From Sphingomonas sp. (GTDB lineage: Bacteria > Pseudomonadota > Alphaproteobacteria > Sphingomonadales > Sphingomonadaceae), in assembly GCF_025353885.1 (NCBI RefSeq), contig NZ_JANXNX010000115.1, forward strand, positions 1 through 64,000: a stretch of 64,000 bases of DNA, given 5' to 3'. Below are positions 1-64,000 of the stretch, piece after piece. The position numbers were made by a program, and so were the translations under genes. Numbering within the stretch: the stretch's first letter is position 1; each line of letters begins with the position of its first letter. The notes under the pieces are model-generated. The model did no database searches and was not told where the DNA came from. It was given only the letters and a program-made list of their open reading frames with translations.

Positions 1-1545
1 GCAGAGAATATTCAGATCGGTTCAAGTTATCAGTTCGTCGGCGGGTCGTTGCCGGCGCGATACGGCGAAAGCACGCTCGATAACCACACCGCGCAGTATA
101 CCAGCCTGACATCCGATGGCGACACTCACCACCGGACACGGTCCAACATCGCGTCGCTTAAAGGCGAATGGGAGGTTGGGGAGTTCACTATCGTCGCACA
201 AAGCGCTTACGTAAGTTACAAGTTGCGCAACCAGGATGATTTCGATTTTTCCACGGATGACAGTGTAAATTTCGATCGTTCCGAAAGCTATCGTCAGTTT
301 ACCCAGGAGTTGCGGATTCAGTCGCCTACCGGCGGTCGCGTTGATTATATGGCGGGAGTCTTTTTCCTAAGCAGCCACTGGGATTCGCTTGAGAAACAGA
401 TCTGGCAGGTGCCAGGGTTTCCGCCGGCGGGTCCTCCCGGGCCGGGGCAGTTATTCAACGGTCCGTTCGCCAATCATTTTGTGCAGGATCAGAAAGCTTA
501 TTCGGGCTTCGCATCGGGCACGTTCCATATCAATGATCGGCTCAGACTGGCGGGGGGATTGCGCTATACGCGCGAGACCAAGGACGTGGTGTTTGGCCGG
601 ACGCCCTTTGGAGCGCTCACGGTTTGGAATACGATCGCAAATCCACCCTTCGATCCAACACCGCTCAATCACGGCTCGAACTTTGTCGATGGCAACGTCA
701 GCCTGCAATATGACGTGACCCCCAATGTCATGGCATATGCCTCGTTCGGACATGGCAGTAAGGCCGGCGGCTTTGTCGAAACCAACACGATTGCAGTGCC
801 CCCGCAGGCGCTTGTCAATGGCAAGGTTCCCGCGGCGCTCGTGGCGGCAGGGTCGGCGATCCGGGACGAAAAGGTTAAAAGCTACGAAATCGGCGTCAAG
901 ACGACCCTGTTCGATAGACGTCTGCGTTTCAACATTGCTGGCTTCTGGACCGACATCAAGGATTTTCAGGACACGATTTTCACCGGTGGCACCCTTGGCT
1001 TCATTACCTTTAACGGACCCGCGCGCAGTCGTGGTGCCGAGATCGAGACCGCGTTTCAAATAACGCCAAGCCTGCGGTTCGACGGTGGGCTGACCTATGC
1101 GGACTCGACCAGCGTTCTGCAGCCGATCGATCCAGTCACCTTGTTTCCCCAGGTCGATGCTAACGGCAAGGCGGTTTTCGGTCGTTATCGCCGGTCACAG
1201 GCGCCGAAAGTAATCTTCAATGCAGGGGCCACATTCGACACAAGGCTGACCGATCGCTTGGGGGGTCACCTGGGCGCAAGCGTTCGCCACCGCAGCAGCA
1301 TGTTCAACCAGGATCAGGAGATGTTTCTTTCCAAACCGCTCACAACGCTTGATCTTCAGGCGGGGATCGAGATGGCGGATAAAAGCTGGGGCATCGACGT
1401 GGTTGCCAAGAACGTGACCAATTCAATCTCCCAGGATTTCGCCAGTCCCTCTGTCGATCCGCGCTTTGGTGCCTTTTACGGGGCGTATCTGGCCGGACCC
1501 AATGCTCTGCGTACTGTTATGCTCTCGGCACACTTCAAATATTGA
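1..1545 (+). CDS. TonB-dependent receptor, C-terminal part (5' end outside window)
   Basis: The frame is open from base 1 and ends in TGA at 1543-1545, so the ORF track start at 49 (TTG) is an artefact of the window edge. About 514 residues are present. They read as the barrel of an outer-membrane active transporter: repeated amphipathic strands such as 'LRLAGGLRYTRETKDVVFG' and 'MAYASFGHGSKAGGF', and a final strand ending in the aromatic 'HFKY' expected for barrel insertion. The plug and TonB box lie upstream of the window. Its neighbours (P450, Baeyer-Villiger monooxygenase) suggest a hydrophobic organic substrate rather than iron, but that is inference. Family confidence is high; the substrate is unknown. 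Confidence 0.9.
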   Translation, partial: AENIQIGSSYQFVGGSLPARYGESTLDNHTAQYTSLTSDGDTHHRTRSNIASLKGEWEVGEFTIVAQSAYVSYKLRNQDDFDFSTDDSVNFDRSESYRQFTQELRIQSPTGGRVDYMAGVFFLSSHWDSLEKQIWQVPGFPPAGPPGPGQLFNGPFANHFVQDQKAYSGFASGTFHINDRLRLAGGLRYTRETKDVVFGRTPFGALTVWNTIANPPFDPTPLNHGSNFVDGNVSLQYDVTPNVMAYASFGHGSKAGGFVETNTIAVPPQALVNGKVPAALVAAGSAIRDEKVKSYEIGVKTTLFDRRLRFNIAGFWTDIKDFQDTIFTGGTLGFITFNGPARSRGAEIETAFQITPSLRFDGGLTYADSTSVLQPIDPVTLFPQVDANGKAVFGRYRRSQAPKVIFNAGATFDTRLTDRLGGHLGASVRHRSSMFNQDQEMFLSKPLTTLDLQAGIEMADKSWGIDVVAKNVTNSISQDFASPSVDPRFGAFYGAYLAGPNALRTVMLSAHFKY

Positions 1546-1556
1546 GCGGCCAAAGA

Positions 1557-1591
1557 TGGCGCCCGACCTGACATCACTCGATCGGGCGCCA
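1557..1591. terminator. Candidate bidirectional terminator hairpin
   Basis: Perfect 10-bp arms, TGGCGCCCGA and TCGGGCGCCA, surround a 15-base loop between the convergent TonB receptor and TetR genes. The right arm lies in the last codons of the TetR gene. There is no strong T-run on the plus strand and only TTT on the minus strand, so intrinsic termination is plausible but unproven. Confidence 0.45.
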
Positions 1592-2272
1592 CCAGCTCAC
1601 CCTGCCCGGCGCCTCTGTGACGAGGCGCTGGAACGCCTGCGCCGCAACCTGTTTGGCCTTCTCCGGCGAGACCCCAAAGCTGCCCAGAACCATCGCCGTG
1701 ACCCCCCGAATATAGGCCGGATCGCGTCCACCCGAAATGATACGGCGGATCGCTTCATGTTTGGCTCCCATCAGCAGGTCAGCCGCGAGATCGACGGAGA
1801 CCACGGTATAATCCCCCGATGTCACGCCCTTCCTGATGTCGCCCTTGACTTTGCTGGAAATCAACCCGTGCTCGCCGTCCATCAGGCCGAGGTGAGTGAT
1901 AAATCCCCCCCAGTCCGGATCGATCCAGGCCCGCGCGAGAAACGTCTGAAAACCAGTTGCCGTCCGCATTACAGGGTCGTCGAGGATATCGTAAACGTTG
2001 AAGATGTCGAAGGTCATCTGCTCGGCAAGTTCAAAAGCGAGCTGTGTCACCGCCTCGTCAAGCGTATCGAAATGCCTATAAAATGTGCCGCGGGACACTT
2101 TGGCGTGACGTACGACATCCTCGATCACGGTTGGGCCGGTCAATTTGCGGCCCGCGCACACGGTCAAGATCGACTGAAGCAGATGAGCACGCATGCGCGT
2201 ACGTCGCTCTCGCCCGACACGGACCCGGTGGTCCTCGCGGGCAGGCTCCACGGGTATCTCACCGGAATTCAT
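1574..2272 (-). CDS. TetR/AcrR family transcriptional regulator
   Basis: With the start at ATG 2272 ('MNSGEIPVEP') the protein has 232 residues. The longer track ORF (2320) would read through the palindrome at 2291-2305, so the shorter start is preferred. The N-terminal helix-turn-helix is clear: 'GPTVIEDVVRHAKVSRGTFY' followed by 'RHFDTLDEAV' is the classic TetR DNA-binding signature. The C-terminal two thirds are a helical ligand/dimer domain without a recognisable ligand class. It is transcribed away from the P450 gene across about 80 bases holding a perfect 15-bp palindrome, so it probably represses itself and the P450. The inducer is unknown. Confidence 0.88.
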   Translation of the reverse strand: MNSGEIPVEPAREDHRVRVGRERRTRMRAHLLQSILTVCAGRKLTGPTVIEDVVRHAKVSRGTFYRHFDTLDEAVTQLAFELAEQMTFDIFNVYDILDDPVMRTATGFQTFLARAWIDPDWGGFITHLGLMDGEHGLISSKVKGDIRKGVTSGDYTVVSVDLAADLLMGAKHEAIRRIISGGRDPAYIRGVTAMVLGSFGVSPEKAKQVAAQAFQRLVTEAPGRVSWWRPIE

Positions 2273-2290
2273 AATACTCACGTCATCACA

Positions 2291-2305
2291 ATGACAGATT
2301 GTCAT
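2291..2305. promoter_or_regulatory. Candidate TetR operator (perfect 6-3-6 palindrome)
   Basis: ATGACAGATTGTCAT is a perfect inverted repeat, ATGACA-GAT-TGTCAT, in the divergent region between the tetR start (2272) and the P450 start (2353). Its size and symmetry fit a TetR dimer site. It lies 18 bases from the tetR start and 47 bases from the P450 start. Confidence 0.6.
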
Positions 2306-2352
2306 CTGGATGGAAAGCAAGTGCTAACGAAGCAAAATCGAGGAGACATATC

Positions 2353-3536
2353 ATGGCTTTGATGGACCTTGTTCCAACGTTTAACGAAGATTTCTGGAGT
2401 GATGAGGTCATCCTCAATCCCTATCCGCATTATGATCGTCTGCGGGAATTGGGCCCGGCGGTATGGCTGGCGCGAAATGACGCATGGGCCTTGACCCATT
2501 TTGACTCCGTGCGACGAGCATTGCTGTCTTCGGAAGTATTTTCGTCTGCCAGCGGCTGCATGATGAACGAACCGATGAACAGCGCGAGCAAAGGAATTAT
2601 GCTTTGCAGCGACGATCCGGATCATCTTGTCATGCGCCGGTTGTTTGCCAAACCGTTGCTGCCAAAGGCTTTGAATGAGTTGCGCCCGCGTCTTGAAACT
2701 CTCGTAGGCGATAAGATCGATCAGCTTAGCAAAGTCGGCATGTTCGATGGTGTTGCCGACCTGGCTCATTTTCTGCCGCTCGCGATTGTGACCGAACTAG
2801 TCGGTCTGGACGAAGAGGGCCAAGCCCGCATGCTTGAATGGGCCGCAGCGATATTCAACGCTTTCGACCGATCGAAAACGACCGCACGGTCGACGGACTA
2901 CAAATTACTCAGCAGGTGATCAGCTATGTTCTGGAGCGGGTAGACCGGAAAACAATGGTCCCCGGGGGATGGGGCGAAGCCTTATTTCGCGCAGCAGACG
3001 CTGGTGCAATCACCGAACAAACCGCACGCATGATGCTGATCGACTATCTTACCCCATCGTTGGACACGACAATCAACGCGACCAGCGCGGCGCTCGAACT
3101 TTTTGCAGAATATCCCGATCAATGGGACCGCCTTCGTGGTGAGCCTGCGCTGATCCCACACGCCATCAACGAAATTATTCGCATGGAATCGCCGATCCGT
3201 GCATTTTCTCGTTTCGTGACGACCGACGTCGACGTGGGAGACGTTCGTATTCCCGCAGGGTCACGCGCTCTGATGCTCTACGCTTGTGCGAACCGCGATC
3301 CTGCGAAATTTATCGAGCCGACCCGCTTCGACATCACGCGCAAGCCCAGCGACCATCTCGGTTTTGGAATGGGCACCCACGTTTGCGCGGGCATGCACCT
3401 CGCCAAACTCGAAATTTCGATCATCCTGGAGGCCATGGTCGCGAAAGTCTGTCGGATCGAGGCTTCCGACCCTGTTCGGAAGCCCCATAATACATTGCGG
3501 GGACTGGCGTCGCTGCGTTGTGCGTTCCGCGCTTGA
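2353..3536 (+). pseudogene. Cytochrome P450, frameshifted
   Basis: ATG 2353 follows the ribosome site AGGAGA. The first frame runs through 'PYPHYDRLRELGPAVWL' and the C-helix region 'DPDHLVMRRLFAKPL', then leaves P450-like sequence after 'AAAIFNAF' near base 2866. The next frame resumes with 'PIENDRTVDG' and carries the I-helix 'YLTPSLDTTINAT', the ExxR motif in 'NEIIRMESPIR' and the haem loop 'FGMGTHVCAGMHLAK' with its cysteine ligand. Total length (1184 nt) is one base short of 395 codons, so a single-base deletion around 2866-2868 explains everything. All catalytic motifs are intact otherwise. It could be a real recent pseudogene or a sequencing error. Class I bacterial P450; the substrate is unknown, and no ferredoxin or reductase gene is adjacent. 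Confidence 0.88.
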
Positions 3537-3572
3537 TGCTCATCGGCACAGTTCGATGGTCCCAAGTTTTCG

Positions 3573-4667
3573 TCAGGCTGTTTGAGGGAATTTAACGGTA
3601 AAACAGGCGCCTTCGCCATCAGTGCGTCGAGCGGCGTCCAGCGTGCCACCAAGCTGCTTTGCCAGCGTGTTTATCACGCGCATTCCCAATCCCGCGTTCG
3701 CAGCTTGGGCATTGAACCCATCGACCAAACCGGTGCCTTCGTCGCAAACGATAAGCTTATTGAGGTCACCCGACGTTCGGAATGTGACGTCGATCTTGCC
3801 CGCGCCATGTTTTGCGGCGTTGGTGACCAGCTCGTTGGCGATCAATCCAATCGCCTGGATTGAGGTGGCAGGAATCATGTCCTCATCACCCGTGACGACG
3901 ATCTCACGATCCAGGATCGCCGCAAGATCATCGCAGAGCCGCTTAAGGAACGCGATGCAGGATACATTGTCGGCGACATCGGCGTAAAAGTGACGGTGAA
4001 CCTGGGCAACCGCCGCTACCCGGTTGGCGGCCAGCTTTAGGTGAGTGGCGGCCTGCTCGGCCCCGGGCGATCGGCTTTGCAGCGAAAGCAAGCTGGAAAC
4101 AAACTGCAAACTGTTCATCACTCGGTGGTCAATTTCCTTCGCCATCAAATTCGCCTTGCTCACAGCGTTCCGTGACGAAAGCCCAAGCTCAAGCTGGTCC
4201 ATGACAATCGTGGCCAGGTCCTCCAAATCTTCGATTTGCTCTTGGCCGAATGAACGCGGCTCCTTGTCGATGATGCATAAGGTGCCAAGGTTGTACCCAT
4301 CGCTTGTTGTCAGCGGCACGGCGGCGTAGAAACGGAGGCCGAAGTCCCCGGCGACCAATGGATTTGCCAAGGAACGCGGATCAATTCGCGCATCCTCGAT
4401 CAGATAGGGTACGCCGCCGAGAATGGCGGAAGCGCACAAGCCGGGTTCCCGATCGATTTGATTGACGGGCAGGCCATGATGCGACTTGAACCATATCCTG
4501 TCTTCATCGACGACACTTATGATGGCAATTGGAACCCCGAACCGCCGTGCGGCCAAGGCGGTGATCCGATCGAATGCGCCATCCGGCGGGCTGTCGAGAA
4601 TGTCATAGCGACGAACCGCCCTTATGCGCCCAGCCTCATCCGGCAATGATTTTTCTTGGATCGACAT
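3573..4667 (-). CDS. GAF-domain sensor histidine kinase, HisKA_2 type
   Basis: The start is placed at ATG 4667 ('MSIQEKSLPDEAGR'), preceded by GGGGAAG; the ORF track start at 4754 adds 29 unlikely residues. The 364-residue protein has no membrane segment. A GAF sensor domain occupies about residues 25-160 ('RRFGVPIAIISVVDEDRIWF', 'PLTTSDGYNLGTLCIID'). A HisKA_2 dimerisation segment has the phospho-acceptor in 'KEIDHRVMNSLQFVSSLL'. The ATPase domain shows the N-box 'LIANELVTNAAKHG' and 'DEGTGL'. This kinase class in alphaproteobacteria often feeds the general stress response through PhyR-like partners, but no phyR or ecfG is in the window. Cytoplasmic; the signal is unknown. Confidence 0.87.
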   Translation of the reverse strand: MSIQEKSLPDEAGRIRAVRRYDILDSPPDGAFDRITALAARRFGVPIAIISVVDEDRIWFKSHHGLPVNQIDREPGLCASAILGGVPYLIEDARIDPRSLANPLVAGDFGLRFYAAVPLTTSDGYNLGTLCIIDKEPRSFGQEQIEDLEDLATIVMDQLELGLSSRNAVSKANLMAKEIDHRVMNSLQFVSSLLSLQSRSPGAEQAATHLKLAANRVAAVAQVHRHFYADVADNVSCIAFLKRLCDDLAAILDREIVVTGDEDMIPATSIQAIGLIANELVTNAAKHGAGKIDVTFRTSGDLNKLIVCDEGTGLVDGFNAQAANAGLGMRVINTLAKQLGGTLDAARRTDGEGACFTVKFPQTA

Positions 4668-4835
4668 CGTGATCTTCCCCAGGACCCCGGGCGCTCGCCG
4701 CGCCCGTCGCATTTTCCTATTATAATAATGGCATGCGGAATCAAACCTGAACATGAACAGTGCGGTCTACGGCCGATTGATCCAACCGGAAAGCTGCCGT
4801 CCGCGGTGGCAAGATCGAATATCGATAACGGTATT

Positions 4836-5097
4836 TTAAGAGATGAAAGGCGCAACGACTTTCACGGCTTGACTGACGTAGAGTGCCTTTTCGCCCACCG
4901 GCGCGACGTAGCGCATCGCCTCCTCGGCATCGCGCATGGTTGCGCCACGGGCGATCATCCAAGTCGCGAGATACTGGGAGGCGTGGCTTCATGCGGTTCA
5001 GGATTGCCGCCGCAACGAACGAGCCCAGTTCATTGAACCCGTTGAACGTCAAAACCGCAATTTTGCAGGAACTCCTCCTCTGGCGAATGGTGAACAT
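4836..5097 (-). pseudogene. DJ-1/PfpI family remnant with internal deletion
   Basis: This sits in the otherwise gene-less 4668-5210 stretch. One minus-strand frame (about 5067-4990) reads 'KIAVLTFNGFNELGSFVAAA', the first strand and helix of DJ-1/PfpI proteins. After 'ILNRMK' the reading moves to another frame giving 'ASQYLATWMIARGATMRDAE' and 'YVAPVGEKALYVSQAVKVV', ending in TAA at 4838-4836, which matches the family C-terminus. The middle (about 120 residues, with the nucleophile-elbow cysteine) is missing. An AGGAGG ribosome site is present, but the codon where 'MKIAVL' should start is TGC. It looks like a decayed gene. The rest of the stretch shows only a possible promoter for the kinase (TATAAT on the minus strand, 4719-4724). 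Confidence 0.7.
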
Positions 5098-5210
5098 CCT
5101 ACATAGCGAAGCTGTTACGAAAGGAACGGCAGCTATTGGTTAGAAGCACATCTTTTCGACCAACGGGTTTCAGCACGCAGTAGCATACGTTTCATCGCCA
5201 TGCTCGAGAG

Positions 5211-6629
5211 TTACCTCGTCGGCAGAGCCCCACCACCTTTTACAAATTGTAAGGTCAATAATCCCGCCACCAGCAGTCCGGAGATTGGAAGGAGACCGAT
5301 CCGTTGCGACCCACTTAAATCGGTCGCAAGCTGTACGAGCAGCGGGCCGAGCCACATCGTCGCCGTTCCCGCAATGACGAACAAGCCAAAGAAAATGCCG
5401 ATCTTTTCTGGAGGCACGAGCCTGGTAAGCAAGGTACGGCTAGATGAATAAGCCGCTGTCACCGTCATGGCACCTAGGAAACCACAAACGATAAGGCCAA
5501 TTTCTGGAGCTGTTCGGAAGAGAGGGCCGTTCCACAGCGGGACGTGTGTGGTTGGGTCGTAGGCTTGGTAGAACAGCAAGTGCGGGGTGTTCCCAAGCGA
5601 TAACAATTGCGACAAGATAACGCCGGCGATCTCGAATTTGAGAGCCAGTTTCGGCCCGATGCGACCGTCCAGCCAGCCCGCGGCCAGCCCTCCAAAGACC
5701 GAGAAAATGCTTAGCAACATTCCATAAGCAAGGAGTTCAAGCGACCTCCAGCCCATGACGCCAGCCGCGTAGATTCCGGCAAATATCAGAATTCCGGTCA
5801 ATCCGTCGGTAAACAGCATTCTTGCCGCCAGATAGGTCAGCGCATCGCGATGACCACGTGCCTGACTAAACAACAATTTTAGATCGGCGATGCCCATCCG
5901 TATCGCTTTTAAGAGTCTAACTCCGGTAGCGGGAACATCGGGCACGAAACGGAACAATGGCAGAGCGCCCAACAAAAATGCGGTTCCGACCAGGATCGGC
6001 ACGATTCGATCCGGCTGATGGCTGAGGACATCAAGCCCAAACAACGGCTGCGATGGCACGAAAGCCCAGTCTACCTTCCCTGGCAGGGCGAAGGCCCACA
6101 TCACAAACGCAAGCATCATCACAGATATAAAGTTTCCGAGCGCCAAACCTAGTCCAGAGGCTGCGCCTGCGTGTTTCATGCCTGCGGCCGGAATCAACAA
6201 CGCGTTGTGAAGCGTTTCTGTATAGGAGAACAGGACCGAGATAAGTGCCAGCATCGCAACGATCAACGGCACGCTCAATCCCGATCCGTCGGATTTTGCC
6301 CACCACAGACCCATGATGAGCGGAACCATCAGCGCCACAACGGCCGCAAGCCAAGGCTTGCGAGATCCCATGCGATCGACGGTTGCACCCAACAGGGGTG
6401 CGGTCAGCATCACGCCCCATCCTGCATATTTCGCGCCGCTTGCGACGATGGCCTGCCCATGCACCGGATCCGCGATAACGCTGGTAACGAGATACGGCAC
6501 GAAAACGTAGATCGTTATCAGTATGATATAGGGATCGCGGACCCCTTGAAACAAAGCCCAGCACCAAGATGACAAGCCAAGCGTCGGATCTGACAGTTTC
6601 GGCTTATGTGACGCTGCAGGGTTGCTCAA
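5211..6629 (-). CDS. MFS transporter, UMF1-like
   Basis: The 472-residue, roughly 12-helix protein is the last gene of the minus-strand BVMO operon. The opening 'FQGVRDPYIILITIYVFVPY' resembles UMF1/Atg22-type major facilitators. The conserved cytoplasmic loop appears as 'PLLGATVDRMGSRKPWLA'. It starts with TTG at 6629, overlapping the aldehyde dehydrogenase stop (TTGA), so translation is probably coupled. Its role is inferred from context: moving the operon's substrate or product across the inner membrane. Direction and substrate cannot be read from the sequence. Confidence 0.85.
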   Translation of the reverse strand: MSNPAASHKPKLSDPTLGLSSWCWALFQGVRDPYIILITIYVFVPYLVTSVIADPVHGQAIVASGAKYAGWGVMLTAPLLGATVDRMGSRKPWLAAVVALMVPLIMGLWWAKSDGSGLSVPLIVAMLALISVLFSYTETLHNALLIPAAGMKHAGAASGLGLALGNFISVMMLAFVMWAFALPGKVDWAFVPSQPLFGLDVLSHQPDRIVPILVGTAFLLGALPLFRFVPDVPATGVRLLKAIRMGIADLKLLFSQARGHRDALTYLAARMLFTDGLTGILIFAGIYAAGVMGWRSLELLAYGMLLSIFSVFGGLAAGWLDGRIGPKLALKFEIAGVILSQLLSLGNTPHLLFYQAYDPTTHVPLWNGPLFRTAPEIGLIVCGFLGAMTVTAAYSSSRTLLTRLVPPEKIGIFFGLFVIAGTATMWLGPLLVQLATDLSGSQRIGLLPISGLLVAGLLTLQFVKGGGALPTR

Positions 6630-8089
6630 CTGGATCCCAGAACTGCAGCTACGAGCGCGGCACCCTTCGCGTATGGGGCATAAAAGGCGTCGATCATATC
6701 GCCCGTACCACGCACCACTACTCCGCGCTGGTTCGAAAACTCGCGGAATCCCTCGATGCCGTGGTGCCGTCCCATGCCGCTCATTCCCGAGCCACCGAAG
6801 CCCATTGAGGGTAGCGCGCTTTGGACCGCGCAGGTGTTCACGGCAGCGCCGCCCGAAATCGTTTTATTCAGCACTTCATGGGTCACCAGCGGATCATCGC
6901 CAAAGACGTAGAGAGCGAGAGGACGTTCGCCAGCATTGATCAGGTCAATCGCTTCCGACAAGTCGTCATATGGAATGATGGGCAGGATCGGCCCAAAGAT
7001 TTCTTCAGTCATAATTCGCAGATCGGGCGCGGGGTCAACAACCAGCGATATCGGCATCCGTCGTGTTCCGCGATCGCTGGTGGTGTCGTCTTCAAGCGTG
7101 ACGATCACTGTCTGGCGATCGGCTGCCTCGGCGAGAAGTTCGGTCAACCGGTCGAAATGACGATTGGAAATGATGCCGGTCACCTCTTGGCCGCGTGCAT
7201 AGTCGGGTGCTGCGCGCTTCATAAAAGCGGTCGCATGGTCCACAAACAACGCCAGGTCGCTGCGCGGCACAAGGGCGTAATCGACCGACACACACATTTG
7301 GCCGTTCTTGATTATTTTGGTTCCAATCACCGACTCCACATTGCCTTCTGTCACCGACCCGGGGGTGATGAGGGCAGGACATTTCCCGCCGAGTTCGAGC
7401 GTCACCGGCGTGAGGTTCTGGGCTGCGGCCATCATGACCTGGCGCCCCACATCCGGACTTCCGGTATAAAGTAAATGATCCCAGGGAAGTGTCGAGAACG
7501 CTTGCGCTAATTGCAGTCCGCCAACGGCCACATAAACCAGCGACGGATCGAACGTTGCTGTAATCATTTCGTTGAGCAGGGCGGCGCACGCTGGGGTATA
7601 TTCGGAAGGCTTGACGATAACGCGATTACCTGCGGCGAGTATTTCGACCATTGGGCCAACCGCAAGATCAAAGGGGAAATTCCACGGCACGATGTTGCCG
7701 ACCACGCCCTTGGGCTGCAATTGCACATAGGCATGAGCGTTGCCATACATGCCGGCGTCCATTTCCCGATCTTCGGGATGCATCCAGTCTTTCAGATGCG
7801 CCAGCACATATTGCGCACGCGCCACCACGCCCAGAACTTCGATCATGTCCGATGCGGGCACCGGATGTGCACCAAAGTCAGCGATCAGCGCCGCGCTGAT
7901 CCGCTCGCGATTGGCGAGCATCATGCCAATCAGTTTTTCCAGCCTTTCGCGCCGTTCGTCCAAACTTGGGTTCCGGTCGCCCGCAAAGGCGGTGCGCTGC
8001 TCATCGAATGCCCGGCGGAGCGCGACTATTTCTGTTTCGGCATTGGAGTCGGACAAGGCTGTGATGGGCTGTTGTTGCAAAAGCGACAT
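6626..8089 (-). CDS. Aldehyde dehydrogenase, coniferyl-aldehyde-dehydrogenase-like
   Basis: The 487-residue NAD(P)-dependent enzyme oxidises an aldehyde to the acid. The cofactor and catalytic motifs are intact: 'VVGNIVPWNFPF' (residues about 130-141), 'TLELGGKCPALI' with the general-base glutamate, and 'NGQMCVSVDYALV' with the nucleophilic cysteine. 'EEIFGPILPIIPYD' is also present. The N-terminal 'LRRAFDEQR..' and the C-terminal hydrophobic tail resemble the CalB/coniferyl aldehyde dehydrogenase branch, but that branch is broad and no lignin genes are near. In this operon the likely substrate is the aldehyde from the alcohol released after Baeyer-Villiger oxidation and ester hydrolysis; this is inference. 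No esterase is visible in the operon. Confidence 0.92.
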   Translation of the reverse strand: MSLLQQQPITALSDSNAETEIVALRRAFDEQRTAFAGDRNPSLDERRERLEKLIGMMLANRERISAALIADFGAHPVPASDMIEVLGVVARAQYVLAHLKDWMHPEDREMDAGMYGNAHAYVQLQPKGVVGNIVPWNFPFDLAVGPMVEILAAGNRVIVKPSEYTPACAALLNEMITATFDPSLVYVAVGGLQLAQAFSTLPWDHLLYTGSPDVGRQVMMAAAQNLTPVTLELGGKCPALITPGSVTEGNVESVIGTKIIKNGQMCVSVDYALVPRSDLALFVDHATAFMKRAAPDYARGQEVTGIISNRHFDRLTELLAEAADRQTVIVTLEDDTTSDRGTRRMPISLVVDPAPDLRIMTEEIFGPILPIIPYDDLSEAIDLINAGERPLALYVFGDDPLVTHEVLNKTISGGAAVNTCAVQSALPSMGFGGSGMSGMGRHHGIEGFREFSNQRGVVVRGTGDMIDAFYAPYAKGAALVAAVLGSS

Positions 8090-8147
8090 GATGCCAATTC
8101 CTATAATTTAAAAATGGGCCGTGCACCGCACGGCCCAAGTTGAGAAG

Positions 8148-8936
8148 CTATTGCGCAAAACCAAACATCTGGGCGCGCTCGTCGCGTACGCGTTCCGGGA
8201 ATGCTGTAACTTCCACGTCGAAATCCTTGAGTTCTGCGGGAACATACCAATGAAGTTTGTTTTCGTGATATGCAGCCCAAGTCGCTTCTGCGACGGCTGA
8301 GGGGGGCGTAAGGCGCCACATTCCTTCCTCAGGCGCCATCGCGCGCATTGTGTCGCCAAGGATTGCCGTATCGATCAACCCAGGCAGAAGGTCGGCTGCA
8401 CGCACGCCATAACGCTGGAATTCGACCGACAGCGCCTCTGTCAGACCGCGCACGGCGTGTTTCGTTGCTGAATATACCGCAATTCCCCCTGTGCCCCAGA
8501 TCGCCGACGACGAGGACGTCGTGAGGCACAGCGAACCTGGCGTCGCTTTCAGCAGAGGCATGCCGGCACGGATGCCGATCATCACACCAATCAAATTGAC
8601 GTTGATGACCTTCATCACGTCTTCCCATGATATCTCGTCGAACATGCCTTCGACGGCGATCCCAGCGTTGTTCATCAAAAGATCGAGCTTGCCCCCGGTC
8701 GCCCCCGAAAAGGCCGACATGGCGCGGGAAAATGCGTCGGCATTTGCAACATCAAGCACACCGAAATGCCCGTTATCGGCACCGATTTCACGCTCAAGCG
8801 CGTCGAGACCCGGTTGATTGACATCGAATGCGCCAACGAACCAGCCATGTTGAGCAAAAAGAAGCGCCGTTGCACGTCCCATGCCCGATGCAGCGCCAGT
8901 GATAAAAACAGATTTGCGGCCAGCAGATTTAAGCAT
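8148..8936 (-). CDS. Short-chain dehydrogenase/reductase (classical SDR)
   Basis: The start is placed at ATG 8936, preceded by CAGGAA and overlapping the monooxygenase stop by 8 bases; the track's 9086 start would run deep into the BVMO gene. The product has 262 residues. The Rossmann motif 'VFITGAASGMGRATALLF' is at the N-terminus, followed by 'NNAG', the catalytic serine in 'SSSSAIWGTGG' and the catalytic pair in 'YSATKHAVRG'. It is a cytoplasmic NAD(P)-dependent oxidoreductase, probably interconverting an alcohol and a ketone or aldehyde in the pathway (substrate ketone formation before the BVMO, or alcohol oxidation after it). Confidence 0.92.
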   Translation of the reverse strand: MLKSAGRKSVFITGAASGMGRATALLFAQHGWFVGAFDVNQPGLDALEREIGADNGHFGVLDVANADAFSRAMSAFSGATGGKLDLLMNNAGIAVEGMFDEISWEDVMKVINVNLIGVMIGIRAGMPLLKATPGSLCLTTSSSSAIWGTGGIAVYSATKHAVRGLTEALSVEFQRYGVRAADLLPGLIDTAILGDTMRAMAPEEGMWRLTPPSAVAEATWAAYHENKLHWYVPAELKDFDVEVTAFPERVRDERAQMFGFAQ

Positions 8937-10737
8937 CCTGTGATTTCCTGTTCGCTTGCGCGCCATTGAGTTCGAGTCCGGCAAAGTCTCCGTCATCCCG
9001 CCACGCACGTAGGAGAGCGATGAAAGCGATCGGTCCGGCTCCATAAGGCGAATTGCGATCGGCAACCGACGAAGCGCGGCCTTCATTGTTGTAAAAGCCG
9101 GGCGTACATTGTTCGAGAAATGACCGCCGCGCGCCGCTCATACCCATGATGGTTTTAACCCATTGCGCTTCGGCTTCTGCCGTTGCTTCGATGGTCGTGA
9201 TCCCACGGTTTCGGCATTCTTCGATTACATGGGTGAGATGTTTAGACTGCTCGTCGAGCATATGTGGAAAGTTCACCGACATGCCCGATTGCGAATGGCT
9301 GATGACAAAACAGTTCGGAAATCCTCGAGTATGAAGGCCGTGCAATGAAATCATGCCATCGGCCCATTTATCATGAAGGGCTTGCCCACCGACACCGATG
9401 ACTTCAAATCCCGAACGCTTGGAAAAATCAGTCGACGTCTCGAACCCCGTCGCGAAGATCAAACAATCAACTGGATATTCGACGCCATCGACAACCAGCG
9501 CGTTTTCCGTGATCCGCTCGACCCCCTTGCCTTGGGTATCGACAAGCGTGACGTTGGGTCGATTGAAGCTCTGCAAATACTCGTCATGAAAACAGGGTCG
9601 TTTGCAGTAAAGACTGAACCACGGCTTGAGGGCTTGCGCCGTGCGAGGGTCGTCAACGATGTCATCAATTCTGGTACGAATACGTGCCATCGTCTCAAGA
9701 TCAGCCTGCTCGAGCAGAATACCTGGATCAGCGGTTGAGTCTGCCGCGAGCTTTTCCCGAACGGCGCGTGCTAGCACCGTCCATCCGTCGCCAACCAGAT
9801 CTTCGATATGCAAATCGCCCGTAAACTGAGCGGTAAAGCTTTCGATCCTCCGCTGTTGCCAACCGGGCTGCAAGCCTTCCGCCCAAGCGGCGTCCGTCGG
9901 AGCATTGTCGCGCGCGTCGACAGACGACGGCGTCCGCTGAAAAACCAGTAACTGCTTGGCAGACCGAGCAAGGGGAGGGACGCATTGGACAGCCGTGGCT
10001 CCCGTTCCGATGATCGCAACACGCTTGTCTGCAAGATTGACAAGTGGATCGGTCCCGCTTCCCCCCGTGTAATCATAATCCCAGCGACTGGTATGAAAGC
10101 TGTGACCTGTAAAGGTTTCGATGCCCGGAATTGCAGGCAATTTGGGCCGATTAAGCGGGCCAGTCGTCAATACGACAAACCGCGCCTTCATGTCGTCGTC
10201 GCGATCAGTCTGGACCCGCCAATATTGTTCCTGGGCATCCCAGGTCATGCGCGTCACCTGTGTCGAAAAGACAGCATTGTTGTAAAGGTCGTAATGTTCA
10301 GCAATGCGCCCACAATGCTGTCGAATTTCAGCTGCTTTCGAGTAGCGTTCGACCGGCATGTAGCCGGTTTCTTCGAGTAACGGGAAATAGATGTAGCTTT
10401 CGACGTCGCAGGCCGCCCCCGGATAGCGGTTCCAATACCAGGTCCCGCCGACGTCCCCGCCGACTTCGACGATCCGCACACTTGCAATTCCGGCCTCACG
10501 AAGTCGAGCGGCTGTCAGCAGACCGCCGAACCCCCCGCCGACGACGAGCACATCAACGGTATCGCTTAGCGGTTCGCGCGGTTGATACGACGAATAGGGA
10601 TCGGCGGCCAAATGCTCCAGACCGTCGGAGATGTTCCGATATTCACGGGCACTCGCGTGCTCCCTCCGCTTGCGCTCCTCTTCGTAGCGCGCGCGGAGGG
10701 CATTGTAGTCAGTCTTTGCGGTGTCGGCCTCGGCCAT
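8929..10737 (-). CDS. Type I Baeyer-Villiger monooxygenase (flavin, NADPH)
   Basis: The 602-residue enzyme inserts one oxygen next to a ketone to give an ester or lactone, using FAD and NADPH. The FAD-binding fold shows 'VLVVGGGFGGLLTAARL'. The type I fingerprint FxGxxxHxxxW(P/D) is seen as 'FTGHSFHTSRWD'. A second nucleotide fold, 'VAIIGTGATAVQCVPPLA', binds NADPH. 'DCLIFATGFET' is the usual late motif. The N-terminal 'LRARYEEERKRREHA' helix and overall length resemble the phenylacetone / steroid / cyclopentadecanone monooxygenase branch rather than the shorter cyclohexanone type. The TAA stop overlaps the SDR start by 8 bases. Together with the TonB receptor it points to a bulky hydrophobic ketone; the exact substrate is not predictable. 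Confidence 0.93.
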   Translation of the reverse strand: MAEADTAKTDYNALRARYEEERKRREHASAREYRNISDGLEHLAADPYSSYQPREPLSDTVDVLVVGGGFGGLLTAARLREAGIASVRIVEVGGDVGGTWYWNRYPGAACDVESYIYFPLLEETGYMPVERYSKAAEIRQHCGRIAEHYDLYNNAVFSTQVTRMTWDAQEQYWRVQTDRDDDMKARFVVLTTGPLNRPKLPAIPGIETFTGHSFHTSRWDYDYTGGSGTDPLVNLADKRVAIIGTGATAVQCVPPLARSAKQLLVFQRTPSSVDARDNAPTDAAWAEGLQPGWQQRRIESFTAQFTGDLHIEDLVGDGWTVLARAVREKLAADSTADPGILLEQADLETMARIRTRIDDIVDDPRTAQALKPWFSLYCKRPCFHDEYLQSFNRPNVTLVDTQGKGVERITENALVVDGVEYPVDCLIFATGFETSTDFSKRSGFEVIGVGGQALHDKWADGMISLHGLHTRGFPNCFVISHSQSGMSVNFPHMLDEQSKHLTHVIEECRNRGITTIEATAEAEAQWVKTIMGMSGARRSFLEQCTPGFYNNEGRASSVADRNSPYGAGPIAFIALLRAWRDDGDFAGLELNGAQANRKSQDA

Positions 10738-10777
10738 TTATCGGTTCCATTTCAATCTCGTATCGGCCAAGTCTTGC

Positions 10778-13258
10778 TTAGAACGTCTTTCGCAAAGTTA
10801 CCCCGTATGTCCGAGGCTGCGTGATATAAGCGCTGTAGCTTCCCGACTGGGCCACCGTCGGAAATACCCCGATCAGCGAACGATCTTTCGTCAGATTGCG
10901 TGCCCAGACCATCACCTCGAGCTTGGAGAGCTTGTCGACAAAACCGGCGCTCGCATTCACATTGTTGATCCCCCACGTGGCGATGTTGGGAGGAGCAGTT
11001 TCGGTCAGGTAAGTATTGCTCGAATAATCATATTCGCCGCGGACATACGCGTTGAAGCGCTCGCCAAAGTCCTGAGAAATTGTCGCAGAAGCCGAAAAGC
11101 TCCATTTTGCAATGCCTGCCGGCTTTGTTCCCGAAAGGTCGCGGGATGGTGGAATGCGACCCGTGACCGGGTTCACCGGGCAGCGCGCGGTGTCATAAAC
11201 ATAGCAAGGGGCTGCCGTGAACGAGTCATATTTGGGATCGAGGTAAGTAACAGCGCCGGTCAGCGCGAGCCAGCGAACAGGAGCGTAGGCGGTATCAACC
11301 TCAAATCCGCGTACAGACTGTTTCCCGGCATTGACCAGATTATAGGCTACACCGTCGTAGGCGTTGGACTGAAATCCTTTGATGCTCTGCTTGAAGACTG
11401 CAAGATTGAAATAACCACCTTGAAACTTCGCCTTTAGACCCGCTTCGTAAACTTGCACATTTTCGGGATTGACCGTTCGACCCAACCCCTGCGCATTCGG
11501 CGGACGCGTGTTCTCGGTCAAATTGACCGCGCCCGCTTTCCAGCCTGTCGAATAGCTGACGTAGGCATTGACGAATCCAAGATCATAAGCAGCGCGAGCG
11601 GCATAAGTGACCTTGTCGCCTTTCAGAATACCGGACTCGTTTGCGTTGGGATAATTCACAGGGGCGTGGTTGGCGGTATCCCCAAAGAAGAATTGCAGAC
11701 CACCAAGCCCTCCAAAAGCGTTCACTGGCGCTCCCAAAAAGGCAAGGTTTGGAACATTCTGCAAATTCAATGACGAGAAGGGATCGTTCAACACGATATT
11801 GGCGGTCGAACGCTTGCGGTCATTAAGATAAGCGAGCCCCCCGGTCAGGGTCAGGCGATCGGTGACTTTATATTCGGCCTGGCCGAATATCGAATAAGAC
11901 CGCTGATATAGCTTGAACTGTTCCGAAATTCCCTGTCCTGCCTGGAAATAGGTGGATCCTGGAACAATGCTGGCGTTCAGGGGGATCCCAGCAAAGCCAC
12001 CGCGCTGGATAGTTTCGAGTTGTCGGATGGCGCCGCCGCTGAGCGCGTCGGCATAAGCGCGAATATCGCGACCGTAAGTAATGGCATCTGCGGAACTGAG
12101 CTTTTCATCCTGATAAAATCCACCGATCAGCCAGCTCAACGGGCCTTTTCCGTTGGACGCAAGCCTGAATTCCTGAGTGAACGTCTTTATTCTTATTGCG
12201 TCGGCGCGATTGGCGAGGTCGGCTCCGCTGAAATCGACGTCCTCGCGCGTTTGGTTTTCCTGATCCCGATAGGCCGTGATCGATGTCAGCTTTGCAAATC
12301 CAACATCGAGATCGACCTGTCCCGAGATACCCTCACCGCGCACACGATTTACCGGATCCGTATTCGCGTTGACATTGCGGTCGAAAATCCTGGCAGGATC
12401 GCTGATGCCCTTGCCCAGGCCGGCTGGAGGCGCTGCGCCGATAAACTGTGTAGCCGGGCCATTAAATATCTGGCCGACCCCGCAACAACGCTCTTTTATC
12501 AGGTTATAGTCCGCAATGACGCGAACCGAGAGCGTCGATGTCGGCTGCCACAAGACGTCGCCACGGAGCGACCAGCGATTGCGGTCGTTCTGCTTGCCGC
12601 CCGTCGTCAAGTTGTGAAGATAACCGTCCCGCTCATTGACAGTACCCGACACGCGAACCGCAAGCGTTTCGCTGATCGGTCCCGTGAACGTTCCGCGCGT
12701 CTGGATGAGGCCATAATTTCCAATGCTGGCTTCGGCCTTTCCGCCGAATTCAAACTGTGGCTTGCGCGTGACGATGCTGATCGCGCCGGCCGACACGTTT
12801 TTGCCGAAAAGCGTTGACTGGGGTCCGCGCAAGACCTCGATGCGTTCGACTTCAGGAAGGTCGTCAAGAGCCGCCGAACTGCGCGAGCGGTACACGCCAT
12901 CGATGAAAACGCCGACCGATGATTCAATGCCCGGATTGCCATTGCCGTTGCCAAAGCCGCGGATGATGAAGTTGGTCTGACCGACTGTATTGAATTGTGA
13001 GACCTTCAGCGACGGCACAACCGACTGGAGATCGATCAAATCTCGAATCTGGGCCTTTTCAAGCGTCGCCTGACTTGTGACCGAAACCGAAATTGGAACG
13101 TCCTGCAGCGTCTGTTCGCGCTTCGTGGCGGTAACGATGATATCTTCTGAGTCGCGCGCCGTGTCCGATGGTGGCGGGGCGGTCGAACTCTGGGCCAACA
13201 CTGGTGTGCTGACAGCTAGCGCAATTAGCGATACGCCCAATAGAACTGTGCCTTGCAT
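10778..13258 (-). CDS. TonB-dependent outer-membrane receptor of the BVMO operon
   Basis: The 826-residue full-length receptor starts at ATG 13258 with GGGAGAG upstream. A signal peptide ends near 'STPVLAQ'. The TonB box region reads 'EDIIVTATKREQTLQDVPIS', typical of sphingomonad receptors for organic substrates. The plug follows ('SVGVFIDGVYRSRSSAALDD', 'RIEVLRGPQSTLFGKN'), then a barrel ending in 'YGVTLRKTF' with a terminal phenylalanine. It is the first gene of a minus-strand operon with the monooxygenase 40 bases downstream. The inferred role is energised uptake of the compound the operon degrades. Confidence 0.93.
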   Translation of the reverse strand: MQGTVLLGVSLIALAVSTPVLAQSSTAPPPSDTARDSEDIIVTATKREQTLQDVPISVSVTSQATLEKAQIRDLIDLQSVVPSLKVSQFNTVGQTNFIIRGFGNGNGNPGIESSVGVFIDGVYRSRSSAALDDLPEVERIEVLRGPQSTLFGKNVSAGAISIVTRKPQFEFGGKAEASIGNYGLIQTRGTFTGPISETLAVRVSGTVNERDGYLHNLTTGGKQNDRNRWSLRGDVLWQPTSTLSVRVIADYNLIKERCCGVGQIFNGPATQFIGAAPPAGLGKGISDPARIFDRNVNANTDPVNRVRGEGISGQVDLDVGFAKLTSITAYRDQENQTREDVDFSGADLANRADAIRIKTFTQEFRLASNGKGPLSWLIGGFYQDEKLSSADAITYGRDIRAYADALSGGAIRQLETIQRGGFAGIPLNASIVPGSTYFQAGQGISEQFKLYQRSYSIFGQAEYKVTDRLTLTGGLAYLNDRKRSTANIVLNDPFSSLNLQNVPNLAFLGAPVNAFGGLGGLQFFFGDTANHAPVNYPNANESGILKGDKVTYAARAAYDLGFVNAYVSYSTGWKAGAVNLTENTRPPNAQGLGRTVNPENVQVYEAGLKAKFQGGYFNLAVFKQSIKGFQSNAYDGVAYNLVNAGKQSVRGFEVDTAYAPVRWLALTGAVTYLDPKYDSFTAAPCYVYDTARCPVNPVTGRIPPSRDLSGTKPAGIAKWSFSASATISQDFGERFNAYVRGEYDYSSNTYLTETAPPNIATWGINNVNASAGFVDKLSKLEVMVWARNLTKDRSLIGVFPTVAQSGSYSAYITQPRTYGVTLRKTF

Positions 13259-13299
13259 GTCTCTCTCCCTGTCGGTCCGGTTATCCGGTCTCGATTCAA

Positions 13300-13328
13300 T
13301 TTTTAGTGCAAACTATATTTTAGTGCAA
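13300..13328 (-). promoter_or_regulatory. Candidate promoter with 11-bp direct repeats, BVMO operon
   Basis: TTTTAGTGCAA occurs twice, at 13301-13311 and 13318-13328, exactly 17 bases apart. Read on the minus strand, the repeat gives TTGCAC (13328-13323), a 17-base spacer and TAAAAA (13305-13300), which fits a sigma-70 promoter for the TonB receptor operon. The duplicated 11-mer could equally be an activator or repressor site. Confidence 0.5.
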
Positions 13329-13329
13329 C

Positions 13330-13344
13330 CTAGAATCTTTCTAG
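13330..13344. promoter_or_regulatory. Candidate TetR operator (perfect 6-3-6 palindrome)
   Basis: CTAGAATCTTTCTAG is a perfect inverted repeat, CTAGAA-TCT-TTCTAG, just upstream of the candidate -35 element of the BVMO operon and 49 bases before the divergent tetR ORF. It has the same geometry as the palindrome at 2291-2305 but a different sequence, as expected for a different TetR protein. Confidence 0.55.
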
Positions 13345-13393
13345 TGGATTTGATTGCGTTGGGGCAGGATGCCTGTTTTAGACGATCACCGGA

Positions 13394-14029
13394 TTGGAGA
13401 TGGCTTTGTCGGACAGCGTACAGCCCGCCGTCGCGGCGAAAATCACCAAGGGTGTTTCTCGCAGCTTGAAATCTGCCGGAAAGCGCGATGCTATCATTCG
13501 CGCCGCGATTGAAATCATCAACGAAAAGAGTTTCGCGCTTGCGACCATGACCGAAATTGCCGGTAGCTTGGGAATGCGCGACGCCGCGCTTTATTATTAT
13601 TTTTCGGACAAGCAAACACTCGTTTTTGCGTGCCATGTGCGTTCGCTAGAACGATTTGAAGCTTTGCTCGCCGGCGTGGCGCACTCGAACGGCAGCGGTC
13701 TTGTAAAACTTCGGCAATTCATCAAGCACATGTTGGTCGATTCTGCAAAAAATGGACCTCAGCTGTATTTCGGCGACCACTCCTATTTGGATGCAGCAAA
13801 CCGGCAGACAATCGATACCTGGGCGGCACGCCTTACCGCTGGCCTTGAGCGTTTTATTATTGACGGAATAGAGGACGGCTCGGTGGTAGAATGCGAAACC
13901 GCGATGGTGGTTCAACTTCTTCTTGGGACACTGATCTGGCTGGCCAAATGGGTTCCTGCCGACATAACCGTTGACCGGCTAATGTCTTCAATTTCGGCGT
14001 TTGGTTTTCATGGTCTGGAAACTCGATAA
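13394..14029 (+). CDS. TetR family regulator divergent from the BVMO operon
   Basis: The product has about 210 residues. The DNA-binding domain reads 'KRDAIIRAAIEIINEKSFAL', 'TMTEIAGSLGMRDAALYYYF' and 'SDKQTLVF', a clean TetR helix-turn-helix; the 'AALYYYFSDK' variant is common in KstR/FadR-like TetR proteins that sense acyl-CoA or lipid-like ligands. The start is uncertain: TTG 13394 (track), ATG 13400 with GGAG directly abutting it, or TTG 13406 with better GGAG spacing. A palindrome and a promoter-like repeat lie between it and the TonB receptor gene, so it likely represses the operon until substrate or an intermediate is present. Confidence 0.86.
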   Translation: MEMALSDSVQPAVAAKITKGVSRSLKSAGKRDAIIRAAIEIINEKSFALATMTEIAGSLGMRDAALYYYFSDKQTLVFACHVRSLERFEALLAGVAHSNGSGLVKLRQFIKHMLVDSAKNGPQLYFGDHSYLDAANRQTIDTWAARLTAGLERFIIDGIEDGSVVECETAMVVQLLLGTLIWLAKWVPADITVDRLMSSISAFGFHGLETR

Positions 14030-14308
14030 GGCGAAGGTTTTGGAGAATGTGTGGGCCCGGCCAACGGGTCGTTACGTTTGCCAACGCATCGCGATAGACT
14101 TTACGGATAAGGACGATTATGACCGATTTTGAGCAGCAAGGAATGCTGGAGAACCGAAGGTGAAGCCCATTCCGATTGCCTCCCCCGCGCGGCTGCGCAC
14201 GTCACACCCAAATCCGATCGGCAAGTGCTTACTGATCATTGGTGGTGCTTCTGATAATGCAAGGATGTGCACCGGACACGGGTATTTTATGAACGCAGGC
14301 TGCTGTCG
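14030..14308. other. Intergenic stretch, no supported gene
   Basis: About 280 bases lie between the tetR stop and the lactonase start. Only short ORFs occur (for example ATG 14119 with 13 sense codons). No clear promoter, palindrome or known coding fragment was recognised. The change from ketone catabolism to sugar-acid genes falls here. Confidence 0.5.
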
Positions 14309-15169
14309 ATGAAAGTCGAACGGGCCTTGGCGGTCGGCGCGACGCTGGGGGAGGGGCCTGCATGGATACGCGGGGCGCTGTGGTTCGTGGATATCAAGGG
14401 GCAGTTGATCCATTGCTTCGATCCCGCGAGCGGCGCGCATCGCCAATGGGTCACCCCCGAACAGGTTGGCTGGGTCTTGCCGTCAGTGAATGACGGGATG
14501 ATCGTCGGTCTGCAGAGCGGTTTGCATCGGTTTGATCCGCGGACCGAAACGTTCACGCATTTGCATGATCCTGAGCCCGACAATCCGGGCAATCGCCTCA
14601 ACGACGGTACGACCGACGCGCAGGGGCGGCTGTGGTTCGGCAGCATGGACGATGGTCATGTCGACAAGACTGGTCGCCTGTATTCCCACAACGCTGGAAC
14701 CGTCGCCGACACCGGCCTGCCGCCAGTCCCTATCACCAACGGACCTGCGATTAGTGCCGACGCGCGAACGCTTTACCACACCGACACGCTCGCCAAGATC
14801 ATCTGGCGGGTTCCCATCCAAGACGACGGTGCGCTGGGACGGGCAGAACCGCACATTAAAATCGAGGATGGTGCCGGATATCCAGACGGATCGGTCCTCG
14901 ATGCCGAGAATTGCCTATGGACGGGCCTCTATGGCGGATGGGGCATTCGTCGCTACGATCCGGCGGGTGCACTCATCCAGACCGTTCGATTGCCGGTCTC
15001 CAACGTGACTAAGATGGCATTCGGTGGGCCGGACTTGCGCGTTGCCTATGTAACGACAGCGCGCCAAGGGCTGAACGCGCAGGCTTTGGCCGAGCAACCT
15101 ATGGCGGGCGATGTGTTCACCTTTGAGGCAGGGGTTGCCGGGGTCGCGCTCGCCGACGCGAATATTTAA
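14309..15169 (+). CDS. SMP-30/gluconolactonase-family sugar lactone hydrolase
   Basis: The preferred start is ATG 14309 ('MKVERALAVGATLGEGP'), because the family begins close to the 'GEGPAW' metal-binding motif; the track start (GTG 14267) adds 14 residues. The 286-residue six-bladed propeller shows the expected motifs: 'LGEGPAWIRGALWFVDI', 'NRLNDGTTDAQGRLWFGSMD', 'TNGPAISADARTLYHTDT' and 'YPDGSVLDAENCLWTGLYGG'. It is expected to open an aldonolactone (pentono- or hexonolactone) to the free sugar acid with a divalent metal. The next gene is a sugar MFS transporter 26 bases downstream, and a sugar acid dehydratase is nearby, so a non-phosphorylative sugar oxidation route is likely. The lactone-forming dehydrogenase is not in the window. 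Confidence 0.88.
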   Translation: MKVERALAVGATLGEGPAWIRGALWFVDIKGQLIHCFDPASGAHRQWVTPEQVGWVLPSVNDGMIVGLQSGLHRFDPRTETFTHLHDPEPDNPGNRLNDGTTDAQGRLWFGSMDDGHVDKTGRLYSHNAGTVADTGLPPVPITNGPAISADARTLYHTDTLAKIIWRVPIQDDGALGRAEPHIKIEDGAGYPDGSVLDAENCLWTGLYGGWGIRRYDPAGALIQTVRLPVSNVTKMAFGGPDLRVAYVTTARQGLNAQALAEQPMAGDVFTFEAGVAGVALADANI

Positions 15170-15195
15170 AAAAACGATAATCAAGGGAGAGCGAA

Positions 15196-16614
15196 ATGGC
15201 GACTGCCGACCAACACGGATCTGCACCCGAAACGGACAACATCGGATTCATCGCGGCAATCGTGGCTGTGGCGACGATTGGAGGGCTGTTGTTCGGCTAT
15301 GACAGTGGCGCAGTGAATGGAACGCAGGACGGATTGCGGGCGGCGTTCGCGCTCAGCGATGGTGGCCTTGGCTTCACCGTCGGATCGCTGTTGATCGGTT
15401 GCTTTATCGGGGCATTCTTTGCCGGCACGCTGGCCGACTCGATGGGGCGGCGCAATGTGATGCGCCTTGCCGCAATTCTCTTTCTGATCGGTGCGCTGAC
15501 CCAGGGCTTTGCACATGCCCACCCTCTGTTCGTCGTCGCGCGCATCTGCGGCGGTATCGCGGTCGGTGCGGCCAGCGTATTGTCGCCCGCTTATATTTCC
15601 GAGGTCGCGCCCGCCAACATTCGCGGGCGCATGACAACGGTCCAGCAGATAATGATCATCACGGGGCTGACCGCAGCGTTCGTGGTGAACTATTTCCTGA
15701 CCCAGGCGGCGGGTGCGTCGACAAGCCCATTCTGGTTGGGCATCGCCGCCTGGCGCTGGATGTACCTGATGCAGGCGATCCCGGCGTTGGTATTCCTCGT
15801 TGCCCTGTATTTCATTCCTGAAAGCCCTCGGTTCCTGGTTTCGAAGGGGCGGAATGAACAGGCCTTGATCGTGCTGGCAAAGCTGTTCGGCCCTGCTGCA
15901 GCCGCTCCCAAGCTCGACGAGATTCGGGCGAGTTTTTCGGTCGACCACCGGCCCCGGCTGTCCGACGTCCTGGCGCCGGGAACCCTATTGCGACCCATTG
16001 TCTGGGCCGGGTTATTGCTGGCGGTTTTCCAGCAGCTGGTCGGTATCAACGTCATTTTCTATTATGGTTCGACGTTATGGCAGGCGGCCGGATTTTCGGA
16101 ATCGCAAGCGCTGATGACCAATATCATCTCGGGTAGCGTGTCGATCGTCGCATGTTTCGTTACGGTCGGCCTGGTCGACAAGATCGGTCGCAAGCCTTTG
16201 CTGCTGATCGGTTCGGCCGGGATGGCGATTACGCTGTTCACGATGGTTTATGCTTTTTCCACCGGCACCCTTATCGACGGAAAGCTGACGCTACCGGGCA
16301 ATATGGGCCAGGTCGCCGTGGCTGCGGCGCTGACCTATTCGGTGATGTTCAACGTCAGCTGGGGCCCGGTAATGTGGGTAATGCTGGGTGAAATGTTCCC
16401 GAACCAGTTGCGCGGGTCGGCGCTGGCGGTTTGCGGTTTTGCCCAGTGGTTCGCCAACTACCTCGTTGCCCAATCCTTTCCGATCATGCTCGGCAGTATC
16501 GGACTGGCCAAAAGCTATGCCTTTTATGCGGTCTGCGCGACGATCAGCTTTTTCCTGGTCCAGAAGTTCATTCAGGAGACCAAGGGCAAGGAACTGGAAG
16601 CGATGGAAGGCTAA
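15196..16614 (+). CDS. MFS sugar transporter (sugar porter family)
   Basis: The 472-residue, 12-helix protein follows AGGGAGAGCGAA, a strong ribosome site. Sugar-porter signatures are present: 'GGLLFGYDSGAVNGTQDGL' in helix 1, 'GTLADSMGRRNVM' in loop 2-3, 'PESPRFLVSKGR' after helix 6, 'QQLVGINVIFYYG' in helix 7, 'VDKIGRKPLLLIG' and a C-terminal 'ETKGKELEAME'. It resembles proton-coupled galactose/arabinose/xylose/glucose symporters. It is co-directional with the lactonase and convergent with the GntR regulator, and is probably the sugar uptake step for this pathway. The exact sugar is not predictable. Confidence 0.93.
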   Translation: MATADQHGSAPETDNIGFIAAIVAVATIGGLLFGYDSGAVNGTQDGLRAAFALSDGGLGFTVGSLLIGCFIGAFFAGTLADSMGRRNVMRLAAILFLIGALTQGFAHAHPLFVVARICGGIAVGAASVLSPAYISEVAPANIRGRMTTVQQIMIITGLTAAFVVNYFLTQAAGASTSPFWLGIAAWRWMYLMQAIPALVFLVALYFIPESPRFLVSKGRNEQALIVLAKLFGPAAAAPKLDEIRASFSVDHRPRLSDVLAPGTLLRPIVWAGLLLAVFQQLVGINVIFYYGSTLWQAAGFSESQALMTNIISGSVSIVACFVTVGLVDKIGRKPLLLIGSAGMAITLFTMVYAFSTGTLIDGKLTLPGNMGQVAVAAALTYSVMFNVSWGPVMWVMLGEMFPNQLRGSALAVCGFAQWFANYLVAQSFPIMLGSIGLAKSYAFYAVCATISFFLVQKFIQETKGKELEAMEG

Positions 16615-16629
16615 CACACAACGTCCCCA

Positions 16630-16660
16630 CGCGTCACGTCGCAGTGGGCGGCGTGACGCG
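16630..16660. terminator. Candidate bidirectional terminator hairpin
   Basis: Perfect 9-bp arms, CGCGTCACG and CGTGACGCG, flank a 13-base loop between the convergent MFS and GntR genes. No T-run follows, so it may act as an attenuating hairpin rather than a classic intrinsic terminator. Confidence 0.4.
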
Positions 16661-16764
16661 GCGTCGGACCGGCGGCGGCAACCTATCGGATCAGCAGGTG
16701 TCTATGCGGTAGAAAGGGGGCGATTGTATGAGTAATCAAGCCAGAAAAGGTCCCGATATTTTGC

Positions 16765-17556
16765 CTAGAAGTCCAGCTCGATAACCGAACGCGTGTCTTC
16801 CATCGCCAGATGAACCAACTCCCGCATGGCTGCCCCCGCGCCGTCCGCATCCCCCGCAGCGATGCTTTCATAAACTCGCGCGTGATCGGGAATTGGGTCA
16901 CGCGGAAGCACGCGCATACGCTGCTTGAACTGCGTGGTCCAGTTGACGGCGGCACCGATCGACGCACTCAAAACGATCATCGCATCGTTTCTGGTCGCAT
17001 ATAGGATTGCGGTGTGAAATTCCCGGTCGGCCATGCGTCCATTCTCGGTAGCCAAAGTAAACTCGTGCATCCCGGCCAGGGCGTCGCGCATCCGCGCCAA
17101 ATCTTCCTGGTCTCGGCGCGCGGCAGCCATACTGGCCGCCGCCGGCTCGATGATGGACCGGACTTCGAACAGGCTGCGGATAAGACGCGCATCGGGTTCG
17201 CCCGTAAAGGCCCAGGTCAGGACGTCAGGGTCCAGCAAATTCCAGCGATCCCGAGGCAGGACGCGCGTTCCCGCCTTCGGGCGGCTGTGCACCAGGCCCT
17301 TGGCGGTCAGCACCTGAATGGCCTCGCGATAGGCGCAGCGGGACACGTCGAGTTCCTCGGCAAAAGCGATTTCGCCCGACAATGTGTCACCGGGTTTGTA
17401 GATGCCCGAAAGGATCGCAATCCCGATCTTGTTGGCAATCGCGCCTCTCAGGCGCCGACCGGTGGGGCGCGGTGCCAATACGGCCTGTGATGGAGTCAAC
17501 AATGCTGCGGCTTTTCCCGGAAAATTAGAAACCGACTTTGGCAACGCATCCTTCAT
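16765..17556 (-). CDS. GntR/FCD (FadR-type) transcriptional regulator
   Basis: The start is uncertain; ATG 17556 ('MKDALPKS', AGG upstream) is chosen over ATG 17571 and 17607. The product has about 263 residues. The winged helix reads 'GIYKPGDTLSGEIAFAEELD', then 'VSRCAYREAIQVLTAKGLV' and 'SRPKAGTRVLPRD'. The C-terminal FCD domain shows 'IRSLFEVRSIIEPAAASMAA', 'DREFHTAIL' and the late histidine of 'DHARVYESIAAGD', consistent with metal and carboxylate binding. FCD regulators of the DgoR/LgoR/UxuR group sense sugar acids, and it lies just downstream of a sugar acid dehydratase on the same strand, so it probably represses that pathway. Confidence 0.88.
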   Translation of the reverse strand: MKDALPKSVSNFPGKAAALLTPSQAVLAPRPTGRRLRGAIANKIGIAILSGIYKPGDTLSGEIAFAEELDVSRCAYREAIQVLTAKGLVHSRPKAGTRVLPRDRWNLLDPDVLTWAFTGEPDARLIRSLFEVRSIIEPAAASMAAARRDQEDLARMRDALAGMHEFTLATENGRMADREFHTAILYATRNDAMIVLSASIGAAVNWTTQFKQRMRVLPRDPIPDHARVYESIAAGDADGAGAAMRELVHLAMEDTRSVIELDF

Positions 17557-17664
17557 AAGCCTGTGTATCATGCAGGCGGGGCAGGGGGAACCTTGCGGCA
17601 TAACCACATATGCTGAAACGATTTTCGCGGCGGGATAGGCGAGGACGGAAGACGCGCGTTCCGG

Positions 17665-19461
17665 TCAGTGACTGTCGCGAGGCAGGCCGGCGGTCTGGGC
17701 AACGCGCTGGTACTTCTCCGCTCCCTCCAGGATCGCGCCGCTTTCCAACTGGCCGACGACCGAGCGCTGAATTTCCTGCCACGGCGTCTGCGACTTCGGA
17801 TAGGCATAGCCGCCCGCATCGACCAAAGCGCGGCGGCGTTCGGCAAGTTCTGCTGCGGTTATGAGCACGTCGACGGTGCAGCGCCGGAGGTCGACCCGCA
17901 CCCGGTCGCCGGTCCGCAGCAGGGCAAGCCCGCCCATCGCCGCTGCCTCTGGGCTGGCATTGAGGATCGATGGCGAGCCCGATGTGCCCGACTGCCGACC
18001 GTCCCCGATGCACGGCAGCGCGTCAACGCCCTCGCGGATCAGATAGCTGGGCGGGCGCATGTTCACGACTTCTGCCGCGCCGGGATATCCGATCGGTCCG
18101 GCCCCCCGCATAAACAGCAAATTATCGTCGGTGATCGCCAGCGCGGGGTCGTCGATGCGGCGATGATAGTCCTCGGGACCGTCGAACACTACGGCAGGCC
18201 CCTCGAACGCCTCGGGATCGTCGGGGTTCGACAAATAACGCTCGCGGAATTCAGGGCTGATCACGCTGGTTTTCATGATCGCGGAATCGAACAGATTACC
18301 CCGCAGCACGATGAACCCGGCGTCCCTCATCAGGGGCGCTGCGAAAGGCCGAATGACCTGGTCGTTCTCGATGGTGGCGTCGCGGCAATTTTCGCCGATG
18401 GTCTTGCCATTGGCGGTGATCGCACCTTCACGGATTAGCCCTTGCTTCATCAGTGCGGCTACCACCGCAGGCACGCCCCCGGCCCGGTAGAAATCCTCGC
18501 CCAGATATTCGCCAGCCGGTTGCAAGTTGACCATCAGCGGCACCTTGTGGCCATAATCCTGCCAGTCATCGAGCGTCAGGTCGGCACCGACGTGACGGGC
18601 AATCGCGGCCAGGTGAATGGGCGCATTGGTCGATCCGCCGATGGCCGAATTGACAACGATGGCATTAAGGAAAGCGTCGCGCGTCATGATGTCCGAGGGC
18701 TTCAGGTCCTCCGCGACCATCTCGACGATGCGCCGACCGCTATGATAGGCGGCCTCCTGGCGGTCGCGATATGGCGCGGGAATTGCCGCCGATCCCGGCA
18801 GCGACATGCCCAGCGCCTCGGCCAGGCTGTTCATCGTCGTGGCGGTGCCCATCGTATTGCAATAACCGGTCGATGGTGCCGAACTCGCCACCAGCTTGAT
18901 GAAACCGGCATCGTCGATCTCGCCTGTCGCCAACATCTGCCGCGCCTTCCAGACGATCGTGCCCGACCCGGTGCGCTCGCCCTTGTGCCAGCCATTGAGC
19001 ATCGGGCCGACCGACAACGCGATGGCGGGGATGTTGACCGTCGCGGCGGCCATCAGGCACGCCGGCGTCGTCTTGTCGCAGCCGATCGTCAGCACCACGC
19101 CATCCAGCGGATACCCGTACAGCACCTCGACCAGCCCAAGGTATGACAGGTTGCGATCCAGCCCGGCGGTCGGGCGCTTGCCGGTTTCCTGGATCGGGTG
19201 GACCGGGAATTCAAGCGGCACGCCACCCATCTCGCGGATGCCGTCGCGAATGCGTTCGGCGAGCACAAGATGATGACGGTTGCACGGGCTGAGATCGCTG
19301 CCCGTCTGGGCGATGCCGATGATCGGCCGCCCCGAACGCAGTTCGTCCATGCTGATGCCGAAGTTCAGGTAACGTTCCAGGTACAGCGCCGTCATGTCGA
19401 TGTTGTCGGGATTATCGAACCACGCGCGTGATCGAAGCGTAAGCACTGGTCTGTCGTTCAT
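17665..19461 (-). CDS. IlvD/Edd-family sugar acid (pentonate) dehydratase, XylD-like
   Basis: The 598-residue protein, from recall of the family, is close to Caulobacter-type D-xylonate dehydratase and L-arabonate dehydratases: '[20 protein letters not shown]', '[17 protein letters not shown]' and '[20 protein letters not shown]'. Cysteines placed to bind the Fe-S cluster are visible in 'SPCNRHH', '[12 protein letters not shown]' and '[14 protein letters not shown]'. '[16 protein letters not shown]' and '[25 protein letters not shown]' are late family motifs. It removes water from an aldonic acid to give a 2-keto-3-deoxy acid. With the lactonase, sugar MFS and GntR genes it forms a compact non-phosphorylative sugar module; downstream aldolase or dehydrogenase steps are absent from the window. 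The choice between xylonate, arabonate, galactonate and fuconate is open. Confidence 0.9.
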
Positions 19462-19547
19462 CTTGGTGTTCCGTCAGCAAGCGATTGAAAGGTAGATCAT
19501 GACACGGACATAGGGATTGCCGGGGTCATTCGGCGACAATCGAATTA

Positions 19548-19565
19548 CGGACTTTATATAGTCCG
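19548..19565. promoter_or_regulatory. Candidate operator: 18-bp dyad upstream of the dehydratase
   Basis: CGGACTTTATATAGTCCG has perfect 6-bp arms around a TTATAT centre, with only one mismatched pair in 18. It lies 87-104 bases upstream of the dehydratase start and about 80 bases before the divergent DUF2946-like gene. The AT core looks like a -10 region overlapped by an operator. The GntR/FCD regulator downstream is the obvious candidate to bind it. Confidence 0.5.
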
Positions 19566-19647
19566 ACAAATGAAAGCATGGCAAGTCATCGATAAGCGAC
19601 ACAATCGGCCGAGTGACACCAGTCCGCGGACGGCATAAGGGCGCATT

Positions 19648-20055
19648 GTGATCGCGCTCCGCCATCTTGCTCATTGTCATCGTCGCATGGCCGTGCTGCT
19701 GCTCGCCCTGGCGTTGCTCGTGAAAATGCTGGTTCCGACCGGCTATATGGTTGCGTCCACATCCGGCTCGATCCAGATTGTCATGTGCACGGGCGCCGGT
19801 CCCGTGAAGATCACGATGCCGACAGCAGTGGGTGATACACAGGACGTCGAGCACCGCCAGGACCATCAGGGCAATGCGACACCCTGTGCCTTTGCCGGGC
19901 TTGCGCATTCGGCACTTTCGGCTGTCGATCCGGTTCTGCTGGCGACTAATATCGCGCTGATTGTCACAACGGCGTTTCGCCTAGTCCCGCAGCAGGGCGC
20001 GGAGTGTCAGTTGCACCGCCGCCCCCCTTCCAGAGGTCCGCCAATCGCTGCCTGA
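19648..20055 (+). CDS. DUF2946-like small membrane/exported protein
   Basis: The product has 135 residues from GTG 19648, or 122 from ATG 19687. One strong hydrophobic segment, 'MAVLLLALALLVKMLVPTGY', is followed by 'SGSIQIVMCTGAGPVKI', a histidine-containing linker and 'NATPCAFAGLAHSALSAVDP'; a second hydrophobic stretch follows. The pattern of an early 'LVPxGYM' and a later 'PCAFA' matches DUF2946 proteins found beside metal uptake receptors and copper-related genes. It stands 147 bases upstream of the TonB siderophore receptor on the same strand and is probably co-transcribed. The function is unknown; paired cysteines and histidines suggest metal handling, as inference only. The 20056-20202 gap shows only GC-rich sequence with a GGCCGCGCGGCC palindrome. 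Confidence 0.68.
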   Translation: MIALRHLAHCHRRMAVLLLALALLVKMLVPTGYMVASTSGSIQIVMCTGAGPVKITMPTAVGDTQDVEHRQDHQGNATPCAFAGLAHSALSAVDPVLLATNIALIVTTAFRLVPQQGAECQLHRRPPSRGPPIAA

Positions 20056-20202
20056 TGCCATGACCTGATCGAGGCGCGACGTCCCGACAGATCATCAGCC
20101 AGTCGCCCGCAGAGCCGGGTCGACGCCCGTGCGTGGCCCTTGGGCCGCGCGGCCAGTGCTTGCGCCGGGAGCCGGTCTTCCGCGCCGATTTCAGGATCTC
20201 TC

Positions 20203-22368
20203 ATGTTAAAAACATTTCTCATCGTTTCAGCGTCTGTTTTTGCGTTCGCCGCGTCTGCCAAAGCCGCGGACAGCAGCAGCCATCAACCGCAGATTATCGT
20301 GACCGGCCAACGCGCAACAGACCCGCTCGATCAGGTCACCCAAGCTGGGAGTCGCCTGGGTCTCACCACCCGTGAAACGCCCGCGACAATCGAGACCATC
20401 ACCCAGACAATAATGCTTGCAAAAGGACTGCGGACAACGGTCGAGGCTTATGACAGCGCGCCGGGCGTGGTCGCCGGGCTGTTGCCCGGTGAGCCTGCAA
20501 GCGCATCCATTCGCGGCTTTTCGACCGGCGCGGTTTCGTATCTTTTCGACGGTATGCGCGCCGCCGATTCAACGATTTTGAACCGCAATTACGACAGCTT
20601 CAATTTCGAACGGATCGAAATTCTGAAAGGGCCCGCATCGGTCCTCTATGGCGACGGCGCGCTGGCCGGAGCCATCAATCTGGTGCCGAAAACACCTTTG
20701 TTCGACAAGCAGCAGGTCGATGTCCTGGCCAGCTACGGCAGCTTCAATACAGTTCGGCTCGGCGTCGGGATCAATCAGCCGCTGTCGCCAAATATTGCCT
20801 TCAGGACCGACCTCAGCCTGTCGCGCTCCGACGGCTATGTCCATGACACCAATTCCCGGACGATCCAGTCGACATCCAGCCTGAAGCTGCAACCGCTGGA
20901 CAATCTGTCGGTGTTGCTGGCGTTCGATTATTATGGCGACCGCAACCGCACGCCGTATCAGGGCGCGCCCCTGGTTCCCCGATCGGTCGCGCGCGACCCG
21001 TCAAACGTCGTTCGAACGACCAACGGCTACGTCCTCGACAAGGCGATGCGCGACGAAAACTATAACGTCACCGACGGCCGCATGGATTCAGACGCGTATT
21101 GGGGACGGGGCCGGGTCAGCTATGACTCTGGTGAGGGGTGGACGCTGACGGATGAAATCAATGCCTATAAGGGTAAGCGTCAGTGGGAGAATTCGGAGGA
21201 TTTCACCTACAATCAATCATCGGGATTGCTCGACCGCAGCACGACCAAGATTTACCACGATCAGGACTTCTGGTCGAACCGCGCTTATCTGACGGCCAGC
21301 TTTACCGTGGCGGGCCTGCGCAACCGCATGAACCTGGGCGTCGAATATAGCCGAACCAGGTTCCAAACCATTCGTCGATTTGGCGACACGACCGCCGTTG
21401 CACTGTTCGATCCGGCGCGCGGCAGTTTTCCGGTCGACATCGCCGCAAATTATCCGGGCAACGGCAACCGTGCCAACTACGATTCCCGGATCGTCAGCTG
21501 GGCGGTGTTCGCTGAGGACGCCCTGAACCTCAACGACAAATGGTTGTTGCTGGGTGGCTTGCGGTTCGACGATATCCAGTTGCACCGTCGCATCGACGAT
21601 CTGAACACGATGACGACCAACCTGTTCGGGCGATCCTTCAAGGCGGTGTCGGGGAGGATCGGAACCACCTATGACTTGGCCCCAAAGACCCAGTTATTCG
21701 CGCAATACAGCCATGCCATCACGCCGGTTGGCTCGCTCCTGCTTTCCAACAGCTTGCGCGCCAGCGTCGATCTGACGAAGGGGGATTCGATCGAGGGGGG
21801 GCTGAAGGCCAGCCTGTTTGCCGATCGTCTGACACTGACGGCTTCGGCCTATACGATCAGGCAGGCGGGCATATTGACGCGTGACCCGGCAAGACCGTCC
21901 ATCCAGGTGCAGGGTGGCACCCAGTCGTCGCGGGGGCTGGAGTTTTCCGCGGTCGGCAATGTCACGCGCGCCCTGACCATCGATGCCAATGCGGCGGTTC
22001 TCAAGGCACGATATGATCGGCTGACGAACGGAAGCGGGGTCGACCTGTCGGGCAACCGCTCGGTCAATGTGCCGCAGCGGACCGCCAACCTCACGATCTT
22101 TTACAGTTTCGACGGCCTGCCCGTGACGGCCAGCGCCGCCGTGCGCCATGTCGGTGACATTTACACGAGCACGGCAAACGACATCCGGGTCCAGGGTTAC
22201 ACGATCATGAATGCGGCGCTCATCTATCGGGCGCCATGGGCCACTTTCACCATCAGGGGGCGAAACCTGGCGAACAAGTTCTACGCCTATTGGTCGGGAT
22301 ACAGCGACACGCAGGTCTTTGTCGGGGCGCCACGCAGCGTCGAAATCACTGTTTCCAGCAAGTTCTAG
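20203..22368 (+). CDS. TonB-dependent siderophore-type receptor
   Basis: The start is placed at ATG 20203 ('MLKTFLIVSASVFAFA', AGGA upstream) because it begins the signal peptide; the track start (20140) adds 21 residues. The 721-residue protein has a cleavage site near 'ASAKAADS' and a TonB box-like 'QIIVTGQRATDPL'. The plug reads 'SIRGFSTGAVSYLFDGMRA' and 'RIEILKGPASVLYGDGALAG', typical of ferric-siderophore receptors. The barrel ends in 'APRSVEITVSSKF' with a terminal phenylalanine. The following PepSY membrane proteins are frequent partners of iron-siderophore receptors, supporting iron uptake. The siderophore class cannot be told from sequence alone. Confidence 0.92.
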   Translation: MLKTFLIVSASVFAFAASAKAADSSSHQPQIIVTGQRATDPLDQVTQAGSRLGLTTRETPATIETITQTIMLAKGLRTTVEAYDSAPGVVAGLLPGEPASASIRGFSTGAVSYLFDGMRAADSTILNRNYDSFNFERIEILKGPASVLYGDGALAGAINLVPKTPLFDKQQVDVLASYGSFNTVRLGVGINQPLSPNIAFRTDLSLSRSDGYVHDTNSRTIQSTSSLKLQPLDNLSVLLAFDYYGDRNRTPYQGAPLVPRSVARDPSNVVRTTNGYVLDKAMRDENYNVTDGRMDSDAYWGRGRVSYDSGEGWTLTDEINAYKGKRQWENSEDFTYNQSSGLLDRSTTKIYHDQDFWSNRAYLTASFTVAGLRNRMNLGVEYSRTRFQTIRRFGDTTAVALFDPARGSFPVDIAANYPGNGNRANYDSRIVSWAVFAEDALNLNDKWLLLGGLRFDDIQLHRRIDDLNTMTTNLFGRSFKAVSGRIGTTYDLAPKTQLFAQYSHAITPVGSLLLSNSLRASVDLTKGDSIEGGLKASLFADRLTLTASAYTIRQAGILTRDPARPSIQVQGGTQSSRGLEFSAVGNVTRALTIDANAAVLKARYDRLTNGSGVDLSGNRSVNVPQRTANLTIFYSFDGLPVTASAAVRHVGDIYTSTANDIRVQGYTIMNAALIYRAPWATFTIRGRNLANKFYAYWSGYSDTQVFVGAPRSVEITVSSKF

Positions 22369-22378
22369 GAGCCGCACG

Positions 22379-23749
22379 ATGCTCAATCGCACACTCGTTC
22401 GGTCCGGTGTTCATCGCGTTTTCTGGCGCTGGCATTTCTACGCCGGGCTGATGATCGCGCCCTTCCTCCTGATCCTCAGTGTGACAGGCGCAATTTACCT
22501 GTTCAACGACGAGATCAACGACGTCATTTATCCCGAACAGCGGTTTGTCGCGTCGCACCGGGTCGATCAGCAACCGTCACGAATGATCGAGGCGGCGGCA
22601 AGGGCCTTTCCGGGAACACCGACGCGGATCGATCTTCCGCGCACAACCGGTCGATCAGCCACAGTGTTCATCACGCCGGTCGTGGGCGATCCGGTTCGGG
22701 TCGCGGTCGATCCCGCGACCAGCCGGGTTCTGGGTTCGACGGTCTATAGCCACACTCTGGTGGGATTTGCCGACGAGATGCACGGTTCGCTGACCCTTGG
22801 GACCTTCGGTGACAGGATTGTCGAGCTGGCCGCGTGCTGGGCGCTGGTGCTGATCGTAACCGGCCTGTTTTTGTGGTGGCCGGGTGAGCGACGCGGTCTG
22901 GCTGGGGTCCTGTATCCACGCTTGCGAGGCGGTCGGTGCGTATTCTGGCGCGATCTTCATGTCGTGACGGGGGTCTGGGCGGCCGCCTTCATCGCTTTCC
23001 TGCTGCTGACCGGCCTGCCCTGGGCGGGGGTCGAGGGGGCATTGTTAAACCGGGGCACGGCCGCTCTGGGTATCGGATATCCGGCATCGAACCGCACCGA
23101 GAACGCGCCGACCAGCTTGCCGATGAAAACCGCACTGGGGGAGGCGCCCTGGACGATGCAACTGGCACCGATGCCAGCGTCGGCGATGCCGACCGGTCAC
23201 GCCGGTCACGCGATGCCCATGCCGTCGGCAAATGATGATGCCGCCGTCACGGGTGTTGACCGCATCCGCGATACGCTGGCTTTCAAATACGATCTGAAAG
23301 GGGATTACCGGCTGTTCCTGCCCAGCGGGCCGTCGGGCGTTTACACCGCCTATACCTATCCCGATCAGCCGCAGGGCCAGCGCACCTTCTATTTCGATCG
23401 CTGGACGGGGGCCATGATCCGGGAAGTGGGTTACCGGGATTATGGCTGGGCCGCGAAAGCGATTGAACTCGGCATCCAGCTTCACATGGGCAATTATTTC
23501 GGGCTGGCGAACCAGTTGCTTATGCTTGCCACCTGCATCGCCATCATCGTGCTTGTCGTCAGCGGGATCGTCATGTGGTGGCGCCGCCGTCCGCCGGGAA
23601 CAATCGGTGCGCCGACACGGGTATCCGCCGGCAATGTGCGTGGACTGGCAGTTGTTTTGGTCATCGGCGGCGTGCTGTTCCCGGTATTCGGCCTGTCGCT
23701 TGTGGCGATCTTCCTGATCGACTGGTGCAGGCAATCGCTCAAATCATAA
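22379..23749 (+). CDS. PepSY-associated TM protein (iron-siderophore reduction type)
   Basis: ATG 22379 lies 10 bases after the receptor stop, and its AGGAG ribosome site overlaps that stop codon. The product has 456 residues and four or more membrane helices: 'VHRVFWRWHFYAGLMIAPFL' at the N-terminus is the family hallmark, then 'ALVLIVTGLFLWWPG', 'DLHVVTGVWAAAFIAFLLL' and a C-terminal 'IVLVVSGIVMWWRRRPPG'. PepSY domains lie between helices ('DEINDVIYPEQRF', 'FYFDRWTGAMIREVGY'). Conserved histidines in the helices may bind haem, as proposed for FoxB/PiuB-like siderophore reductases. Unusual is a Met/His-rich periplasmic linker, 'PASAMPTGHAGHAMPMPSAN', which could bind metal. Probable inner-membrane reductase or permease for imported ferric chelates. 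Confidence 0.85.
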   Translation: MLNRTLVRSGVHRVFWRWHFYAGLMIAPFLLILSVTGAIYLFNDEINDVIYPEQRFVASHRVDQQPSRMIEAAARAFPGTPTRIDLPRTTGRSATVFITPVVGDPVRVAVDPATSRVLGSTVYSHTLVGFADEMHGSLTLGTFGDRIVELAACWALVLIVTGLFLWWPGERRGLAGVLYPRLRGGRCVFWRDLHVVTGVWAAAFIAFLLLTGLPWAGVEGALLNRGTAALGIGYPASNRTENAPTSLPMKTALGEAPWTMQLAPMPASAMPTGHAGHAMPMPSANDDAAVTGVDRIRDTLAFKYDLKGDYRLFLPSGPSGVYTAYTYPDQPQGQRTFYFDRWTGAMIREVGYRDYGWAAKAIELGIQLHMGNYFGLANQLLMLATCIAIIVLVVSGIVMWWRRRPPGTIGAPTRVSAGNVRGLAVVLVIGGVLFPVFGLSLVAIFLIDWCRQSLKS

Positions 23750-23780
23750 GCCAAAGCGTCGCCCATTGCGTTTGTGCTAT

Positions 23781-23795
23781 TGAGAATTGTTCTCA
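23781..23795. promoter_or_regulatory. Fur-box-like palindrome
   Basis: TGAGAATTGTTCTCA is a perfect 6-3-6 inverted repeat (TGAGAA-TTG-TTCTCA) closely resembling the TGAGAATnATTCTCA form of the Fur box. It lies in the 103-base gap between the first PepSY gene and the DUF3649-like gene, so the second half of the iron cluster probably has its own iron-repressed promoter. Confidence 0.65.
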
Positions 23796-23852
23796 TTTGA
23801 ATTATCGACATCTACGGCCGTGGCCAGCATAAACATATGGGGCGTTCGCACG

Positions 23853-24158
23853 ATGTCGGCCACTACGATCAAATGGATCAGGATCGGATTTGCGGGGCCG
23901 GGCGCGGTCGTCATCGCGCTGGTGACGATGGCCGGCATGGCGTTGTGGTTGCCGCGCGGGGCCGCAGGGATCGACAATTTGGTGCTGCCGTTGATGCTGG
24001 TTCCACTGGTCTGGGCGGCACTGCTTTTTCATGCGTGTCTCGACCGGCGGATCGGGCGGGTCGCGCTGGTCGCACTGTTAGTCTTCATGGTCCACGCCGC
24101 GTTGATCGCCGGTCAGTTTCTCGACCACCCGGTTCCTGCCGCTGGATCGCGCCCATGA
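23853..24158 (+). CDS. Small membrane protein, DUF3649-like, iron cluster
   Basis: The product has 101 residues from ATG 23853; the track's 23787 start lies in the Fur-like palindrome. Three hydrophobic segments are visible: 'GFAGPGAVVIALVTMAGMAL', 'LVLPLMLVPLVWAALLFHAC' and 'VALVALLVFMVHAALIAGQ'. The layout, including 'GIDNLVLPL' and 'FHACLDRRIGR', fits the DUF3649 'iron uptake' proteins found between PepSY genes. The stop overlaps the next start as ATGA. Its molecular role is unknown, probably an accessory subunit of the inner-membrane PepSY assembly. Confidence 0.72.
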   Translation: MSATTIKWIRIGFAGPGAVVIALVTMAGMALWLPRGAAGIDNLVLPLMLVPLVWAALLFHACLDRRIGRVALVALLVFMVHAALIAGQFLDHPVPAAGSRP

Positions 24159-25741
24159 TCAACCTGGCCAAGCGCGAGACCAAGCTGATGATCGCCGTCC
24201 ACGGCTGGTCGGCGATCGTGCTCGGCTTGCTGCTCTATGCGGTCGTGCTCACCGGCATGATGGCGGTTTTCGCAGACGAGATCGGTATCTGGTCCGCCGG
24301 ACGGGTGCAGACCGTTTCGGCTTTCCAGCGGCCCATCGATCGATCGATCCGCGACCTCGCCGCGCGCACGCCCGTCAAATATCATGACGACATCAATCTC
24401 TTCGAAGTTGGCGACCACGGCCTCGGGGCATTTTTCCACCGCGACGAGGTTGCGAAAAGTGGCGAGCCGATCAGCCGGGGCATTTATTACCAGCTCGATA
24501 CAGCGGACAAGATCATCAGCGCCCGCGAAGGCACCAGCGAGGAGGTGTTCGGTCCGCGGAATGACGATGCGCTGAGCAGTTTTCTGGTCGATACGCACGT
24601 GCGCCTTCATCTGCCGAACCCATGGGGGCTGATCCTCACCGGGATCCTCGGCCTCGCAATGCTGGTTGCGGCAATCTCGGGCCTGTTGATCCATCGTCAT
24701 CTGTTCACGAATATTTTCACCTTGCGCAAAAACGTCGGGTCCGTCCTCGTTGCGCGGGATCGACACAGCGTGGCCGGGACCTGGAGCTTGCCATTCGCAT
24801 TCGTTCTCGCCTTCACCGGCAGCTTCTTTTCGTTCTTCGGCACCGTCGGGGTGCCGATTGTCGCCATGGCAGCATTCGGCGGCGACCAGCAGGCCATGAA
24901 CGAAGCGATTTATGGAAATCCGGTGAAACCCGATGCCACCGCGACCCGAACCGGCAATCTCGATCGCATCGCGCGCGACCCGATATTGCGCGCGGGTGAA
25001 ATACCGACTTTCATGACGATCGAAAAACTCGGGCGCGCCGACGCCAGTGTCACGACCTACCATCCGGCGGGGGAGGGCGCCATCGTCCCCGTCTCGCTCG
25101 GCTACCATGGCGCGACCGCAGCCTTCGACCGGATCAAGCCGTTGATCGGGGCCAGACCCTCCTTCGGCGGGTCGGCGGCGGGCATGATGAGCCCGCTGCA
25201 TTTCGGTAATTTCTTCGGCGTGTTGTCAAAGGCGGTCTGGTTCGGGCTGGGCTTTGCGATGTGCTATGTCACGCTGAGCGGACTTCGCCTGTGGTTGGTG
25301 CGTCGCCGTGACCAGCAAAGATCGCTCGACTGGCTCGAACGCGCCACGACTGTCGTCGGCTTTGGTCTGCCCTTCGCCCTCGCGCTGTCGGCGGCGGCTT
25401 TCCTGCTGTCGATGCCGCGCGGATCGGCCGTTTTCTGGACTCCCGCTGCGTTCCTGATCGCGTCCGCCATTGCAATAACCGCGGGCGTTTTCATGCGCAC
25501 CAATGCCCGGCTTGGTTATTTCCTGCAGAGAATAACCGGAGCAACGCTGGTCGCGCTGCCCTTCCTTCGTCTCGTCATGGGCGGGCCGGGATGGCCCATG
25601 GCGCTTGCGGCGGGGCAACCGGTGATCATGGCCGTCGACATCGCGGTCGGCGCGGCAGGCTGTTGGATTTTGTGGCAGCACTCTCGAATCTCGGATCGCA
25701 AGCTGGCACCTCTGCCCGCTGCACTGAAACGCGCCGAATGA
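24155..25741 (+). CDS. PepSY-associated TM protein, second copy
   Basis: The true start is ATG 24155, overlapping the previous stop (ATGA); the ORF track runs upstream in the same frame to 23837 and gives a false 634-residue protein. The 528-residue product begins 'NLAKRETKLMIAVHGWSAIV', with the family's first helix and histidine, and has later helices 'GLILTGILGLAMLVAAISGL', 'SLPFAFVLAFTGSFFSFFG' and 'FGLGFAMCYVTLSGLRLWLV', plus three more at the C-terminus. The PepSY core is between helices 1 and 2 ('TADKIISAREGTSEEV'). It is longer than the first PepSY protein through its extra C-terminal helices, as in PepSY proteins paired with DUF3325. Likely role: electron transfer to ferric chelates across the inner membrane. 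Confidence 0.84.
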   Translation: MINLAKRETKLMIAVHGWSAIVLGLLLYAVVLTGMMAVFADEIGIWSAGRVQTVSAFQRPIDRSIRDLAARTPVKYHDDINLFEVGDHGLGAFFHRDEVAKSGEPISRGIYYQLDTADKIISAREGTSEEVFGPRNDDALSSFLVDTHVRLHLPNPWGLILTGILGLAMLVAAISGLLIHRHLFTNIFTLRKNVGSVLVARDRHSVAGTWSLPFAFVLAFTGSFFSFFGTVGVPIVAMAAFGGDQQAMNEAIYGNPVKPDATATRTGNLDRIARDPILRAGEIPTFMTIEKLGRADASVTTYHPAGEGAIVPVSLGYHGATAAFDRIKPLIGARPSFGGSAAGMMSPLHFGNFFGVLSKAVWFGLGFAMCYVTLSGLRLWLVRRRDQQRSLDWLERATTVVGFGLPFALALSAAAFLLSMPRGSAVFWTPAAFLIASAIAITAGVFMRTNARLGYFLQRITGATLVALPFLRLVMGGPGWPMALAAGQPVIMAVDIAVGAAGCWILWQHSRISDRKLAPLPAALKRAE

Positions 25742-26013
25742 TCGTGCTCCCGGTCCTGGCCATCGCCGTGTCGGGCCTATCGATTGGGGTCTTGTGCGTC
25801 GGCGATCCCAAGCGCCGCCGCGTCGGCTCCGGGCGCGGGGACGGGCAGGGCAAGTCTGTTCGGCGCATCGCGGTTGCCCTGGCGTGCCTCCCCGGCATGA
25901 TTCTTGCTGCGACCGGTGATGTCTCAGGATTCCTGGGTTGGGTCGGCGGATGCTCCCTGATCGGATGGGGCATCACGCTGGCCATCAGCAAATTCAGCGC
26001 CGGGCGACCCTGA
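25738..26013 (+). CDS. DUF3325-like small membrane protein
   Basis: ATG 25738 overlaps the PepSY stop by four bases (ATGA). The product has 91 residues with three short hydrophobic segments: 'LPVLAIAVSGLSIGVLCVG', 'VALACLPGMILAATGDVSG' and 'FLGWVGGCSLIGWGITLAI', separated by a basic loop. Size, topology and position after a PepSY gene match DUF3325, a family known only from iron-regulated receptor loci. It is the last gene of the iron operon, convergent with the DUF1190 gene 20 bases away. No biochemical function is known. Confidence 0.72.
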   Translation: MIVLPVLAIAVSGLSIGVLCVGDPKRRRVGSGRGDGQGKSVRRIAVALACLPGMILAATGDVSGFLGWVGGCSLIGWGITLAISKFSAGRP

Positions 26014-26033
26014 TTTCCCTAACAACCTGATGG

Positions 26034-26591
26034 TCAACCACCGAAGCCGCGCCCGATCGACCCGCCGAACCCCCCTCTCGAAATAACCGAACTGCGCGAC
26101 TGAACCCTTGCTGGCGCGCTGGCAGCCGGGTTGAACGCGTTGGATCCGACCTGAGTGCGTCCACTGACATAGTCGCGCGTGATGCGGCCTCCGGCACCTC
26201 CGAAATAATCGCCATTCCGGTCGCGATACATCGGTGCGCCACGATAGCCTCCGCCGCCGTTCAGCGCCTGGCCGATGATGAAGCCGGTCAGCAACGGTGT
26301 GAAAAAACTGCCGTTCGATCGAGGCGCACATTGGGCCGCGCCATATTGCTCTTCGCAGGTTTGCCTGTCCTCGTACCGGGGCGCAACCTTCTCATTGTCG
26401 GCCTGCGCCTGGGCATAGGCGGCATCGCATTGCGCGGCGGGCAGGGCCCCCGCCGCCCGGCACTCCGCCACCGATGTGTAGCTGACGGCATCGACCGGCT
26501 TGCCAACGCTATCCGCCCCATCGCACGCTGTCAGAGAGACACCTGCGCCTGCCATCATCGTGGTAAGGACCAGAGCCTTTGATCGCTTCAT
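26034..26591 (-). CDS. DUF1190 lipoprotein (YgiB/YjfM family)
   Basis: The 185-residue product has a lipoprotein signal: 'KALVLTTMMAGAGVSLTAC' ends in a clear lipobox, L-T-A-C, with Asp following. The conserved part contains four to five cysteines ('VAECRAAG', 'AAQCDAAYAQ', 'RQTCEEQYGAAQCAP') then a Gly/Tyr/Arg-rich tail ('GGGYRGAPMYRDRNGDYFG', 'GGFGGSIGRGFGG'), as in E. coli YgiB. It lies 10 bases downstream of the DUF350 gene on the same strand. In other bacteria YgiB/YjfM is linked to the ATP-grasp protein YgiC/YjfC, which here is on the opposite strand of the same cluster. The Asp after the lipidated Cys suggests inner-membrane retention by the enterobacterial +2 rule, which may not hold here. 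Confidence 0.83.
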   Translation of the reverse strand: MKRSKALVLTTMMAGAGVSLTACDGADSVGKPVDAVSYTSVAECRAAGALPAAQCDAAYAQAQADNEKVAPRYEDRQTCEEQYGAAQCAPRSNGSFFTPLLTGFIIGQALNGGGGYRGAPMYRDRNGDYFGGAGGRITRDYVSGRTQVGSNAFNPAASAPARVQSRSSVISRGGFGGSIGRGFGG

Positions 26592-26601
26592 GATTGCGTC
26601 C

Positions 26602-27015
26602 TCAGTTCGTCATGCACGCGGCGTTCAAAACGCCGACGGTGATAGAAATGCTCGCCATATAGGTCGCCGCTGCCATCTCGCCGCGCACGATCCGGGTGCT
26701 GAAATCGGGCATGACGAACCGACGGACCACGGTGAACACGACGATCTGGATGACACCCGCCAGCAACGCCCATGACGCGAACTCGGCAAGCGTGAACGTG
26801 TGGGCGAGCGCGGACGCAAGTGGCAGCACATAGCCGATCAGCGCCGCACCCAAAGTGAGTGCGGCAGCGACGTTGCCGTCACGGATCAATTCGTGTTCGT
26901 TGTAGGGCGTGGCCCATTGATAGACGATCTTGAAAAGAATGGTGAACAATCCTGCGGCAAAAAACGCGATGATGAAGGCGATTGCGCTGGTTTGAAAACT
27001 GTACAGGTCGATCAT
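26602..27015 (-). CDS. DUF350 membrane protein (YjfL family)
   Basis: The 137-residue integral membrane protein has four helices: 'AFIIAFFAAGLFTILFKIVY', 'NVAAALTLGAALIGYVLPLA', 'FASWALLAGVIQIVVFTVV' and 'AAATYMASISITVGVLNA'. The 'RDGNVAAALTLGAALIGY' and 'RGEMAAATYMASISI' pair is the internal repeat typical of DUF350. It is located 11 bases downstream of the DUF2491 gene and 10 upstream of the DUF1190 gene, forming a three-gene minus-strand unit. The family's role is unknown; association with PspA-like and GSPS-like proteins suggests an envelope-stress or membrane-modification complex. Confidence 0.87.
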   Translation of the reverse strand: MIDLYSFQTSAIAFIIAFFAAGLFTILFKIVYQWATPYNEHELIRDGNVAAALTLGAALIGYVLPLASALAHTFTLAEFASWALLAGVIQIVVFTVVRRFVMPDFSTRIVRGEMAAATYMASISITVGVLNAACMTN

Positions 27016-27026
27016 ATTCTTCCCCT

Positions 27027-27665
27027 TCAGGCCTTGAATTCGCCAAATTCGAGCGCGACGCCAAGCATTATTTCAAACGACACTTCCCCGGCCTCGTTTT
27101 CTTGGTCGATCGCCAGCAAAAGTTCGCGACCATCACCGTCCAGCGGGCGTGCGAACAGCATGCAGGTCTGGAAGATACGGCGATCCACGATACCATCGCG
27201 GTCGTCGTGGACATCCTCCCAAAAACTTACCGGTTCCTGGCACGGAGCAGCATCGTCGAACCAGAAGCGGCGATATTCGGGAAGGTCCGACGTCGTAAAG
27301 GCGGGGGCCGAAAGTCGCGCGCGCCATGCCGTTCGTTCTGCGGCCGCTCCAGGATAGCTACTTTGCCAAGGCGCGAACAGAGTCACATCGGTAACGTCCT
27401 GCCCCTCGCGATCGTTTGTGACGGCCTGGAACATGATGTCATCATCGGTGTAGAAGCGATGAACGAACCCGCCTTCGCCCAATTCGACCAGCCCCTGCGC
27501 TACGATCTGCAGGGTGTCGCTATCAAACGGAAATCTAAGGGCGTCACCAAACCGCCGCCACGCCAACGGATCGAGGATCATACTGCGACCCAGCGTGACG
27601 TTTCGGATGATGGGAAGTGGTGACCCTTCCAAGGCCTGCTTTCGACCGAAAAGACGATTAAACAT
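27027..27665 (-). CDS. DUF2491 family protein (YjfK family)
   Basis: ATG 27665 ('MFNRLFGRKQALEGSPLP', GAGAGG upstream) is chosen; the ORF track extends 86 residues further without support. The 212-residue product is soluble, acidic and lacks a signal peptide. Segments such as 'NVTLGRSMILDPLAWRRFGD', 'ELGEGGFVHRFYTDDDIMFQ' and 'FWEDVHDDRDGIVDRRIFQT' match what is recalled of YjfK. It heads the minus-strand half of the cluster and is divergent from DUF2170/PspA. In E. coli the homologous genes lie in one yjfIJKLMC string. The function is unknown. Confidence 0.82.
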   Translation of the reverse strand: MFNRLFGRKQALEGSPLPIIRNVTLGRSMILDPLAWRRFGDALRFPFDSDTLQIVAQGLVELGEGGFVHRFYTDDDIMFQAVTNDREGQDVTDVTLFAPWQSSYPGAAAERTAWRARLSAPAFTTSDLPEYRRFWFDDAAPCQEPVSFWEDVHDDRDGIVDRRIFQTCMLFARPLDGDGRELLLAIDQENEAGEVSFEIMLGVALEFGEFKA

Positions 27666-27721
27666 AAAACCTCTCGAGGTGAGCTTCTGGCTATAGGGTA
27701 AACCCGCCGGGTGCGATAGCA

Positions 27722-27749
27722 CCGCCAAATCACTGGCGCCCTTTGGCGG
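27722..27749. promoter_or_regulatory. Candidate operator in the yjf divergent promoter
   Basis: Perfect 8-bp arms CCGCCAAA and TTTGGCGG are separated by 12 bases, in the 123-base gap between the divergent DUF2491 and DUF2170 genes. A small hairpin GGTGC-GATA-GCACC (27710-27723) overlaps its left edge. Symmetry and placement suggest joint control of both halves of the cluster. Confidence 0.5.
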
Positions 27750-27788
27750 ATGTTCTATGAGGACACAAATGCCTGCTCTGGAGCGAAT

Positions 27789-28226
27789 ATGACCGACACC
27801 CCGTGGACCGTCCGCACGCTGAAGGCCGCGCTCGACTCCCATCCGGCTTCCAGCAACGGCGAAGTGACTGCCCGTGTTGTCGAGGGGACGGACCCGGTCT
27901 TGATGGTCACGGTGCACAGCCACGGCGACCTGGAACTTTTTGTCAATGTCAGCGAAGCACAGATCGCCGCGTCGGTATTGCTTTGGCCCTGTGACGAGCA
28001 GCAGAACCGTGCCGCCTTCAACGAGTTTCTTTTGAAGGCGCAGAAGTTGGTGCCACTTTCGAATTTCGGGATCGGTACCGTCGACGGGCGTGATTTTTAC
28101 GAATTGTTCGGCGAACTCGCGACGACCAGCTCGCTGGAGACGATCGTCATCGAATTGCGTATGCTGGCTGAAAACGCCATCGCGGCGGCCACCGATTTGC
28201 GCCAGGCGTTCGTTCCTGCGACCTGA
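27789..28226 (+). CDS. DUF2170 family protein (YjfI family)
   Basis: ATG 27789 with GGAGCGA upstream gives 145 residues. The product is soluble and acidic with no signal or membrane helix. 'MVTVHSHGDLELFVNVSEAQ' and 'LKAQKLVPLSNFGIG' then 'YELFGELATTSSLETIVIEL' fit the DUF2170 pattern. It is first of four plus-strand genes (DUF2170, PspA, GSPS-like, DctA-like) with short gaps. In homologous loci it always accompanies a PspA-like protein, so it may regulate or bind that protein, as inference. Confidence 0.82.
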   Translation: MTDTPWTVRTLKAALDSHPASSNGEVTARVVEGTDPVLMVTVHSHGDLELFVNVSEAQIAASVLLWPCDEQQNRAAFNEFLLKAQKLVPLSNFGIGTVDGRDFYELFGELATTSSLETIVIELRMLAENAIAAATDLRQAFVPAT

Positions 28227-28253
28227 TCCCCTTATTTGTTCGGAGACGTTGCC

Positions 28254-28979
28254 ATGGCAATCTGGAGTAAATTATTCACCCTCGGTCGCGCAGGCGCGCA
28301 TGAAGCGACTGCGGCGGTCGTTGACGCCAACGCTTTGCGTATTCTCGATCAGGAAATTCGCGACGCCGACAAGGCGCAGGGAAAGGCGCGTGACGACCTG
28401 GCCGGTCTGGTCGCCCGACGCCGGATGCTGGAAACCGAGGTTGAGAGTTTTCGGTCGCAGGTTGCCAAATACGAAGCGTCCGCACGCACGGCGGTCGAAA
28501 AGAGCAACATGGATTTGGCGCGTCAGGTTGCCCAGCGCATCGCCGATCTGGAACAGGACATGTCGCTGAAGGTCCCGCAGATCGACGGGATGCGCGAGGC
28601 CGAGGAGCAAATCCACGCAACGATCGCCACGACCGATCGCAAGATCGACCAATTGCGGCGCGAGGTCGAAGTCGTAAAGGTCAACGAATCGGTGCAAAGG
28701 GCTCAGGCGACCGTCGCGGCGAGTGGCGCCGGCAGTTCGCTCGGTTCGGCCGCCGACAGCCTTGCGCGTATACGTGAGCGGCAGGCAATTCGGGGCGAGA
28801 AAATTCGGGCAGCAGGCGAAATCGAGGATCGACGCACGGGCGCGGACCTCGACGAGAAACTGCGGATCGCCGGGATATTGCCGGGCCAGTCCTCGGCTGA
28901 CGATATCCTCGCGCGACTTGCCGCGCCGGCCAAACCGCTCCTCGAAGCACGCAATGATACCAAGACGCTCGAAAGCTGA
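28254..28979 (+). CDS. PspA/IM30 family protein (YjfJ type)
   Basis: ATG 28254 ('MAIWSKLFTLGRAGAHEATA') gives 241 residues. It is a long coiled coil from about residue 25 to 150 ('ALRILDQEIRDADKAQGKAR', 'RRMLETEVESFRSQVAKYEA') and has the amphipathic N-terminal helix expected to touch membrane lipid. 'IRERQAIRGEKIRAAGEIED' and a C-terminal Ala/Leu-rich part follow. PspA-family proteins are ESCRT-III-like and stabilise damaged inner membrane. No pspF/pspB/pspC genes are near; instead it belongs to the yjf set. It lies 27 bases after DUF2170 and 5 bases before the ATP-grasp gene, so the three are surely co-transcribed. Confidence 0.9.
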   Translation: MAIWSKLFTLGRAGAHEATAAVVDANALRILDQEIRDADKAQGKARDDLAGLVARRRMLETEVESFRSQVAKYEASARTAVEKSNMDLARQVAQRIADLEQDMSLKVPQIDGMREAEEQIHATIATTDRKIDQLRREVEVVKVNESVQRAQATVAASGAGSSLGSAADSLARIRERQAIRGEKIRAAGEIEDRRTGADLDEKLRIAGILPGQSSADDILARLAAPAKPLLEARNDTKTLES

Positions 28980-28984
28980 GTCTG

Positions 28985-30151
28985 GTGCGACGCATCACGT
29001 TTGAGCCCCGCACAGATTGGCGCGAAAAAGCGGATGCGATCGGCTTTGTCTATCACGACACCGACGGCGCGCCGTACTGGGACGAGGCGACCGCATATGG
29101 CTTTACGCTGGCCGAGATCGAAAACGACATCGAGCCCGCAGCCGAAGCAGTCCACCAGCTTTGCCTTCAATTGGTCGACGAGGTCGTGCGCAACGACGCG
29201 CTGATGGACCGTCTCGCCATACCCGAGCCCTATCGCGCGTTTGTCGCCGAATCCTGGCGGTCGCGACAGCCCTCACTCTATGGCAGGTTCGACTTCTTCT
29301 ACGACGGGCGGGGGCCGGCAAAGCTCTACGAATATAATGCGGATACGCCCACCTCGGTATTCGAATGTGCGACGTTTCAGTGGTTGTGGCTCGAGGAGTT
29401 GCTCGCATCGGGGACATTGTCCGCCGAAACCGACCAGTTCAACAGCCTGTTCGACGCCCTGCGCGGGCGCTTTGCCACGCTGTTCCCGACCGGAGGGTTC
29501 GTTCATTTCGCAGCCGACGCGGACGCGATCGAGGATCGCCAGACGGTGCGGTTCTTCGAGGACATCGCGTCGCAGGTCGGTATCGAACCAAAATTCGTTG
29601 CAATGCGCGACATCGGAGTGAATGCCACGGGGCACTTCGTCGATGCAGACGGGTTCGAATTGCGAGCGGCGTTCAAGCTGTATCCTTGGGAGCACATGCT
29701 CCGCGAACCTTATGCGCCCCACCTTCTGACCGCCGGGGTCCGGTGGATCGAGCCGGCATGGAAGGCGATCCTGTCGAACAAGGGCATTTTGCCATTGCTG
29801 TGGGAACGCCATCCCGGACACCCGAATCTTCTGCCCGCTTTTTTCGCCGATGATCCCGCTGCCAATACCCTTGGCCCCAGCTATGTCAGAAAGCCGATCT
29901 TCTCGCGTGAGGGTGCCAATATCGTAACGGTTCGCGATGGCATTGCCGGAGCCACGGTCGATCAGGGCTATGGCGGCGAAGGCCATGTCTGCCAGGCGCT
30001 GCTTCCTCCTCCCGAATTTGCAGGCAAGTATCCGGTCCTTGGCGTCTGGATGGTCGGCGATGCGGCCGTGGGCATGGGCGTGCGGGAGGATGTCGACCCG
30101 ATTACGCGCAACCTCGCGCGCTTCGTGCCGCACATCATCGAGGCGCAGTGA
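28985..30151 (+). CDS. Glutathionylspermidine synthase-like ATP-grasp ligase (YjfC/YgiC)
   Basis: It starts with GTG 28985, five bases after the PspA stop. The 388-residue product matches the C-terminal ATP-grasp domain of glutathionylspermidine synthase: '[20 protein letters not shown]', '[20 protein letters not shown]', '[17 protein letters not shown]', '[15 protein letters not shown]' and '[14 protein letters not shown]' (nucleotide-binding lysine). No amidase domain is present, as in YgiC and YjfC. The reaction is presumed to be ATP-dependent amide bond formation between a carboxylate and an amine (peptide or polyamine), but YgiC/YjfC do not make glutathionylspermidine as far as is known. 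The stop overlaps the symporter start as GTGA. Confidence 0.88.
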
Positions 30152-31488
30152 TCGTCGGCCGACCCCGCGAGCCATTACCGGACCGGCCGATCCCGCAGCC
30201 CTGGTATGGCCAGCTCTACATCCAGGTCGTCATCACCATAACCGCGGGAGTCCTTCTCGGCCATTTTGCGCCCGCGACCGGACAGGCGATGCAACCGCTC
30301 GGCGATGCCTTCATCAAATTGATCAAGATGATCATTGCGCCCGTGATCTTCCTGACGATCGTCACCGGCATAGCCGGAATGCGCGACCTTAAAAGCGCGG
30401 GGCGGGTTGCGGCCAAGGCGTTCGCCTACTTCCTGTTCTTTTCAACGCTCGCGCTGTTCGTCGGGATGATCGTCGCCAACGTCATTCGTCCGGGTGCCGG
30501 GCTCAATATCGACCCAGCCACGCTCGATGCGTCAAAAGTGAGCGAGTTCGCGGCAAAAGCGCACGAAAGCTCGGTTACCGGATTTCTTACGGCAATCATC
30601 CCCGACACGTTCCTGTCGTCCCTGACACAGGGCAATATCTTGCAAGTTCTCTTTGTCTCGATTCTGTTCGGCGTCAGCCTCGCGCTGATCGGTGATCGCG
30701 GAGCGCGCGCGTTGATCGTTCTGGAAGACGTGTCAATCGTATTTTTCAAACTTGTCAGTATCGTGATGCGTGTTGCACCAATCGGCGCATTCGGTGCGAT
30801 GGCCTTCACGATCGGCAAATTCGGGATCGGAACGCTTGCCAACCTCGCGCTCCTGGTGAGCACTTTTTATGCCACCTCGCTGCTGTTCGTCATTCTGATC
30901 CTCGGAACCGTCGCGAGACTTGCCGGTTTTTCGATCTTCAGACTCATTGCCTATCTGAAAGCCGAATTGCTGCTAGTCCTTGGCACCTCGTCATCGGAAA
31001 GCGCCCTGCCATCGTTGATCGAGAAGATGGAGCGGGCGGGCTGCCCCAAGTCGATCGTGGGTCTGGTCGTTCCCACAGGCTACAGCTTCAATCTGGACGG
31101 CACCAATATCTACATGACGCTCGCCGCGCTGTTCATTGCGCAGGCTTGCAACGTGCACCTCACTATCGGACAGCAACTGTTGCTACTCGGCGTCGCCATG
31201 GTGTCATCAAAGGGGGCAGCAGGGGTCACGGGGGCTGGCTTCATAACCCTGGCCGCGACACTGTCGATTGTTCCATCCGTGCCCGTCGCGGGAATGGCTT
31301 TGATACTGGGCGTCGATCGCTTCATGAGCGAATGCCGCAGCCTGACCAACTTCATCGGCAATGCGGTGGCGACAATCGTGGTCTCGCGGTGGGAAGGCGC
31401 GCTGGATAGCGTTCAGCTTGAAGCCGCGCTGACTGGCCGCGCGCCTCCGGTCGAACCATTGCCGAAGGGCGCTGTTTCCGCAGGCTGA
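30148..31488 (+). CDS. Dicarboxylate/amino acid:cation symporter (DctA/GltP type)
   Basis: GTG 30148 overlaps the upstream stop by four bases (GTGA). The 446-residue DAACS-family protein has eight helices and two re-entrant loops. Key motifs: the serine-rich hairpin '[20 protein letters not shown]', '[20 protein letters not shown]' in helix 7 with the NMDGT-like cation site (here NLDGT), and '[20 protein letters not shown]' in helix 8, where Arg and Asn contact the substrate. It imports C4-dicarboxylates or acidic amino acids with H+ or Na+. Tight coupling to the ATP-grasp gene is unusual and suggests it supplies the ligase's carboxylate substrate, as inference. Confidence 0.9.
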
Positions 31489-31515
31489 ATACTCGGCTGG
31501 ACTTCGCCCGGCGGA

Positions 31516-31543
31516 TTTGCAAAACGCCACTGATCTTTTGCAA
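31516..31543. promoter_or_regulatory. Candidate ScfR/RamB-type operator repeats
   Basis: TTTGCAAA (31516-31523) and TTTTGCAA (31536-31543) lie 16-43 bases upstream of the XRE regulator start at 31559. RamB and related ScfR proteins are known to bind TTTGCAAA-like sites, so autoregulation is likely. Confidence 0.5.
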
Positions 31544-31558
31544 TGGACCTGACAGCCT

Positions 31559-32971
31559 ATGTTGCAGACACCGCGCAAACGTGTTTTCGCAGGAGAACGT
31601 GCGCGCACCTTGCGGGCAAGACATGGCCTAAACCAAACCGAGCTGGCGGCGCGGATCGGCCTGTCCGTAAGCTATCTTTCGCAGATCGAAAGCAACGACC
31701 GCCCAATGACCGATGCCGTCCTGATGGCATTCGCCCGTGCATTTCCCGATGACTGGGCGGACACCGGAGCGGACGACACAATGGCCTTGCTGGCCGCGGT
31801 CGAGGCTGCTGTGCACGCGACGACGACCCCCGATTCCGAATTTCCGCCCGATGCAATGCGACGGGCCGTGAACCAGCAACCGCTTCTTGCCACGCATCTG
31901 GTATCGCTTCATGCCGCCTACGCCCGGTCGCAGGAGCAGCTACGCTCGCTCGATGATGCGCTGAACAGCGGCAGCGAAACGCCGCTGCCGTGGGAGGAGG
32001 TCCGCGACTGGTTCCACGCGTCGGGCAATTATATCGACGCAATCGACCGGCGGGCTGAAGCAATCGCGTTGGAATTACTGGACGAGGCGGGTCCGGCGGC
32101 TGCAATCACTGAGCGCCTGCAGCGGGCGCATGGCGTTTCAATCGGTAGCGACCTGCCTGCGGATCGCCCTTTGCGAAGCTTCGACGTGACCTCAAGAACA
32201 TTGTCGGTCGATCCATCATTGCCCAGCGAGAGCCGACTATTCCTGCTTGCCCACCAGTTGATGCGACTGGAGCTGGCAGCGCCGATCCACGCTGTCATAG
32301 ACAGCGCCCGGCTGCGCTCCGAGGAAGCGTTTCAGCTACTTTCAGTGGGTCTTGCCAATTATGCCGCCGGCGCGTTGCTGATGCCATATTCACAATTCAG
32401 GCACGCTGCCCGCGCATCGCGGCACGATATCGACGCCCTGCGCCTGGAATTCGGTGTAAGTTTCGAACAGGCGTGCCACCGTCTTTCGACCTTGCAACGT
32501 CCGGGCGCCACAGGAATTCCGTTCTTTTTCTGCCGCGTCGACATGGCGGGAAATATTACAAAGCGCCATTCGGCCACGCGTTTGCAATTTGCGCGTTTTG
32601 GTGGCGCATGTCCGCTGTGGATCGTCCATGAAGCGGTTGCCATTCCCGACCGCGTTCTGGTGCAACTTGCCGAGACGCCCGATGGCGTGCGCTACGTCTC
32701 GATGGCCAAGGGTCTCGTCAAACCGTCGGGCAGCTTTGCCCGGCCGAGCCGCCGCTATGCCGTCGCGCTGGGGTGTGAGGTCGACTATGCACAGGACTTT
32801 ATCTATGGCGATCAACTCGACGTGGCGGGCAGCCGAAGCGTGACGCCGATCGGCGTATCCTGCCGGATTTGCCCGCGACGGGAATGCGAGCAGCGCGCAT
32901 TTCCCCCGGCTGGGCGGAACATCCACGTAAACCCCGACCATCGTGGCGTGGTGCCCTACACTTTCGACTGA
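31559..32971 (+). CDS. XRE-family short-chain fatty acyl regulator (ScfR/RamB/MccR type)
   Basis: The product has 470 residues. The N-terminal HTH_3 domain reads 'LRARHGLNQTELAARIGLSV' then 'SYLSQIESNDRPMTDAVL'. The middle is helical and resembles the degenerate IrrE-like peptidase region ('SRLFLLAHQLMRLELAAPI'; the HExxH motif is lost). The C-terminus is the ScfR domain with a cysteine cluster ('ISCRICPRRECEQRAFPP' type, read as 'VSCRICPRRECEQRAF'). Members control acetate or propionyl-CoA genes (glyoxylate shunt, methylcitrate cycle) in response to acyl-CoA. None of those targets lie in this window, so the gene is either autoregulated only or acts elsewhere. TTTGCAAA repeats precede it. Confidence 0.85.
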   Translation: MLQTPRKRVFAGERARTLRARHGLNQTELAARIGLSVSYLSQIESNDRPMTDAVLMAFARAFPDDWADTGADDTMALLAAVEAAVHATTTPDSEFPPDAMRRAVNQQPLLATHLVSLHAAYARSQEQLRSLDDALNSGSETPLPWEEVRDWFHASGNYIDAIDRRAEAIALELLDEAGPAAAITERLQRAHGVSIGSDLPADRPLRSFDVTSRTLSVDPSLPSESRLFLLAHQLMRLELAAPIHAVIDSARLRSEEAFQLLSVGLANYAAGALLMPYSQFRHAARASRHDIDALRLEFGVSFEQACHRLSTLQRPGATGIPFFFCRVDMAGNITKRHSATRLQFARFGGACPLWIVHEAVAIPDRVLVQLAETPDGVRYVSMAKGLVKPSGSFARPSRRYAVALGCEVDYAQDFIYGDQLDVAGSRSVTPIGVSCRICPRRECEQRAFPPAGRNIHVNPDHRGVVPYTFD

Positions 32972-33045
32972 CGTCAATTCAGGTGTTATTTTAACCCGCA
33001 CAGGCGCTAACGGCAAAGAAACACTATGGCGGCTAAAGAACCACA

Positions 33046-34017
33046 ATGACCGCCGTATTGATCACTGTTGATACCGAGCTGTCCGCTCGACTTCACCGCC
33101 TTGGGACCAGCGCGCAGGAAAATTTCGATCTGTCTGTCCTCGGACGGTGTGGCGCCGGTCATTTCGGAATCGAATGGCAGATGCACGTGTTGGACAGACA
33201 CGGACTGAAGGGGATTTATTTTGTAGACCCGATGCCGTCGCTGGTCCTCGGTGAAGCGGTCATTGCCAGCATCGTTGAACGTGTCCTTGCGCGGGGTCAC
33301 GAGGTCCAACTCCATTGCCATCCTGAATGGCTCGAATGGGCGATCGCCTCGCCAGTCGAGGGGCGGCGCGGTCGCAACATTGCCGATTTCCCGCTGGCCG
33401 ATCAGATAAGTCTGCTGGACTATGGTTGTGGCGTCCTCGAGCGCGCGGGTGCCCCGCGACCGACCGCATTCAGGGCGGGAAACTTCGGTGCGAATGACGA
33501 TACGCTAAGAGCAGTTGCAGCGGTCGGACTGACGTATGACTCCAGCGTCAACGCCGATTTTCTTCGGGGTGATTGCCAGATCACGATACCTGCCGGGCAA
33601 AACTCACCCGTCGAGATTCTTTCGACGATCGAACTGCCTGTTTCCGGCCTGTACGACCGCCCCGGTCATTTCAGGCCCGCGCAGGTCTGTGCGATGTCGG
33701 ACTGGGAGATGCGCGCTATGCTCGATCATGCGGCTACCATAGGACAGTCGGTGGCGACGATCGTCACGCACAGTTTCGAAATGCTGTCCCGCGATCGCCA
33801 GCGTCCGAACTGGTCAGTGATCAAGCGTTTCGACCGCCTCGCCAAATTCATCGGCAGCCACCCGCGTCTGGAAAGCGCGACGTTCGGGACGCTTGATCCT
33901 GCCGCGTCGGTCAGTGAGAATTTGCCGCGTCGCGCGCCGAACATATTTCGAACCGTGGCGCGCACGGTCGAACAGGTTGCCGCGACCGTTCTGTACGAAC
34001 GCACGTCACGTTCATGA
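33046..34017 (+). CDS. Polysaccharide deacetylase-like protein
   Basis: The 323-residue product has no signal peptide. The early 'AVLITVDTELSARL' carries the catalytic D-T-E pattern, 'HEVQLHCHPEWLEWA' the metal-binding histidines, and 'PTAFRAGNFGANDDTLRAVA' the conserved Arg of the NodB fold; 'ATIVTHSFEMLS' supplies the late histidine. This is the WalW-like, cytoplasmic branch of the carbohydrate esterase 4 fold. The stop overlaps the next start as ATGA, linking it to an ATP-grasp protein. Likely substrate: an N- or O-acetylated sugar or glycan precursor, as inference. Confidence 0.82.
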   Translation: MTAVLITVDTELSARLHRLGTSAQENFDLSVLGRCGAGHFGIEWQMHVLDRHGLKGIYFVDPMPSLVLGEAVIASIVERVLARGHEVQLHCHPEWLEWAIASPVEGRRGRNIADFPLADQISLLDYGCGVLERAGAPRPTAFRAGNFGANDDTLRAVAAVGLTYDSSVNADFLRGDCQITIPAGQNSPVEILSTIELPVSGLYDRPGHFRPAQVCAMSDWEMRAMLDHAATIGQSVATIVTHSFEMLSRDRQRPNWSVIKRFDRLAKFIGSHPRLESATFGTLDPAASVSENLPRRAPNIFRTVARTVEQVAATVLYERTSRS

Positions 34018-35216
34018 AGGCGCTGGTCCTTGGGTCGGACACGCCGATTGGACTGACCATCATCCGTGAACTGGGTGCGCATGGCGTCGAGGTCGAGGCG
34101 ATCGGGCGCTCCGGTCGATCGATCGGCGGCGCGTCACGCTTCGCTACGAAGGAGCATGTCCGGCCACAGGGTGCGATCGACCAGTGGGTTCCGCAGCTCA
34201 TCAGACAGTCCGGCGCGGACGCGCTGCTGGCGGTGTCCGAATCCGATCTCCTCGAGCTGTCCGCGCTGCCAAGGCTTATCGAAAATTGCCACATCCTGAC
34301 GCCGCGCCCCGGACCATTGGCCCAGGTGCTCGACAAGTCGGTGACGCTGGCACTGGGGCGCTCGCTCAAAATGGACGTCCCAATCAGCTGGCAGCCGGTT
34401 CAGGGGGAAGACTTTGCAGCGCGGACGCAAAGCTTTGATTATCCGGTTATCCTGAAATGGGCCGACCCGCCAAGGCTCGCGCCCATGCTCGCGGAACGGG
34501 GACTGACCTTCCTGAAGGCCGAGTATGCGAACGACGAAAGCGCTTTGCTTGCGGCGCTCAGCCGATACGACGGGCTGGCACGCTGGCCGCTGGTTCAAAC
34601 CTATTGCCCGGGTGTCGGTATCGGCCAGATGATCCATATGTCGGGAGGGCAGGCAACGCTTCGTTTCCAGCATCTCCGACTCCATGAATGGCCACCTGAA
34701 GGCGGCGTTTCGACGCTATGCCGAAGCGTTCCCATCACCGAACACAGCGCCCAGATGATACAGTCCGAGGCTTTGCTGCGGGCTTTCGACTGGGATGGGC
34801 CCGCGATGGTGGAATATCGTCACGACCCGGCAACCGGGCGCTATTGGTTGATGGAGGTCAACGGCCGATTTTGGGGAAGCTTGCCACTGGCGTCGGCAAG
34901 CGGGGCAGAGTTTGCATGGGAATCGTTTCGGCGCAGCGTGCTGCGTGAGACCGCGACCGCACCCGTCCCACGGACAGACCTGCGCGCGCGATACATGATT
35001 CCCGAATCCCGCAGGTTGGTGCGCGTCGTTTTCCAAGAACAGGCCATCAGGGACAGCAGCTTTCGGCGGCGACCTTGGGCGGAAACCCTCGACTATTTCC
35101 TCGAATTTTTTAATTTCCGGACGCGATATTATGTCTTCAGGTTCGATGACCCCAGGCCCTTGATCTGCGATTTCGCCAATATCGTCAGGAAGCTTTGGTC
35201 CCGGGAACAAGGATAG
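34014..35216 (+). CDS. ATP-grasp domain protein (carboxylate-amine ligase-like)
   Basis: ATG 34014 overlaps the deacetylase stop. The 400-residue product has an N-terminal Rossmann-like pre-ATP-grasp fold ('KALVLGSDTPIGLTIIRELG'), then the ATP-grasp: 'FDYPVILKWADPP' (nucleotide lysine), 'PLVQTYCPGVGIGQMIHMSG' and 'YWLMEVNGRFWGSLPLA' (metal-binding Glu and Asn). It resembles the CarB-like ATP-grasp proteins found in exopolysaccharide and O-antigen loci, which ligate an amino acid or similar group. The C-terminal 'ETLDYFLEFFNFRTRYYVFR' is typical of those. It overlaps the convergent phosphatase gene by 32 bases. Confidence 0.84.
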   Translation: MKALVLGSDTPIGLTIIRELGAHGVEVEAIGRSGRSIGGASRFATKEHVRPQGAIDQWVPQLIRQSGADALLAVSESDLLELSALPRLIENCHILTPRPGPLAQVLDKSVTLALGRSLKMDVPISWQPVQGEDFAARTQSFDYPVILKWADPPRLAPMLAERGLTFLKAEYANDESALLAALSRYDGLARWPLVQTYCPGVGIGQMIHMSGGQATLRFQHLRLHEWPPEGGVSTLCRSVPITEHSAQMIQSEALLRAFDWDGPAMVEYRHDPATGRYWLMEVNGRFWGSLPLASASGAEFAWESFRRSVLRETATAPVPRTDLRARYMIPESRRLVRVVFQEQAIRDSSFRRRPWAETLDYFLEFFNFRTRYYVFRFDDPRPLICDFANIVRKLWSREQG

Positions 35217-35733
35217 CCAGCGTCCGGACCGCGTGATCGATCCGCTTGAGGCAGGTTCGCACATAACTCTCCGACAGCCGATACGGGTCGTGCAGGTGCG
35301 GAACGCCCGCATACCGCCCCAGCAAGTCAATCTGCAGGCCGTCGAACCGTGGATCGCTGTGCAACCTCGCGATCTGACGAACCTCCATCACCAGCATCAG
35401 ATCATCGGGCCGGGCCTGAAAATCCCCGACCGCGGTCGTGCGATGGCGCGTTAGATCGACGTTCAGTTCGCGCGCTACCTCGGTCACTGGAGGATGCGCG
35501 GGAAGCCCGCTGGTCGTGCTGAGACCGAAGGAAGCGGAATTCAACCCAATGTCTTGTGCCAGGACATCGGCATATGAGCTACGACAAATATTGCCGTGAC
35601 AAACGAATACCAATCGTCTGATTTTGGTCAGGTCGGCCCGAGGTACGACCAATGACTGACCATGGGAAATGATGAGCCGTACCAGCCCGCGCCAGGTGCC
35701 GAAGGAGCGATCGATTGTGCTAACTCTGGGCAC
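35185..35733 (-). CDS. Low molecular weight protein tyrosine phosphatase family
   Basis: The start is GTG 35733, 14 bases inside the acyltransferase 3' end. The 182-residue product has the P-loop C-x5-R-S in 'VFVCHGNICRSSYADVL' and the general-acid region 'LHDPYRLSESYVRTCLKRID', so it is catalytically complete. An N-terminal extension of about 38 residues precedes the P-loop and may reflect a start further downstream. Bacterial LMW-PTPs beside glycan genes dephosphorylate the Wzc-type tyrosine kinases that control polymer export; no such kinase is in the window. Its 3' end overlaps the convergent ATP-grasp gene. Confidence 0.85.
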   Translation of the reverse strand: MPRVSTIDRSFGTWRGLVRLIISHGQSLVVPRADLTKIRRLVFVCHGNICRSSYADVLAQDIGLNSASFGLSTTSGLPAHPPVTEVARELNVDLTRHRTTAVGDFQARPDDLMLVMEVRQIARLHSDPRFDGLQIDLLGRYAGVPHLHDPYRLSESYVRTCLKRIDHAVRTLAILVPGTKAS

Positions 35734-36874
35734 GGTACTGCTTGACTCCCCGTAAAGCTTTCAGCCTGTCACTCACCAGGTCGACGAGCCACCGCACAAG
35801 CGGCTTTAACCGTCCGCGTTGCATCTCCGTGACCTGCGCCACGACCGCGATAATGACCAGCGCAATCGTGGCGATAAGGACCGCCGATCTTTCATTCGGG
35901 AAATAGGCTGCGAGCACGGCTGTGACGACCAGGATCGCAGGCTGGTGCAATAGATAAAGTGTGAATGACCGGGCGACACCCCAACGGATCGGGGATCGGA
36001 AAAATCCTATAACGGCGTTCAGCTCCGGACCCAGTTGCTTGGCAGCCGTCAGGTTGAGCGCAATGCTGCAAGCGAGCATGGTGTCGGTCAACAGGTATCG
36101 CGACCACGCCATCTGGGTCCACCAAAAGTCATGGCCCAGACCGCGCTCCAGCCACTGTCCGCCAGCTCGTTGGAGGTCCAGATTATAATAAACGGCGAAC
36201 ACCACAGCTGGTTGTACGAACGCCAGCCAGATCATTGATTTCCGCCATCTCCTCGTGGCCGTTTCGCGAAAAGCCAGCCATCCCACTGCCCAGATCGGGA
36301 ACAGCAACATGATATTGGGGCTCGCGATCAGCATGACACCGGCAGTCAGGGCAATTCTGGTCCGACCCCGACAGTAAAACAGGGTCGCGAAAATCACATA
36401 ATACCAAAACTCGTAGCTGATCGACCAGAACGGGGTGTTCGACATAATCTGGATGGACACCCACGCTTCATTCAGCATTGTAGCACCCATTAGCAGGCGC
36501 AAGAAATCCGAGCCCGGCGGCGGCATCCCGCTATACAATTGTGGATCAATCGCTTGGCCGGTGCGGTCGAAAACATAGGTCAGCACAAGGCAAGGCAGCA
36601 CCACCGAATAAACGCGCGTGAGGCGAGCAACGGCATAGGCACGAACCCCTGCCGGTGGCCTTGGATCGACGCCGGTGGTCCGGGGGGGCGTGGTCGAAAA
36701 TGGGATGACAAAGCCGGATAATACGAAAAATACGACCACCGCCTCGTGGCCAAAGCTGTTCCACAACGCCTTCGACGCGCCGGTGTTTGGCAAGCCCGCG
36801 AGGTGAAAAACGAATACCTCCAGCGCGGCCGACAGCCGCAAGAGGTCGAAATACAAGGATTGTCCACGATGCAT
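35720..36874 (-). CDS. Acyltransferase family 3 membrane protein
   Basis: The 384-residue, roughly ten-helix integral membrane protein begins with 'LYFDLLRLSAALEVFVFHLA', the family's opening with the active-site histidine, and has 'VFFVLSGFVIPFSTT' and the Arg-rich loop 'AVARLTRVYSVVLPC'. It transfers acetyl or other acyl groups to extracytoplasmic sugars, as in exopolysaccharide or lipid A/O-antigen modification. It is coupled to the phosphatase by a 14-base overlap. Together with the deacetylase and ATP-grasp genes on the other strand it forms a small glycan-modification island lacking glycosyltransferases. Confidence 0.87.
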   Translation of the reverse strand: MHRGQSLYFDLLRLSAALEVFVFHLAGLPNTGASKALWNSFGHEAVVVFFVLSGFVIPFSTTPPRTTGVDPRPPAGVRAYAVARLTRVYSVVLPCLVLTYVFDRTGQAIDPQLYSGMPPPGSDFLRLLMGATMLNEAWVSIQIMSNTPFWSISYEFWYYVIFATLFYCRGRTRIALTAGVMLIASPNIMLLFPIWAVGWLAFRETATRRWRKSMIWLAFVQPAVVFAVYYNLDLQRAGGQWLERGLGHDFWWTQMAWSRYLLTDTMLACSIALNLTAAKQLGPELNAVIGFFRSPIRWGVARSFTLYLLHQPAILVVTAVLAAYFPNERSAVLIATIALVIIAVVAQVTEMQRGRLKPLVRWLVDLVSDRLKALRGVKQYRAQS

Positions 36875-37146
36875 AAATGATCTTCGAACGGATATTGAAC
36901 TGCCTATGACACGCCATACGGCGACTTTCCGCTAAAAACGTAGCGATCTGCGCTCTGCCACCCTTTTCAAATCGCCTGCGGACGCTAAGGCGCGGGGGCG
37001 GGGGAGCGAATTTCCGGGCCCTATTGGACAGGCGGTCCATGGCGTCCCCAGCTAGGGCATCCCTTAATGACCAACGGCCGCTATCCTGATCAGTCTGAGG
37101 CCTATGCGATACTGGTCCGGACAGCGTGCAAAAGCATCATGACGCG

Positions 37147-40100
37147 ATGATTTCCCGCGTTTTTATTGATCGACCGATCTTTGCTTGGGTGCTGGCGATC
37201 ATCGTCATGATGGCGGGCATAGGCGGCATCCTGGCGCTGCCGGTCGAACAATTTCCCGACATTGCGCCGCCTTCGGTCAACGTTCGCGCCAACTACCCCG
37301 GGGCATCGGCTGAAACGCTGGAATCAAGCGTCACTCAGGTAATTGAGCAGCAGCTGACGTCGATCGATGGCCTGCTCTATTTTTCGTCGCAATCCAGCTC
37401 GGCGGGATCGGTGTCGGTCACGGTGACCCTGGCCAAAGGAACTAATCCCGATATCGCGCAGGTGCAGGTCCAGAACAAGGTCCAGCAAGCGCTTCCCCGT
37501 TTGCCGCAGGCGGTCCAGCAACAGGGACTGGTCGTTACCAAATCATCGAGCGATCCGCTGATTATCGCTGCCATTTACGACGCGAGCGACCGGGCGACCA
37601 GTGCCGATATCGGGGATTATCTCGTCTCCAACCTGCAGGATTCGCTGTCGCGGCTGCCGGGCGTTGGTGATATCAACGTGTTCGGATCGCAATATGCGAT
37701 GCGGATCTGGATCGACCCGTTCAAGCTGGCGCGGGTCAAGTTGATGCCGAGCGATGTGCGGACGGCGATCGAGGCTCAGAACACCCAGGTCGCTGCCGGA
37801 CAGATTGGCGGCCAGCCGTCGCCCGATACGCAGATGCTGAATGCCACCATTACAGCGCGTTCGCGCCTAACCAGCGCCGAACAATTTCGTGACATCATCG
37901 TCAAGACGCAGACTGACGGATCGACCGTTAGGCTGCGCGATGTCGCCCGTGTCGAACTGGGCAGCGAAAGCTATTCTTCGATAAGCCGACTAAACGGTCA
38001 TCCCGCCGCAGGCATCGCGATCTCCCTTGCGCCCGGTGGGGATGCGCTGAAAACGGCTGAATTGGTTCGCAACGAGGTGCTCCACCAAGCGGAATCGTTT
38101 CCGTCGGGTTTCAACTACGCCTTCCCCTATGACGCGACCGCGTTCATCAAGCTTTCGATCAACGAAGTCATCAAGACATTGCTTGAGGCGGTCTTGTTGG
38201 TGGTGATTGTCATGTTCGTGTTCCTGCAAAGCTGGCGGGCAACCCTGATTCCGGCAATTGCCGTGCCAGTCGTTTTGCTGGGCACTTTCGGCGTGCTCGC
38301 CATAGCCGGCTATTCGATCAACACGCTGACACTGTTCGCCATGGTGCTGGCCATCGGGTTGCTGGTCGACGATGCCATTGTCGTGGTCGAGAATGTCGAG
38401 CGGGTTCTTGAGGAAAATCCCGACATGTCTCCCCGCGACGCGACCATACAGTCGATGGGTGAAATCCAGACGGCACTGATCGCTATCGCACTGGTGTTGA
38501 CGGCGGTATTCCTGCCGATGGCGTTCTTCGGCGGATCGACCGGTGCGATTTACCGTCAGTTTTCGATCACGATCGTGTCGGCGATGGTCCTGTCTGTGCT
38601 GGTGGCGCTCGTCCTGACGCCGGCGTTGGCGGCAACCCTCTTGAAGCGGCCCGATGTGCATGCCCAGGCGCAAGGCAACGGACTTGCTGCCAAAGCGCAT
38701 CGTCTTGGAGAAAAATTCAACGGCTGGTTCAATCGCACCGCCGATCGCTACCGTAACTCAATCGTCACGATCTGGGAGCGCCGTTATATCTCGCTCGGTG
38801 CTTACGCATTGGTGGTCGTGCTTCTGGTGGTCGTGTTTTTACGCCTGCCGACCAGCTTTTTGCCGAGCGAGGATCAGGGGCGAGCGCAGTTGCAATTTAC
38901 TTTGCCCCCAGGAGCGACCCAGGCGCGGACCATTGCTGCAGCCAAGGCGATCGAGGATTATTTCTACAAGAATGAAAAGGCCGACGTACCGATCGTCTAT
39001 ACGGTCGCGGGGCAGGGACAAGGTGGAGCAGGACAAAATGCCGGAAGAGGATTCATTGCCTTCTCGCCGTGGGACGAGCGTAGGGGTGAAGAACACAGCG
39101 CCGCCGGAATCGTAAAGCGCGTTACCGCGGGGCTGGCGAACTTGCGCGATGTGCAATTCTTTGCGCTCAATCCGCCGACCGTGCGTGGCCTCGGCAACTC
39201 GACCGGATTTACCGTCGAACTGCTCAACAGCGGTGGTCTCAGTCGCGAAGATTTCACGCAACGCAAGAATGCCTTGTTGGATGCAGCCCAAAGGGACGAT
39301 CAGCTTACCGCCGTCCGCCTCAACGGCCTTGAAGATACACCGACTCTCAACGTCGATATTGATCAGGAGAAGGTTGGCGCGCTAGGCCTCGTGCAATCGC
39401 AGGTCGATGCCACCCTATCCGCTGCCTGGGGGGGGAACTATATCAACGATTTCGTTGACAGGGGCCGGGTGAAGCGCGTTTATCTCCAGGGCGATGCCCA
39501 GTTTCGTAGCAAGCCTGACGACCTGTCGAACTGGTTTGTCCGATCGGCCAACGGTGAGATGGCGCCATTTTCCGCCTTTGCCACGACATCATGGCGAGTC
39601 GCTCCGGTGACGCTCAGCCGCTTCAATGGCTTGGCCGCATTCGAAATTCAGGGACAGGGAGCGGGTGGCGTCGGGTCTGGGGCCGCCATGAAGCGGATTG
39701 AGGCAATCGCGGCGACGCTACCGGGCACGTCGATTGCGTGGAGCGGTCTTTCGTATCAGGAGCGCCTATCCGGCGCACAGGCGCCCTATCTTTATGCGTT
39801 GTCGCTGGCGGTGATCTTCCTGTGTCTGGCGGCATTGTATGAAAGCTGGTCGATCCCGTTGTCGGTTATGCTTGTCATACCACTGGGACTGGTGGGGGCG
39901 GCGGTTGCGGTCGCCTTGCGGGGGTTGGACAACGACGTTTTTTTCCAGGTAGGCTTACTGACGACGATGGGGCTTTCCGCCAAGAATGCGATCCTGATCG
40001 TGGAGTTTGCAGAACTGGCCGAGAAACAGGGCAAGTCGGCTTTCGATGCGGCACTGGAAGCAGCACGCCTGCGATTGCGGCCGATCATCATGACCAGCCT

Positions 40101-40308
40101 CGCGTTTATTTTCGGTGTCATGCCGCTCGCTCTTTCGACGGGGGCAGGTGCCAAAAGCCGGGTGGCGATTGGTACTGCGGTCGTCGGGGGCACCCTGACC
40201 GCGACGCTGTTGGCAATATTCTTCGTGCCGCTGTTTTTCGTGCTCGTGCGCAAGATGTTCCACGGATCGGATGCGAGCTCCGGGCCGGCGCATTCAGAAT
40301 CCGACTAG
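37147..40308 (+). CDS. RND efflux transporter, HAE1/AcrB type
   Basis: The start is placed at ATG 37147 ('MISRVFIDRPIFAWVLAIIV'), the standard HAE1 opening; the track's GTG 37126 adds seven residues. The 1053-residue, 12-helix proton-driven pump shows the usual large periplasmic loops. Helix 4 carries 'FAMVLAIGLLVDDAIVVVEN' with the paired aspartates of the proton relay, and helix 10 carries 'MGLSAKNAILIVEFAE' with the conserved lysine. No membrane-fusion adaptor or outer-membrane channel gene is adjacent: the upstream 272-base gap (36875-37146) holds no ORF of note and the downstream gene is convergent kdpE with a 15-base overlap. It must borrow partners encoded elsewhere. Substrates are unknown. 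Confidence 0.93.
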   Translation: MISRVFIDRPIFAWVLAIIVMMAGIGGILALPVEQFPDIAPPSVNVRANYPGASAETLESSVTQVIEQQLTSIDGLLYFSSQSSSAGSVSVTVTLAKGTNPDIAQVQVQNKVQQALPRLPQAVQQQGLVVTKSSSDPLIIAAIYDASDRATSADIGDYLVSNLQDSLSRLPGVGDINVFGSQYAMRIWIDPFKLARVKLMPSDVRTAIEAQNTQVAAGQIGGQPSPDTQMLNATITARSRLTSAEQFRDIIVKTQTDGSTVRLRDVARVELGSESYSSISRLNGHPAAGIAISLAPGGDALKTAELVRNEVLHQAESFPSGFNYAFPYDATAFIKLSINEVIKTLLEAVLLVVIVMFVFLQSWRATLIPAIAVPVVLLGTFGVLAIAGYSINTLTLFAMVLAIGLLVDDAIVVVENVERVLEENPDMSPRDATIQSMGEIQTALIAIALVLTAVFLPMAFFGGSTGAIYRQFSITIVSAMVLSVLVALVLTPALAATLLKRPDVHAQAQGNGLAAKAHRLGEKFNGWFNRTADRYRNSIVTIWERRYISLGAYALVVVLLVVVFLRLPTSFLPSEDQGRAQLQFTLPPGATQARTIAAAKAIEDYFYKNEKADVPIVYTVAGQGQGGAGQNAGRGFIAFSPWDERRGEEHSAAGIVKRVTAGLANLRDVQFFALNPPTVRGLGNSTGFTVELLNSGGLSREDFTQRKNALLDAAQRDDQLTAVRLNGLEDTPTLNVDIDQEKVGALGLVQSQVDATLSAAWGGNYINDFVDRGRVKRVYLQGDAQFRSKPDDLSNWFVRSANGEMAPFSAFATTSWRVAPVTLSRFNGLAAFEIQGQGAGGVGSGAAMKRIEAIAATLPGTSIAWSGLSYQERLSGAQAPYLYALSLAVIFLCLAALYESWSIPLSVMLVIPLGLVGAAVAVALRGLDNDVFFQVGLLTTMGLSAKNAILIVEFAELAEKQGKSAFDAALEAARLRLRPIIMTSLAFIFGVMPLALSTGAGAKSRVAIGTAVVGGTLTATLLAIFFVPLFFVLVRKMFHGSDASSGPAHSESD

Positions 40309-40974
40309 ACGATAACCCACTCCTGGTTCATTCCTGATCAGCTCGGGGCTGGAAGGATCAATCTCCAGCTTCAGCCGCAACCCGCGAACCGCGACACGCA
40401 GATATTCGATGTCGGTCCGGTGCGCCTGACCCCATACGGTCGACAGTAACTCGGTATGCGTGATGACGCGGTCAAGATGGCGCGCGAGTTCGGTCAGAAC
40501 CCCATATTCTTTGGGGGTTAGGTGGATTTCATTGCCATCGCGCAAGACCTGCCGGGAAACGGTGTCGATAACAATGTTACGCACAGTCACCGGCCCGGAT
40601 GTCGAATTTCCCCCCGCGCGACGGCGCAGCGCCGCCCTGACGCGCGCCAGCAGTTCCTCGGTGTCGAATGGCTTCACCACATAGTCGTCGGCCCCAAGGT
40701 CGAGTGCTGCAACCTTCTCGCTGGTCGCATCACGCGCCGTCAGGACGATCAGCTCACGATCCATCGCCTTGATCAGAGGGATCAGTTCCAGGCCATCGCG
40801 GTCCGGCAGGCCGAGGTCGAGTAAGATCAGCTCGCAACCGGGCCGCCTGGCAATGACAAGAGCCTCGACGGCATTGGCCGCCTCATCGACCGCATAGCCA
40901 GCCCGTCCAAGCGCCGCATTGACCAGCCGGCGGATGGCAGGTTCATCATCGACGATCAAGATTTGTCCGGTCAC
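40294..40974 (-). CDS. kdpE: KdpE, OmpR-family response regulator for potassium uptake
   Basis: The start is GTG 40974, overlapping the kdpD stop as GTGA; the track start (41019) lies inside kdpD. The 226-residue product has the receiver domain 'QILIVDDEPAIRRLVNAALG' with the phospho-Asp in 'CELILLDLGLPDRDG' and the switch Lys in 'YVVKPFDTEELLAR'. The winged helix reads 'EIHLTPKEYGVLTELARHLD' and 'HRTDIEYLRVAVRGLRLKLE'. 'RNEPGVGYRLVGF' is a KdpE-like ending. It activates kdpFABC when KdpD signals low K+ or osmotic stress. Last gene of the kdp operon. Confidence 0.94.
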   Translation of the reverse strand: MTGQILIVDDEPAIRRLVNAALGRAGYAVDEAANAVEALVIARRPGCELILLDLGLPDRDGLELIPLIKAMDRELIVLTARDATSEKVAALDLGADDYVVKPFDTEELLARVRAALRRRAGGNSTSGPVTVRNIVIDTVSRQVLRDGNEIHLTPKEYGVLTELARHLDRVITHTELLSTVWGQAHRTDIEYLRVAVRGLRLKLEIDPSSPELIRNEPGVGYRLVGF

Positions 40975-43625
40975 TGGGCAGTGGCCGGCGTCACGCGACG
41001 CAGCATCGCCTCTGGCCAATCTATTTCGAAGCGAGCCCCACCATCTTCCCCATTTGCGGCCCGCACGGTCAGGCCCATGGCATCGGAAAACCCCTTTACG
41101 ATCGCCAGCCCCAGTCCCGTCCCGCCGCTCCGGTCGTCGCCCTCGACACGCGAAAACCGGAGGAAGATGTCGTTTTCACCGCCGAGCGGAAGGCCCGGAC
41201 CCTCATCGCCAACGACGAGGCGCAGGCCATTGCGAGAGCGCGTGGCCGTCACCGATATTCGACCAGAGACCGGCGAGAACTTGGCAGCATTGCTCAACAG
41301 GTTGATCAGGATATGATGGAGCATCCGGGGATCGGCCTGCACAAATGGCAGGTTGGGAGCGACGTCGAGAATAAGCTGGTGGGTCGCTAATTCGGCTCGC
41401 AGGTCCTGCGCGGCAGACGCAATCGCATCCACCAGATCGGTCGCCTCGCGCTTCATGACAAGCGCCCCCGTTTCCAGCCGGGTCATCTCCACGAGGTCGT
41501 CGAACACCCGCCGCAAACGACGCGCTTCGCTTTGCAGCAAATCCGATGTCTGGGATGATCCATGTTCGACGGCCAGGGCGTTGGCCGCAGCGACTACCGC
41601 GGTAAGCGGCGTTTTCAGGTCGTGGCCCAGAGAAGACAAAAGGGTAGCGCGCAGCTCGTCGCGTTGTTTGAGCGCGTCAACCTCCCACGCATTCGCTTCG
41701 ATCTTTAGCCGCTCATGGGCCAGTGCCGCCTGTCCGATGAGCGTTGAGAATAATATTCGCTTTTCCGTCGGCACCGGGTCGCCGGAGGTGGAACGCGCGA
41801 TACCCAGCACCCCCAATGTCCCCAGCGCCGTTATCAGCGGGTGAAATTGCCAGTCAGAGGCATTCAGTGTCTCGCTGTCGCGGCCCGACACGGTCCCCTG
41901 GTCGAAAGCCCATTCGGCGGCAGCAATGTCGACGGGGCCGAGCGATGGCTCATGGGGGCTGGCGCTAGTGACTTGCAGGGGCGAAGTTCGGCTGGTGAAC
42001 AATACGGTCGATACATCGAGCAAGGCGGAGATTTCTTCGCAAACTGCGTCCGCCGTGCCCTTTCCATCCGAGACCCCGGCCAGACGTTGCCCGAATGCGG
42101 CCAGTGCGGCATTCTCGGTCGCGGTGCGAGCACCGATCGTCGCCTCGCGCTTTAACCTACCTGTCATCTGACTGGCGATTGTGCCGACCATCACGAACAC
42201 GAGCAGCGTCACGACATTTCCGGGATCGCTGATCGTGAGGGTGTAAAGCGGCGGCAGGAAAAAGAAATTATAGGCGAGGGCGGCCGCAAAACTGGCGAGT
42301 AGGGATGACCGCAAGCCGAATAACGTTGCCGTGGCGATAACCGGGATAAGGTAGATAAGGTCGATTGAATTTGCTCCGACAAATGGCCTCATCAGAGCGG
42401 CCAAGGCGGTCGTCAATGCGATCAGGCCGAGGCTGCCGCCAAACCCGCGTATCGACCCCTTGCGTGTGACGGCGACATCTTCAGGCGGTGGAACGCCGTC
42501 GCTGACCGGCACGACATGGATCGCGACACCATCGAGTTGGCGCACGAGGTGGTCGACCACCGATCCGTGACGTAGTTCGAACCACCAGCTCCGGCGCGAT
42601 TTTCCGATCACGATGGCCGTGGCTCGGGTCTCGATGATGTGCGCGCATAGCCCGGCCAGAACGGTGCGAGCCGGGACAGTGACGATCGTTGCGCCCAATG
42701 CTGCGGCCAGCTTCAACGCGCCTGCCATGCGCTCGCGCGAAAGCGGGCCGAGTGTGGCGGTTCGCGGGGTTTCCACATTCACCGCCGTCCATGGCGCTCG
42801 CAATGCGTCGGCAAGGCGCTTGGTGGCCCGGATCAGTGCTTCGCTACCGGGTTGGTCGCCGACCGCCACGACCACCCGTTCGCCGGCTGCCCAGTTTCCG
42901 CTTTCTCCGGCCAGACGGATATGGTCGAGCATTTGCAAGTCGATTGCCTGTGCCGCCCGGCGCAGGGCCAGTTCACGCAAAGCGGACAAGTTCGACTTTG
43001 AGAAGAAATGCCCGAGCGCGCGCGATGCCTCGTGCGGGACGTAAACCTTGCCGTCCTTCAACCGCTCGATCAGTTCGTCGGGCGGAAGGTCGACGATCTC
43101 GATTTCGGCATCGTCGAGCATTGCGTCCGGCACCGTCTCGCGCACCCTGACGCGGGTGAAACCTGCCACGACGTCGTTCAGGCTTTCGACGTGTTGGATG
43201 TTGAGGGTCGTTAGGACGTTTATCCCGGCGTCGCGCAATTCCTCGATATCCTGCCAGCGTTTAGGGTGGCGACTGCCGGGGACGTTGGAATGCGCAAACT
43301 CGTCCACAAGAGCGACCGTCGGGTGGCGCGCCAGCAGCGCGTCAATGTCGAATTCGTGAAGTTTTTGCGCGCCGTAGGTCACCGCGCGGCGGGCGATGAC
43401 CTCGAAGGGCGCCACCAGCGCCTCCGTCTCGGGGCGGCCGTGGGTCTCGATAAAGCCCACGACCACATCGGTGTCGCCGCGAAGCATCTCGGCTCCCTCC
43501 CGCAGCATTTCATAGGTCTTGCCGACTCCCGGCGCGGCACCCAGGAATATCTTCAGCCGTCCACGCGCTTCCCGCTTTGCAACTTTCAGCAGTGCTTCGG
43601 GTGTCGGGCGGGGCAGGTCACTCAC
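40971..43625 (-). CDS. kdpD: KdpD, sensor histidine kinase
   Basis: GTG 43625 overlaps the kdpC stop (GTGA). The 884-residue product begins with the KdpD input domain and Walker A motif 'FLGAAPGVGKTYEMLREG' and 'TTLNIQHVESLNDVV'. A USP-like domain lies at about 250-370, four closely spaced helices at about 400-480 ('NSIDLIYLIPVIATATLFGL'), then a GAF region. The transmitter has phospho-His in 'LLSSLGHDLKTPLTAVVAAA', N-box 'HHILINLLSNAAKFSP' and G-boxes 'GDEGPGLPLG' and 'GGTGLGLAIVKGF'. It is a full-length, intact inner-membrane kinase/phosphatase for KdpE. Confidence 0.95.
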   Translation of the reverse strand: MSDLPRPTPEALLKVAKREARGRLKIFLGAAPGVGKTYEMLREGAEMLRGDTDVVVGFIETHGRPETEALVAPFEVIARRAVTYGAQKLHEFDIDALLARHPTVALVDEFAHSNVPGSRHPKRWQDIEELRDAGINVLTTLNIQHVESLNDVVAGFTRVRVRETVPDAMLDDAEIEIVDLPPDELIERLKDGKVYVPHEASRALGHFFSKSNLSALRELALRRAAQAIDLQMLDHIRLAGESGNWAAGERVVVAVGDQPGSEALIRATKRLADALRAPWTAVNVETPRTATLGPLSRERMAGALKLAAALGATIVTVPARTVLAGLCAHIIETRATAIVIGKSRRSWWFELRHGSVVDHLVRQLDGVAIHVVPVSDGVPPPEDVAVTRKGSIRGFGGSLGLIALTTALAALMRPFVGANSIDLIYLIPVIATATLFGLRSSLLASFAAALAYNFFFLPPLYTLTISDPGNVVTLLVFVMVGTIASQMTGRLKREATIGARTATENAALAAFGQRLAGVSDGKGTADAVCEEISALLDVSTVLFTSRTSPLQVTSASPHEPSLGPVDIAAAEWAFDQGTVSGRDSETLNASDWQFHPLITALGTLGVLGIARSTSGDPVPTEKRILFSTLIGQAALAHERLKIEANAWEVDALKQRDELRATLLSSLGHDLKTPLTAVVAAANALAVEHGSSQTSDLLQSEARRLRRVFDDLVEMTRLETGALVMKREATDLVDAIASAAQDLRAELATHQLILDVAPNLPFVQADPRMLHHILINLLSNAAKFSPVSGRISVTATRSRNGLRLVVGDEGPGLPLGGENDIFLRFSRVEGDDRSGGTGLGLAIVKGFSDAMGLTVRAANGEDGGARFEIDWPEAMLRRVTPATAQ

Positions 43626-44212
43626 TTGGATGTTTTAGCAGATAATCCGTCGATCTGTCGATTGAGCATCAGGACGTTTACATGGGCGTCGCCGATCAGG
43701 CCAAGCGCCGGAAAGGCGATAGCGTGCTCGACCTGTCGATGAAGCTCCGTTGCAGGCATGTTCCGCGCCTTGGCAATACGGCCGACTTGAGAAAAAGCCG
43801 CCTCCGGGCTGAGGTCAGGATCGAGCCCGGAAGCGGAAGTGGTGACGAGGTCGGCCGGAAGGGGCCCCGCCATTCCCTGTACGCGAGCCTCAGCGACCCG
43901 GTTCGCGATAGCATCACGCAAATCCTTTGATCCGGGCGCGAGGTTGGTCGCTCCCGATGCGCTGGCGTCGTACCCCTTGCCAGCGGCAGAAGCCCGAGGG
44001 TGGAAATAGCGTGCGCCAACAAATCCCTGGGCGATCAGCTCGGAGCCGACGACTGTGCCATTGGCAACGATCAGGCTGCCGTTGGCTTGGACCGGAAAGG
44101 CGACCTGCCCGAGCCCGGCAATCAAGGCGGGATAGGCAAGGCCGGTGATGCCCGCGAGCAGCAGGAGGATCACGACGGCAGGACGGATAGCGGTACGGAT
44201 TTCTGTCAACAT
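43622..44212 (-). CDS. kdpC: KdpC, potassium-transporting ATPase C subunit
   Basis: The start is ATG 44212 ('MLTEIRTAIRPAVVILLLLA'), with ribosome site TGAGGA overlapping the kdpB stop; the track start adds five residues. The 196-residue product has one N-terminal membrane helix followed by a periplasmic domain: 'GSELIAQGFVGARYFHPRAS', 'LVTTSASGLDPDLSPEAAFS' and 'NVLMLNRQIDGL'. It stabilises the KdpFABC complex and aids K+ delivery. Its stop overlaps kdpD. Confidence 0.95.
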   Translation of the reverse strand: MLTEIRTAIRPAVVILLLLAGITGLAYPALIAGLGQVAFPVQANGSLIVANGTVVGSELIAQGFVGARYFHPRASAAGKGYDASASGATNLAPGSKDLRDAIANRVAEARVQGMAGPLPADLVTTSASGLDPDLSPEAAFSQVGRIAKARNMPATELHRQVEHAIAFPALGLIGDAHVNVLMLNRQIDGLSAKTSK

Positions 44213-44223
44213 GTTGATTATCC

Positions 44224-46245
<2,022 letters not shown>

Positions 46246-46256
46246 TTCAAATACCC

Positions 46257-47960
46257 TTAAAGGACGGTGCCGGCGGCGATCTGCGCCTGGTCGGCAATCG
46301 GTCCGAGGACGAGTGCGGGCAGGAATGTCAGTCCGCCGACGATGACGATGACGGCCATGAGCAAGCCGATCCACAGCCCCCCGGTGGTCGGGAAAGATCC
46401 CGCACCTGCCGGGATGCGCTTCTTGGTGGCGAGACCGCCTGCGATGGCGAGGACGGGCAGGATCACCCCGAAGCGCCCGACGAACATGGCCAAGGCAAGC
46501 AGCAGATTATAAAAGGGTGTATTGCCCGTCAGCCCGCCGAAAGCTGAGCCGTTGTTCGCAGTCGCGCTGGTGAAAGCATACAGGATTTCGGAAAATCCAT
46601 GTGGCCCCTTGGCAAGCGGTCCCGCCAGCCCGGCGGGCAAGACGCTCGCCACCGCCGACAGGGCGAGGATCATCAAGGGCGGAATGACGATGGCGATGAC
46701 AGCCAGCTTCATTTCACGCGCTTCGATCTTTTTGCCGACATATTCGGGGGTCCTGCCGACCATCAACCCGGCGATGAACACCGCGAGAATACAATTGACC
46801 AGTACCGCATATAGTCCCGACCCGACCCCGCCGATCACCAGTTCGCCAAGCTGCATGTTAAACATGGCTATCATCCCGCCGAGCGGCATCAGGCTGTCAT
46901 GCGCCGCGATTACGGCCCCGGTGGACGTTGCCGTGGTTATCGTCGCGAACAGCGCGGAGGTCGCGACGCCGAAGCGAACTTCCTTTCCCTCCATGTTGCC
47001 GCCGACGATGCCGAGAGCGTGGTGGATGGGGTTGCCCGCCGCCTCTGCGCCATAAGTGACCGCGACACCGCCGACGAGCAGCAATAGCATGGCCGCCAGA
47101 ATCGCATAACCCTGGCGGATATTGCCTACCGCCTTGCCGAAGGTCAGCGTCAGGCCGGCACCGATCACGAGTATGCTGAGCATCTGGATGAAATTGACGA
47201 CGGCACTAGGATTTTCAAAGGGATGCGCTGAATTGGCGTTGAAGAATCCGCCACCGTTCGTGCCCAGCATCTTGATCGCGAGCTGCGACGCGACCGGTCC
47301 CAACGTCAGAACCTGCTTTGTCCCTTCGACCGTCGTGGCTGTTGCCGAAGCGGCAAACGTCTGTGGCACGCCGAGCGCCACATAGACTACGGCAAGGATG
47401 ATCGAGATAGGCAGCAGCAGATAAAGCGTCGTCCGGGTCACATCGACCCAAAAATTGCCGATCCCCATTCCTTGCTTGCGTGCAAACCCACGAATGAGTG
47501 CGAACGCGACTGCGATACCCGTGGCTGCAGAAAAGAAATTCTGAACGGTAAGGCCAAGCATCTGGGACAGGTGCGATAGCGTGCTTTCTCCACCATAATT
47601 CTGCCAGTTGGTATTCGTGACGAAACTGACCGCCGTGTTGAACGCCAGATAGTTTTCCACCGCCGGTAAGCCTTGCGGATTGAGGGGCAGGACGCCCTGA
47701 AGCTTCAAGATCGCGAAGAGCATGGCAAAGCCTGCAATATTGAAAACCATCAGCGCACAGGCGTAGCCGACCCAGCTTTGATCCTTGTTCGGGTCGATCC
47801 CGGCAAGTTTGTATAATCCCGTCTCGATCAAAACGAGCGGACGGGCAAGTGGCATCTCGCTACCGCTATACAGTGAATACATCCATGATCCCGCAGGCCG
47901 CGCCAGCGCAACCGTGACTGCTATGAAAAGGAGGATCATCCCCCAGCCGATAAGTGTCAT
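46257..47960 (-). CDS. kdpA: KdpA, potassium-binding channel subunit
   Basis: The 567-residue, ten-helix member of the superfamily of K+ transporters. Selectivity-filter-like segments are visible: '[20 protein letters not shown]', '[20 protein letters not shown]', '[20 protein letters not shown]' and '[20 protein letters not shown]'. It starts at ATG 47960 with GGGAGCG upstream, 13 bases after the kdpF stop. It binds and conducts K+ in the KdpFABC complex. Confidence 0.96.
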
Positions 47961-47973
47961 TGCGTGCGCTCCC

Positions 47974-48063
47974 TCAATATCGTTCGGGACGTGCGAGCAC
48001 GGCCAGCAAATAGAAAAGCACGATTGCGGCGACGATCGCGCCGAGCAGAAGATCGATGGGCAT
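47974..48063 (-). CDS. kdpF: KdpF, 29-residue membrane peptide of the Kdp complex
   Basis: This gene is too short for the ORF track. ATG at 48063-48061 opens a frame of 29 codons ending in TGA at 47976-47974. The peptide is a single hydrophobic helix, '[20 protein letters not shown]', followed by the basic tail 'LARPERY', exactly the size and form of KdpF. It sits immediately before kdpA, the conserved kdpFABC order. It stabilises the complex by bridging KdpA and KdpB. Confidence 0.9.
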
Positions 48064-48075
48064 TGGTCCGCCTGT

Positions 48076-48219
48076 CGTTAAGTCAGGCGTCACCCATGGC
48101 CGAAATGGACGTTAAGGTTCGCGGTGGATTGCCCGGCTCCGGCGTAAAGAAACCGTAAAGCCAGAAGCGCGCGACCATAGAACGCGGCGTTAAGATTTGT
48201 TTGACAACAGTCCGTTAAG
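48076..48219. promoter_or_regulatory. kdp upstream region with CGTTAAG/CGTAAAG repeats
   Basis: The gap between kdpF and the divergent PilZ gene holds four CGTTAAG copies (48076, 48110, 48188, 48213) and two CGTAAAG copies (48143-48149, 48154-48160) spaced 11 bases apart. Direct repeats one helical turn apart are the usual target of OmpR-family regulators, so the 48143-48160 pair is the best KdpE-site candidate. A TTGACA at 48201-48206 has no convincing -10 partner. Confidence 0.45.
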
Positions 48220-48258
48220 GCAGGCCCAGCGGGGAATGTATAGCCCCGGGGAACACAC

Positions 48259-48621
48259 ATGGTATCGAATGTCCAACGGCTTGAAGCACCTTTAATCGAC
48301 CCCATCAACCGTCGGTCGTCTCCCCGCGTTTCGGTGTTGGTGGCCCAAGCCAGCGTGCGGAAGTTCAGCGAACAGCCAACCGAAGCCGTTCTTGGCGACC
48401 TGTCCATCTATGGCTGCAGAATTCAATCACCCCTCGAACACAGTGCCAATGAGCGCGTCTGGCTGCGCTTTTCAGGAACCAATCCAATCCACGCTACCGT
48501 TGTCTGGAGCGACAAGGGATTTGTTGGCTGCCGGTTCGATGTTCCGATCGCGAACAGTCTTTTTCGATCGCTAACGCTAGATGGCACGCCACAACTGAAA
48601 ATTGCCGAAATCACACGCTGA
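48259..48621 (+). CDS. PilZ domain protein (c-di-GMP effector)
   Basis: The 120-residue, single-domain protein shows the c-di-GMP motif in both halves: an RxxxR-like 'NRRSSPRVSVLV' near the N-terminus and D/NxSxxG as 'LGDLSIYGCRIQSP'. 'ANERVWLRFSG' and 'HATVVWSDKGFVGCRFDVPI' complete the six-stranded barrel. It is divergent from the kdp operon, with no neighbour downstream on its strand. Single PilZ proteins of this kind are common in sphingomonads and act on motility or polymer production through unknown partners. Confidence 0.85.
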   Translation: MVSNVQRLEAPLIDPINRRSSPRVSVLVAQASVRKFSEQPTEAVLGDLSIYGCRIQSPLEHSANERVWLRFSGTNPIHATVVWSDKGFVGCRFDVPIANSLFRSLTLDGTPQLKIAEITR

Positions 48622-49085
48622 GTGGGATAATCCGGCAGTCTTAGTTTGCCAACTGGCCCAACATTTCGGACCAGCGTGCGTCCAGATCCTTGCTGACCCC
48701 GTGTCTTGACGAAACGTTGAAAAAAACGGTCGCTGGATTTGAACATCAACATGCAATCTCGCGCTGACCATGCCCACAGTGCCAGTCAGCAAAAAGATGT
48801 TCTCGCGATGCTGTAACGCCGTCATTTTCGTCGCCATGAACGCGTGGTCGAAGGCCTCCATCCGGCTTTTCTGCTGGTGAAAGAAAGATGGGCCTGTCGC
48901 AGCCGCACAAAGCCCGACGGCAGGCGTCCGATACTTGTTATTCTGTTGCCGGGTGATGGTTGCCGCCTCCTTATCAAAGGTAGGAAGATCGAAGTATCTT
49001 CGATGGCCCGTTTGCGCAGAACGGCAAACGGCTTCCGGTGACGGATAACCATATCGGCGTTTACCCGGATCGTCACCCTGCAGAA
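48622..49085. other. Stretch of about 460 bases without a convincing gene
   Basis: Several ORFs of 60-170 codons overlap here on both strands (for example 48577-49089 minus), but none has a recognisable domain, a good ribosome site or sphingomonad-like codon pattern, and the longest runs into the PilZ gene. An A-run of six at about 48720 is the only visible low-complexity feature. It may hold a decayed gene or a regulatory RNA. Confidence 0.4.
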
Positions 49086-49262
49086 TCACTCGTCTTGTTC
49101 ATGGGCTTTCTCGCCGAGATCATTCGGGCCGCCGATTGGCTGCCCCGAAACAATTAGCCCTACGTCATTGTCCGCGGTCAAACCCGCCGGACCCATCTGG
49201 TTTGCGACCTTATTTATGGTTCCCTCATCTTCGGCGGTCGTGTTATTATCGTCAGGAGTCAT
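49086..49262 (-). CDS. Small acidic hypothetical protein
   Basis: ATG 49262 ('MTPDDNNTTAEDEGTINK') with AAGG ten bases upstream gives 58 residues. It is very acidic and polar with no hydrophobic segment: 'MGPAGLTADNDVGLIVSGQP' and a tail 'NDLGEKAHEQDE'. The track start (49295) adds 11 residues. The composition is protein-like rather than random, and the ribosome site is good, so it is probably real. No family was recognised. It lies 83 bases beyond the stop of the 1697-residue gene on the same strand and might be a late member of that unit. Confidence 0.5.
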   Translation of the reverse strand: MTPDDNNTTAEDEGTINKVANQMGPAGLTADNDVGLIVSGQPIGGPNDLGEKAHEQDE

Positions 49263-49345
49263 GGAAATTACCTTGCTGCCGTAACGAAGCATCAATTCAC
49301 GGCCGTTCGATGAGTTCCCTGGGAGGGCGATCGTTGTAGGCCGCC

Positions 49346-52300
49346 TCAGCGGCGCGACGATCCCAGGCCCAGCCCGGACAAGCTTTTCTGGTCGAACTTG
49401 AAGCGCAGGGTCACATAAGGTCCCGAACGGGTGTAGCGTGCATCGTTATAGTCGCGGTCATTATAGCCGACAATATTGTAGCCTACCGAAATATAGCCAT
49501 TCTTGAACGGAGCAATGCCAACTGCCGGGCCACCGGAATAACTGATGGCCCGTCCTGCAGCGCTTTCGCGGACAGTTCCCGACACGCCCAGGTCGATCTT
49601 TTCAGACAGGTCGAACTTGATGTCCGCACCGACGACATTCGACCAGCCGGTCAGGTCGTCGCTGTCGTAGCGATCGGCCACATATCGGCTGCCCCAAAAC
49701 AGCGACAATTCGCTGCGACCGAGATAGCGGCCTTCGCTTTTCGTTGTGGGCGACCAATTGACGCTGAGGCTGTTGATAATCCGCCGAGAAACAGCATCAC
49801 CGGTGATCAGCAACACCGAACCTATCGCATCGTTTTGCCCCGCGACCGCGTTCGAAACCTTGTCGCTGCGGAGTTCCAGCTTTTCGAGCCACGCGAAGCG
49901 GCTGTTGTCGGGGCGATTGGCCCAGCTGACCGCGAGCGCCGCAGACTGGGTGGTCGGACCGGCATTCTGTTTGGCGCGGAACCAGCTTGCAGTCGCTCCC
50001 AAGGCGCGACCCTCGCCCAGCGTGCGAAGCATCGACGTGGTAATGCCATAGCGATCGGAAAGGTCGCCGTTGCGATATTCGGCGCGACCGTTCCAGCTCC
50101 AGCGATCGCCGCGATACGTTGCGCCGCCGGTGACAGCGGTGAAATCTTCGGTAATCGTGTTGTTGATGCCCAGAAACCCGCCACTCGCGACCGGCTGATT
50201 AACGTTTAACACGCGTGAGGGATCGATCCCACCGAGGGTCTTGTTGCCGTCGAGCGTGAAATCCACAGTCCAGCGTTTGCCAATCGGCAACGACTGGGCA
50301 AGGCCGTAGGCGGCGTAGCTGCGTGGTCCGTATTCAGCGACATCCTGGCGATTGGCCGTCGCGACCAGACGTCCGCCCGCCCATGGCTTGAGGTCGAAGC
50401 CAATGCGCGCCGTCCGCGCATCGACCGACTTGCCGCTGGCGATTTCGTACGAGCCGATCAGAGTTACCGCCGACGTCACCGCAAAGCGTGCCGTGGCAGT
50501 GTGACGCGCAGGAAAATCGACGCTCCGGCTCACGCCGCCGGGTGCGAATTCGGTTTGCGCGTCCAGTTCCAAGCGATTGTTGAAAAGCTTTTTGGTGGCA
50601 CCAAGCTGGATGATCGTCGAATTGGCGGTCGTTCCATCCACGAGGCGATCGTTGGCAATCGTGACCCCGGCACGCAGGTCGAGGGCCTTGGTTCGATATT
50701 CGACCTTCGCGAGCCCCGCGTTGCGACGGGCGTCGCTGCCAAGCTGGATTTCCTGCCATGCGCTCCCGACCAGCGACAGTTCGGGCGAAATGCGCAGGCG
50801 GCCATCAGCCCCGAACTTGCGCGTGCCGACTTCCGAAGCATTTTGCTGGCCAACACCAAAGCCCGCCTGTTGTTCGCGCGCATAGGCGAAGATGTCGTAC
50901 TTCGGACCGTGATGCTCGGCCTCGACAAGCCATGCGGTCGATGCACCGGCGCTTGCGACATTCGATCCTGGCCGAACCTTGTTGCCGCTGCCCGCAAATT
51001 CTGCACGGATTTCGGTCGAGGCCGAAGGTGTATAGCGAACATCGACGCCACCGACATTGGTGCGCGCGACGTCGTCTTCGTTGTGAATGCCGCTGGCGCC
51101 GACCGTCAGTGTCTTGGCGCTGTTGGTCCATGATGCACGGCCACCGGCGTTGGTGACACGCTGGGCGACGCCATCGACTTCATAGTCAGCGACGATGAAC
51201 TGCGGGTCGAGCAGCGACGAGCGGCTCACCACTGGCGAACGGAACGTTAGTGTGCCCGAAACATAGTCGATGTCGTAATCGATGTGCCGCGTCAGGACCT
51301 TGCTCTCGATGATCTTGTCCGAACGCAGGCGGTCGCGAACTTCGATCGTGATCTTTTCGCTGTTCGGCAAGATGTCGCGCGCCGCCAGACCATAGGGACC
51401 GCTGAGGCCGTTCCCCTGGATTTCCTGGCGACGATGCCGATAGGGCGTGTCCGAGGCGAACGCGGTCGCGGCCACATGTTCCGACCGATACTGCGCCTTC
51501 AGACCGTTGAAGGTGCGGACGTAACGCGTGAGCTGGGGTTCGGCCATGCCGGTTTCATAGTCACCGAACAGCGCATAGAACTGCGGCCGTTCGAGGCGAA
51601 CGTATAGCTTGCGGATCGATGCGGCGTCGTAGCGACGCTCGCTGCGGTCGGCATAGACGGTGTAATAAGCCTGCGGATCGAGCGTGCCGCCGAACCGGGT
51701 CTGGTCTTCGTGCTTGGCGCTGTCGTAAGACAGTGTCAGCAGCCATTTGCCCTGGATCTTGCCCTTTGCATAAAGCGCCACGCGACCGCTTGTCAGCCAC
51801 TCGTCCGACCCCTTGCCGAGTTCTTCGAGACGACCCTTCACGGTGTTGAAGCCAGCCGTTCCCGAGGCAAAGCCAACGACAGTCCACGGACGATCTCCCG
51901 GCGTTAACCAGGTGTCGATCCGCTGCGAACGGGTCACTTCGCCATCGCGAAAGGGCAGGGTCAGCGTCAGCGTGCCCGAAGCCGTCGTTGGCTCCAGTTC
52001 GATATAGGCGACGCCGTCGTCCCCGTGGACATGCCAGACCGGGCGGGCGCGTTCCAGACCGGCGAGCTGGCGGGCTTGCTGGGCGTCGGCTTCAACGGCG
52101 GGATAATAAGGGGCGGGCACGCTGAAGTCGCCGACCAGACCGTGATGGATCGGCTTGCCATCGCGATCGGTCAGGCGAACGGCGATTACGGGCCGGGTCA
52201 CGCCGTCTGCCACCAGCGACGAGCGGTCGCGCAGAAATTCGGCGTGGAGCGGGCTTGCCGAGAAGTGGACGTCGCGGGACAGGTGCTCGACCACCGTTCC

Positions 52301-54439
52301 GCTGGCGTCGCGGACCTCGGCGGTAAAACGGGTGTCGCGGTCGTTAAGGTCGAGCGCGCGCCACAGGGTGACGGCAACGGTGGCGTCGGCGTTCTTGCGC
52401 GTCCCGTCCAGCGCCATTGCATCGACCGGCTTGCCGTTGGCAAACAGGCTGACCGTCTGGCTTGGCAGATGCTTGATGGCAACGCGCACGGCTTTTGTCC
52501 GCGGGTTGTGATCGGGTTCGGGGAACAGCCATGCGATGCCCGGGGTCTGGCCGCTAAACCAGTCGCGCTCGGCGCCCGCCGCGGCCTGGTCGGTCGCGGC
52601 GCTCAATGGCGCAATGGCTGTCGCGGTCGAACGCGGCGCGTTGAAACCGGCGGTTGCGTGGAAGTCAGCGCGCAACAGGGCACCACCCTGGCCTTCGACA
52701 AAGCGCGAGATAGCGCTGCCTGCAGAACGCGCGTTGAGGGCGCAGTTTGCAGGCACGAGGTTGGGGCCGAGCGTCGACGGATCGATCTGGACGACATGCG
52801 TGCCCGGCAACACGCCTTCAAAATGATAGCGCCCGTCAATCTCGGTGACCGAATAGCTACCATCTTCCATCATTACGCGGACCCCCGCGATCCCATTGGT
52901 CGCCCTGGGGTCGACGCTGCATCCGCCATCGGTAATGCGACCGATGATGGTCATGCGATCCGAAATGCCGTCGCGGGCGATGCGGACGGCGGCGTCCGCA
53001 ATGGCGCTGGTCGTTCCGAATGTATCGCGCGCCTGCGCCCGGTTGATCGCTTGGCCTGACTGCGCGTCGGGACGAACCTCCAGCAGGTAAGTGACGACAC
53101 CCGATGCGCGGATGGGCAGCGCCGGGAGCCTGATATCCAGGTCCCGACCATCACTACTAGCCGTATAGGTTATGAGTTCACCATTGTAGCGAACCGTGTT
53201 TGGTTTCAGGCGCATCGCCGATGGCAGGTGATCGGTCACGGTGACAATGCCGGTGGCGCGCGTGGCATCGCTATTGGTCACCGTAATCCGGTATTGCACG
53301 GCGTCGCCGGGAACCGCGACCGCTGCGGAAGCCGCCTTACGAAGGGTCAGGCCGCCCGCAGGCTTGTCGGCGGGAAAGTCGATCCGCACCGGGGCTGGGT
53401 CCGATAACACGAAAATAGCCCCATAGGAGCCGGGACCGAGCGCGAAGGGAAGCCCGTCAGGTCGTCGCAGACTGGCAAGGTCAGCCGGATTTGACAGTGA
53501 CGGCACAGTGTAAGGCGAGGGGGGCCGAACCAGCAGCTTGTAACGGCCGGGTTTGGCAAAGGGAAAGCGATATTCGCCCGCTGGGAAGGTGTAAGTAGCC
53601 CCTCTCGCATCAACAACAGTAGTTCCTGTAACCAATGTGGATGGAAAGAGTGAAGTGCCGTCGTCGCCGTACACGGTTGCGGGAGCGCCCGTATCCGCAT
53701 CGATGAGCGTTACGGTGGTTCCATTGATGGGCGTGGCGTCACGGCTGTCAAAGACAGCGCCATAGGGATCTATCAGCACCTCGACCGGCGTATTGGCGAT
53801 CAGCGAACCATCGGCGCGAACTGAATCGAGCTGCAGCTTGTCACCAGGCTGGAGCGAAAGCTCGCAATCGTGCAATACGGGGCTGGGAGGAACCGGAGAG
53901 GTTCGTATCATGCCGACGAACTGGCCGGTATTGACACCGCTTTCGCCGAGGACCAGCGTCTCCTCATCCCCGGCAGGCGTCTTAAGCGTTACCGTCAGCG
54001 TATCGACGCGCGAAGGGTCTCGATTGTCGACTGCCGAAGTAACGCGGATCACCAGGGGTTCGCCTGCGCGCAAAAGTGTTGTCTGCTCGACGGTGGCAGG
54101 GCTGAGAGGGGTGTCGGCGTAAGCGCCGGTCAGCACCACTGGACGGTCGCCGACTTTCCCGCGACAAATCGTCTGCGGGATGTTCAGTTGCTGGCCGTTC
54201 GGCGTGGTGGCGAAGTGGAACGTGGAAAGCGTCAGGGTCGCGACGTTGCGGTCGACCAACAGGTCGACGCGGTTCGACTGGCGAACAACCGTTGCGTTTC
54301 CCGCGTCCCATTGGATCGTCGCGGTATTGCTGATCGTATCGGCGCGCGCGGGTGTGCTGCCCATGGCGGGCGCCATGGCTGCAAGCAAAACTCCGAAGGC
54401 CCTCAGATGGTTAATCGCGTTACCTATAAAAAAGGGCAC
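49346..54439 (-). CDS. Giant exported protein: DUF11/Ig-like modules plus outer-membrane barrel
   Basis: The track start is GTG 54439; the ribosome site is weak. The 1697-residue product has a signal peptide ending near 'STPARA' (residue 33), then 'DTISNTATIQWDAGN', shared with the smaller proteins upstream. Next come a calcium-binding-like/SdrD-type region (about 200-320), a DUF11 repeat ('VQYRITVTNSDATRATGIVT', about 365-480), a carboxypeptidase-regulatory-like fold ('GIAGVRVMMEDGSYSVTEID', about 490-560) and a Big_1-like Ig domain ('SSLVADGVTRPVIAVRLTDR', about 740-850). From about 855 alternating amphipathic strands continue to the end ('YVTLRFKFDQ'), consistent with a large barrel. It is the last of five co-directional genes. 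Function unknown; an anchor, exporter or adhesin for the preceding secreted proteins is the leading idea. Confidence 0.75.
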   Translation of the reverse strand: MPFFIGNAINHLRAFGVLLAAMAPAMGSTPARADTISNTATIQWDAGNATVVRQSNRVDLLVDRNVATLTLSTFHFATTPNGQQLNIPQTICRGKVGDRPVVLTGAYADTPLSPATVEQTTLLRAGEPLVIRVTSAVDNRDPSRVDTLTVTLKTPAGDEETLVLGESGVNTGQFVGMIRTSPVPPSPVLHDCELSLQPGDKLQLDSVRADGSLIANTPVEVLIDPYGAVFDSRDATPINGTTVTLIDADTGAPATVYGDDGTSLFPSTLVTGTTVVDARGATYTFPAGEYRFPFAKPGRYKLLVRPPSPYTVPSLSNPADLASLRRPDGLPFALGPGSYGAIFVLSDPAPVRIDFPADKPAGGLTLRKAASAAVAVPGDAVQYRITVTNSDATRATGIVTVTDHLPSAMRLKPNTVRYNGELITYTASSDGRDLDIRLPALPIRASGVVTYLLEVRPDAQSGQAINRAQARDTFGTTSAIADAAVRIARDGISDRMTIIGRITDGGCSVDPRATNGIAGVRVMMEDGSYSVTEIDGRYHFEGVLPGTHVVQIDPSTLGPNLVPANCALNARSAGSAISRFVEGQGGALLRADFHATAGFNAPRSTATAIAPLSAATDQAAAGAERDWFSGQTPGIAWLFPEPDHNPRTKAVRVAIKHLPSQTVSLFANGKPVDAMALDGTRKNADATVAVTLWRALDLNDRDTRFTAEVRDASGTVVEHLSRDVHFSASPLHAEFLRDRSSLVADGVTRPVIAVRLTDRDGKPIHHGLVGDFSVPAPYYPAVEADAQQARQLAGLERARPVWHVHGDDGVAYIELEPTTASGTLTLTLPFRDGEVTRSQRIDTWLTPGDRPWTVVGFASGTAGFNTVKGRLEELGKGSDEWLTSGRVALYAKGKIQGKWLLTLSYDSAKHEDQTRFGGTLDPQAYYTVYADRSERRYDAASIRKLYVRLERPQFYALFGDYETGMAEPQLTRYVRTFNGLKAQYRSEHVAATAFASDTPYRHRRQEIQGNGLSGPYGLAARDILPNSEKITIEVRDRLRSDKIIESKVLTRHIDYDIDYVSGTLTFRSPVVSRSSLLDPQFIVADYEVDGVAQRVTNAGGRASWTNSAKTLTVGASGIHNEDDVARTNVGGVDVRYTPSASTEIRAEFAGSGNKVRPGSNVASAGASTAWLVEAEHHGPKYDIFAYAREQQAGFGVGQQNASEVGTRKFGADGRLRISPELSLVGSAWQEIQLGSDARRNAGLAKVEYRTKALDLRAGVTIANDRLVDGTTANSTIIQLGATKKLFNNRLELDAQTEFAPGGVSRSVDFPARHTATARFAVTSAVTLIGSYEIASGKSVDARTARIGFDLKPWAGGRLVATANRQDVAEYGPRSYAAYGLAQSLPIGKRWTVDFTLDGNKTLGGIDPSRVLNVNQPVASGGFLGINNTITEDFTAVTGGATYRGDRWSWNGRAEYRNGDLSDRYGITTSMLRTLGEGRALGATASWFRAKQNAGPTTQSAALAVSWANRPDNSRFAWLEKLELRSDKVSNAVAGQNDAIGSVLLITGDAVSRRIINSLSVNWSPTTKSEGRYLGRSELSLFWGSRYVADRYDSDDLTGWSNVVGADIKFDLSEKIDLGVSGTVRESAAGRAISYSGGPAVGIAPFKNGYISVGYNIVGYNDRDYNDARYTRSGPYVTLRFKFDQKSLSGLGLGSSRR

Positions 54440-54487
54440 GACGGTACACCGCTTGCCAGGTCAGCAAGGAGCGAGCCGTCGCGCGCA

Positions 54488-55540
54488 TCAATTTATCGTT
54501 GTCCGGAAATAAAGCGTGCGGGCCGTGCCCGCCGCGACCGTCGCCAGCGTGCCGCTGACCGTTCCGCCAGAGAAAGTGCCGCCAGCGGTGCCGTCCGCAT
54601 TGCAGGACCCACTGGTAACGGTTCCGTTGATGAAAATGCTCCCTGGCACGAATGTCGTCTGCGTCGGCAACGTGTCCGAAATCGCCACATTACTGGCGCC
54701 CGCACCACCGGCAGCGTTGGCGGTCTGAATGCAATACTCGACGACAGCGCCCGGAATAAGCTTTGGATTGGTCGTGCCGTTCGATGGATCCGATATGACC
54801 TTGCTGATCTTGGTCACCGTCAGCGTCGCGCCTGATACGGTATAGTCGTCGCGTGCTGAAAATTGGCCGTCGCGTGCGGCATCGGTCGAGCCTGCACCAT
54901 CGGCGAACACGGTGTCCTGGCCCGCGGTATTGGCACCGGTGGTCTCGGTGATCACAACGCCCGGGGCACCGGCTCCCCCGGCCTCACGCGCTTGTGCGGT
55001 CAGCGTAATGCCTGCGACATCGCCATTGACGCGATTGGCGGGAATATTAGCGACGACAAAAACAGTTCGCGATGCATCGGCGGCGATTTCGTCGAGGTAG
55101 GTGACGGCGAGATCAGTCCCTGCGTCGTACGTGCCATTGGTGTTGGTATCGATGAACAGGCCCGGCGCCGAAACATCGAAATTGTCGGTGCCGCCATGCT
55201 GGGCGGTGCCGCCCGCTTGCTGAGCAACAGCGAGACCGAGATCGAGCGGCGCGTTGGACGTGTTTGTGACCGTGAAGGTCGTAACCGCGGCGGACTGACC
55301 GGGAGCAACCGTCGTCGTCGCCGTGCCCGTTTCCGCAACCGTCAGCGTGATCTTGCGATCCACAGTAAATGTGTTCGTCGCGCTGACGGCGGTCTGGGCA
55401 ACGCCCCCCACCGAATAACCGACCGAGACCGTGTTGGTAATGGTGGACCCGGCGGTCGTGCCCGCGGCAAAAGCAGGCGCACTGACGCCGGTCAGGACGA
55501 CGGTCCCAAAGGCGGCGAGATTGCGAAAGTAAGATGTCAT
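54488..55540 (-). CDS. Secreted DUF11-like protein, paralogue B
   Basis: ATG 55540 ('MTSYFRNLAAFGTVVLTG', GGGGA upstream) is preferred to the track start at 55567. The 350-residue product has a signal peptide ending 'SAPAFAAG', then 'STITNTVSVGYSVGGVAQTA', 'VDRKITLTVAETGTATTTVA' and 'VTTFTVTNTSNAPLDLGLAV'. A calcium-loop-like 'FIDTNTNGTYDAGTDLAVTY' follows, then a C-terminal DUF11 domain ('LIPGAVVEYCIQTANAAGGA') ending 'RTLYFRTTIN'. It is clearly paralogous to the next upstream gene over its whole length. All-beta, exported and cysteine-poor, it lies 48 bases before the giant gene. Confidence 0.8.
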   Translation of the reverse strand: MTSYFRNLAAFGTVVLTGVSAPAFAAGTTAGSTITNTVSVGYSVGGVAQTAVSATNTFTVDRKITLTVAETGTATTTVAPGQSAAVTTFTVTNTSNAPLDLGLAVAQQAGGTAQHGGTDNFDVSAPGLFIDTNTNGTYDAGTDLAVTYLDEIAADASRTVFVVANIPANRVNGDVAGITLTAQAREAGGAGAPGVVITETTGANTAGQDTVFADGAGSTDAARDGQFSARDDYTVSGATLTVTKISKVISDPSNGTTNPKLIPGAVVEYCIQTANAAGGAGASNVAISDTLPTQTTFVPGSIFINGTVTSGSCNADGTAGGTFSGGTVSGTLATVAAGTARTLYFRTTIN

Positions 55541-55650
55541 CGTTTTGGTCCCCGAGAAAAGCCGCAAGTGGCGTCACTGTCGAAAGGCAGCGACGCCACG
55601 CGCAGCAAGCCGGCAGCACGCTTTCCCCAAAGCATGCTGCCGGCTGCGCG

Positions 55651-56694
55651 TCAGTTTATGGTCGTGCGAAAGTAGAGCGTCCTTGTGGTGCCCGCAGGAA
55701 CAGTTGAAATCGTGCCGGAAACTGTCGTCCCAGCGATCGTCCCGCTGTTCGTGCCGCCGGAGCACGTGCCCGCCGTCGAATTGATGAAGATGCCGGTGCC
55801 GTCATAGGTCGTCTGCGATGGCAGCGGATCGCTGATCGCGACGCCCGATGCGTCGGCGCCGCCAGCGGCGTTGCTCACCAGGATGCAATAAGAAACCACG
55901 GCACCCGGGATCATTTTAGGATTGGTCGTGCCGTTCAGCGGGTCCGAGACGATCGTCGCCGTCTTCGTGACGCTCAGTGCAGCAGCAGATACGGTATAAT
56001 CGTTCTTGGCGGAGAACAGGCCGTCGCGGGCAGCATCGGTCGCGCCCGCCGTATCGGCAAATACCGTGTCCATCAGGGCAGTATTCGCGCCGACAGTTTC
56101 GGTCAGCACGGCACCCTGGCTGCCAGCGGTGCCGCCATTGTCTGCTTGTGCTGTAAGCGTGACAGCGGCAACGTCGTTGGTGGCGCGCCCGATCGGGATG
56201 TTGACCACGACGAAGACGGTTTTCGAACTATCCGCTGCAACTTCGTCAAGATAGGTGATGACGGTATCGGTCGCCGCATTGAAAGTGCCGTCGCCATTGT
56301 CGAGATAAAAGATCGGGCTCGTCACGTCGAAATTGTCCGTGCCGCCATGTGGGGCAGCGCCGCCGACTTGCTGGGCCAGCGACAGGCCGAAATCGAGCGT
56401 CGCGTTAGAAGTGTTGGTCACGGTGAAGGTCGTGACGGCGGCCATCTGGCCGGGTGACACGTTGGTCGTTGTCGTGCCGACAGGCGCAACCGTCAGCGTG
56501 ATCTTTCGATCGACCACGAACGTGTTCGACGCGTTGATCGCCGTCTGCGCGACGGCGCCGACGTTGTAGTTGACCACCACGTTGTTAACGATATTAGACC
56601 CGGCGGCTGTTCCCGCAGCAAAGGCCGGGCCCGAGCCCAGCGCTGTCAAGGCAATGGCACTGGCAGCAGCCAGGAATTTGGTCATGGTCTTCAT
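55651..56694 (-). CDS. Secreted DUF11-like protein, paralogue A
   Basis: The 347-residue product has a signal peptide ending near 'SGPAFAAG'. The order of segments matches paralogue B: 'SNIVNNVVVNYNVGAVAQTA', 'VDRKITLTVAPVGTTTTNVS', 'FTVTNTSNATLDFGLSLAQQ', 'HGGTDNFDVTSPIFYLDNGD', 'AARDGLFSAKNDYTVSAAAL', 'MIPGAVVSYCILVSNAAGGA' and the identical ending 'RTLYFRTTIN'. The two genes are adjacent tandem duplicates that have drifted. Both carry D-rich loops ('DNGDGTFNAATD') of the kind that bind calcium. Probable secreted or surface-displayed structural protein; no enzyme motif is visible. Confidence 0.8.
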   Translation of the reverse strand: MKTMTKFLAAASAIALTALGSGPAFAAGTAAGSNIVNNVVVNYNVGAVAQTAINASNTFVVDRKITLTVAPVGTTTTNVSPGQMAAVTTFTVTNTSNATLDFGLSLAQQVGGAAPHGGTDNFDVTSPIFYLDNGDGTFNAATDTVITYLDEVAADSSKTVFVVVNIPIGRATNDVAAVTLTAQADNGGTAGSQGAVLTETVGANTALMDTVFADTAGATDAARDGLFSAKNDYTVSAAALSVTKTATIVSDPLNGTTNPKMIPGAVVSYCILVSNAAGGADASGVAISDPLPSQTTYDGTGIFINSTAGTCSGGTNSGTIAGTTVSGTISTVPAGTTRTLYFRTTIN

Positions 56695-56767
56695 CTCGAA
56701 TTCTCTTTCCTAATCCAGTTCATGATGCCATCCCCCACCGCCGGCATCGAAAAGGCGGAATTCTCAA

Positions 56768-57229
56768 TTACTTAACGGAACCTCTGAAGCTCAGTTTGCC
56801 GGTGCCACCGATCGCAATCGGTGCTTTCAATATCCAGCGAACATGCGTGACATCCTCGGGCAAAGCGGCGCGCGATGCGCCCGCGGTGGAAACCCGCAGC
56901 GTGCCGAGAGACCCCCAGCTTTTCCCGCCATCGACCGAATAGCTGGCCCCCGCGTCGGCGGTGCTGTCGAAGGCGACGCCGGCCGGGATGGGGTTGGTCA
57001 CCGTGAAATTGGTTGCGGGTGTCTTGCCCTGATTGCGATAGCTCAGCACGAACACCAGCTTTGCGCCCGGCGGCACCGACTTGGGCTGCTCGAGCGTGAC
57101 TTTCACTTTGCCACCGGACCGAGGAACCGCGCGCTCGACGAACATCGCGCTGGTCAGCGCAACGTCATTGGCAGCAAGCGCAGCGGCAGGTGTCGAAAGC
57201 GCAAACAAAGCGAGAATAAGTCTGATCAC
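56768..57229 (-). CDS. Small exported DUF11 single-domain protein
   Basis: The 153-residue product has the signal peptide 'IRLILALFALSTPAAALA'. The mature protein is one DUF11 domain: 'PPGAKLVFVLSYRNQGKTPA' and 'TNFTVTNPIPAGVAFDSTAD', then 'SYSVDGGKSWGSLGTLRVST' and an ending 'GTGKLSFRGSVK'. It lies 11 bases downstream of the 327-residue protein gene and 73 bases upstream of paralogue A. It could be a minor subunit, cap or chaperone of the larger DUF11 proteins. No characterised relative was recognised. Confidence 0.78.
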   Translation of the reverse strand: MIRLILALFALSTPAAALAANDVALTSAMFVERAVPRSGGKVKVTLEQPKSVPPGAKLVFVLSYRNQGKTPATNFTVTNPIPAGVAFDSTADAGASYSVDGGKSWGSLGTLRVSTAGASRAALPEDVTHVRWILKAPIAIGGTGKLSFRGSVK

Positions 57230-57240
57230 CGGTCTAATTC

Positions 57241-58224
57241 CTAATTGATCTTGGTTTTGAAAGTGACGGTTCGCGTCTGGCCAGCGGCTACGCCACCGAA
57301 CCGCGCGGCGATCGCCGTGCCCGAAAATTCCCCGGCGTCGCTGTCCGTGGCGTCGGTCAGCGCCGCGCCCTGAAGCGTCAGGCTGCCGACGACGTAGGTT
57401 GTGGCGGCAGGGATGGGATCAGTCACGGCCAGGTTAGACAGCGCACCGCTGCCCGAAACCGTCGCAACCAGAGTGTATGTGATCACCGATCCAGGGACTG
57501 ATCGCGTGCCGCCGAACGGATCGGCGATGGTTGCGCTTTTCACGAACGAAACCGTCGCCGCGCTGACGATATAAAAACCCTTGTCGCGCCCGACGCCTGT
57601 GGAGGTGCCGATCACGGCATCGCCGCCGCCATCGCCAACACCCGTAAAGACGGTCCCGGCGGGGCCGGTGCCCGTTACCGCGGTTGCTGTCAGGTCGGTC
57701 TGGCCACGCTGGCCATCGGTGGCTGTCCCGGGAATGGTCGACAGTATGAACGCGCGGATCGACCCGTCGGCCGCGAGGACGGGATCGTTCGACCCGGCGG
57801 CATAGACCGTGTCGACGCCCGCGTCGTAAACACCGTTGTGATTGGTATCGAGGACGATCGAAGTGGTCGATGGATCGAACGCGTCGCCACCAATCGCATT
57901 GACCGGGGCAAGGCGAAACGCCTCTGATCCGTTTCCGGTATTTGTGATGTTGAAACTGAGAATCTGGTTGGTGCCACCCGAAAAGGCGCTGACGTCGCCG
58001 GGGTCGGCAGACGCCACCTTCACGTTAATGACTTCATCGACTTTCAGGTCGACCTTGTTCGACGGTACCGAAACCGGCTGGCCGACCGAATTGGTGTACG
58101 TTGCCGTTGCCGTATTGGTGATCGTCGTGCCGGCACTGGTTCCTGTCGCCAGCGCAGGCGCGCAAAAAACGATCGTCGTGGCCGGGATCGCCATGAGAAC
58201 AACAGCTCCCAGACGTACCTTCAT
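57241..58224 (-). CDS. Secreted DUF11-like protein, first gene of the operon
   Basis: ATG 58224 ('MKVRLGAVVLMAIPATTIVF') begins a good signal peptide ending 'CAPALATG'; ATG 58254 in the same frame adds ten residues and has AGGA upstream, so the start is not settled. The 327-residue mature part reads 'GTTITNTATATYTNSVGQPV', 'SFNITNTGNGSEAFRLAPVN', 'IVLDTNHNGVYDAGVDTVYA' (calcium-loop-like) and a C-terminal DUF11 domain ending 'RTVTFKTKIN'. It has the same plan as paralogues A and B but is more distant. The 185-215-base upstream region has repeated dyads and presumably holds the operon promoter. Confidence 0.8.
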   Translation of the reverse strand: MKVRLGAVVLMAIPATTIVFCAPALATGTSAGTTITNTATATYTNSVGQPVSVPSNKVDLKVDEVINVKVASADPGDVSAFSGGTNQILSFNITNTGNGSEAFRLAPVNAIGGDAFDPSTTSIVLDTNHNGVYDAGVDTVYAAGSNDPVLAADGSIRAFILSTIPGTATDGQRGQTDLTATAVTGTGPAGTVFTGVGDGGGDAVIGTSTGVGRDKGFYIVSAATVSFVKSATIADPFGGTRSVPGSVITYTLVATVSGSGALSNLAVTDPIPAATTYVVGSLTLQGAALTDATDSDAGEFSGTAIAARFGGVAAGQTRTVTFKTKIN

Positions 58225-58255
58225 TATCGACCATAAAATCCCGAAATTGGGCATT

Positions 58256-58371
58256 TGACGTCACATCCTGCGATTGCTGAAGGACGTGATGTGACCAAAG
58301 GATGAAATATTGCGTTAAAGTGGCGTCAAAAATGTTGACGTCAGTTAAGTTCTGTTAACGAATGATGTGAC
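58256..58371. promoter_or_regulatory. Dyad-rich upstream region of the DUF11 operon
   Basis: TGACGTCA occurs at 58256-58263 and 58336-58343, exactly 80 bases apart. GATGTGAC occurs at 58288-58295 and 58364-58371 and inverted at 58259-58266, the first two forming an inverted pair 21 bases apart. TTAA-N6-TTAA (58345-58358) is near but not equal to the CtrA consensus (N7). No clear -35/-10 pair was seen. Confidence 0.4.
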
Positions 58372-58438
58372 TGATCCAAGCTCACTGCCTTGACAGGCTC
58401 GCGATTTGGCCTATTCGCCGCGCCTCACGCTTCTGCAA

Positions 58439-58515
<77 letters not shown>

Positions 58516-58552
58516 GCGTGGTCCATTTTGGACCAATGCTCGGCGCACAGGT

Positions 58553-58774
58553 TCAGCGAAAGCGGCCGAGTTCCATCCAGCGCAGCAATGGTTTGAGCGG
58601 CATGATCCACACCGTGCCGGCGACTGCATAGAAGATGGCCTGCAATGGCCAGGCCAGCGCGCCGATGACCGGTGACAGGACGAGTATCACGACCGACCAT
58701 GCCGCGATCAGCGCCAGGATGATGAACATCCCCGCTGGCTTACGCCAGCTCGGCTTGTCTATTGGCTGCGGCAT
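58553..58774 (-). CDS. DUF2842 small membrane protein
   Basis: ATG 58774 ('MPQPIDKPSWRKPAGMFI', GAGGAAGG upstream) gives 73 residues; the track start is 34 residues too early. Two helices are present, 'AGMFIILALIAAWSVVILVL' and 'LQAIFYAVAGTVWIMPLKPL', with the family ending 'LLRWMELGRFR'. DUF2842 is a short alphaproteobacterial family of unknown role. It overlaps the end of the 5-FCL gene by 16 bases, so the two are translated from one message. Confidence 0.85.
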   Translation of the reverse strand: MPQPIDKPSWRKPAGMFIILALIAAWSVVILVLSPVIGALAWPLQAIFYAVAGTVWIMPLKPLLRWMELGRFR

Positions 58775-59361
58775 CGTTCTACCTTCCTCAAATAACAATA
58801 TTGCTCGGTAATGACGGCATCTAGCGTAATGTCCCACGGGCGCGTTGCAAGCTGCGGGACGCGTTGCTCCTCCCACGCGACACCAACGCGCAAAGGACGC
58901 TCATGGCAGGCAAAATACCGGTCATAATGGCCTCCGCCCTGGCCAAGCCGGTTGAGCTCGTCGTCGAATGCCAACAAAGGCACGAAGATGACGTCGGGCA
59001 CGACCGCTTCAGCACGAGTGAATGGCTGCAACCCGTTCCACGGCGACTCCGTGAGGGGATCGCCCCTCGTCCATCGCCGAAACATCAGGTCCGAATCCGC
59101 TGCAAGCGCGGGAAGTGCGGTCGGCACAGGCTGTTGCGAGATGTCCATACCGAGTTCTGCAAGGATCAGGCCGGGGTCCGGCTCACCCGACATCGCTGAA
59201 TACAGACCGATCAGGTGACTGCCGGTGATCTGCGTGACAACAGCTGGCGGAAGCACCGCCGCGCGCCAAACTTGTTCCTTATCAAGACGTTGGCGCACTT
59301 TCCTCATCGACTTGCGAAGCGCGGCCAGCGCATCGTTGGGGAAAAGTGGCGGGACCGCCAT
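58759..59361 (-). CDS. 5-formyltetrahydrofolate cyclo-ligase
   Basis: ATG 59361 with GGAG upstream is chosen over the track's TTG 59394, giving 200 residues, the usual family length. The conserved C-terminal motif 'VPLLAFDDELNRLGQGGGHY' 'DRYF' binds ATP and folate; the N-terminal 'ALRKSMRKVRQRL' is the usual opening basic helix. It converts 5-formyl-THF to 5,10-methenyl-THF with ATP, in the cytoplasm. It lies next to the 6S RNA and zapA, an arrangement conserved in many proteobacteria (ygfA in E. coli). Confidence 0.93.
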   Translation of the reverse strand: MAVPPLFPNDALAALRKSMRKVRQRLDKEQVWRAAVLPPAVVTQITGSHLIGLYSAMSGEPDPGLILAELGMDISQQPVPTALPALAADSDLMFRRWTRGDPLTESPWNGLQPFTRAEAVVPDVIFVPLLAFDDELNRLGQGGGHYDRYFACHERPLRVGVAWEEQRVPQLATRPWDITLDAVITEQYCYLRKVERCRSQ

Positions 59362-59397
59362 GGTCGTTTGCTCCGGAATATCCTCTGACGCCAAGTA

Positions 59398-59511
59398 CGT
59401 CAGGTGGGAACCATATAAGCAGGCCAGGGCCTGATCAGGGACAGCTCCCTTGGATGATGAATCGCCTCAGGGATTTTCTACGAGCTCGTGCCGGGCAGTG
59501 CCCACCGTCCC
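59398..59511 (-). ncRNA. ssrS: 6S RNA candidate (ssrS)
   Basis: The minus-strand sequence between the zapA stop and the 5-FCL start is the classic 6S position. It has a closing stem GGTGGG (59506-59501) with CCCACC (59408-59403), a CCCTGAGGCGATT segment resembling the conserved part of the 6S bubble, and an internal CAGGC/GCCTG hairpin. Ends are approximate. 6S RNA mimics an open promoter and holds the housekeeping RNA polymerase in stationary phase. Confidence 0.6.
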
Positions 59512-59515
59512 TAAC

Positions 59516-59830
59516 TTAGGCGTTAACGGTGCCGCCCTCAAGTGCGTCGGCCACGCCCTCTAGCCGAAAAGCCAGTTTACTCAGCGCAGCGGCGATTTCC
59601 GTGCCGACCGGGGCGGTCGGCACCGCTGCGGCCTGCTCGGCAAATTCGTCGGCCAGCAACAAAGCCGCAAAAAGCATCTGCCGCACCTCGTTCATGCCTC
59701 CGACGGCTGCGCGTGCCTCCTCAGCCTTGCGGTTGACGTGCTGCGCCAGCGTCCGCAAATGGTCCTCGCCACCGTCGCGACAGGCGATGACATAGCTTCG
59801 TCCGCCAACCTGCAAGTCGACCTCGGCCAT
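59516..59830 (-). CDS. zapA: ZapA, FtsZ-ring associated cell division protein
   Basis: The 104-residue product has the ZapA opening 'AEVDLQVGGRSYVIACRDGG' and 'DHLRTLAQHVNRKAEEARAA', followed by the coiled-coil tail 'RQMLFAALLLADEFAEQAAA'. It bundles FtsZ filaments at mid-cell. Its ATG overlaps the stop of the upstream small gene by one base (TGATG), and its stop is about five bases from the 6S RNA candidate. Family length is normal. Confidence 0.92.
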   Translation of the reverse strand: MAEVDLQVGGRSYVIACRDGGEDHLRTLAQHVNRKAEEARAAVGGMNEVRQMLFAALLLADEFAEQAAAVPTAPVGTEIAAALSKLAFRLEGVADALEGGTVNA

Positions 59831-60036
59831 CAGTTCGTCCTCTCGTTCGTGCCGATCTGTGCAATCACCGATTCCAGGCTGGCCAGGGCCGCCTGGGTAC
59901 GTGTGCGTAGCGCAAGATAGCGCGAATCGCTGTCGGGCACGCCCGGGATCTGGCGTCGTGCCACAGCGGCAGCCTCGATCCGGGCCATGGCAAGATTAAT
60001 CCGGTCGAGCAGGGCAATAACGGTGGTTTCGGTCAT
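59830..60036 (-). CDS. Small coiled-coil-like protein upstream of zapA
   Basis: ATG 60036 ('MTETTVIALLDRINLAMARI') gives 68 residues; the track's 187-residue ORF runs far upstream without support and into the divergent tkt region. It is alanine-rich and helical ('EAAAVARRQI', 'LALRTRTQAALASLESVIAQ') with no membrane segment. It is coupled to zapA by the TGATG overlap. Proteins of this size and place are found before zapA in alphaproteobacteria, which suggests a role with ZapA in division; the function is not known. Confidence 0.75.
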   Translation of the reverse strand: MTETTVIALLDRINLAMARIEAAAVARRQIPGVPDSDSRYLALRTRTQAALASLESVIAQIGTNERTN

Positions 60037-60170
60037 TCGGTGTGAATAGCATGGCAATCGGAACGGGCAATACAGCAGCAATCCGGTTGGCAAGTTGACG
60101 CCTGCGTTCCCCCGCGACAAATGAACGCGCCGTCGCATCGGAGCGACTCGGGGCCAAAGGTGCGATACTA

Positions 60171-62147
60171 ATGAGCGTAACGCCGCGCAGACTTGCCAAC
60201 GCCATTCGCGCATTAGCGATGGATGCAGTGGAGGCCGCCAATTCGGGTCATCCCGGTATGCCGATGGGGATGGCCGACGTGGCGACCGTCCTGTTCTCGA
60301 AATACCTGAAGTTCGATCCGAAAGCGCCAAAATGGCCTGACCGCGACCGGTTCGTCCTGTCCGCTGGCCATGGCTCGATGCTGGTTTACGCAACGCTTTA
60401 TTTGAGCGGCTATGATGCGCCGACGATGGACGATATTCGTAACTTCCGGCAGATCGGAAGTCCCTGTGCAGGCCATCCTGAAAACTTCGAACTCCCGGGG
60501 ATCGAGACTACGACGGGGCCGCTGGGGCAGGGGTTCGCGACCGCTGTCGGCATGGCCATCGCCGAACGACATCTGAACGCGGTATTCGGGGACGCGCTTG
60601 TCGACCACCACACCTGGGTTATCGCTGGCGACGGTTGCCTGATGGAGGGTATCAATCACGAGGCGGTAGGACTTGCCGGGCATCTTGGTCTCGGTCGCTT
60701 GATCGTGTTGTGGGACGATAATCGCATCACGATCGACGGCGCGACGAGCCTGTCCACCAGCGAGGACATTCCCGCGCGATATCGGGCCAGCGGGTGGCAT
60801 GTCGTCGCGTGCGACGGTCACGATCCCGACGATATTGCCCGTGCTTTCGACGCCGCGATCGCCGATCCGCGGCCGACGCTGGTCGCCTGCCGGACGATCA
60901 TCGGCAAGGGTGCGCCGAACAAGCAGGGGACGTCCGCAACGCATGGTGCCGCATTAGGCGCGGCGGAAGTTGCCGCTGCGCGCGCGACGCTCGAATGGCC
61001 GGATGCGCCATTTGTTATTCCCGACGATATCCTGACAGAATGGCGCAGCTTCGGCGAAGCGGGTGCGCAGGCTCGGGCCGAGTGGGACGCGCGTCTCGCC
61101 GCAAGCCCTTCAGCGGCGGAGTTCAGACGGCGGATGAGTGGTGAGGCCGCAGGTGATTCGGTCATTCAGGATTTCATGGCGGATTTGCTGGCCAAGCCGG
61201 CCAATGTTGCGTCGCGAAAGTCTTCTGAAATGGTCCTTGGGGCGATCACCGAGGCAATGCCCGAAACGATCGGCGGTTCGGCTGATCTTACGGGTTCGAA
61301 CAATACCAAAACATCGTCCACCAAGCCACTGACGAAGGACGATTATTCCGGTCGTTACATTTATTACGGTATCCGCGAGTTCGGGATGTCAGCAGCGATG
61401 AACGGGATGGCGTTGCACGGCGGGATTATCCCGTATGGCGGCACGTTCCTGGTGTTCTCCGATTATTGTCGCGCCGCCATCAGGCTGTCGGCATTGCAGC
61501 AGGCGCGCGTCATTTATGTGATGACCCACGACTCGATCGGACTGGGCGAAGATGGCCCGACCCATCAGCCGGTCGAACATGTCATGTCGCTCCGGCTGAT
61601 TCCGAACCTTCATGTCTATCGTCCCTGCGACGCCATTGAAGTGGCAGAGTGCTGGGCACTGGCTTTGGCCCGGACGGAGGGGCCTTCGCTGTTGGCGCTG
61701 TCACGTCAAAACCTTCCGCAAGTACGTGTCGGGATTGAAGAAAATATGTGCGCCAAGGGTGGGTATGTGTTGCGACGCGCCAATGCCGCCCGTCGCGTCC
61801 TGCTGCTGGCGACCGGTTCCGAAGTGTCGCTGGCGATCGAAGTGGCCGACCGCCTGGAAGAGCACGGCATCGGTGCTGACGTGATTTCCCTGCCTAGTTG
61901 GGAAAACTTTCAATCACAATCGCAGGCTTATCGCGATGAGGTGTTGCCCGCGGGTCCGCTGCGCGTATCGATCGAGGCGGGGACCACCTTCGGATGGGAA
62001 CGCCATGTTCGCGATGGCTTGCGTTTTGGCGTAGACGGATTTGGCGCATCGGCACCGATTGACGATCTTTACCGGCATTTCGGCCTGACCGCAGACGCGA
62101 TCACGCCGCAGATTATCGAAAAACTCGAAGGGACTACAAACACATGA
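60171..62147 (+). CDS. tkt: Transketolase
   Basis: The 658-residue thiamine diphosphate enzyme exchanges two-carbon units between ketoses and aldoses in the pentose phosphate pathway. Motifs are intact: '[20 protein letters not shown]' near the N-terminus, the ThDP/Mg site '[20 protein letters not shown]' (GDG...N), and the pyrimidine domain '[20 protein letters not shown]' with '[20 protein letters not shown]'. The start at ATG 60171 has only a weak AAAGG. The stop overlaps gap by four bases (ATGA). The gap upstream (60037-60170) holds both divergent promoters. Confidence 0.96.
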
Positions 62148-63154
62148 CCGTCAAAGTTGCGATTAACGGATTCGGACGCATTGGACGTCTTGTGGCACGC
62201 GCCATCCTCGAGCGGCCCGATTGCGGACTGGAACTCGTGGCCATCAATGACCTGGGTGACGCAAAATCGAATGCGATGCTGTTCAAGCGCGATTCGGTCC
62301 ACGGTGCGTATCCCGGGAGCGTCGAGGCTGATGGCCAGGATCTCGTCATCGACGGCAAGCGGATCAAGGTGACGGCGGAGCGCGATCCCGCCAACCTGCC
62401 GCACAGCGCCAATGGTGTCGATATTGCGCTTGAATGCACAGGCTTTTTTACCGATCGGGGTGATGCGCAAAAGCATCTGGATGCCGGTGCCAAGCGCGTT
62501 CTGATCTCGGCTCCGGGCAAGGGTGTCGACTTGACCGTCGTCTATGGCGTGAACCATGAAAAGCTGACCGCTGATCACGTCATCGTGTCGAATGCGTCCT
62601 GCACGACGAATTGCCTCGCGCCGGTCGCCAAGGTGCTGAACGATGCGCTGGGCATCGAACACGGTCTCATGACGACGATCCATGCCTATACGAACGACCA
62701 GAAAATCCTCGACCAGATTCACCCTGACATGCGCCGCGCCCGCGCCGCCGCGATGTCGATTATCCCGACGACGACGGGTGCCGCGCGTGCCGTTGGTGAG
62801 GTTCTGCCCGAACTGAAGGGCAAGCTGGATGGCTCGGCGGTCCGTGTGCCCACCCCGAATGTCAGCCTGATCGACCTGACCTTCGTGCCGTCGCGCGAGA
62901 CGAGCAAGGAAGAGGTCAACGCAATCCTGAAATCTGCTTCGGAATCAGGGCCTTTGAAGGGTATCCTTGCCTATACCGATGAGCCGCTGGTGTCGGTCGA
63001 TCTCAACCATAATCCGGTGTCCTCAACCGTCGACAGCCTGGAAACGGCCGTGATCGGCGGCAAGCTGGTTCGCGTCGTCAGTTGGTATGATAACGAATGG
63101 GGCTTTTCCAACCGGATGGTCGATACCGCCGGTGCCATCGGCAAGTTGATCTGA
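62144..63154 (+). CDS. gap: Glyceraldehyde-3-phosphate dehydrogenase
   Basis: The 336-residue, NAD-dependent type I enzyme shows the N-terminal Rossmann motif '[20 protein letters not shown]', the catalytic '[17 protein letters not shown]' with the active-site cysteine, and '[17 protein letters not shown]' at the end. '[20 protein letters not shown]' is typical of proteobacterial Gap. ATG 62144 overlaps the tkt stop. It converts G3P to 1,3-bisphosphoglycerate, and pgk follows after two bases, so the three are one operon. Confidence 0.97.
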
Positions 63155-63156
63155 CG

Positions 63157-64000
63157 ATGGCGACGTTCAAAACTCTCGACGACATTGGCGATGTTCGTGG
63201 CAAGCGGGTGCTCGTGCGAGAGGATTTGAATGCGCCGATGGATGGTGCGAAGATCACTGACGACAGCAGGTTACGGGCGGCGGTCCCGACGTTGGCGGAA
63301 TTATCGGACGCCGGGGCGGTGGTGCTGGTGCTGACCCATATCGGCAGGCCGCGTGCTGGTGGCGATCCGCGACTTTCGACCGCGCTGATGTGCAATCGGC
63401 TTGCCAGCCTGCTGGGACGCGAGGTGATGTTTGTCAGCGATTGCGTGGGGGCAAGCGTGGCCTCTGCCCTCGCCCTGCTCCAGCCCGGAGCGATCGCCTT
63501 GCTTGAAAATACACGGTTCCATGCTGGCGAGGAGGCGAACGACCCCGCTTTCGTCGCTGAGTTGGCCAAATCGGGCGATCTGTACGTCAACGATGCGTTC
63601 TCAGCGGCCCACCGCGCCCATGCGTCCACCGAGGGGCTGGCGCACATGCTGCCGGCATTTGCCGGTCGCGCGATGGAGGCCGAACTCGACGCCCTGCAAA
63701 AGGCGTTGGGCAACCCCGAACATCCCGTTGCGGCCGTTGTCGGCGGTGCGAAAGTTTCAACCAAGCTGGCCGTGCTGGAACACCTTGTCGCCCAAGTCGA
63801 TCATTTGATCATCGGTGGCGGCATGGCGAACACGTTCCTGGCGGCGCGTGGTGTCTACGTCGGCAAATCACTGTGCGAACATGACCTCGTCGACACGGCC
63901 AACCGGATTTTCGACGCCGCGGACGTAGCGGGCTGTACCGTCCATCTGCCCTATGACGTGGTTGTCGCAAAAGAATTCCGCGCCGACCCGCCGACCCGCA
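63157..64000 (+). CDS. pgk: Phosphoglycerate kinase, N-terminal part (runs off window)
   Basis: ATG 63157 lies two bases after the gap stop; the frame is open to base 64000, giving the first 281 residues, and was missed by the ORF track except for a shadow. Motifs: 'RVLVREDLNAPMDGAKITDD' (the usual RVDLNVP read as REDLNAP), 'LTHIGRPRAGGDP', 'LLENTRFHAGEEAND', 'VNDAFSAAHRAHASTEG' and 'VVGGAKVSTKLAVLEHL'. It makes ATP from 1,3-bisphosphoglycerate. The C-terminal nucleotide domain lies outside the window. Confidence 0.95.
   Translation, partial: MATFKTLDDIGDVRGKRVLVREDLNAPMDGAKITDDSRLRAAVPTLAELSDAGAVVLVLTHIGRPRAGGDPRLSTALMCNRLASLLGREVMFVSDCVGASVASALALLQPGAIALLENTRFHAGEEANDPAFVAELAKSGDLYVNDAFSAAHRAHASTEGLAHMLPAFAGRAMEAELDALQKALGNPEHPVAAVVGGAKVSTKLAVLEHLVAQVDHLIIGGGMANTFLAARGVYVGKSLCEHDLVDTANRIFDAADVAGCTVHLPYDVVVAKEFRADPPTR

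Follow-up and report, generated by a model that had tools for sequence, protein, structure and literature searches.

Five co-directional genes on the minus strand of a Sphingomonas sp. contig, running from 13258 to 5211 of the 64,000-nucleotide stretch that was analysed (hereafter the window), encode a TonB-dependent receptor, a Baeyer–Villiger monooxygenase (BVMO), a short-chain dehydrogenase (SDR), an aldehyde dehydrogenase (ALDH), and an MFS transporter. We consider it reasonably probable that they are an operon under TetR repression that serves to degrade a bulky alicyclic ketone taken up from outside, of terpenoid- or macrocycle-like structure, or the corresponding secondary alcohol; a probable partner locus lies on a second contig of the same genome, C33. 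A system of this kind is known as such; the additions made here are an operator, the candidate second locus, and a hairpin inside the operon. The ORF list contains all five genes where the first-pass annotation had placed them, and Pfam confirmed the family of each; the uptake and oxidation functions then assigned are supported. The features are as follows.

10778–13258, minus strand: TonB-dependent receptor, outer-membrane uptake (826 aa; Pfam Plug and beta-barrel)
8929–10737, minus strand: type I BVMO of the PtlE/PockeMO type (602 aa; PtlE model, PockeMO 5mq6, fingerprints)
8148–8936, minus strand: SDR (262 aa; TGAASGMG, NNAG, and YSATK; NCBIfam NF006123)
8115–8137, minus strand: terminator-like hairpin between SDR and ALDH (10-bp stem, 3-nt loop, TTTTT tail)
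6626–8089, minus strand: ALDH, class-3/steroid-aldehyde-dehydrogenase-like (487 aa; Pfam; GQMC, ELGGK)
5211–6629, minus strand: MFS transporter with an ATG22/UMF1-like profile (472 aa; TTG start; PF11700, MFS_1)
13394–14029, plus strand: divergent regulator of the TetR family (TTG 13394 or ATG 13400 as start; Pfam)
13318–13335, plus strand: proposed TetR operator TTTTAGTGCAACCTAGAA (18 bp; 16/18 match to the TetR–BVMO intergenic site of Pseudomonas sp. MYb185)
13301–13318, plus strand: degenerate second copy of the operator, TTTTAGTGCAAACTATAT (differs from the motif at 3 positions)

With the SDR start placed at internal Met 51 of its longest ORF, the BVMO stop and SDR start share eight bases (ATGCTTAA), and the ALDH stop and MFS start share four (TTGA). 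Both overlaps had been noted before; both are real and, by coordinates, recur exactly in a second genome of the same genus (G246, L034), where all five genes keep this order and the BVMO identity is 80%. In Halopseudomonas sabulinigri and Pseudomonas sp. MYb185 the BVMO/SDR overlap is 4 bases. Because order and overlaps recur in G246 and the BVMO/SDR overlap in the Pseudomonadaceae relatives, the arrangement is conserved and not an accident of chance or ORF calling. Among 301 genomes of the family, a close BVMO ortholog was found only in the present genome (G000) and in G246. H. sabulinigri, with BVMO-SDR-ALDH at 65–66% identity, is among the next closest in named genomes; MYb185 has BVMO-SDR, followed by DUF1302, DUF1329, and a gene of the MalT/LuxR type, and its TetR and ALDH genes lie in a divergent arm. 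A search of Pseudomonadaceae returned 3 of 399 genomes, two of them already known and the third 51% identical. BVMO relatives of about 51% identity are widespread in other sphingomonads and say little about this operon, since they mostly lack its gene order. A looser analogue lies on a plasmid of Sphingomonas panacis, where a BVMO (48%) accompanies a TonB receptor, SDR, ALDH, 3-hydroxyacyl-CoA dehydrogenase, and alpha/beta hydrolase. The G+C fraction is 0.55–0.58 across window positions 1–14000 and mostly about 0.60 further on, and IS110- and IS240-like transposases come after the module in G246, which would suit its horizontal gain.

The other module proteins are similarly linked to these genomes. 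The TonB receptor shares 70% identity with its G246 counterpart, 57% with a paralog on contig C41, and 42% with one on C33. The SDR scores 314 bits against NF006123, over the cut-off of 261, and its orthologs (66–81% identical) adjoin the BVMO gene in three other genomes. The MFS protein (PF11700, 86 bits; MFS_1, 38 bits) has a 73% identical ortholog at the equivalent position in G246. The description of the operon as tightly coupled holds as far as overlaps and conserved order go, but the SDR–ALDH gap contains a 10-bp hairpin followed by T5 (8137–8115, dG −20.4 kcal/mol). No such hairpin occurs in that gap in G246 (13 nt) or Halopseudomonas (11 nt). Because this strong terminator-like structure separates SDR from ALDH, co-transcription of all five genes does not appear assured and the single-operon reading is weakened; ALDH and MFS may be uncoupled by it and expressed at a lower level in this strain.

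The monooxygenase is, as judged from its sequence, a genuine type I BVMO of the PtlE/PockeMO group with predicted ketone-to-ester catalysis. Searches for the type I fingerprints FxGxxxHxxxW[PD] and [AG]GxWxxxx[FY]P[GM]xxxD found FTGHSFHTSRWD at residue 209 and GGTWYWNRYPGAACD at residue 97, together with two Rossmann nucleotide sites (GGGFGG and GTGATA), and the FMO-type fingerprint was absent from the protein. D111 and R380, aligned with the CD and KR positions of PAMO, are invariant in 40 sequences. With the protein as query, BVMO chains in the PDB scored 166–438 bits (PockeMO 5mq6 best at 438, PAMO 269, STMO 244) versus at most 44 bits for FMO chains and 25 bits for Lys_Orn_oxgnase. PockeMO is the closest solved structure (38% identity), and the AlphaFold model (pLDDT 85) has 5mq6 as its top PDB match at a TM of 0.88. 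Among NCBIfam models PtlE scores highest, with 784 bits, but this is under the curated cut-off of 1100, and the protein would thus not be named a PtlE equivalog (neopentalenolactone/pentalenolactone D synthase). A quick maximum-likelihood tree built from 49 proteins, with long outgroup branches and with CPDMO not among the sequences, puts it in a fully supported four-member clade with the BVMOs of G246, Halopseudomonas, and MYb185, which nests in the supported PtlE/PockeMO group apart from PAMO (split support 99–100). Its length of 602 aa fits the N-terminally extended, roughly 600-residue members of that group. The clustering with N-hydroxylases or FMOs that had been named as grounds for rejecting the BVMO assignment was not seen, the nearest relatives being PtlE and PockeMO. 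Placement in a large-substrate branch was correct as regards bulky ketones, but had lumped phenylacetone, steroid, and macrocyclic types, of which the tree separates PAMO. The PtlE/PockeMO group accommodates bulky ketones (PMC6058054), and membership in this clade favours a bulky alicyclic ketone as the likely substrate class. CPDMO is counted in the same longer-sequence group (PMC4052671).

The regulator and its operator were missed by the first-pass annotation, the tetR gene lying outside the span it had described. The window TetR is 70% identical to its G246 ortholog, 56% to that of MYb185, and 54–57% to a paralog on C33. Of the 301 family genomes, G000 has two TetR orthologs, G246 has one, and the others have none; these are the same two genomes that hold the close BVMO ortholog. 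Halopseudomonas, by contrast, has BVMO-SDR-ALDH but no such TetR. An imperfect palindrome, TTCTAGTGCAASCTAGAA, is present in four TetR-linked intergenic regions (window, G246, C33, and MYb185). In the window, the degenerate copy at 13301 stands in tandem with the 13318–13335 site; the whole window would be expected to hold 0.03 such matches with 3 mismatches. With the MYb185 site as reference, window and C33 sites gave a summed match of 31/36; none of 1000 dinucleotide shuffles scored as high, the best giving 27. The window–C33 pair alone is not significant (13/18, reached by 293 of 400 shuffles) and the link between the two runs through MYb185, to which the C33 site matches at 15/18 (reached by 7 of 400 shuffles). 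Genome-wide, the degenerate motif with two mismatches allowed was not specific (4 matches versus 11 for the reversed control). Given the conservation of the motif in the shared intergenic region, the divergent TetR and the predicted 18-bp operator appear to belong to the module.

The C33 operon comprises a TonB receptor, a Vgb-like lipoprotein, a PQQ dehydrogenase, and a type-B carboxylesterase with the paralogous TetR and a similar operator motif, and probably belongs to one regulon with the window module or to a sister regulon. Against this, a search of G246, a genome about 90% complete, gave a single TetR and, at E≤1e-100, no receptor of the C33 type. The esterase bears on the earlier statement that the operon has none, which is true of 5211–13258 and, in the remainder of the window, of ORFs from 200 aa upward; the C33 and MYb185 loci do carry type-B carboxylesterases. 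Two strong matches to this family exist in the genome, one of them in the C33 operon, and in MYb185 the esterase adjoins ALDH in the divergent arm. The C33 and MYb185 enzymes both start with a signal peptide or lipobox, as read by eye from the sequence. In the list of PDB matches to the C33 enzyme, fumonisin B1 esterase comes third.

In the pathway that we propose, the compound would cross the outer membrane through the TonB receptor, and it or a product would cross the inner membrane through the MFS protein. The SDR would interconvert alcohol and ketone, and the BVMO, with NADPH and O2, would insert oxygen next to the carbonyl to give an ester or lactone. A hydrolase encoded elsewhere would then open the ring or ester, after which the ALDH could oxidise the resulting aldehyde to an acid. 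TetR, bound to the tandem 18-bp operators, would repress the operon until substrate or product binds it. The C33 operon could contribute periplasmic de-esterification and subsequent PQQ-dependent oxidation of the compound to the ketone. A bolder version of this scheme is a regulon of two loci that share one TetR operator. Its periplasmic arm, made up of the receptor, carboxylesterase, PQQ dehydrogenase, and Vgb-like protein, would de-esterify a bulky natural product that arrives as an ester and oxidise it to the ketone, whose ring would then be broken in the cytosolic arm by MFS, SDR, PtlE-type BVMO, and ALDH. Such a pathway would degrade compounds of a class new to this BVMO clade, and we put it forward only tentatively.

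Which enzyme would open the BVMO product can be read in other ways. The C33 carboxylesterase might hydrolyse it directly, in a route from ketone through ester to alcohol and acid split over two loci, as its operon shares a paralogous TetR and similar operator and as an esterase of the same type physically adjoins the orthologous module in MYb185. The two esterases are, however, only 33% identical and not clear orthologs, and their export signals contrast with the BVMO, which uses NAD(P)H, has no signal, and should be cytosolic. They are for this reason more likely to act outside the cytoplasm, de-esterifying the incoming compound before the BVMO step, and we regard direct hydrolysis as rather unlikely. 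Far less credible is an opening of the lactone by the SMP-30/gluconolactonase at 14267–15169: it is of a lactonase-type family and follows tetR on the same strand after about 240 bp, but it is the first gene of a set for sugar acids (with a sugar MFS, a GntR/FCD regulator, and an IlvD/Edd dehydratase) past the G+C shift at 14 kb and is absent from the module in the MYb185, Halopseudomonas, and G246 contigs. The single P450 of the genome was rejected as a pathway partner; its gene is frameshifted and adjoins another TetR gene.

Two further readings concern the purpose of the operon. In steroid catabolism, the BVMO would lactonise or cleave a keto-steroid and the ALDH would act on the side-chain aldehyde; the nearest solved relative of the ALDH is indeed an annotated steroid aldehyde dehydrogenase (9nxl, 329 bits versus 245 for the class-3 ALDHs that come next), and a BVMO of Caenibius tardaugens, whose gene adjoins a TetR gene, cleaves the progesterone side chain (PMC12239570). 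Against this, STMO falls well behind PockeMO (244 versus 438 bits) where the nearest BVMO clade is that of PtlE and PockeMO, and the 98%-complete genome G000 has no match to KshA_C (PF19298), the marker of canonical 9,10-seco ring degradation. Canonical steroid-ring degradation is disfavoured on the latter ground, and a steroid pathway as a whole seems unlikely. A tailoring role in biosynthesis or detoxification, such as PtlE has in making pentalenolactone, in place of catabolism for growth, would agree with PtlE as the best named family and with the position of a 52% identical BVMO homolog beside MFS and dehydrogenase genes in a pentalenolactone cluster. The score of 784 is yet well under 1100, a TonB receptor leads the operon, no terpene or prenyl synthase was recognised near it, and the MYb185 relative adjoins carboxylesterase and DUF1302/DUF1329 genes; we judge this very unlikely.

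The closest known systems compare as follows. PtlE, PntE, and PenE (pentalenolactone D synthases) belong to the same ~600-aa type I group at about 52% identity but are encoded in biosynthetic actinomycete clusters with a terpene synthase, in contrast to the uptake/oxidation setting found here, and PockeMO (polycyclic ketone monooxygenase) is a fungal enzyme. CPDMO (cyclopentadecanone monooxygenase, Pseudomonas sp. HI-70) is likened here by literature only (PMC4052671); its host genus, Pseudomonas, also hosts the window BVMO subclade. The pdc cluster of C. tardaugens is likewise catabolic with a TetR gene beside the BVMO, but that BVMO is reported to be 30% identical to STMO and occurs with a luciferase-like enzyme, and TonB-SDR-ALDH-MFS is not described (PMC12239570). 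The bpf cluster of Sphingobium yanoikuyae DN12 for bisphenol F, compared by description, is another sphingomonad pathway with a BVMO, and the ester is opened there by a hydrolase, but it acts on an aromatic diaryl ketone and BpfC, reported at about 45.7 kDa, is smaller than the window BVMO (PMC12724174). Our literature search found no paper on BVMOs with TonB receptors in sphingomonads and none pairing DUF1302/DUF1329 with BVMOs. The fumonisin fum cluster (FumD esterase) combines a sphingomonad receptor with a type-B carboxylesterase and so resembles C33 in outline; we know of no BVMO in it.

For most BVMOs, to our knowledge, no native substrate has been assigned. A dedicated repressor with a compact operator would make the inducer, and hence the substrate, of this operon discoverable through ligand screens on TetR, and the operator motif points to a second locus, on C33, that belongs with the same question.

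The first 14,000 positions of the window (1-14000) have a G+C content about 5 points lower than the remainder, and the step lies close to the 3' end of tetR (13394-14029, +), which diverges from the TonB receptor-BVMO-SDR-ALDH-MFS operon (13258-5211, -). The following features flank this operon or resemble part of it:

Window 49-1545: truncated TonB receptor gene, beside a cytochrome P450 gene
Window 1574-2320, minus strand: second TetR gene, beside the same P450 gene
Window 14267-19461: genes for the use of sugar acids (SMP-30 lactonase, sugar MFS transporter, GntR/FCD regulator, IlvD/Edd dehydratase)
Contig C33 of the same genome, locus L158, 7789-16877: second TetR-TonB operon

The P450 gene (2362-3536, +), which gave the only P450 match in the genome, is split by a frameshift, with the frame switching near 2838-2919; the gene is a pseudogene, or else the split comes from an error in the assembly. 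The window start shares 30 bases with contig C17. That contig, which encodes an FAD hydroxylase, a glyoxalase-fold dioxygenase and an FAA hydrolase, probably holds the neighbouring catabolic block. On the other side of the operon, the sugar-acid set includes SMP-30 and IlvD/Edd genes, and genes of these two families are likewise found near the BVMO gene of a Sphingomonas panacis plasmid (48% relative, in a looser analogue of the operon). In G246, a same-genus genome with an orthologous five-gene module, IS110-type and IS240/IS6-type transposase genes are located directly downstream of the module (L034 8193-9879).

The C33 operon encodes a Vgb-lyase-like lipoprotein with a CMMCH motif, a PQQ dehydrogenase and a carboxylesterase related to fumonisin esterase and predicted from its sequence to be secreted. 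A paralog of the operon's TonB receptor (57-62%) is encoded on contig C41 (L160 10308-12917), near a small ribosomal-protein-like ORF. Receptor homologs elsewhere in the genus also have such an ORF at their side, which suggests that the receptor of the operon is a duplicate that was recruited to it.

Follow-up and report, generated by a model that had tools for sequence, protein, structure and literature searches.

Five open reading frames, designated g1 to g5, were located on the minus strand within nt 49346–58224 of the window, i.e., the whole 64,000-nt stretch of DNA that was analyzed, with intergenic gaps of 11, 73, 110, and 48 bp in the order g1 to g5. Gene g1 (nt 57241–58224, with an alternative start at 58254) encoded a protein of 327 aa, g2 (nt 56768–57229) one of 153 aa, g3 (nt 55651–56694) one of 347 aa, g4 (nt 54488–55540, with an alternative start at 55567) one of 350 aa, and g5 (nt 49346–54439) one of 1697 aa. 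All five products began with a Sec-type signal sequence, as judged by eye. The proteins of g1 and g4 were homologous end to end, and those of g3 and g4 shared 66% identity, i.e., they were close paralogues. The sequence-only reading had described five same-strand genes for exported all-beta proteins, with gaps of 11–110 bp and a barrel-like C-terminal half in the last protein, and this observation was confirmed. A tRNA-Asp gene adjoins the operon on the opposite strand, and an Rfam scan detected nothing besides this tRNA; a scan for promoters and terminators gave no excess over shuffled sequences, and the region upstream of g1 contained nothing promoter-like.

With the Pfam profile of DUF11 (cut-off, 24.6 bits), g5 scored 32.8 bits over residues 364–472 and g2 32.1 bits, while g1 and g4 scored 25.8 bits each when their C-terminal pieces were scanned alone; TIGR01451 matched g1, g2, g4, and g5. 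The product of g5 was composed of N-terminal modules, a complete DUF11 domain (nt 52979–53350), an SdrD_B-like domain (nt 52778–52903, residues 513–554) with more all-beta modules, and a large predicted C-terminal barrel. Of the domains assigned to g5 before any search, DUF11 was thus above threshold, the SdrD-like domain was below it here (25.5 versus 29.7 bits) but clearly matched in the relative L151 (45.4 bits), and Big_1 was unsupported (E 0.03 only). The accompanying remark that DUF11 occurs usually in other phyla has to be corrected, DUF11 being common in Proteobacteria. The AlphaFold model of the g4 monomer had a pLDDT of 90 and gave only generic Ig-like matches with Foldseek, chiefly to integrins and to surface proteins of Gram-positive bacteria. 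When g5, the g5 barrel, g4, and g1 were compared with the PDB by sequence and by profile, no meaningful match was returned.

A scan of the genome collection reported 317 relatives, of which 80 were kept as sphingomonads or related MAGs. Genes g1, g2, and g4 preceded g5, all on one strand, in 73 of the 74 loci with enough upstream sequence, the remaining one lacking g2; the unit was thus syntenic across sphingomonads in the gene-neighborhood check proposed earlier. Conservation of the gene set as one unit shows that the arrangement is not a chance one; nearly all of the assessable loci have a single g4, and the g3/g4 pair therefore looks like a local duplication. Gene g5 was present in 16 of the 61 genomes searched, all from the same family. 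Relatives detected with the profile of the C-terminal half (family profile A3) were found more widely, in 44 of 299 genomes from a phylum-wide sample; gene order was identical in L144 and L147, with a close variant in L146, L148, L149, and L151, and the same donor/acceptor logic (see below) was observed outside Alphaproteobacteria and on an Acinetobacter plasmid. At other loci, a related barrel gene was situated directly 3′ of a giant DUF11 gene encoding 2000–3800 aa; these two-gene loci were rejected as members of the same system, since no donor hairpin is present in the barrel proteins that they encode.

In tandem DUF11 arrays, every domain closes with a GTxTNTATV...SASVTV-type hairpin. Giant tandem-DUF11 proteins of other loci served to build two profiles, one of the whole domain (138 positions) and one of the hairpin. 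Against the former, the C-terminal DUF11 of g1 ended at position 95 of 138 (5–95% range 93–95, n = 74) and that of g4 at the same position (range 94–98, n = 77), typically with one residue left after the profile end, while the internal DUF11 of g5 (n = 68) and the domains of the tandem giants (n = 108), which served as complete-domain controls, ended at 131 and 130, respectively. The acceptor domains of g1 (nt 57244–57561) and g4 (nt 54491–54829, with the stop codon at the domain end) are thus DUF11 domains without the last hairpin. A complete Ig-like domain with Lys, Asp, and Asn in one chain, taken as a mark of the DUF11 family, was found in the internal domain of g5 and not in these two acceptors.

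The missing segment appeared at the other end of the proteins. The mature N-terminus exceeded the 99th shuffle percentile of the hairpin profile in 56 of 74 g1, 62 of 77 g4, and 54 of 80 g5 proteins, and in none of 75 g2 proteins, with medians of 11.2 (g1), 11.9 (g4), and 7.8 bits (g5), the corresponding medians of the shuffles being -1.8, -3.0, and -0.4. For the copies in the window, the numbers of 2000 shuffles scoring as well were 0 for g1, 1 for g4, 5 for g5, 54 for g3, and 1502 for g2, and the g1 hairpin reached 20.1 bits with this profile, derived from unrelated tandem DUF11 proteins. The donor hairpins so located were at nt 58039–58143 in g1 (residues 28–62), 56509–56613 in g3 (residues 28–62, a weak match taken alone), 55358–55462 in g4 (residues 27–61), and 54254–54343 in g5 (residues 33–62, with Ile36, Asn38, Ala40, and Trp44 conserved). 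Joining of peptides was in part consistent with this assignment: the g4 C-terminus alone matched Pfam DUF11 with 25.8 bits up to position 84, with the g5 hairpin added it scored 32.3 bits up to position 97, and with a scrambled hairpin 25.8 bits again; the g1 C-terminus rose from 25.8 to 28.1 bits with the g4 hairpin and was at 23.0 bits with a scrambled one. For g2 the scrambled hairpin scored equal to the real one, and hence this test was uninformative. On these profile scores it holds that mature g1, g4, and g5, and more weakly g3, start with the hairpin that the C-terminal DUF11 of g1 and g4 lacks. An incomplete C-terminal domain combined with an N-terminal segment matching the missing strands is the sequence pattern of the donor-strand principle, and this split of the DUF11 domain goes beyond what the sequence-only reading had seen.

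DUF11 domains of the isopeptide type ("CLIPPER") form Lys-Asp-Asn isopeptides, as in structure 9IFR with Lys715, Asp748, and Asn806, although some DUF11 domains are without the bond (PMC12617251). The internal domain of g5 carries all three residues (Lys368, Asp403, and Asn466). In the acceptors, Lys was present in 100% of the aligned proteins (Lys229 in g1, Lys244 in g4), as was Asp (Asp269 in 74/74 g1, Asp289 in 77/77 g4), and the Asn was conserved in the donor hairpins (Asn37 in 74/74 g1, Asn36 in 76/77 g4, and Asn38 in all 61 aligned g5 proteins). The alignments therefore show a predicted triad that is split, with Lys and Asp in the acceptor and Asn in the donor hairpin, and as the reactive Asn would come from the donor, a spontaneous Lys-Asn isopeptide is possible at every shaft joint. 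In g2 the catalytic Asp was replaced by Asn in 72 of 75 proteins and Lys was not conserved; judged from these residues, the g2 joint cannot form such a bond. The same donor-hairpin fibre might also exist without any intermolecular isopeptide, Lys, Asp, and Asn being kept for fold stability only: the residues are clearly missing at the g2 joint, bond-free DUF11 domains exist, and chaperone-usher pili hold together non-covalently. We regard this as unlikely, though worth keeping in mind, since the three residues are essentially invariant in the shaft subunits even though they would meet from different polypeptides.

Donors and acceptors were distributed unevenly among the five proteins. Those of g1, g3, and g4 have both, with an Ig-like middle between donor and acceptor in g1; g5 has a donor only, and g2, an acceptor-only DUF11 protein and the proposed cap, has no donor hairpin. 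Some operons contained a sixth, acceptor-only gene, with a P-domain in its product or, in the case of L144, an ice-binding domain, and a profile comparison indicated that g2 is co-terminal with the tip acceptors. This bookkeeping therefore predicts a chain made up of g5, then the shaft subunits, and then an acceptor-only end. In this genome, a single DUF11 gene was found outside the operon, on contig C61; its 629-aa product possessed CshA_NR2, two SpaA_3 domains, and a g4-like truncated acceptor, without a donor hairpin. Matches to the acceptor profile occurred in exactly the 16 of 61 relatives having g5 (Fisher p 5e-15, phylogeny ignored), a nominal value that is inflated by relatedness, as the co-occurrence is in part due to common descent; the matches also include g4 itself. 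All 16 genomes encoded one or more acceptor proteins in addition to g4, frequently unlinked to the operon, and those examined, some of which were covered only in part, had no hairpin and ended at the acceptor.

Natural fusions displayed the same order in cis. In four barrel proteins (L197–L200), a subunit was fused ahead of the g5-type sequence and its DUF11 was complete (profile to 132–133), the completing hairpin being situated where g5 has its own N-terminal hairpin; the C-terminus of g4 and the N-terminus of g5 from the window could be aligned across the point of fusion, all three triad residues (K, D, and N) being in register. In multi-subunit fusions, the internal DUF11 domains were complete and the last one truncated, and in L157 the barrel protein was fused to a complete DUF11 array. 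As read from the sequences, these fusions document that the parts are covalently adjacent in cis; they do not document assembly in trans. They also bear on the idea that each shaft subunit inserts its own hairpin into its own DUF11, giving circularly permuted, non-polymerising monomers. The g4 AlphaFold monomer positions the hairpin with high confidence, which could reflect such self-complementation, but the donor of g5 without an open acceptor and the acceptors of g2 and the adhesins without a donor need partners, and the fusions link successive subunits linearly; we thus consider self-closure improbable.

The C-terminal half of g5 had no sequence match in Pfam, NCBIfam, PHROG, or the PDB, and the genome holds one copy of a barrel of this type. 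The AlphaFold model of residues 505–1697 (47 sequences) was all-beta, with a pLDDT of 74.8, and had about 32 long strands in residues 1079–1682, with about four further strands preceding a small insert. Foldseek matches were mostly to outer-membrane barrels (SlpA, BtuB, SprA, LptD, and FimD), all with low TM-scores. The last strand, GPYVTLRFKF, terminal and aromatic, resembles a BAM beta-signal. This half (nt 49385–51802, about residues 880–1685) may accordingly be read as a large outer-membrane barrel with an uncertain number of strands, roughly 32–36, in a low-confidence model (pTM 0.47); the structure prediction suggested by the sequence-only reading gave an all-beta model with mostly barrel-like matches, at low confidence. 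No profile of an usher (PF00577), TonB plug or receptor, POTRA/ShlB two-partner transporter, or SprA_N matched g5 at E≤1 in Pfam and NCBIfam, so that the matches to usher, two-partner, or TonB families that had been named as contrary evidence did not appear, and membership of g5 in the usher, TonB receptor, TPS, or SprA groups was dropped. The very large single-chain outer-membrane barrels SprA of the type 9 translocon and Deinococcus SlpA resemble g5 as weak Foldseek matches, with TM-scores by query length of ≤0.24 (SlpA, the best match, 0.23; SprA ≤0.18); they differ in that g5 has neither a PDB sequence match nor an SprA_N profile.

The match to SlpA would agree with an envelope tether or S-layer-like scaffold, in which an SlpA-like porin barrel carries the small proteins as a periplasmic or surface lattice, and OmpA-type peptidoglycan-binding domains are present in related loci. 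The match is generic, however, BtuB and LptD being alike, the adhesin, P-domain, and ice-binding heads of acceptor-only proteins point to outward-facing ends, and head-to-tail logic yields chains, not lattices; a scaffold is therefore very improbable. Somewhat less probable still is a two-partner-like secretion system in which the small proteins are exported by the barrel and stay independent of one another at the surface, forming no chain. The giant DUF11 exoprotein genes followed directly by a barrel gene elsewhere in proteobacteria do recall exporter-cargo pairs, but no POTRA or TPS profile matched, and the split DUF11, the split triad, and the fusions would be left unexplained. Where the sequence-only reading had left a surface fibre, a sheath, or a secretion system side by side, the donor/acceptor layout, the fusions, and the adhesin-headed acceptor-only proteins now favor a barrel-anchored fibre, and a sheath or S-layer is not favored.

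We therefore propose, as the probable reading, that the operon specifies a head-to-tail surface fibre formed by donor-hairpin complementation, with the barrel as the base and with shaft joints able to self-ligate. The subunits would be exported by Sec, and the N-terminal hairpin of one would complete the DUF11 at the C-terminal end of the following one, so that g1, g3, and g4 would form a head-to-tail chain. The g5 barrel would reside in the outer membrane with its hairpin plugging the last subunit; since g5 offers an N-terminal hairpin and has no open acceptor, it is predicted to be the base, the polarity of the chain likewise being a prediction. Acceptor-only proteins, i.e., g2 and adhesins encoded beside the operon or elsewhere, would cap the far end, presumably exposed at the surface, and the shaft joints may self-ligate through Lys-Asn isopeptides in a natural SpyTag/SpyCatcher-like manner. 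The subunits might pass through the barrel or alongside it. That they take the route through the barrel is a guess. Related giants, e.g., that of L155 (CshA_NR2 near the N-terminus, OmpA at the C-terminus), lend it some encouragement, since such a protein would have to cross the outer membrane beside its barrel partner. We know of no chaperone that would keep open acceptors soluble in the periplasm, a point that counts against the model. The fullest version, a self-ligating covalent Gram-negative pilus whose subunits, base, and exchangeable tip adhesins are joined via split isopeptide domains without sortase, chaperone, or usher, and which is extruded through a giant barrel of a new class (about 36 strands), is possible, and we hold it only tentatively.

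In chaperone-usher pili such as type 1 and P pili, the N-terminal segment of a neighbor completes an Ig-like subunit, an outer-membrane barrel forms the base, and an adhesin occupies the tip. The operon would resemble them in all three respects; it differs in that usher (PF00577) and PapD chaperone (PF00345) profiles had no match in the genome, with positive E. coli controls, the barrel protein would supply the base donor, and isopeptide residues are located at the joints. SpyTag/SpyCatcher and isopeptag/pilin-C are engineered split isopeptide domains, one part bearing Lys and the other the strand with Asn or Asp; unlike these, the split in the operon appears to be natural and would be used for polymerisation. 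SpyTag is also described in a published account (PMC6539128). With the DUF11/CLIPPER fibrillar adhesins the operon shares the domain family and the Lys-Asp-Asn triad; in those stalks of surface adhesins, domain and bond lie in one chain (PMC12617251; 9IFR), whereas in the operon the domain stops short of its last hairpin and a second protein is proposed to contribute the Asn. Archaeal threads of Saci_0406 are assembled by head-to-tail donor-strand complementation, with a proposed intermolecular isopeptide and a putative cap protein (PMC9715654), features that the proposed fibre would share. The threads have an unrelated subunit family, no outer membrane, and no barrel anchor, and their bond joins the N-terminal Asp24 to Asn57 two subunits away and is not a split Lys-Asp-Asn domain (PMC9715654). 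The proposed working principle is close to those of archaeal threads and chaperone-usher pili, and the operon is a member of neither. A C-terminal signal of the LPXTG type, as in sortase pili, was absent from the subunits, which terminate with the last acceptor strand (for example, FRTTIN-stop).

Literature searches for the operon retrieved no published description. A T11SS lead that arose from matches to the prefix DUF11 was incidental, mostly DUF1194. In passages of a survey of CshA_NR2 proteins, DUF11 is the commonest proteobacterial stalk, and these passages do not mention a split-DUF11 mechanism (PMC10952558). If the proposed fibre exists, it would be a widespread surface-fibre system in sphingomonads and beyond, based on a principle that has been seen in engineered tags and a proposed archaeal case and, to our knowledge, not in a Gram-negative envelope. 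Secreted adhesins without an anchor (the CshA_NR2 types and the ice-binding protein) could then be retained at the surface by means of an open DUF11 groove into which the donor hairpin of the fibre inserts. Single-residue predictions would be testable, and new protein-ligation pairs might be obtained. A function would also be suggested for part of a large uncharacterised barrel family annotated as "DUF11", "OmpA", or "TonB-dependent receptor". The last of these labels has been given by annotators to distant relatives.

A likely tip adhesin of the fibre system proposed for operon genes g1-g5 is encoded outside the operon in the same genome (contig C61, L209, nt 5436-7325, plus strand), where an unlinked gene predicts a secreted protein of 629 aa possessing a CshA_NR2 domain, two SpaA_3 domains and a truncated DUF11 domain similar to that of g4. 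In another genome (L144, nt 606-1817, minus strand), a gene downstream of the barrel gene encodes an acceptor-only protein with an ice-binding domain (PF11999, E 2e-60), a possible ice adhesin on the fibre tip. Among the assessable sphingomonad loci, only L059 (around nt 7640-7772) lacks g2, the proposed cap gene, between g1 and g4, and offers a natural test case for dispensability of the cap.

In other proteobacteria, two-gene loci (L152-L156, L158, L160 and L166) encode a giant DUF11 exoprotein of 2000-3800 aa and, immediately after it, a related barrel protein (1100-1700 aa) that lacks the donor hairpin, and are probably a single-chain cousin of the g1-g5 system. A further relative is carried by Acinetobacter haemolyticus plasmid p4 (L164, nt 8240-20605), in which an OmpA-family gene separates the barrel gene from that for a large acceptor protein; upstream, some DUF11 orfs appear broken.

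In g5, about residues 1009-1090 (nt 51170-51415 of the window; motif GPYxL...NSE...RDR...DYDIDxxxGTLxFxxP) belong to the stretch that is conserved most widely in the barrel family; they form an insert following the first predicted strands and might represent a plug-like domain. A small orf close to the 3′-end of g5 (nt 48259-48621, plus strand) resembled, by eye, a PilZ domain protein.
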